A DNA stretch of 40,500 nucleotides, taken from the NCBI GenBank assembly GCA_017626555.1, contig JAGAIM010000218.1, positions 1 through 40,500 of the forward strand. Direction: 5' to 3'. The stretch is from Bacteroidales bacterium (GTDB taxonomy: Bacteria; Bacteroidota; Bacteroidia; Bacteroidales; UBA932). Below the pieces are notes generated by a model. That model searched no databases. It was given only the letters and a program-made list of their open reading frames with translations, and had not been told where the DNA came from. Position 1 is the first letter of the stretch, and the number at the start of each line of letters is the position of its first letter. Shown here piece after piece: positions 1 through 40,500 of this stretch. The translations under genes and the position numbers were made by a program.

Positions 1-35
1 CGTTCATCCTGAGCCAGGATCAAACTCTTCATTGT
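1..35 (-). rRNA. rrs: 16S ribosomal RNA, 5' end only (partial)
   Basis: Read on the minus strand, the first 35 bases contain the universal 5' segment AGAGTTTGATCCTGGCTCAG followed by GATGAACG, the form usual in Bacteroidetes. The gene runs off the left edge, so only the first ~35 nt are present. The mature 5' end is placed by aligning TGAAGAG with the E. coli 16S start and could be off by a few bases. The gene points away from the rest of the window. Confidence 0.95.
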
Positions 36-150
36 ATAATATTTATTATTTCTCTAGTCTGTCCTGACACTTATAATTTCAAAAGAAATTAACGCTTCTC
101 GATAAATTGTATTTCTCGGTACTTGCTTCTTGTACTTTCCTTCAATCTTT

Positions 151-189
151 TCAATGAACTTTTAAGTCTTTTCGAGAGGTTTTCCTCTC
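151..189 (-). promoter_or_regulatory. 16S leader: hairpin and boxA-like element
   Basis: In the leader of the rRNA transcript the minus strand reads GAGAGG-AAAA-CCTCTC (174-189), a perfect 6-bp hairpin close to the expected transcription start. It is followed by AGTTCATTGA (151-160), which resembles the conserved element seen upstream of 16S genes in Bacteroidetes and thought to act as a boxA antitermination site. The hairpin is seen directly; the boxA role is inferred from position and similarity. Confidence 0.5.
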
Positions 190-199
190 AAATGGGCTG

Positions 200-230
200 C
201 AAAGATACGGACTTTTTTTTATCCTCCAAA
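200..230 (-). promoter_or_regulatory. rRNA operon promoter (Bacteroidetes sigma-AB type)
   Basis: On the minus strand TTTG (227-230) is separated by exactly 19 nt from TATCTTTG (200-207). This fits the Bacteroidetes -33 TTTG / -7 TAnnTTTG consensus perfectly. Transcription would start near 193 and give a leader of roughly 160 nt before the 16S gene. Confidence 0.85.
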
Positions 231-260
231 TTTTTTCACACTTTTTTTGAATATTTTTTC

Positions 261-268
261 TACTTTTG
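261..268 (+). promoter_or_regulatory. -7 element for the chromate transporter genes
   Basis: TACTTTTG matches the -7 consensus TAnnTTTG and lies 40 nt upstream of the start codon at 308. No good -33 TTTG stands at 19-20 nt upstream; the region is T-rich instead. It is arranged back to back with the rRNA promoter. Confidence 0.5.
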
Positions 269-307
269 CCCCCGAAATGATATTTTGACATCTCAAATAC
301 GACCCAA

Positions 308-853
308 ATGGCAAGTTTGTGGCAAATATTTCTTGTTTTTGCAAAGATCGGAGCCTTTACCATCGGAGGAGGCATCCCGATGATTGCAGCAATTAAAAGT
401 GAACTGGTAGAGCGAAAGTGGCTGAATAACGAAGATTTCATCGACATCATCACACTTGCCCAAACGGCTCCAGGACTTTTCGCCGTAAATATATCCATCC
501 TCACCGGCCACAAACTGCGTGGCACAAAAGGAAGCGTAGTAGCCACGATAGCAAGTTGCCTGCCTCCGTTCCTGATAATTCTTCTGGTGGCGATGTTCTT
601 CACAGAGTTCAAGGACAACCAATATGTAATAAAGGCATTCAAAGGTATCAGACCAGTAGTGGTGGCTTTGATAGGTGTACCTATGCTGGATATGCTTAAG
701 GCGACCAGAATGAGATGGTGGTCCTGGATCATTGTGATCGCTTCTATGACTCTTGTATGCTTCCTGAAGGTATCACCTATATATATATTGATATGCGTCA
801 TTGTCCTGGCAGCATCCGTCAGTTGGTATAACAACTATAAAAGATTTCACTGA
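308..853 (+). CDS. Chromate transporter, first half (short ChrA-family protein)
   Basis: A 181-residue integral membrane protein of the CHR (chromate ion transporter) family. The N-terminus carries the family hallmark FAKIGAFTIGGG (residues ~10-22), and TAPGLFAVNISILTGHKLRG is the conserved PG...N...G motif after the first membrane segments. Its length is that of a single CHR domain; many bacteria have one ~400-residue fused protein, others two short proteins that work as a pair. The stop codon overlaps the ATG of the next gene (TGATG), so the two halves are almost certainly translated together. The family exports chromate or takes part in sulfate-like anion movement; the substrate in gut Bacteroidales is not established. 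The start at 308 is the first ATG that gives the standard N-terminus. Confidence 0.85.
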   Translation: MASLWQIFLVFAKIGAFTIGGGIPMIAAIKSELVERKWLNNEDFIDIITLAQTAPGLFAVNISILTGHKLRGTKGSVVATIASCLPPFLIILLVAMFFTEFKDNQYVIKAFKGIRPVVVALIGVPMLDMLKATRMRWWSWIIVIASMTLVCFLKVSPIYILICVIVLAASVSWYNNYKRFH

Positions 854-1413
854 TGGCAGAAATTACTATATTCCTTGAACTGTTCAGCACGTTCTTTATA
901 ATAGGTATGTTCACCATCGGTGGTGGATATGCGATGCTGTCCCTTATACAGAACAAGGTGGTAACAGTGCACGGATGGATCGATGACACGACTTTTACCG
1001 ACATTGTAGCGATATCTCAGATGACACCGGGACCGATCGGCATAAATTCCGCGACATACATTGGGTATGAAGTGATATCCAACACCGGAGCACCGGAATA
1101 CCTATGTGTACTGGGCTCATTCACAGCCACTTTCGCGGTAGTCTTGCCCTCATTCATCATCGTCCTTGCCATCTGCAAGGCATACGACAAATGGAAGAAC
1201 CACTATATGTTCCAGGGGGTGATGTCCGGTCTCAAACCAGCCACATTAGGACTTATCGGTACGGCTGCATTAGGACTTGCAACTCCGGAAAACTTCATAG
1301 ATTGGAAAAGTTATGTGATATGCCTGTCGGCATTTCTGGTTTTATATTTCAAAAAACTCGGCCCCTTCTCAGTCATTGGAATAGGAGCGTTGGTCGGACT
1401 TATCATTTATTAG
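853..1413 (+). CDS. Chromate transporter, second half (short ChrA-family protein)
   Basis: A 186-residue paralogue of the preceding protein, with the family motifs GMFTIGGGYAML (residues ~17-28) and SQMTPGPIGINSATYIGY (~55-72). Hydrophobic segments predict about five or six membrane passes. The ATG overlaps the previous stop by one base, the usual arrangement for the two halves of a heterodimeric CHR transporter. The next transporter gene starts 5 bases after the stop, so all three membrane-protein genes appear to form one transcription unit. Family assignment is firm; anion specificity is unknown. Confidence 0.85.
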   Translation: MAEITIFLELFSTFFIIGMFTIGGGYAMLSLIQNKVVTVHGWIDDTTFTDIVAISQMTPGPIGINSATYIGYEVISNTGAPEYLCVLGSFTATFAVVLPSFIIVLAICKAYDKWKNHYMFQGVMSGLKPATLGLIGTAALGLATPENFIDWKSYVICLSAFLVLYFKKLGPFSVIGIGALVGLIIY

Positions 1414-1417
1414 AGAG

Positions 1418-3082
1418 ATGGATTGGTTCATTGATATATTCACACAACAGACATTCGTACAGGCCACACTTGTCCTCGCACTTATATGCGCTGTAGGACT
1501 GGCTTTAGGACAGATCAAGATAGGAGGCATATCACTGGGAGTGACATTCGTGTTCTTTGTGGGCATAATTGCAGGTCATATCGGACTGCAGGTCAATCCT
1601 GATATGCTCAATATGATCCAGAACTTCGGACTCATTCTTTTCATATATGCACTAGGTGTGCAGGTGGGACCCGGATTCTTCTCATCCTTCAAGCAAGGTG
1701 GTATAAAACTTAACCTTCTGGCTTTGATCCTGCTTGTGGCAGGAAGTGCAATGGCGCTCATATTCCATTGGACTACAGGCATTCCTCTCGGTGATATGAT
1801 GGGACTTCTTTCTGGAGCGGTAACAAACACTCCTATGCTTGGAGCAGCCCAACAGGCCCTTCTTCAGATCGAGCCCGACAATATAGAAGGGGCGAACAAT
1901 ATGGCTATGGCCTGCGCCGTAGGCTACCCCTTCGGCCTGATCGGAATGATTCTCTGCGTCATCCTTCTACGCAAAATCATAAGCAGGAAAGTAAGCAAGA
2001 AGCAGGAAAACTCGTCGGACAATACTTTCGTTGCGGAATACCAGGTAAGCAACCCTGCCATATTCGGCAAGACGATCAAGGAGATCAGAAAGAATGCCGA
2101 CTGCCATTTCGTTATATCCAGAATATGGAAGAACGATAAACTGATAATCCCTACATCAGAGACCATCATTGAAGAGAATGAACACCTGCTCGTCATATCG
2201 GGGAAAAGTGATGTAGAGCGCGTGAAGACACTTTTCGGTCATAAGGAGGACGTGGACTGGAACAAGAAAGAGATAGATTGGAACGCAATTGACAGCCAAC
2301 TTGCATCCCGCAAGATCCTGGTGACAAAACCAGAACTGAACGGAGTGAAACTCGGATCGCTCAGACTGCGCAACTCTTACGGCATAAACATCACAAGAGT
2401 GAACCGTGCCGGCATAGATCTTCTTCCATCACGTTCCCTCAGGCTCCAGTTGGGAGACAAACTGACCATCGTAGGGGAATCAAGAGCACTGGAGAACGTC
2501 AGCACTATACTTGGCAATCAGGCTAAGGAACTGAACAATCCTAACCTTTTCGGAATATTCATCGGTATAGTGCTCGGAGTCATTCTCGGAAGCATTCCTT
2601 TCGCATTCCCGGGAATGAGTATGCCGGTCAGACTAGGCATCGCCGGAGGCCCTATCATAGTCGGACTCCTGATGGGAGCATTCGGCCCGCGTATGCATAT
2701 TTCCATATATATGAGCCGCAGCGCCAATCTGATGCTCAGACAACTAGGACTCACCATATACCTGGCCGGGCTCGGTCTGAGTGCAGGAGCGGGATTCTTC
2801 GAGACTGTCTTTACATCAGAAGGCCTCAGATGGGTCATCATAAGCATAGCACTGGCCGTGATTCCAGTCCTGCTGACAGCCTTCGTTGCAGCCAGATTCT
2901 TCAAGACAGACTATGCAGACAACATCGGAATGCTATGCGGAGCAATGGCAAACCCTTTTGCCCTCGACTTTGCAGACCCGAACGGTGAAGGAGAAGACCC
3001 GGCCGTCGCATACGCAACCGTCTATCCGGCAAGTATTTTCCTAAGGGTCATATCCGTACAACTCATAATGCTTATTTTCTAA
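1418..3082 (+). CDS. YidE/AspT-type transporter with two TrkA-C (RCK_C) domains
   Basis: A 554-residue membrane protein with the layout of the YidE/YbjL/AspT antiporter superfamily: a membrane block (residues ~5-190), two cytosolic RCK_C/TrkA-C-like domains (~205-285 and ~290-370), then a second homologous membrane block (~375-554). Both membrane blocks end in similar G-rich segments (SGAVTNTPMLGAAQQA and CGAMANPFALDFADP), the internal duplication typical of the family. Members exchange amino or organic acids (aspartate:alanine in AspT), but Bacteroidales YidE homologues have no assigned substrate. The start lies 5 bases after the preceding stop, with a purine-rich AGAGAG before the ATG. Confidence 0.85.
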   Translation: MDWFIDIFTQQTFVQATLVLALICAVGLALGQIKIGGISLGVTFVFFVGIIAGHIGLQVNPDMLNMIQNFGLILFIYALGVQVGPGFFSSFKQGGIKLNLLALILLVAGSAMALIFHWTTGIPLGDMMGLLSGAVTNTPMLGAAQQALLQIEPDNIEGANNMAMACAVGYPFGLIGMILCVILLRKIISRKVSKKQENSSDNTFVAEYQVSNPAIFGKTIKEIRKNADCHFVISRIWKNDKLIIPTSETIIEENEHLLVISGKSDVERVKTLFGHKEDVDWNKKEIDWNAIDSQLASRKILVTKPELNGVKLGSLRLRNSYGINITRVNRAGIDLLPSRSLRLQLGDKLTIVGESRALENVSTILGNQAKELNNPNLFGIFIGIVLGVILGSIPFAFPGMSMPVRLGIAGGPIIVGLLMGAFGPRMHISIYMSRSANLMLRQLGLTIYLAGLGLSAGAGFFETVFTSEGLRWVIISIALAVIPVLLTAFVAARFFKTDYADNIGMLCGAMANPFALDFADPNGEGEDPAVAYATVYPASIFLRVISVQLIMLIF

Positions 3083-3089
3083 GCAGACC

Positions 3090-3130
3090 GTTAAAGCGAT
3101 TGACAAATTCAATCGCTTTAACTATCTTCG
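3090..3130 (+). promoter_or_regulatory. Hexosaminidase promoter containing a 13-bp perfect inverted repeat
   Basis: GTTAAAGCGATTG (3090-3102) and CAATCGCTTTAAC (3110-3122) are exact inverted repeats separated by 7 nt. TATCTTCG (3123-3130), one base off the -7 consensus, follows directly, and TTGA at 3100-3103 sits at the -33 spacing of 19 nt. The repeat fills the region between -33 and -7, as an operator would. A terminator for the upstream genes is the alternative, but no T-run follows the hairpin. Confidence 0.55.
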
Positions 3131-3157
3131 CGGGATAAACCGAATAACCACATAAAT

Positions 3158-5488
3158 ATGAGAAAAGCGTTCTTCTTCGCGGCTATCGCCGCCGCTGCAA
3201 TAGCCTGCAGTACCGTTGACGAGAGCACGATCAGCGTCGTACCATACCCTAATGAAGTCAGTATCAAGAACGGCACATTCAATGCAGCCGGAGCAGACTT
3301 CCACATTAGTGCAGATATAGACGAAGCATCAGCAAATGTCATCAAGGCATTTGCCGACAGACTGTCCCAGGCAAGCGGACAGAACAGCACTGCAGATGGT
3401 CAGAACACATCAGAAGGATTCGTTTTCCTTCTAGACAGCGATATGCCTGAAGAAGCATATACACTGGAAATCAGCAGAAAGGCTGCCGTTGTCAAGGCTT
3501 CCTCTCTCAGAGGATTCAACTACGCCATACAGACCATCAAGCAGATGCTCCCTGCCGCAATATTCGGAAACGCTCAGGCAGAAGACAATGACTGGACACT
3601 CCAATGCGCTGAAATCAACGATCAGCCACGTTTCGGATACAGAGGTATGCATATGGACGTATCAAGGCATTTCTTCGATATGGATATGGTGAAACGTTAT
3701 CTCGACATAATGGAAATCCACAAACTCAACACCCTCCACTGGCATCTGACCGACGATCAGGGATGGAGAGTAGAGATCAAGAAATATCCTGAACTTACAT
3801 CGGTAGGCTCCATCAGAAAGGAGACCCTCATCGGACATATATTCAGAGGAGAAGGCAAATATGATGGCACACCGTACGGAGAAGGATGCTGGTTCTCCCA
3901 GGATCAGGTAAAGGAAATCATTGCCTACGCTGCAGCAAAAGGCATAAACATCATTCCTGAGATCGACCTTCCGGGACATATGCTCGCGGCTCTTGCTGCA
4001 TATCCGGAACTCGGATGCACAGGCGGGCCATACGATGTATGGGGACGCTGGGGTATCGCAGATGAGGTTCTTTGCGCCGGAAATGAGCAGACTATGGTTT
4101 TCCTGGAAAATGTCCTTGCAGAAATAGCAGACCTCTTCCCATCAGAATATATTCACATCGGAGGCGACGAATGTCCTAAGGTTTATTGGGAAAAATGTCC
4201 GAAATGCCAGGCAAAGATCAAGGAACTAGGCCTGAAGGATACGGAAGAATTCAAGGCAGAGCACTATCTTCAGAGTTATGTGATGACAAGAATGACAAAT
4301 TTCCTTGAAAAGAAAGGTAAGAAGATCATCGGATGGGACGAAATTCTTGAAGGTGAAGTGGCTGATAATGCCATCGTGATGTCCTGGAGAGGCACTGCCG
4401 GAGGCCTTAAGGCTGCACAGATGGGACACGATGCAATTATGACCCCTAATTCATTCTTCTATCTCGACTATTATCAGTCGCTCGACACTGAGAATGAGCC
4501 ACTTGCCATCGGAGGATATCTCCCGGTAGAGACCTGCTATTCATACGAACCATTCGCAGAGGGTATGACCGACGAAGAGAAGGCACATATTCTTGGCGTG
4601 CAGGCCAATCTCTGGACTGAATACATCCCTACAAACGAACAACTCGAATATATGCTCCTTCCTCGAATGGCTGCCCTCAGCGAAGTACAGTGGTGTCAGC
4701 CTGAGAACAAGAGTTGGGAAAGATTCCTCGACAGCGCAGACGATTTCTGCTCGATCTATGACGTGGCAGGCTATAATTACGCAACACACATATTTGACGT
4801 AAGAGGCTCTGTAACAGTAGAAAACGGCAATGTATATGTTCATCTCGAGGCTCAGGGAGACACACCGGTAAGATATACCCTTGACGGAAGCGATCCTACA
4901 AAAGCATCACCGCTTTATGAGTCGCCGGTGGCAATAACTTCCCCTTGCACATTCAAGGCAAGAGCCTTCAGAGAAGGCGAGCCTGGAAGGATATATGCAA
5001 AAGTATTCGACAGTCACAAGGCAATGGCCAAGAATATTACAGTCAACACCGAAGCGCATCAGAACTACCGTTCCGGACTTCCATATATCCTCGTTGACGG
5101 TATGAGAGGCCCTCAGGACTTCCACAGCAAGGAATGGAGCGGATGGAGAATGGAACCGTTTGATGCAGTTCTGGATATGAACGGCGAAACCTACAGCAGC
5201 CTCACTCTCAGCACCACAGTGGTGAAATACGATGACATCTTCAATCCTGCGGACATCACCGTCTATACATCAGACAACGGAAAGGATTTCACCGAGGTTG
5301 CCAAGGCAGAATATGAGACTGAGGGAGAAAACGAGCCTAACGGTCCGAAGGAATATACCGTTACATTCCCGGAAACATCGGCAAGATACATCAAAGTGAT
5401 AGCCAACCCAGTACCTGAGAAGCCGCAGTGGCACGAGAGAGCAGGTTCAAAGGGATTCCTCTTCATAGATGAAATCATAGTAAAATAA
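3158..5488 (+). CDS. GH20 beta-N-acetylhexosaminidase lipoprotein
   Basis: A 776-residue exo-acting hexosaminidase that removes terminal GlcNAc/GalNAc from glycans, probably on the cell surface or in the periplasm. It has a lipoprotein signal peptide (lipobox ending at Cys17), a GH20b N-terminal domain (~25-150), and a GH20 TIM barrel (~155-505) with HLTDDQGWR and the catalytic pair Asp337-Glu338 in HIGGDECPK; the Asp assists the substrate N-acetyl group and Glu is the acid/base. Next comes a chitobiase C-terminal-like domain (~550-610; VRYTLDGSDPT) and an F5/8-type C (discoidin-like) carbohydrate-binding domain (~625-776). This multidomain form is common in Bacteroides. It is a single-gene unit, with its own promoter upstream and a terminator downstream. 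Confidence 0.93.
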   Translation: MRKAFFFAAIAAAAIACSTVDESTISVVPYPNEVSIKNGTFNAAGADFHISADIDEASANVIKAFADRLSQASGQNSTADGQNTSEGFVFLLDSDMPEEAYTLEISRKAAVVKASSLRGFNYAIQTIKQMLPAAIFGNAQAEDNDWTLQCAEINDQPRFGYRGMHMDVSRHFFDMDMVKRYLDIMEIHKLNTLHWHLTDDQGWRVEIKKYPELTSVGSIRKETLIGHIFRGEGKYDGTPYGEGCWFSQDQVKEIIAYAAAKGINIIPEIDLPGHMLAALAAYPELGCTGGPYDVWGRWGIADEVLCAGNEQTMVFLENVLAEIADLFPSEYIHIGGDECPKVYWEKCPKCQAKIKELGLKDTEEFKAEHYLQSYVMTRMTNFLEKKGKKIIGWDEILEGEVADNAIVMSWRGTAGGLKAAQMGHDAIMTPNSFFYLDYYQSLDTENEPLAIGGYLPVETCYSYEPFAEGMTDEEKAHILGVQANLWTEYIPTNEQLEYMLLPRMAALSEVQWCQPENKSWERFLDSADDFCSIYDVAGYNYATHIFDVRGSVTVENGNVYVHLEAQGDTPVRYTLDGSDPTKASPLYESPVAITSPCTFKARAFREGEPGRIYAKVFDSHKAMAKNITVNTEAHQNYRSGLPYILVDGMRGPQDFHSKEWSGWRMEPFDAVLDMNGETYSSLTLSTTVVKYDDIFNPADITVYTSDNGKDFTEVAKAEYETEGENEPNGPKEYTVTFPETSARYIKVIANPVPEKPQWHERAGSKGFLFIDEIIVK

Positions 5489-5508
5489 AGTCAGACTCCG
5501 ACATATCG

Positions 5509-5538
5509 AAAGGGACATCTTCAAGGTGTCCCTTTTTT
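5509..5538 (+). terminator. Rho-independent terminator after the GH20 gene
   Basis: AAAGGGACATC pairs with GGTGTCCCTTT (one G-U pair) around a short loop and is followed by a run of six T. It lies 20 nt past the GH20 stop codon and separates that gene from the pilus operon. Confidence 0.85.
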
Positions 5539-5598
5539 CGTATATCACATTGCAATTCTATAAATATTTTAAAAATATGCAGATAATTTTAAATTTAT

Positions 5599-5629
5599 TT
5601 TGGAATTATACGCATAATATATAATTTTG
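5599..5629 (+). promoter_or_regulatory. Promoter of the type V pilus operon
   Basis: TTTG (5599-5602), a 19-nt spacer and TAATTTTG (5622-5629) match the Bacteroidetes promoter consensus exactly. The start point falls in the tandem decamer just downstream. The leader to the ATG at 5695 is about 60 nt. Confidence 0.8.
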
Positions 5630-5630
5630 C

Positions 5631-5650
5631 ACTGTGGTGTACTGTGGTTT
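5631..5650 (+). repeat. Tandem decamer at the pilus transcription start
   Basis: ACTGTGGTGT and ACTGTGGTTT are two consecutive 10-bp units beginning 2 nt after the -7 box. The same tandem decamer occurs at the equivalent place in the ROK kinase promoter (17483-17502). Function is unknown; its position suggests a role in the initially transcribed region or as a regulator site. Confidence 0.6.
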
Positions 5651-5694
5651 GGCATACACCGCATCCAACACTAAAACTTTTGTGTTTCACTAAT

Positions 5695-6282
5695 ATGATT
5701 TTTAGAAGATATCTGACCGCTCTGGCACTCCTGATCATCACAACAGGATTGTCAGCGCAGGATTTTGCAATAAAGTCCAACGTTCTGTACGATGTCACAA
5801 AGACACTCAACGCAGGAATAGAAATTGGCGGAGGCAGACCCGAACTGACCTTTGACATATCCGGAAGTTACTGCCCTTTCGAAAGAGCAGGAGGAGCGGT
5901 ATGGAAGCACGCTTTCATCCAGCCTGAAGCCAGATCGTGGCTCTGCAATCGCTTTGACGGGCATTTCCTATCCGCACATCTTCACGGCGGAATATATAAT
6001 GTCGGCAATATAGACACTGAACTCAAGTTCCTCGGAAGCGACTTTTCCCAACTCAGGGATCACCGTTTCCAGGGATGGTTCGTCGGTGCCGGAATAGGTT
6101 ATGGATATGCGCTTATCCTTAGCCGGCACTGGAATCTGGAGTTCGAACTCGGTCTTGGCTATGCATACGCCCGCGGTGACAAGTTCGAATGCGAAGAATG
6201 CGGCGACACAATCTATGAAAACCGTCCTTCACACTATGTCGGCCCGACAAAGGCTGCCATCTGCTTTGTATATCTCTTCTAA
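5695..6282 (+). CDS. DUF3575 outer-membrane protein, first gene of the pilus operon
   Basis: A 195-residue protein with a classic signal peptide ending near LSAQ (~residue 22), followed by FAIKSNVLYD, the start motif of the DUF3575 family. Alternating hydrophobic strands and W/Y-rich motifs (QPEARSWLCNRFDGHF, GIGYGYALILSRHWNLEFELGLGYAYARGD) predict a small outer-membrane beta-barrel. Genes of this family regularly open Bacteroidales fimbrial operons, just before a DUF3868/OmpA-like protein, as here. Its exact role in pilus assembly is not known. An upstream in-frame ATG at 5644 would place extra residues in front of a perfect signal peptide and would begin inside the decamer leader, so 5695 is preferred. 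Confidence 0.85.
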   Translation: MIFRRYLTALALLIITTGLSAQDFAIKSNVLYDVTKTLNAGIEIGGGRPELTFDISGSYCPFERAGGAVWKHAFIQPEARSWLCNRFDGHFLSAHLHGGIYNVGNIDTELKFLGSDFSQLRDHRFQGWFVGAGIGYGYALILSRHWNLEFELGLGYAYARGDKFECEECGDTIYENRPSHYVGPTKAAICFVYLF

Positions 6283-6295
6283 ATTTACGTATGGT

Positions 6296-7723
6296 ATGAA
6301 AAGAACAGCAATAATCCTGAGCCTTCTGGCAATAAGCGGTATAATATCATCAGCGCAGACGGAAGAGAGCATCAGCACACCTGCAGGCGGCAACATCATC
6401 AGACGAGGCGATGTGATGAAAATCGACATAGCCGTCGATCTGTCGGATCTCGACATCAGAAGCAACAGATTTGTCGTACTCACCCCGCGCCTCGTGAACG
6501 GAAATGACACACTGACATTCGAGAGCCTCGGAATATATGGAAGACGTCAGTATATATACACTCAGAGAAACGAGGACAAACTTCAGCAAGGATTTGAAGA
6601 CGTATGTTTCACCGACAAGGATGCCCCCCGGTCATATCAATGGATAGAAGAGGTGGAATACCGTCCCTGGATGCACGGAGCAGTGCTTGAACTACACAGA
6701 CAGATGTACGGCTGCTGCAACGAAAGGATGAGCAGAGACAGTTTTGTCCTGAATGGTTATGAGGACATTTTCTATGTACCTGAATTCATCTATGTCACTC
6801 CGCCGGTGGAACTCGAAAAGACCAGGGAGATGTCCGGTTCGGCATATATAGACTTCCCGGTTTCCCGTACGGAAATACGCCCCGACTACAGGAACAACCG
6901 CGCGGAGATAGGTAAGATCCTTTCAAGCATCGACTCACTCGAAAGCGACGCCGACATCAAAGTCAAATCGTTAACAATCAAGGGATTCGCATCTCCAGAA
7001 GGCAAATACGCCAACAACGAAAGGCTGGCAAAAGGCCGTACAGAGGCTTTGAAGGAATACGTTTCATCGCAATACGATTTCGGAAGAGATTTCATACGCA
7101 CGGCATACGAGCCGGAAGACTGGAGGGGTCTGGAAGCATACGTTGCCGCATCCTCACTGGAGCACAGGAACGAGATCATCGACATCATCAACAGCGGTCT
7201 TGATCCTGATGCTCGCGAAGCAAAGATAAAGAAAGAATATCCTTCGGAATACAAGATGCTCCTGGAGGAATGCTACCCTGCTCTGCGTCATTCGGACTAT
7301 GCAATAGAATACAGCATACGCAGTTTTGCCGATCCTAAGGAAATCCTCAAAGTATATGAAAGGGCTCCGGGAAAACTCAGCCAGAATGAGATATTCATTC
7401 TCTCAACCATATACGAGCCGGGCAGCGAAGAATTCAATGAAGTGTTTGAAGTGGCTGTCGCATTATATCCTGAAAGTGCAGAAGCAAACCTTAATGCCGC
7501 CAATGCAGCAATGTCGCGTGGCGACCTGATAAAAGCGGAAAAATACCTTTCAAAGGCAGGAGACAGAAAGGAAGCCGACTATGCGCGCGGAGTGCTTGAG
7601 GCACTGTCGAAGGATTATGTACAGGCTCAGGCTTTCTTCCGGAAAGCAGCGGAAGGAGGTATGGAGAAAGCCGGAGAGAAAGCGGCCTCGATGGATGAGT
7701 TCATCGCCAGAGCCGGACTATAG
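6296..7723 (+). CDS. DUF3868 / OmpA-like protein of the pilus operon
   Basis: A 475-residue exported protein with a type I signal peptide (MKRTAIILSLLAISGIISSA). The N-terminal ~200 residues match the DUF3868 domain found in Bacteroidales fimbrial loci. Residues ~200-280 form an OmpA/MotB-like domain (IKGFASPEGKYANNERLAKG), which in other proteins binds peptidoglycan. The C-terminus (~350-475) has TPR-like helical repeats (AEANLNAANAAMSRGDLIKAEKYL). With the DUF3575 barrel it probably forms a cell-envelope platform or anchor for the pilus; that is inference from constant gene order. The start at 6296 is chosen over in-frame upstream codons because it alone gives a signal peptide; it lies 13 nt after the previous stop. 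Confidence 0.85.
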   Translation: MKRTAIILSLLAISGIISSAQTEESISTPAGGNIIRRGDVMKIDIAVDLSDLDIRSNRFVVLTPRLVNGNDTLTFESLGIYGRRQYIYTQRNEDKLQQGFEDVCFTDKDAPRSYQWIEEVEYRPWMHGAVLELHRQMYGCCNERMSRDSFVLNGYEDIFYVPEFIYVTPPVELEKTREMSGSAYIDFPVSRTEIRPDYRNNRAEIGKILSSIDSLESDADIKVKSLTIKGFASPEGKYANNERLAKGRTEALKEYVSSQYDFGRDFIRTAYEPEDWRGLEAYVAASSLEHRNEIIDIINSGLDPDAREAKIKKEYPSEYKMLLEECYPALRHSDYAIEYSIRSFADPKEILKVYERAPGKLSQNEIFILSTIYEPGSEEFNEVFEVAVALYPESAEANLNAANAAMSRGDLIKAEKYLSKAGDRKEADYARGVLEALSKDYVQAQAFFRKAAEGGMEKAGEKAASMDEFIARAGL

Positions 7724-7782
7724 GCAGATAAAACCAAAACAAATATAACTAATTATTTATTAACATCTTAAAACAAATTTTT

Positions 7783-9282
7783 ATGAAAAAGTTATCTTTT
7801 TTAATGGCCGCCCTGCTCGTGGCTATGACAGGATGCCAGAAGGAACCTATGGGTTCTGTTGAGAATCCGGAAGGGAATAATGCAAAAGCATACGTTTCCC
7901 TTAAAATCAATCTCCCATCAGAGGCTGGCACACGCGCCGAGAGTTTCGATGATGGTGCTGATGCTGAATTTAACGTAAACAATGTCACCCTTGTGTTCTT
8001 TAACGAGTCAGGAAAAGTCGTATTCACAAAAGATGAGACCCCTGCTCCTTGGACTGGAGATGGCAACAAAACAAATAACATCACAACAACAGCACAGACA
8101 GCCGCTATTGATGTCTCAGGACATAACGTTAAAAGCGTATTGGTGTTAGTCAACAATGTTCTGGAAGCCTCTCAAATTGCTAACGATAACACATACGATC
8201 AAGTAAATGCTGCTCTGACAAGTATAGAGGCTGGCGACTTGACTGGATCAGGTAATGCATTCTTTATGTCCAACGCGCCTTATATCAATGGTTCTGAGAT
8301 TGTCACATTGGTTGATGTGACTACATTTGATACTGCAGCGAAAGCGCTTGAAAAACCTGCAACAATAAAGGTTGAACGCGCAGTTGCAAAGATTCAAATG
8401 GCAACAGCGACAGACACTGAAATAGATGTAAAGAACAGCGAATCTACAACTATCGGTAAGTTCACAATGAAAGGCTGGATGCTTGACAACACAAACACAA
8501 CTACATATCCAGTAAGAAAGTGTGCCTACAATACTTGGTTTGATGGTGCAGATTGGCTTAATGACGGTTTCTATTATGGAAGTGGATCACAGAGAATCCA
8601 TTTCGCAGTTGACCCTAACTATGATGCTACAGCAACACTTGCTACTACTACAACATTCGCGAATGTAGGAAATGAGTTTGCATACTGCCTTGAGAACACA
8701 TTTACCACAGATTATCAGAAAGAGACAAATACTACACGCGTAATCATTCAAGCACAATATACCCCTAACACTTTCACTCCAGGGGAAACTTGGTTCCGTG
8801 TCGGATCTGCACAACTCGCTTATACTAAGGCTGATTTCACTCAGTTATTAAAAGATAACAGCGATGTGGCTGATGCTACTATTGAGGCCGCAGTTGATGC
8901 ATATACAGCAGGAGAAGTTGATTTCTCAGGTCTTGACGCATCTCTGAGCACAACACTTGGACAGGTGCTCTGCTATGAAGACGGTCTCTGTTACTATGAA
9001 GTTCTGATCCGCCATTTCACTGACGAAGAACTTGGATATACTCCTAGCGGTGTCGGCTCATTCAACGAAGAATATACTGGAACCTATAGCCCACAGGACA
9101 TAGGACGTTACAGTGTTGTTCGTAACAACTGGTATAAACTTACTGTCAATACTGTTTCACAAGTAGGAACTCCTACCGTACCTGTTCCTGAGGATGTGAA
9201 TGATGACGTGAAGAAACAATATCTCTCTTGCAAGATCGACATCCTTGCTTGGGCTGTCAGAAATCAGGAGGTAGATCTTTAA
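7783..9282 (+). CDS. Mfa1-family type V pilus stalk subunit (fimbrillin)
   Basis: A 499-residue lipoprotein precursor (lipobox ending at Cys18) resembling the P. gingivalis Mfa1 major fimbrillin and its Bacteroides relatives. The N-terminal domain begins AKAYVSLKINLP, with a nearby Arg in AGTRAE that could be a maturation site. AYCLENT and the C-terminal RYSVVRNNWYKLTVNTV ... ILAWAVRNQEVDL are typical of this family; the last strand is the kind donated or exchanged during type V pilus assembly. It follows a 59-nt AT-rich gap and is more A/T- and T-ending-codon rich than its neighbours, as expected for a highly expressed stalk protein. It is the best candidate for the main pilus shaft. Confidence 0.85.
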   Translation: MKKLSFLMAALLVAMTGCQKEPMGSVENPEGNNAKAYVSLKINLPSEAGTRAESFDDGADAEFNVNNVTLVFFNESGKVVFTKDETPAPWTGDGNKTNNITTTAQTAAIDVSGHNVKSVLVLVNNVLEASQIANDNTYDQVNAALTSIEAGDLTGSGNAFFMSNAPYINGSEIVTLVDVTTFDTAAKALEKPATIKVERAVAKIQMATATDTEIDVKNSESTTIGKFTMKGWMLDNTNTTTYPVRKCAYNTWFDGADWLNDGFYYGSGSQRIHFAVDPNYDATATLATTTTFANVGNEFAYCLENTFTTDYQKETNTTRVIIQAQYTPNTFTPGETWFRVGSAQLAYTKADFTQLLKDNSDVADATIEAAVDAYTAGEVDFSGLDASLSTTLGQVLCYEDGLCYYEVLIRHFTDEELGYTPSGVGSFNEEYTGTYSPQDIGRYSVVRNNWYKLTVNTVSQVGTPTVPVPEDVNDDVKKQYLSCKIDILAWAVRNQEVDL

Positions 9283-9301
9283 TCTTCAACGATAAAGGAA
9301 A

Positions 9302-10348
9302 ATGTTTATTTCAATATCGAAATATGCTAAGGCGGTGAGGTCTGCGGTCGTTCTGGCCGCAGGCCTGGCGGCCTTCCTGCTGTCGTCCTGTTCTACGGTA
9401 TGGGATGACCAGGCCGAATGTGACTTCGGGCTGCAGATCCGATTCAGATATGACTACAATATGTCATTCGGAGATGCGTTCGCAGCACAGGTGGGCAGAG
9501 TTTCGGTGTATGTCTTTGATGAGAACGGAATATTTGTCACAGAAAAGACAGAAGAAGGTGCAATGCTCGCAGAGGAAGGCTATAGAATGAAGTTCGAACT
9601 TCCCGACGGCAAATACCGGTTCATCTGCTGGGGAGGCAAATATGACGATTCATTCATCCATCACAAACTGACTGACGGCAGTACACCTGAAGTGGAACTG
9701 CTTGAGGCACTGATGGTTCGCAACTCCGACAACGAGGTGAAATTTACAGACGGACAGCCGCTCCGATCGCTGTTCTGGGGTCAGATCGAGGATCTGGAAG
9801 TAAAGGCCAGAAGCATACAGGAAGAAACCTTGCATCTGATGAAACTGACCAATCAGATAAAGGTCAATCTTGTGAACAGTAGCGGAGAGCCTATTTCCAC
9901 CGACGCTTTCGATTTCCATCTGAAAGGAAGCAACGGACGCATAAGCGCTGAAGATGCTGGGCTTCTTGAGGATGATTTGGTGAAATTCCACCCTTACCAT
10001 CTGGCAGAGAGAGACGTGCTGACTGACACGCGCGCCACACGGGAAGGAGTGACTGCAGAATTCAGTTGCCCGAGAATTCTCTCGGACGACAAAGAACTGC
10101 GCCTGCACGCCATCGACAGAGGTACAGGAAAAGATGTACTGGACTTCCCTGTCGCCGCCTGCCTCGCCTCGTATGCACCTTCTGCGTATGAGACAGCCGA
10201 CGGAATCATTCATTTTATAGACCCTCAGGAATTTCTTGACAGGTCGGATCTTTTCAATCTCACTTTTGTCCTGACTGAAGGCAATTGGGCTAGCGTTGAC
10301 ATCCAGGTACTGGCCTGGAGTATGCGCATCCAGAATGTAAACATTTAG
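9302..10348 (+). CDS. Mfa2/FimB-family pilus anchor lipoprotein
   Basis: A 348-residue lipoprotein with a signal peptide ending in FLLSSC (Cys30). The sequence after it, CDFGLQIRFRYDYNMSFGDAF, followed by VGRVSVYVFDENGIFV and PDGKYRFICWGG, is characteristic of the Mfa2/FimB family, the outer-membrane anchor that ends type V pilus growth and limits length. The C-terminus (FNLTFVLTEGNWASVDIQVLAWSMRIQNVNI) is also typical. It starts 19 nt after the stalk gene, the same order as mfa1-mfa2 in P. gingivalis. Anchor function is established for that family and is transferred here by similarity. Confidence 0.88.
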   Translation: MFISISKYAKAVRSAVVLAAGLAAFLLSSCSTVWDDQAECDFGLQIRFRYDYNMSFGDAFAAQVGRVSVYVFDENGIFVTEKTEEGAMLAEEGYRMKFELPDGKYRFICWGGKYDDSFIHHKLTDGSTPEVELLEALMVRNSDNEVKFTDGQPLRSLFWGQIEDLEVKARSIQEETLHLMKLTNQIKVNLVNSSGEPISTDAFDFHLKGSNGRISAEDAGLLEDDLVKFHPYHLAERDVLTDTRATREGVTAEFSCPRILSDDKELRLHAIDRGTGKDVLDFPVAACLASYAPSAYETADGIIHFIDPQEFLDRSDLFNLTFVLTEGNWASVDIQVLAWSMRIQNVNI

Positions 10349-10362
10349 CAACGGGCACGAAG

Positions 10363-12114
10363 ATGCAACTGCACGGCAATAAATACATATCAGCACTTGC
10401 AAGGCTATGGCTGGCTGCCATAGTCCCTGCTGTTATGTCGTGCAACGAAGAGGTCATCTTCGACAGACATCCTGAGACAGGAATGCCGGATGCAGAAAAC
10501 GCCTACGAGGTCGAGGTTAATTTCAACATTTCCGATCCGGATGCTTACCCCGGAACAAAGGTTGACCAGAAGGAGAATTGGACAGTCCAGACAGGATCTG
10601 ATGCCGAAAACAAGATCAACAACATATATCTGTTTGCTGTTGATTATGATTCCGAGACAGGAGAAGAGACCGTTGAGGAAGTGGTGAAGGCGGATCTGGT
10701 ACCGGGAGACTTCACTGCAAATGGCGTGAATACAGGACATACATTCAAACTCTCCTCAGGCGTCAAACGCTTCTATGTGGGAGCGAATATGACAGAGGCA
10801 CACGTCAGTGCCTTCTGCAACAAAGAGAATATGATGGCGGATTCATACGAATCTGCTCTTGCGATGGTGATGGACGGATATGACACAAAGTCGGGGGATG
10901 GTACAAATATCCTGATGTTGTCAGACCCTGCCACTGACGTATCCGGCAATACCGAAATCGACATCACCCAAAGCAGGTTCATAAGTATCAGTGCCCGACT
11001 GGAACGCCTTGTGTCGAAGGTGATGGTAGTGGCCGATTACGATGGCACAGCAACGCCACCAAATGGTGAAGGCAGAACCGGAGAGGCAATCAATTATTTA
11101 AAGAGCAATACACTTAATGGTTTCTTCATAGACTTCCAGTTCATTCTGAACAACACCAACAAAGCGCTCAATGTGGCAAAAGTCTATGATGAGGCGACAA
11201 GGGCTGCCGAGGATACAGAACCTCGCTTCAATATTGATCCGAACTGGAATTTGACCGAATGGGTCAGATATGATGATGACACCGGGTCAGTCATAAGTTC
11301 GGATATTCAGAGAATGAATGAGAATTTCTCGTTCTGGAGCGACAGCGAACTTGAAGAAAGGTTCTACACTCCTGCCACACCGAAAGACTTCTATTCCAAC
11401 AACTTATGGTGGTGTTCGAACATACCGGCATCAAGTGGTTCAGATGCGACCGACAATATATTCGACTATAATTCAGGCGATGGATTGTATTGTCTTGAAA
11501 ATACAGTCTTCGATGATGGCTTCAATACTTCATACCCTTCTGCCGATAAAGTCAAGGCCGCATTTATTACTACCACCTATGTATATTTAAGAGCACGCTT
11601 CATACCTATCCGGATTATCGGAGATTACGATGGTAATGATATGAACGGTACAGCACCGACTGCAGATGAATATACAAGAATATTTAATCTTTTCTGGCAG
11701 ACAGAACGTCCTATGGGAGAGGGAGGAAAATATCCATACACCTTCTATATCGATAAGGAAAAAGGAAGACATTTTACCTATACTGGCGCTAACAGATGGA
11801 TTTCCAACCCTGCCACATACACTAAGTCTGACGGATCTGCGTGGACGTGGAGTGATTTTGAGCCATATATAGGCGGCTGGGTATATTTCAAGACCTTCTT
11901 CGAGGAAGGAGGAAAGGATAATCAGGACGGAATCATCACATACGAAGGACTCGACTACTGGGGAATCCGTCGAAACGATTATTGTTTACTGACAATCAAA
12001 CAGATAGAGAACTGGGGAGAGGCCGACCTGGGAAACTCATATATAAAAGTAAAAAGTGAAACCGTGCCTTGGGTCAAGAGAGGCAGCAGCGACATAACAG
12101 TCACACCTGAATAA
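10363..12114 (+). CDS. Accessory Mfa1-like pilin lipoprotein
   Basis: A 583-residue lipoprotein (lipobox VMSC, Cys27), larger than the stalk subunit but sharing features with it: an N-terminal YEVEVNFNISDPDAYPGTK strand, the motif YCLENTVFDDG and a TTYVYLRARF strand, and a final domain ending NDYCLLTIKQIENWG ... VPWVKRG. These suggest a second member of the Mfa1-like pilin fold, probably an accessory or tip-proximal subunit. It begins 14 nt after the anchor gene and stops one base before the next ATG. No adhesive domain is recognisable. Fimbrial class is well supported; the position in the pilus is inferred. Confidence 0.72.
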   Translation: MQLHGNKYISALARLWLAAIVPAVMSCNEEVIFDRHPETGMPDAENAYEVEVNFNISDPDAYPGTKVDQKENWTVQTGSDAENKINNIYLFAVDYDSETGEETVEEVVKADLVPGDFTANGVNTGHTFKLSSGVKRFYVGANMTEAHVSAFCNKENMMADSYESALAMVMDGYDTKSGDGTNILMLSDPATDVSGNTEIDITQSRFISISARLERLVSKVMVVADYDGTATPPNGEGRTGEAINYLKSNTLNGFFIDFQFILNNTNKALNVAKVYDEATRAAEDTEPRFNIDPNWNLTEWVRYDDDTGSVISSDIQRMNENFSFWSDSELEERFYTPATPKDFYSNNLWWCSNIPASSGSDATDNIFDYNSGDGLYCLENTVFDDGFNTSYPSADKVKAAFITTTYVYLRARFIPIRIIGDYDGNDMNGTAPTADEYTRIFNLFWQTERPMGEGGKYPYTFYIDKEKGRHFTYTGANRWISNPATYTKSDGSAWTWSDFEPYIGGWVYFKTFFEEGGKDNQDGIITYEGLDYWGIRRNDYCLLTIKQIENWGEADLGNSYIKVKSETVPWVKRGSSDITVTPE

Positions 12115-12115
12115 A

Positions 12116-13108
12116 ATGAAGAGGATAGCCATCATATTGTCAGTGCTTGCACTGTCTGTGGCCTGCTCCCGGACGGAGAAGGATAACGATCCTATCCACA
12201 ACGGAGGAGACTATATTATGCTCCGGTCTATGACCAAGGCAGAAAGTGCCACCGCAAGTGCAGAGGACACCCCCGTATTCATTTTCTGGCTGGACGGCGA
12301 CCATTCGAGATTTGGAACAGAAGATGTCCGACCCTATTTCGTATCATATCCACAGGGTGCCATAGACGAGTACCAGAGCACTCCATATAATACAGGATAT
12401 CCATATCCGGGAACAATGACGGTATTTGCCTGCGGCTACAGCCCATCATATCTTGAGGTTGGAAACGGAATCGGAATATATTCCAGCCTTTATGTTCCGG
12501 AAGGCTTGCACGGATATCTTGACATAACAGGAACCGAAGGATTCGTACAGGGAAGCAACACCAGCCCTTTCGACTCTGACGAAAATCAGACAATGCAATT
12601 CAAACATCTCCAGAGCAAGGTGAATTTCTATGCCAGACTCGGAGAAATCCCTGCTGAGAGGTATTTCAGGAGGGTAAAGATCAAGGTGAACGGCAATGAT
12701 CTGTTCACAAACAGAATATCCTGGAATGAAGGCAAATATGCTGCTTCCGAGAAAATCGCTACCGATGTGGAATGGGAGGCGACAGACCGGAATGCAAACC
12801 AGATGGATCCGAATGAGATCCATCCGCGAGAAATAGGCTCGGTCTATATAAATCCAGGAGAAAGCAGGATAACATTTGACATTAAAGTGGAAATGTCAGA
12901 GACCGTGACATTCGACTCTTACCAGACCATCGAGACCACAGCGACGGTCAACTTCACAGACACTTATGACACTGGCATAACTTTGTCCGCCGGTGACGAA
13001 TATGATATAAACATAACGATATTGTACGACTCGTTTGTAATAAAGGGAAACAAAGCCTTATGGCAGGACGGGGGCAAGATTCCTCTTCCATTTTATCCTA
13101 ATGAATGA
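12116..13108 (+). CDS. Fimbrillin-family accessory lipoprotein
   Basis: A 330-residue lipoprotein (Cys17 after LALSVA) of the general fimbrillin (Mfa-like) family: IMLRSMTKAES after the lipidated Cys, a MQFKHLQSKVNFYARLG strand typical of the boundary between the two pilin domains, and a C-terminal ITLSAGDEYDINITILYDSFVI strand. One base separates it from the preceding stop, and its own stop overlaps the start of the next gene (ATGATG), so translation is tightly coupled. It is probably a minor pilus subunit carried near the tip; ligand unknown. Confidence 0.75.
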   Translation: MKRIAIILSVLALSVACSRTEKDNDPIHNGGDYIMLRSMTKAESATASAEDTPVFIFWLDGDHSRFGTEDVRPYFVSYPQGAIDEYQSTPYNTGYPYPGTMTVFACGYSPSYLEVGNGIGIYSSLYVPEGLHGYLDITGTEGFVQGSNTSPFDSDENQTMQFKHLQSKVNFYARLGEIPAERYFRRVKIKVNGNDLFTNRISWNEGKYAASEKIATDVEWEATDRNANQMDPNEIHPREIGSVYINPGESRITFDIKVEMSETVTFDSYQTIETTATVNFTDTYDTGITLSAGDEYDINITILYDSFVIKGNKALWQDGGKIPLPFYPNE

Positions 13109-15426
13109 TGAAGTTCAGACTTGCATATATATTTGTGTCGGCAGGGCTTGTTCTAGGCTCCTGCTCCGACATTCTGCACACTGGGGAGATCGATCCCGAG
13201 AGGGATGAGCGTATCGCCTTCAGTGCAAGCAACGCCAGAATGATCACGAAATCCGGTCTTGAATATGAAAACTTTGAGGCAGGCACCAAATATCTTCTTT
13301 ACGGAAAGGAAACCGGCAAGGACTGGTCTGTCGGGAACACTGTAATGAATAAAACCCAGTCCTTTGAAACAGAGGGGCACTTGATCAATTACGGCCCTGA
13401 CCTGCATTTTCACGACAAGACATACGACTTTTACGGTGCGACAATTTGCAGCACCGGCGATTCAGAGAGCGACTATCCGACAGACATTGCTCCGACAGAA
13501 AGCAGCCCTGTCATCAGTCTGAGTCTGGATGAAAACACATTGGACGACCTGATGTACTCCAACAATCTGAAAGGATGCAACCGCACAAGCGGACTTATGC
13601 AAATGAATTTCATACACGGGCTCAGCAAGATTCAGGTGGAAGTTTCCAAACAGAATGATTCTCAAGAACTTGCCGTTGCAAGAATAGACAAGATCACACT
13701 GAAGGGTACGCATAGCGGCGGTCAGTTGGACATTGTCGAAGGGGGATGGTCTCTGGAAGGAACGACTGACAGGATTTTTTCACAGACTCCTGTTACCCTT
13801 TCCACAGCCGCATCAATGATAAAGGATGCCTCCGGAAACGTAGCGGAAATGCTGATCTTTCCGAATGAGGACAACAGAACTCTGAGTCTCGAAATCACGT
13901 ATAGCCTCAACGGAAGCGATCCAGCGACAATTTCCTGCGAAATTCTCGACTTTGACGGCAATGCGTTCCTGTTCGAGCAGAATCATCGCTATACCCTGGC
14001 TGTGACAATAGCAAATGACGGAGTCCAGATCGTGACTGTCCTTCCTAAAGTGTATGAATGGATAGATATAGATGTCCCTTCATACCTCGGCCAGCCTGTG
14101 ACTTTCGGCAATCTGATGTGGATGGACCGCAATCTGGGAGCGCTGAGTGCAGACTACGACAATGACTGGTACAACACCATCGGCCACTATTTCCAGTTCG
14201 GAAGGAATATTCCGTATATACTTGATATCGAGAAGTTCAAGGAATACACCGGTGACAAATACGGCTCGGTCAACTTTGCCGGAATGACTGTATATGTTAT
14301 GGAGTATTACGGAGAAGGAAAGGACAACCAATGGTACTTCGATTCAAATGCGGACTATTATACAAGAAAGATAAATAGTATAGTCAACAATTCATATATA
14401 CTCAAAACAGGTAATGATTGGAGTGGCTTATCCGAAGTCGAAAAAACAGAGTTGATTCTCAATGCGGTAGAATGCATTTACACTTACGACCACCTCGGGA
14501 ACAAGGTCTATGGAACCCAGTATATCGAGCCGGACAGTGACGGGACAGGTGATGTGAATAATAAAGGTTATGAACCAGTTCAGAATCCAGATCTGCTTAC
14601 TGGTTATACAGGCTTGACTGACGTGCAGATAAGCGAACTTTACAGATTCGGATTCGGTACCAAACAACCTAGCGTCGCATCCAATATCGAAAAACCTACC
14701 GTCTGGACCTTCAACAATCAATGCGGAAGCGTCTATTGGGAATCCGGACGGCCGGACAAGGATCCTTGTCCTAAAGGATGGAGGCTGCCTACCAAAGAAG
14801 ATCTTGAAGTGCTGATGCCTACAGTGGATATAAACTGGGATAATGAAAACTATACCCAAACCATCTATTATCCCCAGACAAAGACAACCACTACAGAGGA
14901 TATCAGATACGGAAAGACTCAAGACGGACATCACGTATGCTATATCTTGAAAAACAAAGGAACCGGCAATGCCTACCGTCTGAGGATTATGTCGCATTTT
15001 GCCAAAGACGGCAAAGATAACAAAAGATATTTCTCAATTGCAAGATATGGAGCAACCAGTGCAGATACCGACTTGAACAAATACCTTGACGGCACTCCTG
15101 AAGCCACAGTTTCTCCTACCAGTAAAGAGACCACTATGTGGGCCAATCCGATTGAGATCATAAAATATCCGGCTTGCGGATTTATAGTTCCGGACTCTGA
15201 CGGAACGCCTGAGACTGTTCATCCCGATCTGCGCTCATTCGGTTTCGGAACAGTAATAAGGACATCAGATTCAAATCCGGTAGGTATTGTGGAGTCATCT
15301 TCTGAAGCATTCAGTTATGTCCAGTATCTGAGCACTACCGACTACCAGTTGAGTATTCAGAAAAACAGCCGCCGATCCCTTGGTGACCAGATAAGATGCG
15401 TACGCGACATTAATGCAGTTGATTGA
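13105..15426 (+). CDS. Fimbrillin-like lipoprotein with C-terminal FISUMP domain (candidate tip adhesin)
   Basis: A 773-residue lipoprotein (lipobox LGSC, Cys20). The first ~320 residues look like a two-domain fimbrillin (AFSASNARMITKSG, MQMNFIHGLSKIQVEVSK, HRYTLAVTIANDGVQ). From ~330 the sequence changes to a FISUMP domain (Fibrobacter succinogenes major paralogous domain): LMWMDRNLGALSADYDNDW, DPCPKGWRLPTKEDLEVLMP (~residues 553-572) and a terminal IRCVRD. Such domains are extracellular and C-type-lectin-like in fold, and occur on Bacteroidetes surface proteins. A large non-pilin C-terminal domain is what a distal tip adhesin would carry, so this is the best tip candidate. The start may be the first or second of two adjacent ATGs (13105 or 13108). 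Confidence 0.78.
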   Translation: MMKFRLAYIFVSAGLVLGSCSDILHTGEIDPERDERIAFSASNARMITKSGLEYENFEAGTKYLLYGKETGKDWSVGNTVMNKTQSFETEGHLINYGPDLHFHDKTYDFYGATICSTGDSESDYPTDIAPTESSPVISLSLDENTLDDLMYSNNLKGCNRTSGLMQMNFIHGLSKIQVEVSKQNDSQELAVARIDKITLKGTHSGGQLDIVEGGWSLEGTTDRIFSQTPVTLSTAASMIKDASGNVAEMLIFPNEDNRTLSLEITYSLNGSDPATISCEILDFDGNAFLFEQNHRYTLAVTIANDGVQIVTVLPKVYEWIDIDVPSYLGQPVTFGNLMWMDRNLGALSADYDNDWYNTIGHYFQFGRNIPYILDIEKFKEYTGDKYGSVNFAGMTVYVMEYYGEGKDNQWYFDSNADYYTRKINSIVNNSYILKTGNDWSGLSEVEKTELILNAVECIYTYDHLGNKVYGTQYIEPDSDGTGDVNNKGYEPVQNPDLLTGYTGLTDVQISELYRFGFGTKQPSVASNIEKPTVWTFNNQCGSVYWESGRPDKDPCPKGWRLPTKEDLEVLMPTVDINWDNENYTQTIYYPQTKTTTTEDIRYGKTQDGHHVCYILKNKGTGNAYRLRIMSHFAKDGKDNKRYFSIARYGATSADTDLNKYLDGTPEATVSPTSKETTMWANPIEIIKYPACGFIVPDSDGTPETVHPDLRSFGFGTVIRTSDSNPVGIVESSSEAFSYVQYLSTTDYQLSIQKNSRRSLGDQIRCVRDINAVD

Positions 15427-15428
15427 TT

Positions 15429-16481
15429 ATGAAGCACTTGCAATATATATTATATTCTATGGCAATATTCCTTTGCATATCCTGTACAAAGGATATGGAT
15501 GAGGTCTGTGATGTACCGGAGGGTATGGTGGAAGTATGCATCGAAGTGCCGGAGTTGTATAATGATTCCCGCCCGGGCGATGCTACCAAAGCAGACAGCG
15601 GGTTTCTGGAAGGCAAGACTCTGAAGAAACTTCCTGTAGGATCCACTATATGGCTCAGTTATTCGAAAAAGATCGGAGAAGGTGCATACGAGGATGCTGT
15701 AGTTAAGCCATATATCGTAAAAAGCACGAATGACTATGTCGGTCTTTATCCTTGCGGCATCAAGGAATATACGGATGAGAAAGGTGTGGTATGGCAGCAG
15801 ATCGACACAGACATTGAAGACCGTCCTTTATATCTTGAGAAGGATGCGACCTATAAATTCAAGACACTCTATCCTGCACACGACTTGAGAAAGGACAATC
15901 TGGAAGTTAGTCTGTACAACGGCATCTGGGCTTGCACAAACGATCCAAGATATACTCAGACATCCAGCGTGGAAGTGACCTTGACCTCAAGCATTGGAAG
16001 AAGGATCACATACGTGGAACTTCATCCGATGATAAACCAGACTGCCCGCATCCACTTTGAGATTGCCAAGGGTGCAAACGTCCACACCCTAGAAATGATG
16101 CATAACGGCATCGAGATTTCCGGAGTACAGGACAAAAACACTCAATACTCTCTCGACTGGACACGTGATGAATATGTGGAAGTGGTGAAGATGGAATCCG
16201 GCGACGATGGAGAACATTGGTACAAACTGCAGGAATTTGAAGTAAGAGATGACAAAATCATCGGGGATGCATATATACTTCCCCTCGATGTGACTAAGAC
16301 CTATATCTTCATCCTCATCAATATGGCAGTAAACGGCATTCCGACACAGTATGTTCTGACACTCAACGGAATGATTCTGGAACACTCCCGCTCATACAAC
16401 TTTGACCTGAGCGCTGGAATGGATGGCAATCTTACTGTCGTGAACTGGCAGAACACCTCACTGACCATACAACCGAACTAA
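15429..16481 (+). CDS. Fimbrillin-A-clan accessory lipoprotein (BF2992-like)
   Basis: A 350-residue lipoprotein with Cys at 16 and 19 of the signal peptide (FLCISC). The motifs GFLEGKTLKKLPVGSTIWL, LYPCGIKE, PLYLEKDATYKFKTLYPAHDL, HPMINQTARIHFEI and VHTLEMMHNGIEISGVQ closely recall a conserved family of Bacteroides fimbrial-locus proteins known as BF2992-type fimbrillin-A clan members. The C-terminal NLTVVNWQNTSLTIQPN resembles the terminal strand of other pilins. The ATG at 15429, two bases after the preceding stop, is taken as the start; a TTG two codons earlier is unnecessary. Probably a minor subunit of the same pilus. Confidence 0.75.
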   Translation: MKHLQYILYSMAIFLCISCTKDMDEVCDVPEGMVEVCIEVPELYNDSRPGDATKADSGFLEGKTLKKLPVGSTIWLSYSKKIGEGAYEDAVVKPYIVKSTNDYVGLYPCGIKEYTDEKGVVWQQIDTDIEDRPLYLEKDATYKFKTLYPAHDLRKDNLEVSLYNGIWACTNDPRYTQTSSVEVTLTSSIGRRITYVELHPMINQTARIHFEIAKGANVHTLEMMHNGIEISGVQDKNTQYSLDWTRDEYVEVVKMESGDDGEHWYKLQEFEVRDDKIIGDAYILPLDVTKTYIFILINMAVNGIPTQYVLTLNGMILEHSRSYNFDLSAGMDGNLTVVNWQNTSLTIQPN

Positions 16482-16483
16482 TT

Positions 16484-17428
16484 ATGAAACGTATCGCAGC
16501 ATATATTCTGATCATATCAGCCGCTCTGGCCTGCAACGAAAAGCCTGATCTTCCTCAAGCCGGTCAGGAGCCTGCACTGACCACTGTCAGCATCAATTTA
16601 GGCACAGCAGAAGAGTTGACCAAGGCAAATACTCCACTCATTCCTGATGTGGAAAATCTGATTCACGATGTATGGGTAATCCAGTTCAGTGAACGAGGCG
16701 TTCTATATACCGGAGTGGATAAGTTCTATAGGACAAACGGAGAAGATGGAGCAAGATTACTGACTTTGGAGGCAGAGGTGATGAGTGGTAAAAGCACCAT
16801 CTGTATCCTGGCCAATCTTAATAAAACAAAGACTTCGACCAAAACATTCTTTGACATTGAATCGCTGCAGCAAAGTCTGCCGGACAACCTTCCGCAATTC
16901 AAGAACACACTTCTTGATATGGGCAGTCTTATTCATCATATAAACACCAACTCCAAGCCTGAGGCTATCCCTATGTTCGGATATTGGGAAGGAAGCATCG
17001 GCGCAGGGAGCCCGACCTTAGGAGACAATAATCTCAACGTGACTTTAGGCAGGATGCTGTGCAGAGTGAATCTGACAATTGTCAACACGAGTTCCGAAAG
17101 AATCAAGGAACTCAAATTCACCAACGCTTCAAACAAGGCCTATTATTTCCCTCAGATATCAAGCAATTCCCTGCCGGAAGATGCCTATTGCACAAATCCT
17201 GATGCAAGCACTTTTGCTCTGAATCTATCGCCGGGAAGTATAGGAACCATATATTTCTATTGGGCTCCGAATTTCTGCTACGGAGAAGAAAATGCCACAA
17301 TGATGACATTCCGGGACGACGCAGAAAAAACCTATTCCTGCTATATCACAAACGGTTCCGCTTCTGAAGAAAACTGTGATTACAATATGTATCACAACTG
17401 CAACTATACCATTACTGTCACTATTTGA
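16484..17428 (+). CDS. Minor pilin-like lipoprotein, DUF4906/FimD-like N-terminal region
   Basis: A 314-residue lipoprotein (Cys17). After the signal it reads LTTVSINLGTAEELTKAN, then LIHDVWVIQFSERGVLY, a strand arrangement seen at the start of DUF4906/FimD-like proteins in Bacteroidales pilus operons. It ends YNMYHNCNYTITVTI, a typical pilin-domain end. DUF4906-type proteins are usually much longer and carry extra C-terminal domains; this one stops after the two pilin-like domains, so it is either a compact variant or a different accessory class. It is the last gene of the operon: a new promoter begins 44 nt after its stop. Confidence 0.65.
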   Translation: MKRIAAYILIISAALACNEKPDLPQAGQEPALTTVSINLGTAEELTKANTPLIPDVENLIHDVWVIQFSERGVLYTGVDKFYRTNGEDGARLLTLEAEVMSGKSTICILANLNKTKTSTKTFFDIESLQQSLPDNLPQFKNTLLDMGSLIHHINTNSKPEAIPMFGYWEGSIGAGSPTLGDNNLNVTLGRMLCRVNLTIVNTSSERIKELKFTNASNKAYYFPQISSNSLPEDAYCTNPDASTFALNLSPGSIGTIYFYWAPNFCYGEENATMMTFRDDAEKTYSCYITNGSASEENCDYNMYHNCNYTITVTI

Positions 17429-17471
17429 TAGCGTTGTAAATCATTTATTTTCAGATATTCGAAGTTTTGTC

Positions 17472-17502
17472 TATCTTTGCAAACTGTGGTGCAGTGTGGT
17501 GT
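17472..17502 (+). promoter_or_regulatory. ROK-GH2 operon promoter with tandem decamer
   Basis: TATCTTTG (17472-17479) fits the -7 consensus; the -33 region is T-rich (TTATTTTC) but lacks an exact TTTG. Just downstream, ACTGTGGTGC and AGTGTGGTGT (17483-17502) repeat the same decamer found at the pilus promoter, in the same register relative to the -7 box. Confidence 0.65.
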
Positions 17503-17539
17503 AAGAATATCTGCACGAATTCATTAAATCCGACATTTT

Positions 17540-18358
17540 ATGAGAATTGGAGTTGACCTTGGAGGTACTAATATCAGAGCCGGGCTCGTGGAAGACGGCA
17601 GAATAATCAGAAAAGCAAAAGCGGCCTGTCCTGCTAAGGGAACCGCTGAAGAAGTGCTTGAGACTGTCGCCGGTCTCATCAGCGAGGTTATGTGTGAGGG
17701 TGTGGAGTCCATCGGCATAGGTGTGCCATCAGTGGTGGACACACGAAGAGGAATCGTATATAATGTAGCGAATATCCCATCTTGGGTGGAGGTTCCTCTG
17801 AAGGACATTCTCGAGAAGAGATTCGGAATTCCGGTACACATCAACAATGACTCCAACTGCTTTACCCTGGGAGAAAGCCGTTTCGGCAAAGGACGCGGAT
17901 ACTCAGATATGATAGGTGTCACCCTCGGTACAGGAGTAGGCGCCGGAGTAATAATAGGAGGCAGACTGTACGAGGGACGCAATGCCGGTGCCGGAGAGGT
18001 CGGCTGTCTCAATTATCTTGACAAAGACTATGAAAGTTATTGCAGCACTCCTTTCTTTGTGGCTCACAAGACTACAGGCGCAGAACTGGCCGCAAGAGCA
18101 GAAGCAGGTGACACTGAGGCAATTGCGCTATGGAATGAATTCGGTGGACATCTTGGAGAACTTGTAAAGGCGATATTGTTCGCATACGATCCGGAGGCCA
18201 TTGTATTCGGAGGAGGAATCGCTGCCGGACATCCGCATTTCGAGGCCGCAATGCGCGAACGTATATTGACATTCCCATACGAAACCGGCAAGGATGTGAA
18301 AGTACTCTTCTCCGAAGACGGAGATATGGGACTATATGGCGCATCATCATTACAATAG
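17540..18358 (+). CDS. ROK-family sugar kinase
   Basis: A 272-residue cytoplasmic kinase of the ROK family that phosphorylates a hexose or amino sugar with ATP. The N-terminus MRIGVDLGGTNIRAGLVEDG is the phosphate-1 motif; Asp104 in HINNDSNCF is the expected catalytic base; GVTLGTGVGAGVIIGG is the phosphate-2 motif and AIVFGGGIA the adenosine motif. The zinc-binding CxCGxxGC cluster found in many ROK kinases is missing: GEVGCLNYLDKDYESYC stands in its place. The GH2 gene follows 27 nt downstream on the same unit. Because that enzyme resembles exo-glucosaminidases, glucosamine or a related sugar is a reasonable substrate guess, but glucose cannot be excluded. Confidence 0.85.
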   Translation: MRIGVDLGGTNIRAGLVEDGRIIRKAKAACPAKGTAEEVLETVAGLISEVMCEGVESIGIGVPSVVDTRRGIVYNVANIPSWVEVPLKDILEKRFGIPVHINNDSNCFTLGESRFGKGRGYSDMIGVTLGTGVGAGVIIGGRLYEGRNAGAGEVGCLNYLDKDYESYCSTPFFVAHKTTGAELAARAEAGDTEAIALWNEFGGHLGELVKAILFAYDPEAIVFGGGIAAGHPHFEAAMRERILTFPYETGKDVKVLFSEDGDMGLYGASSLQ

Positions 18359-18385
18359 ACATAAAACACTGGAAAACAATAAATT

Positions 18386-21007
18386 ATGAAGAAATCCCAC
18401 TACCCTGCCATTATGGCATCGCTAATGGTAATATGCTGCATAGCCGGCACCATTTCATTGACCCTCATCCGCAATGCAGCACCTCAGGATGAAGACATCC
18501 AACTCAAGGATGGCTGGTACATCAAATCGTCTGCAGCAACTGATCTCGACGGAGCAGCGCTTTCTACAGAAGGCACTAAATTCGGTGAGGGCTGGTATAA
18601 GGCAAGCGTACCTTCGACCGTATTAGGAGCCTTGACTGCCGAGAACGGATTATATGCCGATGCCTTCTGCGCCAAGAATTATGCAGAAATCGACAGAGAG
18701 CAGTTTGATACAACCTGGTGGTACAGAACATCCTTCGATGTACCTGCTCTGAAGGAAGGTCAGCGCGCCGAACTTGCATTTGATGGTCTGAGTTATCGTG
18801 CAGATGTATGGCTCAACGGCCGGCAGATTGCCTCGGCAGATGAGTTCTTCGGCCCGTTCCGTCAGTTTGCTTTTGATGTTACTGATGTGCTGGAAGAAAG
18901 AAATAATCTTGCTGTACGCGTATATCGTTGGCAGAAGGGAGAATTCAACATTGGTTTCGTTGACTGGAATCCTCGCCCAGCAGATGAAAGTATGGGTATT
19001 TTCCGTCCTGTATGGCTGAAATACAGTGATGCCGTGTCCCTCAAGAATCCTGCTGTGCGTGCAAAAGTAGATACTGTTGACTTCGATGAGGCGTGGCTGA
19101 CAGTGGAAGCGACTCTTTGCAATGCTTCCGACAAGCCTGTGTCAGGTAAACTCTGCGGAAAGTTTGAGAACGGAAGATTCGAATTCCCTGTTGAACTTGC
19201 TGCAAATGAGACAAGAACTGTCAAGGTTACAGCAGAAGATGCCAAGAAACTCAGAGTAAAGAATCCTCGCCTATGGTGGTGTCATAATCTTGGCACTCCG
19301 GAAATGTACGCTATGGACATTTCTTTTGAGAGCGACGGAAAGGTGTCTGATTCTCAGAGAGTTGACTTCGGTATCCGCCATCTCGACTCATATTTCAACG
19401 AAGATGGATACAGAGGCTTCATCCTCAACGGAAAGAAGGTACTGGTAAAGGGAGCAGGATGGACGGATGACATTTTCCTCCGCAATCCCGACTCAAGGAA
19501 CGAAATCGAGGTGGCATACGTCAAGGATATGAATATGAACACCATACGATTTGAGAATGTATGGGGAACTTCCCAGAATATTTATGATATCTGCGACCGC
19601 GAAGGAGTGCTCGCCCTTGTGGGATGGAGTTGCCACTGGGAGTGGGAAGTATATACAGGAAAACCTAATGACCGATTCGGATGTATTTCCACTGAAGAGG
19701 ACATCGACCTTATTTCCGAGTCCTGGAGAGACCAGATACTCTGGCTCCGCAACCACCCTTCGATAATCTGCTGGTACGGAGCGAGCGATATGCTTCCTCG
19801 TCCTGCATTGGAAGAGAAATATCTTGAGATCCTCGCAGAAATCGACGACCGCCCATATACTGTTCACGCAGGTTCGGCAAAGAGCCCGGTCAGCGGTCCT
19901 GCCGGTATGAAGATGTGGGGGCCTTACGAGTGGCAGGCACCATACTATTGGTATTCGGAGCAGGCCAAAGGAAATGCTGTCGGCTTCAACACCGAGATCG
20001 GAATCGGCGCACAGATGCCTGTATATGAATCACTTGTCAAATTCATTCCTGAGGATCAACTCTGGCCTGTAGGAGAAGTCTATGACTATCATACTACAAC
20101 TTCAAGGGATGCCCTCCACGACCTCAGCGAACTTAAGACCGTCATTGAAAAGCGTCACGGAGGTGCCTCAGACCTTCAGGATTTCCTCCGCAAGGCTCAT
20201 TTCATCGACTACGAAGGAACGAGGGCTATGATAGAGGCGCACCGTGTGAATGTTCCAAGGTCAACAGGTGTGATCCAGTGGATGCTCAATTCAGCCTGGC
20301 CTTCACTCTACTGGCAGATGTACGACTGGTATCTTGTGCCGACTTCTGCATACTGGTCAGTGAAGAAGGGATGTGCCCCTCAGCAATTGATATACAACTA
20401 TGGCAACGATAAGATCTATGCCGTGAACGACGAAAGAGCCGATGTGGATCTCAAAGCGGCAATGAAGGTCTATGGACTTGACGGTGAGGTGCTTATAGAT
20501 GCCCAATGCGAGGTGGAAATGCCTATGGGATGCTCCAAGCCTGTATTTGATGTGATGTCCATCGCGGGCGGAGAGAGTCCAGTGAAATTTGTATTCCTGA
20601 CTCTCGAAGATGCTTCCGGAAAAGTAGTTTCCCGCAACGAATATGTACTCGCCGATGTAATGGACAAGCACGACTGGAGCAAATACAGATGGTGGAGGAC
20701 TCAGTTGGAGAGTTATGCTGACTTCTCTGCACTCAACGATCTTGCCCCTGCCGATGTAGAGGCATCACTTGTCAAGACTGCAGAAGGCCTTGAGGTAACT
20801 CTTGAGAACAAATCTTCAGTAGTGGCATTCTTCATAAGGCTCGCCCTCAAGGATGCAGCCGGTGAATACATCGTACCGGCATACTGGAACGACAACCTCG
20901 TCACTCTCCAGCCAGGCCAGAGCCTCACACTCACCTGCAAAGCCGAAGTTCCGGAAGGAGCGACAGTGACAGTCAGCGGCTGGAATGTTGCAGAATCCAT
21001 CCTCTAA
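18386..21007 (+). CDS. GH2 exo-beta-D-glucosaminidase-like glycosidase
   Basis: An 873-residue exported GH2 enzyme with an N-terminal hydrophobic signal (~10-30). Order: sugar-binding jelly roll (~40-215; FDGLSYRADVWLNGRQIA), immunoglobulin-like domain (~220-335), TIM barrel (~340-620), then C-terminal beta domains. In the usual GH2 acid/base motif the catalytic Glu is replaced by Asp: IICWYGASDML, Asp468. The predicted nucleophile is Glu537 in GFNTEIGIG. An Asp acid/base is a known property of the exo-glucosaminidase (CsxA-like) branch of GH2, which releases GlcN from chitosan oligosaccharides, whereas beta-mannosidases and galactosidases use Glu. Another GH2 specificity is possible. It shares a transcription unit with the ROK kinase. 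Confidence 0.8.
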   Translation: MKKSHYPAIMASLMVICCIAGTISLTLIRNAAPQDEDIQLKDGWYIKSSAATDLDGAALSTEGTKFGEGWYKASVPSTVLGALTAENGLYADAFCAKNYAEIDREQFDTTWWYRTSFDVPALKEGQRAELAFDGLSYRADVWLNGRQIASADEFFGPFRQFAFDVTDVLEERNNLAVRVYRWQKGEFNIGFVDWNPRPADESMGIFRPVWLKYSDAVSLKNPAVRAKVDTVDFDEAWLTVEATLCNASDKPVSGKLCGKFENGRFEFPVELAANETRTVKVTAEDAKKLRVKNPRLWWCHNLGTPEMYAMDISFESDGKVSDSQRVDFGIRHLDSYFNEDGYRGFILNGKKVLVKGAGWTDDIFLRNPDSRNEIEVAYVKDMNMNTIRFENVWGTSQNIYDICDREGVLALVGWSCHWEWEVYTGKPNDRFGCISTEEDIDLISESWRDQILWLRNHPSIICWYGASDMLPRPALEEKYLEILAEIDDRPYTVHAGSAKSPVSGPAGMKMWGPYEWQAPYYWYSEQAKGNAVGFNTEIGIGAQMPVYESLVKFIPEDQLWPVGEVYDYHTTTSRDALHDLSELKTVIEKRHGGASDLQDFLRKAHFIDYEGTRAMIEAHRVNVPRSTGVIQWMLNSAWPSLYWQMYDWYLVPTSAYWSVKKGCAPQQLIYNYGNDKIYAVNDERADVDLKAAMKVYGLDGEVLIDAQCEVEMPMGCSKPVFDVMSIAGGESPVKFVFLTLEDASGKVVSRNEYVLADVMDKHDWSKYRWWRTQLESYADFSALNDLAPADVEASLVKTAEGLEVTLENKSSVVAFFIRLALKDAAGEYIVPAYWNDNLVTLQPGQSLTLTCKAEVPEGATVTVSGWNVAESIL

Positions 21008-21042
21008 AGCCGTCAGCATACAACTGATTGACATTCAGCGCA

Positions 21043-21088
21043 ATACAAAAGCCTCGTGCTCCCTCCTGGCGGCACGAGGCTTTTGTAT
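21043..21088. terminator. Bidirectional terminator between convergent genes, with REP-like core
   Basis: ATACAAAAGCCTCGTGC (21043-21059) and GCACGAGGCTTTTGTAT (21072-21088) are a perfect 17-bp inverted repeat around a 12-nt loop. TTTT on either side of the stem lets it stop transcription from both the GH2 gene (+) and the flippase gene (-). The core CGTGC-N12-GCACG and its loop resemble the REP-like elements at 31606 and 31855. Confidence 0.9.
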
Positions 21089-21103
21089 ATCTCTGGTTTT
21101 CAA

Positions 21104-22606
21104 CTATTTACGCTCTGACGATTTTCGGATGATGGCCCAGACTGCGGCGAAGTAGGCGACGATGAGAGCAGTGTGGAGCCCTAATTTGGCAACGATCTGA
21201 CCTGATGAGGCAGTGCTGATGTCAAACCCGGTGAAAAGGGCGTTGTCTATGAGGAGCGATGTTCCGTAGGCGACGCCCATTGCTATGAATATGCACAGCA
21301 GACGGCTCCAGCGGTATGGAATCGGGTAGTATTTCGCTCCGAGGATGGAACTGATGGCAAACATAACGATATAACTTGCCAAATGGCCGAATGCTGCCGC
21401 CCAATACGAATATTCTGGCATAAAGATGATGATCACCAGAGCGGTTACGGCCAGGCCGGAAAGGGTGATCCAGATGGCCATATCGGTCTTGCCGGAGAGT
21501 TTGTACCACATAGATACGTTGAAAAGCATACCAAGTATCATATATGACAGAAGCATAATAGGAACGATACCTACTGCGGTACGGAACTGTGGTCCGAGAA
21601 TGAGCGCGATGATGTCGATGTATAGTATCACTCCAAGGAATACTAGGCCGCAGAATGCTGTAAAATACTCTTGTACAGAAGCATACAACTGGCGGGAATC
21701 CTTTTCACGTGCTCTTCTGAAAAAGAAAGGCTCGGCGGCATAGCGGAACATCTGGATGAAAAGATTCATTATTACTGCCAGTTTGACAGCGGCTTGATAA
21801 AGGCCGAGACTCGAGCGCCAGGCATCGGCATTTGTATCGAAAAATCTGAACAATATTCTGTCCAGAAAATCATTCACCACACCAGGCAGAGCCGCAACCA
21901 TAAGAGGAAGGGAGTAGGCCAGCATCTGACGTAGAAGTTTCGGATCGAGTCTGAAACTGATACGCGCAAGATCGGGTATGAAAAGCAGACCGCAGACGAT
22001 GCAACTGATGAATATGGCGAATATCACATAACTGAAGTCCGGAGTCTCAGGTATGAAGTGCAGAAGCCATCGTGCAGAATCCACATTCTTCGGGAACCAC
22101 AGGAACAGAAACAGATTGGCGACCGTCTCGGTAATGATCTTTATGGTCTTTAATACCGCGAATTTCAATGCCTTGTTCTCCTGACGTAGTCTTGCAAACA
22201 ATATGGCCGTGACAGCATCCAGTGCCAAGATCCCGCCCATATACATAATGCATACCCCATATCCGTCATAGCCTAACATTGATGCGATCGGTGAGGCAAA
22301 AGCAATCATCAAGGCCAGGAATGTGGCACTTACGCAGAAGACTGTGACGAAAGCACTGGAATAAACCTTCTTCGGATCGACACCTTCTTTGTTTGCAAAG
22401 CGGAAACATCCCGTCTCAAGCCCCATAACCAGAACTACCTGAAGGACAGCAATGTACGCCATAAATTCAGTTACGACACCATAACTCTCAGGAGTAAGTA
22501 GTCTGGTGTAGATCGGAACAAAGAGAAAGTTTATTATACGCGCAAGGATGGTGCTCAGACCATAAATGACAGTCTGCCCTGCCAATTGTTTCAACGGATT
22601 TGCCAT
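21104..22606 (-). CDS. Polysaccharide/lipid-linked oligosaccharide flippase (MATE-like, Wzx-type)
   Basis: A 500-residue protein with about 14 hydrophobic membrane segments. The N-terminus (LKQLAGQTVIYGLSTILARIINFLFVPIYTRLL) and ESYGVVTEFMAYIAVLQVVLVMGLETGCFRF match the polysaccharide biosynthesis flippase family of the MOP superfamily. It should move an undecaprenyl- or lipid-linked glycan across the inner membrane for LPS, capsule or glycoprotein synthesis. It stands alone, with no glycosyltransferases nearby, so its cargo cannot be deduced. Its -7 box (22615-22622) is only 8 nt before the ATG, suggesting a nearly leaderless message. The gene converges on the GH2 gene. Confidence 0.85.
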   Translation of the reverse strand: MANPLKQLAGQTVIYGLSTILARIINFLFVPIYTRLLTPESYGVVTEFMAYIAVLQVVLVMGLETGCFRFANKEGVDPKKVYSSAFVTVFCVSATFLALMIAFASPIASMLGYDGYGVCIMYMGGILALDAVTAILFARLRQENKALKFAVLKTIKIITETVANLFLFLWFPKNVDSARWLLHFIPETPDFSYVIFAIFISCIVCGLLFIPDLARISFRLDPKLLRQMLAYSLPLMVAALPGVVNDFLDRILFRFFDTNADAWRSSLGLYQAAVKLAVIMNLFIQMFRYAAEPFFFRRAREKDSRQLYASVQEYFTAFCGLVFLGVILYIDIIALILGPQFRTAVGIVPIMLLSYMILGMLFNVSMWYKLSGKTDMAIWITLSGLAVTALVIIIFMPEYSYWAAAFGHLASYIVMFAISSILGAKYYPIPYRWSRLLCIFIAMGVAYGTSLLIDNALFTGFDISTASSGQIVAKLGLHTALIVAYFAAVWAIIRKSSERK

Positions 22607-22614
22607 AATGAGGG

Positions 22615-22632
22615 CAAAAATAGTTATTTTTG
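22615..22632. promoter_or_regulatory. Divergent promoter pair, flippase / cyclophilin
   Basis: The minus strand has TATTTTTG at 22615-22622 and the plus strand has TATTTTTG at 22625-22632, so two -7 boxes lie almost touching and face opposite directions. A TTTG at 22599-22602 could be the -33 of the plus promoter, with a slightly long 22-nt spacer. The minus promoter would give an RNA starting within a few bases of the flippase ATG. Confidence 0.6.
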
Positions 22633-22653
22633 TCGGGTTAAACGAAAACGATT

Positions 22654-23364
22654 ATGAAAAGAATAATGATTCTGGCGGCTTTCGCCATTCTCGCGGCATC
22701 CTGCGGCCCAAGAGCAGGCAAGAATGCAGAAGCAGAGGCTCAGGCCGACAGCACAGCAACAAAACTCACAGAAATGGAACAGAAGAGAATCGAAGAGCCT
22801 GAGTTCGACATCATCACGAGCAAAGGTACAATGAGAGTGAAACTCTACAGCAAGACCCCTAAGCACAGGGACAACTTTGTCAAACTTGTCAAGGAGAAAT
22901 TTTATGACGGAGTGCGTTTCCACAGGGTTATAGAAGGTTTTATGATCCAGACTGGAGACCCTTACTCAAGAGACACTGCAAAGATTGATCTCTGGGGACA
23001 GGGAGGACCAGACTATACTGTGCCTGCAGAGTTCGTAAACGAATATTGGCATAAGAAGGGAGCCCTTGCTGCAGCACGTCGCGGCGATATGGCCAATCCT
23101 ACCAAGGCTTCTTCCGGATCGCAGTTCTATATCGTACACGACGAGAATGCCTGCCTGCATCTGGACGGTCAGTATTCCATCTTCGGAGAAGTCACTGAGG
23201 GTCTGGAGGTTATAGATAAGATCGCTGCAGTGGATGTGGACCGGTATGATCGCCCGTACGAGGATGTATTCATTACTGAAATAAGGCCTGTATATGTAGA
23301 GCCTGTACAACCCGCTGCAGATTCAACAGCAGTAGAGCCAGCCGACACGACGAAAGCAGAATAA
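22654..23364 (+). CDS. Cyclophilin-type peptidyl-prolyl cis-trans isomerase, lipoprotein
   Basis: A 236-residue lipoprotein (lipobox AASC, Cys17) with a short charged linker and one cyclophilin domain (~50-210). FDIITSKGTMRVKLYSKTPKHRDNFVKL and FYDGVRFHRVIEGFMIQTGDP carry the canonical catalytic Arg of FHR and the Gln of MIQ, and SGSQFYIVHDE is the second conserved block. It speeds proline isomerisation during folding of exported proteins, probably in the periplasm facing the envelope. The tail (~215-236) is an acidic, Ala/Pro-rich low-complexity stretch. The HAD phosphatase starts 4 nt after its stop, so the two are cotranscribed. Confidence 0.92.
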   Translation: MKRIMILAAFAILAASCGPRAGKNAEAEAQADSTATKLTEMEQKRIEEPEFDIITSKGTMRVKLYSKTPKHRDNFVKLVKEKFYDGVRFHRVIEGFMIQTGDPYSRDTAKIDLWGQGGPDYTVPAEFVNEYWHKKGALAAARRGDMANPTKASSGSQFYIVHDENACLHLDGQYSIFGEVTEGLEVIDKIAAVDVDRYDRPYEDVFITEIRPVYVEPVQPAADSTAVEPADTTKAE

Positions 23365-23368
23365 GGAT

Positions 23369-24064
23369 ATGAGTCTCAAAGGGAAATTCAGATACATATT
23401 CTTCGATGCCGACGACACACTCTGGGAGAACGAAAGGTATTTCAGAGCGGCAGAGGCAAAGTTCATAGAACTTCTGGCCGATTACACTACTCCGGAAGGA
23501 GTACAGGATATGCTCTGGCGCAAGCAGGAGGATAATATCCCATTGTTCGGCTACGGTTCCAAAACATATATGATCGGTATGACGGATGCCGCATTGGAAC
23601 TGTGCGGAGGAACACTTCCGGAGCATATATATTACGGGATCAAGAAAATCATCACCGATCTGGCCTTCCACGAACTGGAGATAATAGACGGAGTGAAAGA
23701 AACCCTTGAAGCATTGCAGGAGCATTACGAACTGATCGTGGCAACCAAGGGAGACCTTCCGGAGCAGATGGGAAAATTCAGGACTTCCGGACTGGCACAT
23801 TATTTCCATCACTGCGAAGTAATGGAGAACAAGGATGAGAAGAACTGGATGGAAGTGGCGGCCAAACACAACCTCCGTCCCGAAGAAATCCTTATGATCG
23901 GCAACTCTGTAAAGTCAGATATAGCGCCGGTGGTCAGTCTGGGGGGCTGGGCTATCCACACGCCGCACGAAGTGGTCTGGGTACACGAAATGATGGATAT
24001 GCCTCAGAACGACCGGATCATCGAAGTAAAAAGCATAAGGGAGATCCTGGACTACCTGCTCTAA
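23369..24064 (+). CDS. HAD-superfamily hydrolase (phosphatase-like)
   Basis: A 231-residue cytoplasmic protein with the four HAD motifs: FFDADDTLW with the nucleophile Asp13 and acid/base Asp15, IVATKG as motif II (Thr), a Lys in the NKDEKNW region as motif III, and MIGNSVKSDIAPVVSLG as motif IV. An alpha-helical cap lies between motifs I and II (residues ~20-100), as in phosphoglycolate phosphatase and YjjG-like nucleotidases. It removes phosphate from a small metabolite; the substrate is not readable from sequence. It overlaps nothing, follows the cyclophilin gene by 4 nt, and is followed by a repeat-rich gap with a terminator. Confidence 0.88.
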   Translation: MSLKGKFRYIFFDADDTLWENERYFRAAEAKFIELLADYTTPEGVQDMLWRKQEDNIPLFGYGSKTYMIGMTDAALELCGGTLPEHIYYGIKKIITDLAFHELEIIDGVKETLEALQEHYELIVATKGDLPEQMGKFRTSGLAHYFHHCEVMENKDEKNWMEVAAKHNLRPEEILMIGNSVKSDIAPVVSLGGWAIHTPHEVVWVHEMMDMPQNDRIIEVKSIREILDYLL

Positions 24065-24070
24065 AGTGCA

Positions 24071-24147
24071 TTTTTTGCCATTCCGAACAATTTTTGTCAT
24101 TTTCGAGCAGTTTTTATCATTCCGAGCGAAGTCGAGGAATCTTCTGG
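24071..24147 (+). repeat. Degenerate 20-bp tandem repeats running into a CCGAGCGAAGTCGAGGAATC element
   Basis: Three consecutive 20-nt units (24071-24090, 24091-24110, 24111-24130) each begin with a T-run and carry a form of YCATTCCGAGCR. The last runs into a longer motif ending GTCGAGGAATCTTCTGG, in which ATTCC and GGAAT can pair. Similar intergenic sequences are, from memory, scattered through many Bacteroidetes genomes. No coding function is seen. Confidence 0.6.
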
Positions 24148-24214
24148 CACAGAATTCGCTATAAACTTAAACCGAATAGTTTTTTCATAGGTTAAGTTTT
24201 AGGTTAGAATTGCG

Positions 24215-24251
24215 GCGGCCTTCCGATGTGAATCGGGAGGCCGCTATCTTT
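24215..24251 (+). terminator. Terminator hairpin after the HAD phosphatase
   Basis: GCGGCCTTCCGAT (24215-24227) pairs with ATCGGGAGGCCGC (24232-24244) over 13 bp with one G-U pair and a GTGA tetraloop, followed by TATCTTT. It lies between the HAD gene and the promoter of the prenyltransferase gene. Confidence 0.8.
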
Positions 24252-24301
24252 ATGCACAATGTCCCTTGAAAGGGCAATATTGTCCTGAAAGATAAAATCA
24301 T

Positions 24302-24309
24302 TATATTTG
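24302..24309 (+). promoter_or_regulatory. -7 element for the prenyltransferase gene
   Basis: TATATTTG matches the -7 consensus and lies 20 nt before the ATG at 24329, which predicts a very short leader (~14 nt). No Shine-Dalgarno sequence is present; the leader is A-rich, which is common in Bacteroidetes. Confidence 0.6.
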
Positions 24310-24328
24310 TAAAAAATAAGTGAACAAT

Positions 24329-25219
24329 ATGAAGAAACATTCTTTCGGCGAGTGGATGATTGCTGTCAGACCTTGGTCTTTTCCGGCATCCGCTATGCCT
24401 GTAATTGCCTCTATTGCCTACCTTTTCTGGAAAGGAGCCCAGATCAACTGGCTTTTCGGTCTGTGGGCGCTGATCAATATCATTATATTCCACGCTGCAG
24501 GCAACACCTGGAGCGATTATTTCGACTTCAAGAAGAAAGTTGACGCTGATGACACATTCGGAGCAAAAACTCTGACTACCGGTATGTTCAGCGAAAAAGA
24601 GATTTTCCGTCTCTCACTTTCCCTTACTGTAGTTGCAACGCTTGCCGGACTTGCACTGATGGCACTGACCGGACTCCCGCTTCTGTGGATCGGACTCGGA
24701 GGAGTATTATGTACACTCCTATACCCTATGCTGAAATACAATGCCTTAGGTGACCTGGTCATCCTGATGGCATACGCTTTCCTCCCTACCATCGGAACAT
24801 CATTCGTCACAACAGGAGCAATCGACTGGAGCGTACTTCTGATAGCCCTTCCCGTAGGACTCATCACCGACGGCATCCTTCATTCAAACAACACCCGCGA
24901 CACTATCACCGACCGTCGCGCCGGCATTAAGACAATGGCTATGGGATTGGGTCACAAGGCTTCTGCCATATTGTACGGATTCGAGGTCATTTTCCCATTC
25001 GTATGGATAGGAGTTCTCTCCATTATGGGTCTGATGCCTCTTACCACCATCGCTATATTCCTAACCCTTGCAGTTGCCATCGGATGTGCAAAGACTATGA
25101 TGCACTCGCTGGAAGGAGGCTCGGGTGTAATAGCCGATCTGGACGTAAGGACAGCAAACCTTCAGTTGATGTTCTCAGCCCTGCTGACGCTTGCATTCAT
25201 TGTCGCCAAATTCATCTAA
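24329..25219 (+). CDS. UbiA-family prenyltransferase (MenA-like)
   Basis: A 296-residue integral membrane enzyme with about eight or nine membrane segments. It carries both Asp-rich UbiA motifs: NTWSDYFDFKKKVDADD, which binds the prenyl diphosphate through Mg2+, and NNTRDTITDRRAG, the second DxxxD motif. The family attaches an isoprenoid chain to an aromatic acceptor. In Bacteroidales the main member is MenA, which prenylates 1,4-dihydroxy-2-naphthoate in menaquinone synthesis, but no men genes lie nearby, so another acceptor cannot be excluded. An in-frame GTG at 24320 is possible; the ATG at 24329 gives the natural MKKHSFGEWMIAVRPW start. The CPBP gene follows 4 nt after the stop. Confidence 0.85.
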   Translation: MKKHSFGEWMIAVRPWSFPASAMPVIASIAYLFWKGAQINWLFGLWALINIIIFHAAGNTWSDYFDFKKKVDADDTFGAKTLTTGMFSEKEIFRLSLSLTVVATLAGLALMALTGLPLLWIGLGGVLCTLLYPMLKYNALGDLVILMAYAFLPTIGTSFVTTGAIDWSVLLIALPVGLITDGILHSNNTRDTITDRRAGIKTMAMGLGHKASAILYGFEVIFPFVWIGVLSIMGLMPLTTIAIFLTLAVAIGCAKTMMHSLEGGSGVIADLDVRTANLQLMFSALLTLAFIVAKFI

Positions 25220-25223
25220 GCAA

Positions 25224-25862
25224 ATGAATTCCAACAATATATCACTAAGGAAACCGGTCGTCGGCATCTGCCTGGCGGCCGTTCTTTGGACTATAATGTT
25301 CTCTCCCTGGACCGCGCCTCACGTAAATTTCTGGGTGATGATGACCTGCTCGGGAGCGACCCTGACATTCTTCACATTCTGGGCACGGCCGCAGTGGTGG
25401 AAGGATGTGCAGTTTGACCTGAGCAACATTCTGCTGGGCATAGGACTGGCTGCTGTCTTATGGGGAATATTCTGGCTCGGAGAATTCTTCTCCACCCTGC
25501 TCTTCGACTTTGCCAGACCTCAGGTGGACAGCATTTATGGTATGAAGGACGGTGAAAATCCGTGGGTGTTGAGCCTGCTGATGCTGTTCATTATCGGACC
25601 TGCAGAGGAGATTTTCTGGAGAGGATGTATCCAGAACCGTCTTTCAGCACGCTGGAATCCCAACATCGGCTTCATAGTGACAACGCTGGTCTATGGCCTG
25701 GTACATCTGTCGAAATTCAACTTTATGCTGATTATGGCAGCGATGGTGGCCGGCTTTGTATGGGGACTTGCCTATCGTTTCTTCCCTGAAAAATTCGGCG
25801 CAATAATCCTTTCGCACGCCTTGTGGGACTGCGCCGTCTTCATCTGGTTCCCGATAATGTAG
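25224..25862 (+). CDS. CPBP-family intramembrane metalloprotease (Abi/CAAX-like)
   Basis: A 212-residue membrane protein with the CPBP (Rce1-like) motifs: GPAEEIFWRG with the catalytic pair Glu128-Glu129 and Arg133, VYGLVHLSKFNF with the first metal-site His, and LSHALWD with the second. About six hydrophobic segments are predicted. Family members are glutamate-type intramembrane proteases; in bacteria they act in peptide maturation, self-immunity or as uncharacterised housekeeping proteins. No bacteriocin or RiPP genes are near, and pairing with a prenyltransferase recalls CAAX processing only in name. The ATG at 25224, 4 nt after the previous stop, replaces an upstream start that would overlap the previous gene. 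Confidence 0.85.
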   Translation: MNSNNISLRKPVVGICLAAVLWTIMFSPWTAPHVNFWVMMTCSGATLTFFTFWARPQWWKDVQFDLSNILLGIGLAAVLWGIFWLGEFFSTLLFDFARPQVDSIYGMKDGENPWVLSLLMLFIIGPAEEIFWRGCIQNRLSARWNPNIGFIVTTLVYGLVHLSKFNFMLIMAAMVAGFVWGLAYRFFPEKFGAIILSHALWDCAVFIWFPIM

Positions 25863-25890
25863 TCACACAAACACCTGTTATTCAACAACT

Positions 25891-25934
25891 TACATCAAAT
25901 GCCTGCTGCAGATATGCAGCAGGCATTTGATGTA
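25891..25934. terminator. 20-bp perfect hairpin between convergent genes
   Basis: TACATCAAATGCCTGCTGCA (25891-25910) and its exact complement (25915-25934) are separated by the tetraloop GATA. The hairpin lies between the CPBP gene (+) and the nucleoside kinase (-). It lacks a clear U-tract on either side, so termination is likely from position but not certain. Confidence 0.65.
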
Positions 25935-25961
25935 ACTGACTATTGTTCAGCAGATTAGGTG

Positions 25962-27665
25962 TCACAGCATTTGGCCATCAATGAATTCTCTCAAAATGGA
26001 TGTAGGAGGAATCGCTGCCATCTCTGCTGGAGTCAGTGCGACGATATAATCCAGGAACTTCAGCATCCTGGACGCCTCGGTATATGCCGGAGATGACGGA
26101 GATATACGACGCAGGAGCGGCTCGGCATAATATTTCAGCACCGGAAGTTCAAAGATATGAGCCGAATTGAACACGGCGTCGGCATTTTCCTGATACGGAA
26201 ATATATTGCGGTTTTCTCCCCTCCTGACACTCTGCCACATTGTAATAGTATTCTCCGGAACTATTCCCCTGGTACGGTTGTCACGTATCATTCGACGGAG
26301 CATACGGTTATCAGATGTAGAGATATTGTTGTTCTCGTCTATTGAAAGAGAAGTCAGCGCCGAAGCATATACACGGAAGACCTTCGAATTATCTACATCG
26401 GGAATCATAGCCGGATTAAGGGCGTGGATACCTTCCATTATCAGAATATCCTTCTCGTGCAGACTCATAAAATTCCCCTCAAAATATTTCCGGCCTTCCT
26501 TGAAGTCGAAACGCGGTATTTCCACCTCCTGACCGGCAAGAAGATCGTTCAGTTGCTGTCCAAGCAGTTTGAGATCCATCGCTCCGAGGCACTCGAAATC
26601 ATATTCACCATTCTCATCCTTAGGGGTCAACTCTCTATCAACGAAATAGTTATCAAGTTCGATAACTTTAGGGTTCAAACCTAAAATACGGCATTGAAGA
26701 GCCAGACGCTTGGAAGTGGAAGTCTTTCCACTGCTGGAAGGCCCCGCTATGAACACGATCTTCACAGAGCCGCGACGGGCATATATCTGGTCTGCTATAT
26801 CTGCATATTTCCTCTCGTGAAGAGCCTCTGAAAGATTGATGAGATCGATAATCTCACCTGAAAGAACCTTTTTATTGAGCGTACCAACCCCCTTAACACC
26901 CATAACAGAACACCAATCCGAATGTTCCTTCAGGGCGGTCGCAAGTTTCGACTGACGCTTCATTGGAAGTACCTTGCCGAAATCTCCATCCATCGGATAC
27001 TGCAGACAGAACCCGTTGTTGAATCCTATTATATTGAACGTCTTGAGGCATCCGGTCGAGGGTGCCAGAGGCCCATAAAACGTATCAGCCTGACCATCAA
27101 GAAAATACACATTATAATTAAATCTGCCTATGGTCTTTAAAAGATTGACCTTTTCTGTCTGGCCATTATGAGTAAACAAAGCCTCGCATTCTTTCAGACT
27201 GAGCATCTTCTTACCGAAAGGCTGGTCGGCATCTATAAGGGACTGCATCTTGTCCTCTATGGTCTGGAGTTCATCATCCGTCACAAAAAACACTTTAGGA
27301 CGGCCATCTTCCATAGGCTCGGCCTCACGGATCTCGCAATACAGTCCGCTAGGAAGAGAGTAGTCTATTGCCAGGACCTTGGCCGGATACATATCTCTCA
27401 CCACCTTTTGAAGGACAAAGCAAAGAGAACGGATGTAAGTGCGCCTTCCATCCGGATGATCGTAGCCGACAAATCTCACATTATGTGGATTGATCACCTT
27501 GTAATCCAATGACTTGAGTTTATTGTCAACCAGTGCCGCCAGCAAAGGATTCTCATCATTGAACTCCAGTCCGCCAAGTGTCCGGGACACCTCTTTAAGG
27601 GTTATTCCCATAGGGACACTCATATAAGACTGAGAATTTTCACAATAGATTCTGATATCTTCCAT
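25962..27665 (-). CDS. Nucleoside (uridine-type) kinase with N-terminal TGS-like domain
   Basis: A 567-residue cytoplasmic protein. The N-terminal ~60 residues (IRIYCENSQSYMSVPMGITLKEV) look like a TGS domain, followed by a ThrRS second-additional-domain-like region (~65-200). The C-terminal half is a phosphoribulokinase/uridine kinase domain: Walker A GPSSSGKTSTSKR with Lys314, then IELDNYFVDRE and LIMEGIHALNP. This fusion of tRNA-synthetase-like modules to a uridine kinase is standard in Bacteroidales 'nucleoside kinase' proteins, which phosphorylate uridine/cytidine with ATP or GTP. It starts one base after the uvrA stop codon and is surely cotranscribed and translationally coupled. Confidence 0.88.
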   Translation of the reverse strand: MEDIRIYCENSQSYMSVPMGITLKEVSRTLGGLEFNDENPLLAALVDNKLKSLDYKVINPHNVRFVGYDHPDGRRTYIRSLCFVLQKVVRDMYPAKVLAIDYSLPSGLYCEIREAEPMEDGRPKVFFVTDDELQTIEDKMQSLIDADQPFGKKMLSLKECEALFTHNGQTEKVNLLKTIGRFNYNVYFLDGQADTFYGPLAPSTGCLKTFNIIGFNNGFCLQYPMDGDFGKVLPMKRQSKLATALKEHSDWCSVMGVKGVGTLNKKVLSGEIIDLINLSEALHERKYADIADQIYARRGSVKIVFIAGPSSSGKTSTSKRLALQCRILGLNPKVIELDNYFVDRELTPKDENGEYDFECLGAMDLKLLGQQLNDLLAGQEVEIPRFDFKEGRKYFEGNFMSLHEKDILIMEGIHALNPAMIPDVDNSKVFRVYASALTSLSIDENNNISTSDNRMLRRMIRDNRTRGIVPENTITMWQSVRRGENRNIFPYQENADAVFNSAHIFELPVLKYYAEPLLRRISPSSPAYTEASRMLKFLDYIVALTPAEMAAIPPTSILREFIDGQML

Positions 27666-27666
27666 A

Positions 27667-30438
27667 TCACAAAGAAGTCTGATTCATTAATATTTCCCTA
27701 AGAAATGGCCCTGTCACGGATGCAGGATCTTCTGCAAGGCGCTCCGGAGTACCTTCCGCCACTATCAGACCGCCCTTCTTTCCGCCCTCAGGTCCCATAT
27801 CAAACAAATAATCAACAGATTTGAGGACATCCAGATTATGCTCGATTATGATGACTGTATTTCCTTGCTCCACAAGTTGCTGAAGCACATCCAACAGCAC
27901 CTTGATATCATCAAAATGCAGACCGGTGGTCGGCTCATCCAGGATGTAAAGAGTATTTCCGGTGCCCTTGCGCGCCAATTCTGCCGCAAGTTTCATTCTC
28001 TGGCTTTCTCCTCCTGAAAGCGTGACAGCAGACTGACCAAGCCGCACATATCCAAGGCCGACATCTACAAGTGTCTTCAATTTAGGGGCGATGGTAGGAA
28101 TATTCCTGAAGAAATCGTATGCCTCGCTTATCGACATTTCAAGCACGTCATTTATGTTCTTGCCTTTATATTTTACGGCAAGCGTGTCATTCTTATATCT
28201 ACGCCCGCGACACTCACTGCACACTACATTCACGGATGGGAGGAAGTTCATCTCGATGACCTTGATGCCCGCTCCCTTGCACTCTTCACAACGTCCTCCT
28301 GCGACATTGAATGAGAATCTGCCGGCCTTGAAGCCACGCACCTTCGCATCCGGTGTAGCCTCGAAAAGATTCCTTATATCATTGAACACTCCGGTGAACG
28401 TGGCCGGATTGCTGCGCGGCGTACGTCCTATTGGGCTTTGGTCTATCTCGATCAGTTTGTCTATATTTTCGATACCTACAATACTGTCGTACGGCAGGGG
28501 CTGCATCTTTGCATTGTAGAACTTGTTCTTGAGCACAGGCATCAGGGTTTCATTGATCAGGGACGATTTGCCGCTTCCGCTCACTCCGGCGACACCGATG
28601 AGCATTCCCAACGGGAAATCGACATCGACATTCTTCAGATTGTTGCCTCTGGCACCGCGGATCCCCAAAGTCAATCCGTTGCCTTTTCTACGCTCAGCGG
28701 GCACCTCAATGCTCTTGCGGCCGAGAAGATAATCAAGAGTGGTGGAATTCCCCTCTGCTATCCCTTCCAATGTACCGTTATAGCATATTCTTCCGCCTTC
28801 TTCACCGGCTCCCGGCCCCACATCCACCAGCCAGTCTGCCGACATCATAGTCTCGGCATCGTGTTCCACCACCATCACAGAATTACCCTCGTCGCGAAGT
28901 TTCTTGAGCGATGCTATCAATTTACGATTATCGCGCTGATGCAGGCCTATGGATGGCTCGTCCAGAATGTAAAGGACATTGACCAGTTTAGAGCCTATCT
29001 GTGTCACAAGCCTGATTCTCTGACTCTCTCCTCCTGATAATGAGGAAGTTGCACGATCGAGCGAAAGATAGTCCAGTCCTACATCAAGAAGGAAGGACAC
29101 TCTGTCCTTCAGTTCCTTAAGAATATCACGGGCAATGATGCTTTCCCTGTTACCGAACACTCTGTCGAGAGCACGCAGCCAACTGTCAAGTTGGCCTATC
29201 TCCATCGCTGCGACCTCCGATATAGTCTTTCCATCTATCTTGAAATACGTGGTCTCCTTGTTGAGTCTCGTACCGCCACATACAGGACATACGACCTTTT
29301 CGTGTATATCGCCGACAATGCCGGAGAATGAAACCATTTCTGAAGAGGCACCTTCTCCCACTCGGAAAAGTTCATCCGAACCGAATACAATCAGGGAAAT
29401 GACTTCATCCGGCAACTCATCTATCGGATCGTAAAGAGAAAAATTATATTTACGTGCTATCGACCTTATTACATCGAATTTCTTTGTCTCACGGATCTTG
29501 CCCAAAGGCACGATTCCTCCGTCTGCTATGGAAACAGAGCGATCAGGAATGATAGTATCCATATTCACATCGACTATGATTCCAAGTCCCTTGCAATGAG
29601 GACAATAGCCCTGTGGTGAATTGAATGAGAAGGAATGCGGAGCCGGTTCGGCAAGAGAGATTCCAGTATCCGGGCATACGAGATGCTTGGAGAAATGATG
29701 CACTTCCTGTGTCTCCATATCCATTATTGCCAACGATCCCTTACCGAAATTCAAAGCAGACACCACTGATGACTTTATACGCTTTTCATCCTTCTGAGTC
29801 GGTTTCAGACGATCAATGACCAATTCTATGAAATGAGCCTTGTAGCGATCCAATGCCGTCACTTCCGTCAAGTCGAAAAGTTCTCCATCGATACGTACCT
29901 GGGTATATCCCCTCTTGCGCATCTGCTCCAGAAGTTCCTTATAATGACCTTTGCGTCCCTTCACCACCGGAGCAAGAAGATAGCATTTACGATCATTATA
30001 GTTCTCCATTATCAGGGAAACAATCTGCTCGTCCGTATATCTCACCATCGGCTTGCCTGTCTGAGGGGAATATGCAGTGGAAGCCCTCGCATAAAGAAGT
30101 CGGAGGAAATCATATATTTCGGTTATAGTGCCGACGGTGGAGCGAGGATTGTTACCAGTGGTCTTCTGCTCTATCGCAATGATGGGACTAAGGCCCGTAA
30201 TAGACTCGACCTCAGGCTTCTCCAATATACCCATAAAATGCTTGGCGTATGTCGAAAGCGTATCCATATACCGTCTCTGTCCCTCTGCATATATAGTGTC
30301 GAATGCAAGAGACGACTTGCCGCTTCCGCTCAGGCCGGTCACCACTACGAACTTGCCACGCGGTATCGCCAGCGAGGCTCCTTTCAGGTTGTGAGCCTTT
30401 GCTCCCTGAATCTCAATATAATCGTTCTTTTTCTCCAT
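27667..30438 (-). CDS. uvrA: Excinuclease ABC subunit A (UvrA)
   Basis: A 923-residue DNA damage-recognition ATPase of nucleotide excision repair, acting with UvrB and UvrC. Two ABC modules are present: Walker A GLSGSGKSS (~35-43) and GVSGSGKSS (~640), and two signature motifs LSGGESQRI and LSGGESQRM. Zinc-module cysteines appear in CPHCKGLG, CPVCGGTRL and CEECKGAGIKV...CSECRGRRY. EQKTTGNNPRSTVGT and GRTPRSNPATFTG are the conserved UvrA segments. Length is close to the usual ~940. Some Bacteroidetes encode two UvrA paralogues; which one this is cannot be told here. Confidence 0.95.
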   Translation of the reverse strand: MEKKNDYIEIQGAKAHNLKGASLAIPRGKFVVVTGLSGSGKSSLAFDTIYAEGQRRYMDTLSTYAKHFMGILEKPEVESITGLSPIIAIEQKTTGNNPRSTVGTITEIYDFLRLLYARASTAYSPQTGKPMVRYTDEQIVSLIMENYNDRKCYLLAPVVKGRKGHYKELLEQMRKRGYTQVRIDGELFDLTEVTALDRYKAHFIELVIDRLKPTQKDEKRIKSSVVSALNFGKGSLAIMDMETQEVHHFSKHLVCPDTGISLAEPAPHSFSFNSPQGYCPHCKGLGIIVDVNMDTIIPDRSVSIADGGIVPLGKIRETKKFDVIRSIARKYNFSLYDPIDELPDEVISLIVFGSDELFRVGEGASSEMVSFSGIVGDIHEKVVCPVCGGTRLNKETTYFKIDGKTISEVAAMEIGQLDSWLRALDRVFGNRESIIARDILKELKDRVSFLLDVGLDYLSLDRATSSLSGGESQRIRLVTQIGSKLVNVLYILDEPSIGLHQRDNRKLIASLKKLRDEGNSVMVVEHDAETMMSADWLVDVGPGAGEEGGRICYNGTLEGIAEGNSTTLDYLLGRKSIEVPAERRKGNGLTLGIRGARGNNLKNVDVDFPLGMLIGVAGVSGSGKSSLINETLMPVLKNKFYNAKMQPLPYDSIVGIENIDKLIEIDQSPIGRTPRSNPATFTGVFNDIRNLFEATPDAKVRGFKAGRFSFNVAGGRCEECKGAGIKVIEMNFLPSVNVVCSECRGRRYKNDTLAVKYKGKNINDVLEMSISEAYDFFRNIPTIAPKLKTLVDVGLGYVRLGQSAVTLSGGESQRMKLAAELARKGTGNTLYILDEPTTGLHFDDIKVLLDVLQQLVEQGNTVIIIEHNLDVLKSVDYLFDMGPEGGKKGGLIVAEGTPERLAEDPASVTGPFLREILMNQTSL

Positions 30439-30492
30439 ACTGTATCCGGATCAGCAATCCTGCTGCCAATTTCAGGCCACTGACCCATTTTA

Positions 30493-30500
30493 CAAATATA
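30493..30500 (-). promoter_or_regulatory. -7 element for uvrA
   Basis: The minus strand reads TATATTTG, 54 nt upstream of the uvrA ATG. A -33 TTTG at the standard distance is not evident. It would drive uvrA and the nucleoside kinase. Confidence 0.5.
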
Positions 30501-30566
30501 GCAATTTTTCCTCAAAACATTACAGAAAACACCAACTCCCTATCCATCAACCGTTTACATATTCCA

Positions 30567-30589
30567 CGTGCTCCCCCTTCCCCTGCACG
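30567..30589 (-). repeat. REP-like hairpin A (inverted relative to B and C)
   Basis: CGTGC (30567-30571) and GCACG (30585-30589) flank a 13-nt loop. Read on the minus strand the loop is AGGGGAAGGGGGA, ending GGGGGA-GCACG exactly as in element C, and the downstream bases (TGGAATATGTAA) align with the tail of C. It lies 31 nt beyond the RAYT stop codon. Confidence 0.7.
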
Positions 30590-30620
30590 CATATCGCATA
30601 ACACGCTATATATCAAAGAA

Positions 30621-31547
30621 TTACCCTCTGATATCAATGTGCAGGAATTTGCATATCTGTCTATCTGTAGCAGATGTAACCACCTTCAACTGCCGGAACA
30701 AGTCCATCTTCCTATCTTCCGGCCACATAATCAGCCTCCGCACAACCGCATCATCCATCGTACGGCGGCAATATGACAACATTTCACCATAGGCCTGGTC
30801 AGAGAATGCATTGAATTCCTCCCTCAGATCATATTCTCCTCCGGTATTGGAGTTAATCGCTGTCAACATACTATCGTATGAATCATAATATGCGACCAAG
30901 TCACTGTAATCAAATGGACAGTACCTGACTATAATATAATCGATCAATTCTTCCCACTGCTTGCTATCAAGGCTGTTACGCCATCTTTTAAGCGCAGGAT
31001 AATTGACCGGCTCACCTACACTGCACATCCAATCGACCTCTTTTCGGGCTCGTTTTAAAGCAACAGGCATTTTACGTGGAGCAGTTTTTCTGGAAAAAGG
31101 ATTAGTGTCATTGATATATGGCAGAAAACTCCACCTGAATTGCTCTGCCTTTACACACAGTTGTTTCTCGACCGGATTGTTGAAGAGATATGCTATAGCA
31201 GAATGTATCTTTTTCAGCCCCCATTTGGGAGCGCTTCCGAAATTCTTATGGAAAAGACGTCCTTTTCTGCCTATAGACTCGTTGAAGACACGGGCAAACC
31301 AGGACGTGCAATGATCCATAAAAGCGCTGATGGATTCCACCTTTTCTGAAATAAGCAAAGAGTGGAAATGATCATACATAAGGCATAATCCAAGCACCTT
31401 GACATCAGCAGCGGTTTTTGCACATACCGAAAAAATGGTATAAAATACCAGGCGATCTTCATCGCAATAAAAAAGGTTGAACCCATTATGAGCTCTCTGA
31501 TAGATGTGATTCGGGACATCTTTGTAAAATCTTCTCTTCTTTCTCAT
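30621..31547 (-). CDS. REP-associated tyrosine transposase (RAYT, Y1/TnpA_REP-like)
   Basis: A 308-residue protein related to the IS200/IS605-type Y1 transposases domesticated as RAYTs, which nick single-stranded REP hairpins. The metal-binding motif is His60-Phe61-His62 in LMYDHFHSLLIS (usually HUH in PNHVHLL), and Tyr120 in AIAYLFNNPVEKQL matches the catalytic Tyr of the family's YIHxNPV motif. RAYTs are often 150-250 residues; here ~150 extra C-terminal residues with a helical, basic segment (RRTMDDAVVRRLIMWPEDRK) end in what may be a helix-turn-helix. REP-like hairpins lie on both sides. The start at 31547 (MRKKRRFYKD) is chosen because the longer frame would run through hairpin B. Confidence 0.82.
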   Translation of the reverse strand: MRKKRRFYKDVPNHIYQRAHNGFNLFYCDEDRLVFYTIFSVCAKTAADVKVLGLCLMYDHFHSLLISEKVESISAFMDHCTSWFARVFNESIGRKGRLFHKNFGSAPKWGLKKIHSAIAYLFNNPVEKQLCVKAEQFRWSFLPYINDTNPFSRKTAPRKMPVALKRARKEVDWMCSVGEPVNYPALKRWRNSLDSKQWEELIDYIIVRYCPFDYSDLVAYYDSYDSMLTAINSNTGGEYDLREEFNAFSDQAYGEMLSYCRRTMDDAVVRRLIMWPEDRKMDLFRQLKVVTSATDRQICKFLHIDIRG

Positions 31548-31605
31548 ATCTCGACAAATTTTAGCAATGTCTATATCTTTGACTATCAACCTATTACCTC
31601 TTATC

Positions 31606-31655
31606 CGTGCCGTACCGGGTGAGGCACGCAGACGCAATAATCAATTGACAATCAG
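31606..31655 (+). repeat. REP-like element B
   Basis: CGTGC (31606-31610) and GCACG (31624-31628) flank a 13-nt loop CGTACCGGGTGAG, in which an extra C-G pair can form. The tail GCAGACGCAATAA leads into ATTGACAATCAG (31644-31655), a second small palindromic segment shared with element C. It lies 58 nt upstream of the RAYT start codon. Confidence 0.75.
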
Positions 31656-31854
31656 GAGGTTAAACTCCACCTTTGCGGTGATTTCCTCTGCACAAATCTA
31701 TCGGGAATACTAGAAACTCTATTTAAAAAAAAGAAAAATGTGGTGAATAAATTTTATGTTCTTGCAATTTATCCGGAAAAACTACTATTTTATAGTTGGG
31801 GCGAGCAAATGAGAGGAGGATAATACAGTGTGTATCAGCATATTACGCATTCTA
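31656..31854. other. Non-coding gap between REP-like elements B and C
   Basis: About 200 nt of AT-rich sequence with no supported reading frame. It holds two small hairpins (GGAG-GTTAAA-CTCC and CACC-TTTGC-GGTG near 31653-31680). A minus-strand TAGATTTG at 31693-31700 fits the -7 consensus and could drive the RAYT gene, in which case hairpin B would be inside its leader. Confidence 0.4.
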
Positions 31855-31904
31855 CGTGCCGCACTTGGGGGAGCACGCAGGAAACGTAACTGATTGCAGA
31901 TCAG
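31855..31904 (+). repeat. REP-like element C
   Basis: CGTGC (31855-31859) and GCACG (31873-31877) flank the 13-nt loop CGCACTTGGGGGA. The tail CAGGAAACGTAA runs into CTGATTGCAGATCAG (31890-31904), a small palindrome matching the tail of B. It lies 17 nt from the stop codon of the CoA-transferase gene. Confidence 0.75.
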
Positions 31905-31921
31905 GGCGATAGGGTCTGATA

Positions 31922-33214
31922 CTATTTCAGGCGCAGATAGGTATGGCCGAAACGGGCAGCGGCAGCACGGTCCAGTTCCTCACGGACGGAAGGATGGGCG
32001 ATATCGATAAGGGCACGGGCACGTTCGGCCAATGTCTTGCCACGAAGTTGAGCCACTCCATATTCTGTAACGATATTCTGGACGAAATGGCGTGTGGTCA
32101 CGACACCGGCTCCTTCGGTGAGTACCGGTTTGATTTTGGAGAGACCCTTTTCGGTGAGCGAAGGAATTGCGATGAAAGTCTTTCCACCCTCGGAGAGAGA
32201 GCCGCCGTACATAAAGTCGTGCTGTCCTCCCACACCGGATATTATGCGCGTGCCGACTGAATCGGCGCAGACCTGGCCGGTAAGATCGACTTCAACGGCA
32301 GAATTGATGGCCATCACCTTCGGATTCTGCGCTATGCGGAATGGATGGTTGGTCCAGGCAACATCCTTGAGCAGCAGATCTTTACGATAGTCCATAAAAT
32401 CATATAGCTTGCGGGATCCCAAGGCAAGTGAAGCAACGGAAATACCGGGAAGAATCTTCTTGCAGGAATTGTCGATAACTCCGCTTTCCAGAAGAGGGAG
32501 AACGCCATCAGTCATTGCCTCTGTGTGAAGCCCCAGATGCTGATGATCCTTCAGGGAAGCAAGCACAGCATTAGGAATGCCTCCCACCCCGATCTGAAGA
32601 GTGGCACCGTCGGGAATCATTTCCGCTATGTAGCGGCCTATGGCAGAATCAATCTCTGTCGGTACGGCTGTGGGCACTTCCACAAGAGGATCATCAACTT
32701 CGACAGCAGCATCGATTCTTGAAACGTGTATCAATGCGTCACCGTATGAAAACGGCATAGATTTATTAATCTGAACGATGACCTTACGAGCACACTCGGT
32801 CGCTGAAACGGCAAGGTCAGCAGAAACTCCGAAGGAGCAATAACCCTCGTCATTCGGTGGCGATACATTCAGGAATACGGCATCGAGCGGAAGAGTACCG
32901 TCTCGGAACAAGCCCGGAATCTCGCCCAGGAAAGCAGGAATCGTCGAGCCATAGCCTGCAGCAAGCCATTTACGGATATTATTGGCCACAAAGAGGCTCT
33001 TGACATTGAATGAATCCTTATACTCCGGCTTACAGTATGGAGCCTCAGAGCGCCCCACGGCAAAAGCGGCATATATGGTCACGTCGCGAAGTTCACCGCC
33101 TCTATCTGCAAGAGCCTGAGAAAGCACCTCCGGTATGGATGTACTTCCCTGGATATAGATGCTTTCACCGGAATTTATCAACTGTACGGCCTCGGCCGCT
33201 GTCATTATTTTCAT
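31922..33214 (-). CDS. Acetyl-CoA hydrolase/transferase family protein (CoA-transferase)
   Basis: A 430-residue cytoplasmic CoA-transferase of the acetyl-CoA hydrolase/4-hydroxybutyrate CoA-transferase family. It shows the two homologous alpha/beta domains, with VGGIPNAVL and LHTEAMTDGVLP; the Glu of HTEAMTDG (Glu232) is the expected catalytic residue that carries CoA as a thioester. GVGGQHDFMYGGSLSEGGKTFIA and VTEYGVAQLRGKTLAERA are the conserved C-terminal motifs. Likely reactions use acetate with butyryl-, 4-hydroxybutyryl- or succinyl-CoA, fitting an anaerobic fermenter, but the partner acid cannot be chosen from sequence. It follows the aminotransferase gene by 85 nt and may share its transcript. 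Confidence 0.88.
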   Translation of the reverse strand: MKIMTAAEAVQLINSGESIYIQGSTSIPEVLSQALADRGGELRDVTIYAAFAVGRSEAPYCKPEYKDSFNVKSLFVANNIRKWLAAGYGSTIPAFLGEIPGLFRDGTLPLDAVFLNVSPPNDEGYCSFGVSADLAVSATECARKVIVQINKSMPFSYGDALIHVSRIDAAVEVDDPLVEVPTAVPTEIDSAIGRYIAEMIPDGATLQIGVGGIPNAVLASLKDHQHLGLHTEAMTDGVLPLLESGVIDNSCKKILPGISVASLALGSRKLYDFMDYRKDLLLKDVAWTNHPFRIAQNPKVMAINSAVEVDLTGQVCADSVGTRIISGVGGQHDFMYGGSLSEGGKTFIAIPSLTEKGLSKIKPVLTEGAGVVTTRHFVQNIVTEYGVAQLRGKTLAERARALIDIAHPSVREELDRAAAARFGHTYLRLK

Positions 33215-33261
33215 AGTATCTGGTTGTTTGTCCGTAGAAACGGCTCATTTACGGAGGAGTG

Positions 33262-33296
33262 TGCTGATTATCAACAGGTCACCCGCAAAATCAGCA
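33262..33296. repeat. Inverted repeat between aminotransferase and CoA-transferase genes
   Basis: TGCTGATT (33262-33269) and AATCAGCA (33289-33296) are 8-bp arms around a 19-nt loop. A TTTTTA follows only on the plus strand, opposite to the direction of both flanking genes, so it is not a normal terminator for them. Confidence 0.35.
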
Positions 33297-33299
33297 TTT

Positions 33300-34610
33300 T
33301 TACGGATGGAATGAAGCAAAAAGGCGGAGACGCTGCTCCAGAAGGTCAAACTGCTCCGGACGGTTGAGTTGGGACACGCAAATGCGGACTCCGTTCTGGG
33401 CGCTGCCTGTGAGGGAGAGCGATATGGAACATATTCCTGTCAACATCAGATCACGCATCAGTTCCGCACCTGTCAGCGAGCCATAGCCTACCGTGTAGAA
33501 GAAGCCATCACTCACATCCTCGTCGCCATCCTTGCTATATACTATATGGAATCCGTTGTCAAGGAACATTTTCTTGGTCAGGGATGCCCTGCGAGCATAT
33601 TCAGACGTGGCAGCGACAAAGTCGAGCCTTCCGTCACAAGCCGCCTTGAACATAGCAGCAAGGGCATATTGTGCCGAATGGCTCGTTCCAGAGGACACGG
33701 CATAGAGGATGCCGAGAACCAATGCATCACCCAGTCGTGCAATGCCATATTTCTGCTGAAGTGCAGGATATTCACGTTCATACAGACGATCCGACACAGC
33801 AAGCACCGCGATTCTCTGACCGGCATAACTGAACATTTTTGACGCCGACATCATAATGATATAATTGTCGGTGTATTTTGCCACAGTAGGCTGGAAAGGA
33901 GGTTCGAAAGGTACGCCAAGAGGCTTGCGGAAGTCCATACACATATATGCAAGATCTTCAATCACCACCACATCATAGCGCGTAGCAAGGTCTCCTATGA
34001 CTTTCAGTTCATCCTCTGTAAGATTGAACCAGGCCGGATTGTTCGGACTTGAATATATAAGAGCCGAAATACGTCCGGTCGCGAAATGGCTCTCAAGTTT
34101 GGCCGCCAGCCTGTCACCTCTGTATTCATATATATCGAAGGATTCGCTTCTTATACCAAGAATATTCACCTGATTCCTCTGGACAGGAAAGCCGGGATCA
34201 ATGAAAAGAACCGTATCCTTAGCCGGATCCAGATGCGAAGCCAGAATGAAAGAGGAAAAACTCCCTTGCATAGATCCCACAGTAGGAATACAGCCACGTG
34301 GAGAGACATCTATATCAAGAAAAGCCTTCAGAAAACGGGAGGCTTCCGACTTGAGTTCCGGTGCTCCCATCATATTTGGATAAACGGAAGCAATGCCGGC
34401 TTTAAGTGCCATACATTCTGCCTCCACTCCGACTTCTGCCGGCGGGAGACCGGGGATACCCATCTCAAGATGCAGAAATTCAATACCGGTGGTCTTCTCC
34501 AAAGTCCTTGCGATCTCGCCTGACTGACGTATCGTAGCGCGAGAAATTTCTGAAATGCCCATCTGATCCAGTACGGAAACGAGGGCGGAATTGTCTATCG
34601 GTCGTTTCAT
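33300..34610 (-). CDS. PLP-dependent aminotransferase, class I/II
   Basis: A 436-residue fold-type I aminotransferase. SPNNPAW is the substrate/cofactor-contact motif, VVIEDLAYMCMD holds the Asp that contacts the pyridine nitrogen, and Lys258 in MMSASKMFSYAGQRI is the Schiff-base lysine; RICVSQLNRP supplies the C-terminal carboxylate-binding Arg. It transfers an amino group between an amino acid and a keto acid; the substrate is not predictable here. The ATG comes immediately after a T-run that belongs to a terminator hairpin, with no ribosome-binding sequence visible. The CoA-transferase gene follows. Confidence 0.87.
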   Translation of the reverse strand: MKRPIDNSALVSVLDQMGISEISRATIRQSGEIARTLEKTTGIEFLHLEMGIPGLPPAEVGVEAECMALKAGIASVYPNMMGAPELKSEASRFLKAFLDIDVSPRGCIPTVGSMQGSFSSFILASHLDPAKDTVLFIDPGFPVQRNQVNILGIRSESFDIYEYRGDRLAAKLESHFATGRISALIYSSPNNPAWFNLTEDELKVIGDLATRYDVVVIEDLAYMCMDFRKPLGVPFEPPFQPTVAKYTDNYIIMMSASKMFSYAGQRIAVLAVSDRLYEREYPALQQKYGIARLGDALVLGILYAVSSGTSHSAQYALAAMFKAACDGRLDFVAATSEYARRASLTKKMFLDNGFHIVYSKDGDEDVSDGFFYTVGYGSLTGAELMRDLMLTGICSISLSLTGSAQNGVRICVSQLNRPEQFDLLEQRLRLFASFHP

Positions 34611-34640
34611 AAAAAAAGGAACGGCTGGGGTGGCCGTTCC
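34611..34640 (-). terminator. Terminator of the starch operon, abutting the next start codon
   Basis: On the minus strand GGAACGGC (34633-34640) and GCCGTTCC (34618-34625) form an 8-bp GC-rich stem around CACCCCA, followed by seven T (34611-34617). The next base triplet is the ATG of the aminotransferase gene. A TATATTTG (34640-34647) that could be a -7 box overlaps the first arm by one base. Confidence 0.85.
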
Positions 34641-34667
34641 AAATATACAAAAACATAACCGATTTTC

Positions 34668-37600
34668 CTAATTCAGGCAAAGACTCTTATCATTTACCAG
34701 AATATAGAACTGGCCTTCAGCCATAGTTACGGAATGCTGGGCGCCTTCCCACTTAGCACCATTATCATACTGATACCAAGTGCCACCGGCAGGAAGTTCT
34801 ACAGAGATTGTCTGAGAACCTGATCCGAAATTGCCGAACACGGCGAAACGTTTGCCATTTGCATCTTTGCAGAACATATAGCGGCCAGGCCAATGGCTTG
34901 TGCTTACATACCATTGGAAGTCAGCATCAGATCTGAAGAATGAAGGATTGTCTTTCCTGAAGTTCAAAATCATAGCGTAGGTGTCATACAATGCCTTTCT
35001 GTTGGAATTGCTGAAATATGAATCCGCTACGTATGGCTTCTTCTTTGTCTTGGCCATATCATCGCCTTCCTTGGTCGTTTTGCTGTCCCAATCATAGAAC
35101 TTAGAATAATCATATCCAAGTTCTCCATATTGCCAGATCATCTTCGGACCTGGAGCAAGGAAACAGAATGCAGCATTGAGGCCGGCACGCTTGAGGCGTA
35201 CAGCGAATGTCTTTGCCGTACTAGTACCATAGTTCTGAGTCTTGTAGTTTGTGCGTTCCTCATCGTGACTCTCCATATATCCGACTAAAGTTCCGAATGG
35301 GAAATTAGTAGATATCTGGCTGCTGCCTGTATTGTACTGATAAGCCAGAGATGTGAAATCTGAATCAGAACTCCATCCCATCTGAGACTGACAGAACGCA
35401 TTATTCATATTTCTCCACACCTTGATACCTGCCCATCCGAGTTCCCAGTTTTCTTCGTCAACGAAATGCTCGCAGATCATAACAGCCTCAGGATCGACGC
35501 TCTTGATGTGGCTGTTATATTCCTTCAGATAATCTACGCGGGACTGATCGTAACTATCCTCCTTGCCGGAATTCTGTGTAAAGCCTTTGGTAAGGTCGAA
35601 ACGGAAACCATCGAACTTGTATTCCTCCATAAGGTATGTGAGATTCCTCTTGATGAAATTCCTCACCTCTGCACTGCTATGGTTCCAGTCGTGGAATACT
35701 GACCATCCGTGAGGCGACGTAACATTGAACCACGGATTGTTTGACGCAGGAGCATCACCATACCAATACATCTTGGCCATAGGATTTTCACCTGTAGCGT
35801 GATTATAGACAACATCAAGAATCACTGCCATATCCCTCTTGTGGCACTCATCTATAAACTGCTTATAGTCGTTACGGGTACCGTATGCCTTATCCATTGC
35901 AAAATATGCGTGAGTTCCGTAACCCCAACTGTCGTTGCCATCAAACTCCTGGATCGGCATAAGTTCGACCGCTGTGACACCGAGATCTTTCAGATAATCC
36001 AATTTACCGATAGCGGCCTTTACGGATCCTTCACCATAAGCATTGTCTGTAAAATCCCTGAAAAGGAGTTCATAAATCACAAGATTATCAGCATCCTCAA
36101 TGTCATAGTCGCTGATCTGCCAGTTGTACTCATCCTGATTGATCTGGAAGGTGGAAACCCTGCCGTATGCGGCATTATAACTTTCTCCATACTCGGCATC
36201 AAGATCAGGATAGTTGTAATCTGAAATCCACTGGTCATTATCCGTGTCGAAGAGAAGTTCGGTATATGGATCGAAGATCTTGACCTCGCCAGGCTCACCG
36301 TTTCCAAGACCATACTGGAACTTATATATCCTGTCTGGATCAAGCCCACTGAGTGTAATCCACCAGCAGTATTTGCTCTTGTCCCAATACATCAGGTCAT
36401 TTCCCCATTCGTTTCCGTCCCAGAGAAGAGAGCAATATTTATAACTCTTGCCGTTCTTGTCCTTATCATAGAGAACCAAAGTCACTGTACCGTCGGCATT
36501 GTAATTTATACCGTGCTCAAGACCTGAAGGCATTGATTTCTCGACAGTTACATAACCTTCAGCAGCCTCATTCCTTGACATCCACTCGCCATTTCCCTTA
36601 TCCCAGGAACCCGGTGCAACCTTATAGCAGTTCTCATCTGCCTTAACTTCCGACAAGTCAAGATCCAGGGTCTGATTCCATTTGTTATCCCAATTGTTGG
36701 CCTTTTCAGACGGATTCATTCTACAGAAGATAACGTGAGTGTAATCGCTACCAGCCGGAATAGAACATTCGTAAATACCTTCCGAATCAGGACCGGTCAT
36801 AGAGACCCAAGTATCACCATCTCCGAAGAAATATGCTGCAAATCGAGCATTGTCTGCCTTCCAGTTGGAGTTAGGCTTAAGATAGAGGGTTGTCAGACCT
36901 GACTCCTGAGCGGCATATCCGACTTCGCCCATATCATAGATCACTCCTGCCTTGAGTTCCGCCTTTCCCTTGGTGTAAGTCTTTACAACTTTCTCAGCAC
37001 CATCATTCACTCTGATCTTTACAGAATATCCTTTATTGAAGGTCTGAGGAGCGATTGCCATATAATAGGTTTCGCCCTCCTTGAAATGCTTGTCGCTATC
37101 ACTTTTATAGGCATAAAGTTCAGCGTAGGTACAATATGATGTCTTACCGTCAATAGTTGTCTGCTGCGGCACAACAGACTGAATGCTGCCATCTTCATTC
37201 AAAGTGATCTTAAGGTCGCCGGCAACAGGTTCCGAGTCATTTCCCGAGAAGAGCACGTGAGTGATGTTGGAGTTCTTCACAGTAAACTTGAGAAGAGCCA
37301 CAGCATTCCTGAACTGAAGGGTTGAATTTTCCGAATATGCCACCGCGACAGCAGCATTCGGATTATACGAACCAGATACTACCTGATGCCAAGGATCAAG
37401 CCTCTTGACCAGAGTTCTGGCAACAGGATCGGCAGTGCAAGTGGCATCGTACGGATATACGGCTATCACACTTCCATTAGAGGAATAATCCTTGCCATCA
37501 TAATAGAAATCTGCTTTGGCAGATGCCGAAGTCAATGATGATGTAAACTTGAATCCCTTGCTGCCGTTATGGACGGTTATCGCATCTCCCTTAGCCCAAA

Positions 37601-37772
37601 GAGATTTCACGCCCTCAAGGACTGTCTTGGTATCCGCACCATCCGTATATGCTGTGTAAACAGGAACTCCTTCCGGAATCATCGACTCCGGAGATTTGAG
37701 TTCCTCCTCACAGGATGTTAATCCCATTATTGCGGCCAATAAAACCGCAGACTTCCAGAAATTGATTTTCAT
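34668..37772 (-). CDS. GH13 alpha-amylase-family lipoprotein with fimbrillin-like N-domain and CBM26-like module
   Basis: A 1034-residue surface lipoprotein (lipobox LTSC, Cys21) that should hydrolyse alpha-glucans. Order: fimbrillin-like domain (~25-285; ADTKTVLEGVKSLWAKGDAI), CBM26-like starch-binding module (~295-410; TTLYLKPNSNW, VIFCRMNP), CBM48-type N-domain (~415-560), GH13 barrel (~570-950) and a C-terminal beta domain. The GH13 triad is intact: nucleophile Asp726 (GFRFDLTKG), acid/base Glu768 (VMICEHFVD) and Asp837 (MESHDEERTN); the first barrel motif is VILDVVYNHATG. The pullulanase-like N-domain suggests action on branched or short maltodextrins. The upstream starch-binding lipoprotein, 13 nt away, shares its N-terminal domain. 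Confidence 0.9.
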   Translation of the reverse strand: MKINFWKSAVLLAAIMGLTSCEEELKSPESMIPEGVPVYTAYTDGADTKTVLEGVKSLWAKGDAITVHNGSKGFKFTSSLTSASAKADFYYDGKDYSSNGSVIAVYPYDATCTADPVARTLVKRLDPWHQVVSGSYNPNAAVAVAYSENSTLQFRNAVALLKFTVKNSNITHVLFSGNDSEPVAGDLKITLNEDGSIQSVVPQQTTIDGKTSYCTYAELYAYKSDSDKHFKEGETYYMAIAPQTFNKGYSVKIRVNDGAEKVVKTYTKGKAELKAGVIYDMGEVGYAAQESGLTTLYLKPNSNWKADNARFAAYFFGDGDTWVSMTGPDSEGIYECSIPAGSDYTHVIFCRMNPSEKANNWDNKWNQTLDLDLSEVKADENCYKVAPGSWDKGNGEWMSRNEAAEGYVTVEKSMPSGLEHGINYNADGTVTLVLYDKDKNGKSYKYCSLLWDGNEWGNDLMYWDKSKYCWWITLSGLDPDRIYKFQYGLGNGEPGEVKIFDPYTELLFDTDNDQWISDYNYPDLDAEYGESYNAAYGRVSTFQINQDEYNWQISDYDIEDADNLVIYELLFRDFTDNAYGEGSVKAAIGKLDYLKDLGVTAVELMPIQEFDGNDSWGYGTHAYFAMDKAYGTRNDYKQFIDECHKRDMAVILDVVYNHATGENPMAKMYWYGDAPASNNPWFNVTSPHGWSVFHDWNHSSAEVRNFIKRNLTYLMEEYKFDGFRFDLTKGFTQNSGKEDSYDQSRVDYLKEYNSHIKSVDPEAVMICEHFVDEENWELGWAGIKVWRNMNNAFCQSQMGWSSDSDFTSLAYQYNTGSSQISTNFPFGTLVGYMESHDEERTNYKTQNYGTSTAKTFAVRLKRAGLNAAFCFLAPGPKMIWQYGELGYDYSKFYDWDSKTTKEGDDMAKTKKKPYVADSYFSNSNRKALYDTYAMILNFRKDNPSFFRSDADFQWYVSTSHWPGRYMFCKDANGKRFAVFGNFGSGSQTISVELPAGGTWYQYDNGAKWEGAQHSVTMAEGQFYILVNDKSLCLN

Positions 37773-37785
37773 AAGTGATTATCAA

Positions 37786-40080
37786 TTAATTATTGGGAGT
37801 TGAACCAGGTGTCATAAAATACACCAATGTCTTGCTTCCATTCATATAAACGTCGTATGTTCCGGCAGGAACAGCAATATTTTTTCCATCCTGACTGACA
37901 CCGACAGGCTCATTTACTGCGTTCCAGATTCCACCCCTGTTAGTGCCCCAGGCATAGTTCTCGACAAATTTCACCTCCGCATCACTGGCCAGAGTAAAAC
38001 CGCGATATACGAACCACTTTCCTTCTGTTGTCATCGTATATGTTGTCTCCTCCGCATTCCATCCGTTGAAACTGCCGACCATACTCCAGGTGCCTGCAGC
38101 ATCCGGTTCCTCCACATCAAGACTTCCCACCTTCTCGATCTTCATCTTCAGATCGGATGGCCAAAGATATACGTCATAAATACCACTTTCAAGGACTGAA
38201 ATATTACCACTCGCCACAGATAATGTATATTCCTTGCCTGCTTCGATGACACCGACATAAGTCAGTTCACCATTCTTCCAATCGCCATCTACACGGAACT
38301 TAAACTCTGAGCCGGCTACCATCTCAACATCCTCAGCAATATAATAGTCACTGACCTGGGTCATAACCACATCACTGCTCCATCCTGTGAAAGAGCCGCA
38401 TATTCCCCAATTTGCCGCCTCAGGAGTCTCTGCAGGCTTATCCTCAGGCATTGATGAGCCTGACTTCACGATGACAAATTTTCTTGTAGTCGGATTGAGA
38501 TATATATCATATTCAGAAGACTCCGATGCGCCATCCACATAAATGTTTCCGCCATTATCTTCCCATATCCAATCCCAGACTCCTTCTGTCACCTGACCTT
38601 CTCCACCTCTCCAGGACTCTCCATTCTCAACAAACTTGAAACCTGTAGCAGAACCTGTCTCCTCACCTGCAGGCTGAGTATAATTCAGACCTGTTACATT
38701 CCTTGCCACATAGAAGTCACCTTCAAGAGTCATCGGAGTCTCTGTAGTACTCCAAGAGTTGAATGTTCCTGCAATTGCCCAAGCCACAGTCTGATCCGGA
38801 GTAGGATCAACCGGAACATATTCATAATCAGCAGCAGCATCGAGAGTCATCCACTCTGCCGAATCCCAATTCTTGATCACATAGCAATTGACATCATCAG
38901 CCGGAACAGTAAGGTCAACGCTCTGATTCCATACGTGATCCTCTACCACAACTTCATTTTCGCCCTCGCCTTCTTTTACATCCCAGCCAAACTCCTGATA
39001 TTCAGGATTCATTCTGCAGAAGATAACGTTTGTCATTCCTTCCGGTACATCAACTTCCCAGATACCGTCATTGTCATCATCGGTCAATCTTACATCAGCA
39101 TCTCCTGAAGTTCCCCAGAAATGTGCAGAATACCACGCATCATCAACATCCCATACACAAGGCTTCAGATATACAGTAGAAGCAGTCTCAGGAACGACAG
39201 CCTCATACTCAAGTTCTCCCATATCATAGATGACTCCTGCCTCGAGAGTAACAGAACCCTTGGTATATTCCCTTACCTTGAACTTTGAATTCTTGTTGTC
39301 ATCGAATGAAAATTCGATACCGTAGCCCTGAGAGAATGTCTGAGGAGCGATAGCGATATAATAATCCTTGCCTACAGCAAAGAACTTATTATCTTCATTC
39401 TGGTATGCAAATATTTCAACGTATGTCCTGTACTGGTCTTCAATAGTCTCTACCTCATCAACCCACACAGAAGTAGGAGTCTTGAGAGGGGTCACCGACT
39501 CAATGGCGTTATCCTCATCGAGGACAACCTCCACATCACCGGTAATTGCTTCACCCGCATTGGAAAAGAATGTCACGTGAGAGACATTAGGATTGCTTAC
39601 ACGGAACTTCAGAAGAGCGACAGCGTTCCTGAATTCGAGAGAATTGGTTTCCGAATAAGCCACAGCAAGAGCAGCAGACGGATTGTATGAACCAGCCACA
39701 GCCTGCTGCCAGGTAGGAATTGATGCCTTCACAGTTCTTTTCGCAACGTCAGCAGTATATTCTCCTGCAGGATAGACAGCCATCACACCGTTTTCAGCAG
39801 TGAAATCACCGCCATCATACGAGAAATCGGCCGTTGTTCCTTCATCGGCTGTTGTAAAGTCAAATCCCTTGGTACCATTATGGATAGTGATTGCATCACC
39901 ATTTTTCCACATAGACTTCTTTCCGTCAAGGACAGTCTTGGTATCTGCTCCATCAACAGAGGCAGTAAAAGTTACCGTCTCGCCTGCTGGACGCTGGTCC
40001 TTCTCCTGAAATTCTTCAGTGCAAGATACGGCAACTGCTGCAGCAACCGCTGCCAGCATAAAAGAATAAAATTTTCTCAT
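37786..40080 (-). CDS. Multi-module starch-binding lipoprotein (SusE/F-like) with fimbrillin-like N-domain
   Basis: A 764-residue surface lipoprotein (Cys20 after VAVS) without a catalytic domain. Order: fimbrillin-like domain (~25-290; GADTKTVLDGKKSMWKNGDA), CBM26-like module (~300-425; TVYLKPCVW, VIFCRMNP), then three SusE/F-type starch-binding repeats, each beginning with a WxxxGSFNxW-like motif: WAIAGTFNSW (~433), WGICGSFTGW (~556) and WSMVGSFNGW (~664). It should hold starch or maltodextrin at the surface for the co-encoded GH13 enzyme. The N-terminal half is clearly paralogous to that of the amylase. No SusC/SusD pair is in the window, so the uptake pore must lie elsewhere or to the right. 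Confidence 0.87.
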   Translation of the reverse strand: MRKFYSFMLAAVAAAVAVSCTEEFQEKDQRPAGETVTFTASVDGADTKTVLDGKKSMWKNGDAITIHNGTKGFDFTTADEGTTADFSYDGGDFTAENGVMAVYPAGEYTADVAKRTVKASIPTWQQAVAGSYNPSAALAVAYSETNSLEFRNAVALLKFRVSNPNVSHVTFFSNAGEAITGDVEVVLDEDNAIESVTPLKTPTSVWVDEVETIEDQYRTYVEIFAYQNEDNKFFAVGKDYYIAIAPQTFSQGYGIEFSFDDNKNSKFKVREYTKGSVTLEAGVIYDMGELEYEAVVPETASTVYLKPCVWDVDDAWYSAHFWGTSGDADVRLTDDDNDGIWEVDVPEGMTNVIFCRMNPEYQEFGWDVKEGEGENEVVVEDHVWNQSVDLTVPADDVNCYVIKNWDSAEWMTLDAAADYEYVPVDPTPDQTVAWAIAGTFNSWSTTETPMTLEGDFYVARNVTGLNYTQPAGEETGSATGFKFVENGESWRGGEGQVTEGVWDWIWEDNGGNIYVDGASESSEYDIYLNPTTRKFVIVKSGSSMPEDKPAETPEAANWGICGSFTGWSSDVVMTQVSDYYIAEDVEMVAGSEFKFRVDGDWKNGELTYVGVIEAGKEYTLSVASGNISVLESGIYDVYLWPSDLKMKIEKVGSLDVEEPDAAGTWSMVGSFNGWNAEETTYTMTTEGKWFVYRGFTLASDAEVKFVENYAWGTNRGGIWNAVNEPVGVSQDGKNIAVPAGTYDVYMNGSKTLVYFMTPGSTPNN

Positions 40081-40098
40081 TTCTGCAAACTTTAAAGG

Positions 40099-40251
40099 TT
40101 AGTCCCAGAGCAATTCATCTTCGCCCCAATCGTCAATAGTGCCGGTCTTGTCGCTTGCACACAAAATTCCTTCAGAATGGATTCCCATCACCGTCATTTC
40201 AGGTGACGCATACTCTCTGGAAAGAGAGAGATCAGTAATAATTTTTTTCAT
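40099..40251 (-). CDS. 50-residue acidic small protein, first gene of the starch operon
   Basis: A short open frame of 50 codons from ATG 40251 to TAA 40099. It begins MKKIITDLSLSREYASPEM, then has SEGILCASDKTGT, and ends in an acidic, Trp-rich tail IDDWGEDELLWD. It has no signal peptide or membrane segment. A perfect promoter stands ~60 nt upstream, and the lipoprotein gene starts 18 nt after its stop, so it is the first gene of that transcript. The pattern 'Y.SPEM.V......G.LCAS......W' recalls small hypothetical proteins often seen beside Bacteroidales lipoprotein genes. The function is unknown; a peptide with a cleavable leader or an expression-coupling role are guesses. Confidence 0.7.
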   Translation of the reverse strand: MKKIITDLSLSREYASPEMTVMGIHSEGILCASDKTGTIDDWGEDELLWD

Positions 40252-40310
40252 TATCGTATTGTTTCAGTTATAGTTTCAGTGAAATTCCATTGCCGTAGGC
40301 AAAATCTCTA

Positions 40311-40342
40311 CAAATTTATATTCCTACACCAACAAAAACAAA
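40311..40342 (-). promoter_or_regulatory. Promoter of the starch operon
   Basis: On the minus strand TTTG (40339-40342), a 20-nt spacer and TAAATTTG (40311-40318) match the Bacteroidetes consensus. The start point near 40303 leaves ~50 nt of leader before the small protein gene. Confidence 0.75.
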
Positions 40343-40500
40343 CATACCATCAAACAAATAGGACGAACGGTAAGATAACATATCCGAACTGCAAATTATC
40401 GCCACCCAACGAATCACCACCGGCGGTTTCGCCATCAGTTTTGAGGAAAAATAATCCCCAATGGCGGCCATTAAGGAAACACGAAAACAACACTTATAAC
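40343..40500. other. Non-coding right edge, nothing recognised
   Basis: No supported reading frame. Two small palindromes are visible: GGCG-GTTT-CGCC near 40424-40435 and AATGG-CGG-CCATT at 40460-40472. They do not match the REP-like elements, and the next gene, if any, lies beyond the window. Confidence 0.3.

Follow-up and report, generated by a model that had tools for sequence, protein, structure and literature searches.

What are the hairpins that surround a RAYT transposase gene in a Bacteroidales genome, and do they belong to this enzyme? The window analysed here, a stretch of 40,500 nt (contig JAGAIM010000218.1), carries three exact CGTGC-N13-GCACG hairpins (A, B and C) beside the gene, which a first-pass annotation had read as a two-hairpin REP family mobilised by this RAYT, with A and B/C as an inverted flanking pair. 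The positions of the three hairpins are right (Table 1) and their number is far above chance, since shuffled windows contain 0.11 such hairpins on average and two at most; a fourth hairpin of this type with an N12 loop lies at 21055-21076. The loop end GGGGGAGCACG is indeed common to C and to A in its minus-strand reading. While the asymmetric loop (CGCAC/GGGGA type) orients A and C, the loop of B (CGTAC/GTGAG) gives no orientation. The inverted arrangement does not define the locus. The whole element around each hairpin is near-symmetric, which makes an "inverted pair" nearly meaningless.

Table 1. Positions of the RAYT gene, the elements and their central hairpins in the window
Feature	Position	Strand	Remarks
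RAYT / Y1 HUH transposase gene	30621..31547	-	308 aa; motifs D59-H60-F-H62, Y120-x-x-N-N-P
Element A, family 1	30520..30636	-	just past RAYT; arms 30533-30623; R1 E 9.3e-20
Central hairpin of A, CGTGC-N13-GCACG	30567..30589	-	
Element B, family 1	31559..31675	.	just upstream of RAYT ATG; arms 31572-31662; R1 E 2.0e-16
Central hairpin of B	31606..31628	.	
Element C, family 1	31808..31924	+	arms 31821-31911; R1 E 4.9e-23
Central hairpin of C	31855..31877	+	
Family-1 element, N12 loop, long stem	21008..21123	-	arms 21021-21110; R1 E 5.8e-10
Family-2 element, centre ATGCCTGCTGC...GCAGCAGGCAT	25855..25970	.	arms 25868-25957; R1 E 6.1e-7

That the gene codes for a RAYT, as annotated, is borne out by the predicted structural model, in which the protein has a Y1 HUH fold closest to TnpAREP and a long, helical C-terminal part. 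Its likely start is the ATG at 31547, judged from the alignment with a paralogue, and its stop codon TAA (30621-30623) is at the same time the first scaffold TAA of element A. H60, H62, Y120, N123 and N124 are invariant in an alignment of 36 rows, which leaves out 7 of the 43 RAYT loci described below, and P125 is present in the window protein. The HuH motif and the class-2 tyrosine motif Y---NP, as this class is defined in the available text of PMC6006769, are both present. NCBIfam NF047646 is matched by 35 of the 36 relatives at E 1e-3 or better, the window protein itself reaching 31.1 bits, below the cut-off of 80; the Pfam families matched by the 36 members as whole proteins do not include Bac_DnaA_C, HTH_23 or HTH_28, the C-terminal HTH domains of TIRYTs (subclass 2.1). 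The dN/dS of the RAYT is 0.08. Over 30624-31547 its DNA is 95.0% identical to the copy at locus L103, compared to only 82.8% in the surrounding ∼6.9 kb.

Genome-wide, 38 CGTGC-N10-18-GCACG hairpins were found, mostly intergenic, versus 10 for the reversed pattern, so that the dispersed family proposed in the annotation is real. A loop rule and inspection assign 28 of the 38 to a single family (family 1), 9 non-fitting hairpins and the N12 copy being set aside. These 28 copies align gap-free across 119 columns, and conserved bases run in fixed register for ∼45 nt on either side of the hairpin, with the simplified consensus GAGG.TAA-N5-TG-N5-CA-N5-TTA-N6-TcTA-[CGTGC-N13-GCACG]-cAG-N6-TAA-N5-TG-N5-CA-N5-TTA. 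Therefore, the hairpin is the centre of a larger symmetric element of ∼115 bp, composed of terminus, arm scaffold, central hairpin, arm scaffold and terminus. The tail and second palindrome that had been described for B and C exist, but they are the right-hand arm of this element and the matching left-hand arm had been overlooked. Since the second motif is one arm and base-pair covariation was not found in the arms, where pair counts equal those of shuffles in one family, the two-hairpin REP is not supported.

A sequence-only profile of the 28 family-1 copies (R1), run at E up to 10, gave 138 matches in the genome (G000) with the best 150 of 924 candidates scored. As a symmetric element is matched on either strand, they were merged by hand to at least 70 sites, the weakest of which has an E of 0.016 on its better strand. 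Of these sites 29 belong to family 1 and 40 to family 2, which shares the arm scaffold with family 1 but has the centre CCTGCTG...CAGCAGG (one with a mismatch) and a terminus of the GTGGCRCG type. The last site is of a further type, a single G000 element (L082 1445-1550) whose centre, CCTCCTGCCGAC...GGGAGCAGGAG, is of a third kind. The genome contains two full-length RAYT homologues, which are 45% identical, and the second one (C162) has family-2 elements directly past its stop, directly before its start and ∼270-300 bp upstream, the layout of family 1 at the window RAYT. At the three more distant RAYT-like ORFs of G000 (C92:14734-15195, C92:27694-27903 and C146:16277-16681) an adjacent element pair was not found; one family-1 copy lies ∼1 kb from the ORF on C146.

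Folding is confined to the centre. In a set of 66 elements, picked partly for a palindromic centre (the same scan of reversed sequence yields 13), the central hairpin folds far better than shuffles, with a mean z of -6.1 and 60 of 66 below -2. A, B and C fold weakly as DNA (z -2.1, -1.2 and -2.1), the elements at 21008 and 25855 strongly (z -7.5 and -8.1). In the family of genome G030 the stem covaries, with a score of 0.204 versus 0.135 that none of 500 shuffles reached; by other measures, pairs changed on both sides were equalled in 21 and further pair types in 109 of 500 shuffles. Depending on the measure, the stem of family 1 covaries weakly or not at all (35 of 500 shuffles for the score, 484 of 500 for pairs changed on both sides). 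The idea that the arms fold into a long rod or a clover leaf was rejected, as variable arm positions pair in 33.6% of cases versus 33.2% for re-paired arms. The termini are complementary across families in 226 of 468 cases (mean 147 and maximum 188 in 500 re-pairing shuffles; 36 elements selected on arms only), and covariation of termini was not found within the G030 family. In that family TGATACACA is often present in both arms with one orientation, a likeness that is direct and not inverted. A search of 30400-32000 against Rfam (E up to 1) found nothing. TAA/TTA and TG(A)/(T)CA, the words of the scaffold, are complementary to each other and would be compatible with a short guide-target pairing of the IS608 type.

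The association of elements with RAYT genes extends to 43 loci, namely 40 RAYT-like loci of the same genus, the two of the window genome and L103. A strict scan of RAYT-like loci for scaffold plus palindromic centre found 45 elements versus none in reversed sequence, and a less strict one, limited to 700 bp around each gene, 66 versus 13. In the latter at least one element is present at 35 of 43 loci and elements stand on both sides at 25, and in 24 of these 25 both sides have a centre word of at least 9 nt in common. Between different loci the shared centre word has a median of 6, and 8.9% of pairs reach 8 or more. Thus, the scaffold is common, while each RAYT locus has a centre largely of its own. 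No co-divergence of RAYT identity and centre similarity was found among 32 loci (Mantel rho 0.096, reached by 68 of 999 permutations), and the loose scan found no element within 700 bp at 8 of the 43 loci (L118, L130, L134, L136, L140-L143), L141-L143 being weak RAYT-like matches. In genome G005 three tandem elements with a 134-bp period follow the RAYT (L124 2449-2805).

Across genomes, family-1-like elements were detected by R1 in 10 of 61, every one of the same genus (best 59 candidates per genome at most scored), and the five relatives with at least 25 matches also have the five best RAYT scores, so that abundance tracks the closest RAYTs, in support of the first-pass annotation. A scaffold pattern with up to 3 mismatches and a gap of 40 only (elements with gaps 37 to 42 exist) matched 262 times versus 3 for the control in 37 genomes of the genus, but 20 versus 19 times in 24 genomes outside it. 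Of the 22 genomes whose RAYT is full-length (E below 1e-40; the window genome counts among them), 12 have at least five scaffold matches, versus 1 of the 15 genomes that lack one (Fisher p 0.004; the genomes are related and the sample is not independent). The annotation had staked its reading on hairpins that recur in this genome and go with the RAYT. The family does recur, and scaffold elements are commoner in the RAYT-bearing genomes of the genus, but the outcome is mixed: 10 of the 22 RAYT-bearing genomes have just 0 to 2 matches to the gap-40 pattern, and G030 (97% complete, 5% contamination) has 44 elements with a different centre, although a RAYT was not found there with the 36-member profile at E up to 0.1, nor a Y1 transposase by Pfam beyond two weak matches, one of which is by eye a gyrase/topoisomerase-A-like ORF. 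An ORF of G030 that by eye looks Fic-like lies between two elements ∼1.4 kb apart (L186 1501-1590; G030:C66:10457-10546). In a family-wide sample the RAYT profile matches 35 of 149 genomes at 1e-15 or better. Other genera, too, have scaffold elements with a palindromic centre (up to 2 mismatches) together with RAYT matches, for example G135 with 7 and G169 with 8. G113 has one such element and no RAYT match, and G157, of the same genus, has 9 RAYT matches but a single scaffold match. The element-poor RAYT genomes, G030, G113 and G157 all count against the explanation that we favour below.

The elements mostly sit at gene ends. By simple ORF calls, 60 of the 70 sites overlap ORFs by under 35%, at 51 the edge has a stop codon no more than 25 nt away whose gene lies outside the element, and at 17 there are two such stops, compared to 2.1% (one stop) and 0.07% (two) of random off-element windows from the same loci, and 15% (one stop) of windows less than 35% coding. 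Element C extends to the stop codon of the neighbouring gene (ORF 31922-33214, minus strand), and the elements at 21008 and 25855 lie between two convergent stop codons each. They are also constrained in place. In 15 same-family orthologous elements of G000 and G061, a genome with a 96% identical RAYT, 24 of 300 scaffold, 2 of 150 stem, 18 of 195 loop and 85 of 390 terminus positions changed, versus 125 of 450 in the arm spacers and 73 of 270 in the stem-base, with two poorly registered pairs (65 and 69 of 117) kept in the counts. Since RAYT synonymous sites differ at 18%, change in the arm spacers seems to be unrestrained, whereas the scaffold is preserved; this contrast is an upper estimate, because detection of the sites by pattern or profile in both genomes favours conserved positions. 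Double changes in the stem (10 seen, 6.5 expected if independent; 5 keep pairing) are suggestive of maintained pairing at most. Among the alignments listed, three further orthologous spacers hold family 1 in G061 and family 2 in G000 (L147/L079 and L155/L074, inspected whole, and L152/L080, inspected through the element).

In the few comparisons made (orthologous spacers; window versus G061) neither a clean occupied/empty site nor an excision was found. Synteny of the window with the G061 contig ends beyond 34673. Positions 5488-21290 (∼15.8 kb) are absent at the syntenic G061 place, where 187 bp stand instead; by eye this stretch contains surface lipoprotein/fimbrillin-like ORFs, a ROK-type kinase and a glycosidase. 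Because element 21008-21123 is located at the edge of this stretch, it does not provide a clean empty site.

We consider it probable that the locus is of the REPtron type, with a RAYT flanked by its cognate dispersed ∼115-bp element, which would be moved via single-strand recognition and kept at gene ends. The central hairpin would fold once the region becomes single-stranded and be recognised by the HUH/tyrosine domain, and the enzyme may nick and rejoin near the TAA/TTA and TGA/TCA words in the unpaired arms, whereby the element would be copied or moved into other gene-end spacers. Each RAYT lineage would act on its own hairpin-and-terminus family on a scaffold common to all, and the element would be retained because it is useful to the host, most likely as an mRNA 3'-end hairpin. 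Apart from the genomes named above, the missing co-divergence of RAYT and centre, the absence of GT[AG]G at the hairpin foot, the weak folding of A, B and C, the weak or absent stem covariation in family 1 and the failure to find a clean empty site or an excision in the few comparisons speak against this explanation, as do the selection of the 66 elements partly by their centre and the bias of the constraint comparison towards conserved positions. A bolder, rather doubtful generalisation is that Bacteroidales keep a host class of gene-end elements in which the scaffold is the address and hairpins and termini are family tags, so that RAYTs swap families at the same stop-codon spacers instead of transposing freely.

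Conserved words in fixed register in arms without pairing, the constraint at orthologous loci and the stop codons abutting 51 of 70 sites would equally be expected if the elements were mainly host sites under selection, either double-stranded protein sites or mRNA 3'-end elements, with the RAYT as an old source or a passenger that no longer moves them; the 44 elements of G030, with its RAYT undetected, fit this as well. We regard it as unlikely, given that 25 of the 43 RAYT-like genes are flanked by elements on either side (24 of them with a shared centre), that the RAYT is maintained at a dN/dS of 0.08, and that families differ at three orthologous spacers. Bidirectional intrinsic terminators that converged on a similar plan would suit the 17 sites between two stops and the long perfect stems of some copies. 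Termination needs no shared unpaired scaffold, though, and leaves the pairing with the RAYT unexplained, and a scan of 20500-32500 flagged none of the five elements and found no excess over shuffles (11 terminators versus a mean of 10.2); as the main identity of the elements terminators were rejected, and we judge this origin very improbable. Even less credit is given to a complete TIRtron or IS200/IS605-type transposon, with A and C as its terminal elements and the RAYT in between, to which the similar layout of elements on either side of both RAYTs of the genome would correspond. Unlike IS200/IS605, the window genome has no multicopy near-identical tnpA but only the two diverged full-length homologues, and tnpB was not recognised by eye among the window ORFs.

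For the Bacteroidales RAYTs, whose repeats are merely called 'atypical' in the available text of PMC6006769, the elements are a specific candidate substrate whose code can be tested, based on 25 two-sided RAYT loci (35 with at least one element), one scaffold, and differing hairpins and termini. Mobility and host benefit, which are mixed in REPIN biology, become separable, since orthologous sites allow constraint to be measured and one relative has retained its elements although no enzyme was detected there.

Among known systems, RAYT/TnpAREP with REP, BIME and REPIN elements comes first. As described in the accessible portions of PMC3116915, PMC8049555, PMC8266576 and PMC3733652, a 4er8-fold Y1 HUH enzyme stands beside its own element family, and the elements are dispersed, mostly intergenic and hairpin-forming, with families that differ per enzyme. 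Elements can outlast the enzyme, and REPINs persist in E. coli genomes lacking RAYT, according to the excerpted text of PMC8049555, which provides a precedent for G030. The likeness in hairpin formation applies to the centre only and is weak in elements A, B and C of the window. Unlike canonical REPs, the 28 aligned copies have no GT[AG]G guide 0-2 nt 5' of the hairpin. While a REPIN consists of two inverted conserved REPs with a variable spacer, here the conserved hairpin is central and the mostly variable arms carry the unpaired scaffold common to all families. At ∼309 aa, 308 in the window protein, and with its long C-terminal part predicted to be helical, the enzyme also differs from the RAYTs of these systems. 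From IS200/IS605 members (IS608, ISDra2), whose core fold the predicted model resembles, the protein differs by being about twice as long. The hairpin with short guide and target words of IS200/IS605 serves as a working model for the present elements.

TIRYTs and TIRtrons, mostly subclass 2.1, have the TIR motif GGGGWSAS and the protein motifs NHVH or NH[YF]H and YIELNP or Y[IV]HLNP (available parts of PMC3733652 and PMC6006769). They, too, are long relatives of RAYTs that stand between inverted repeats, part of which are dispersed and self-complementary; a shared scaffold as found here is not described in those parts. Closest in host and setting is TnpAREP subclass 2.6, equal to RAYT group 5 of the Bacteroidetes, with the motifs NH[LIV]H, WQ and YIH[QN]NP, a median length of 179 aa and genes flanked by 'atypical secondary structures' that lack GT[AG]G and have copies elsewhere in the genome (PMC6006769, in the text at hand). 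A Bacteroidetes host, GT[AG]G-less structures beside the gene and genomic copies are shared with our locus. The window protein differs by DHFH, Y120-LF-NNP and 308 aa; the elements of the two may overlap. Within titles and abstract openings, the element plan was not found described in the literature. We file the locus as REPtron-like, with a repeat that lacks the REP guide and the conserved ends of REPINs and follows a different plan.
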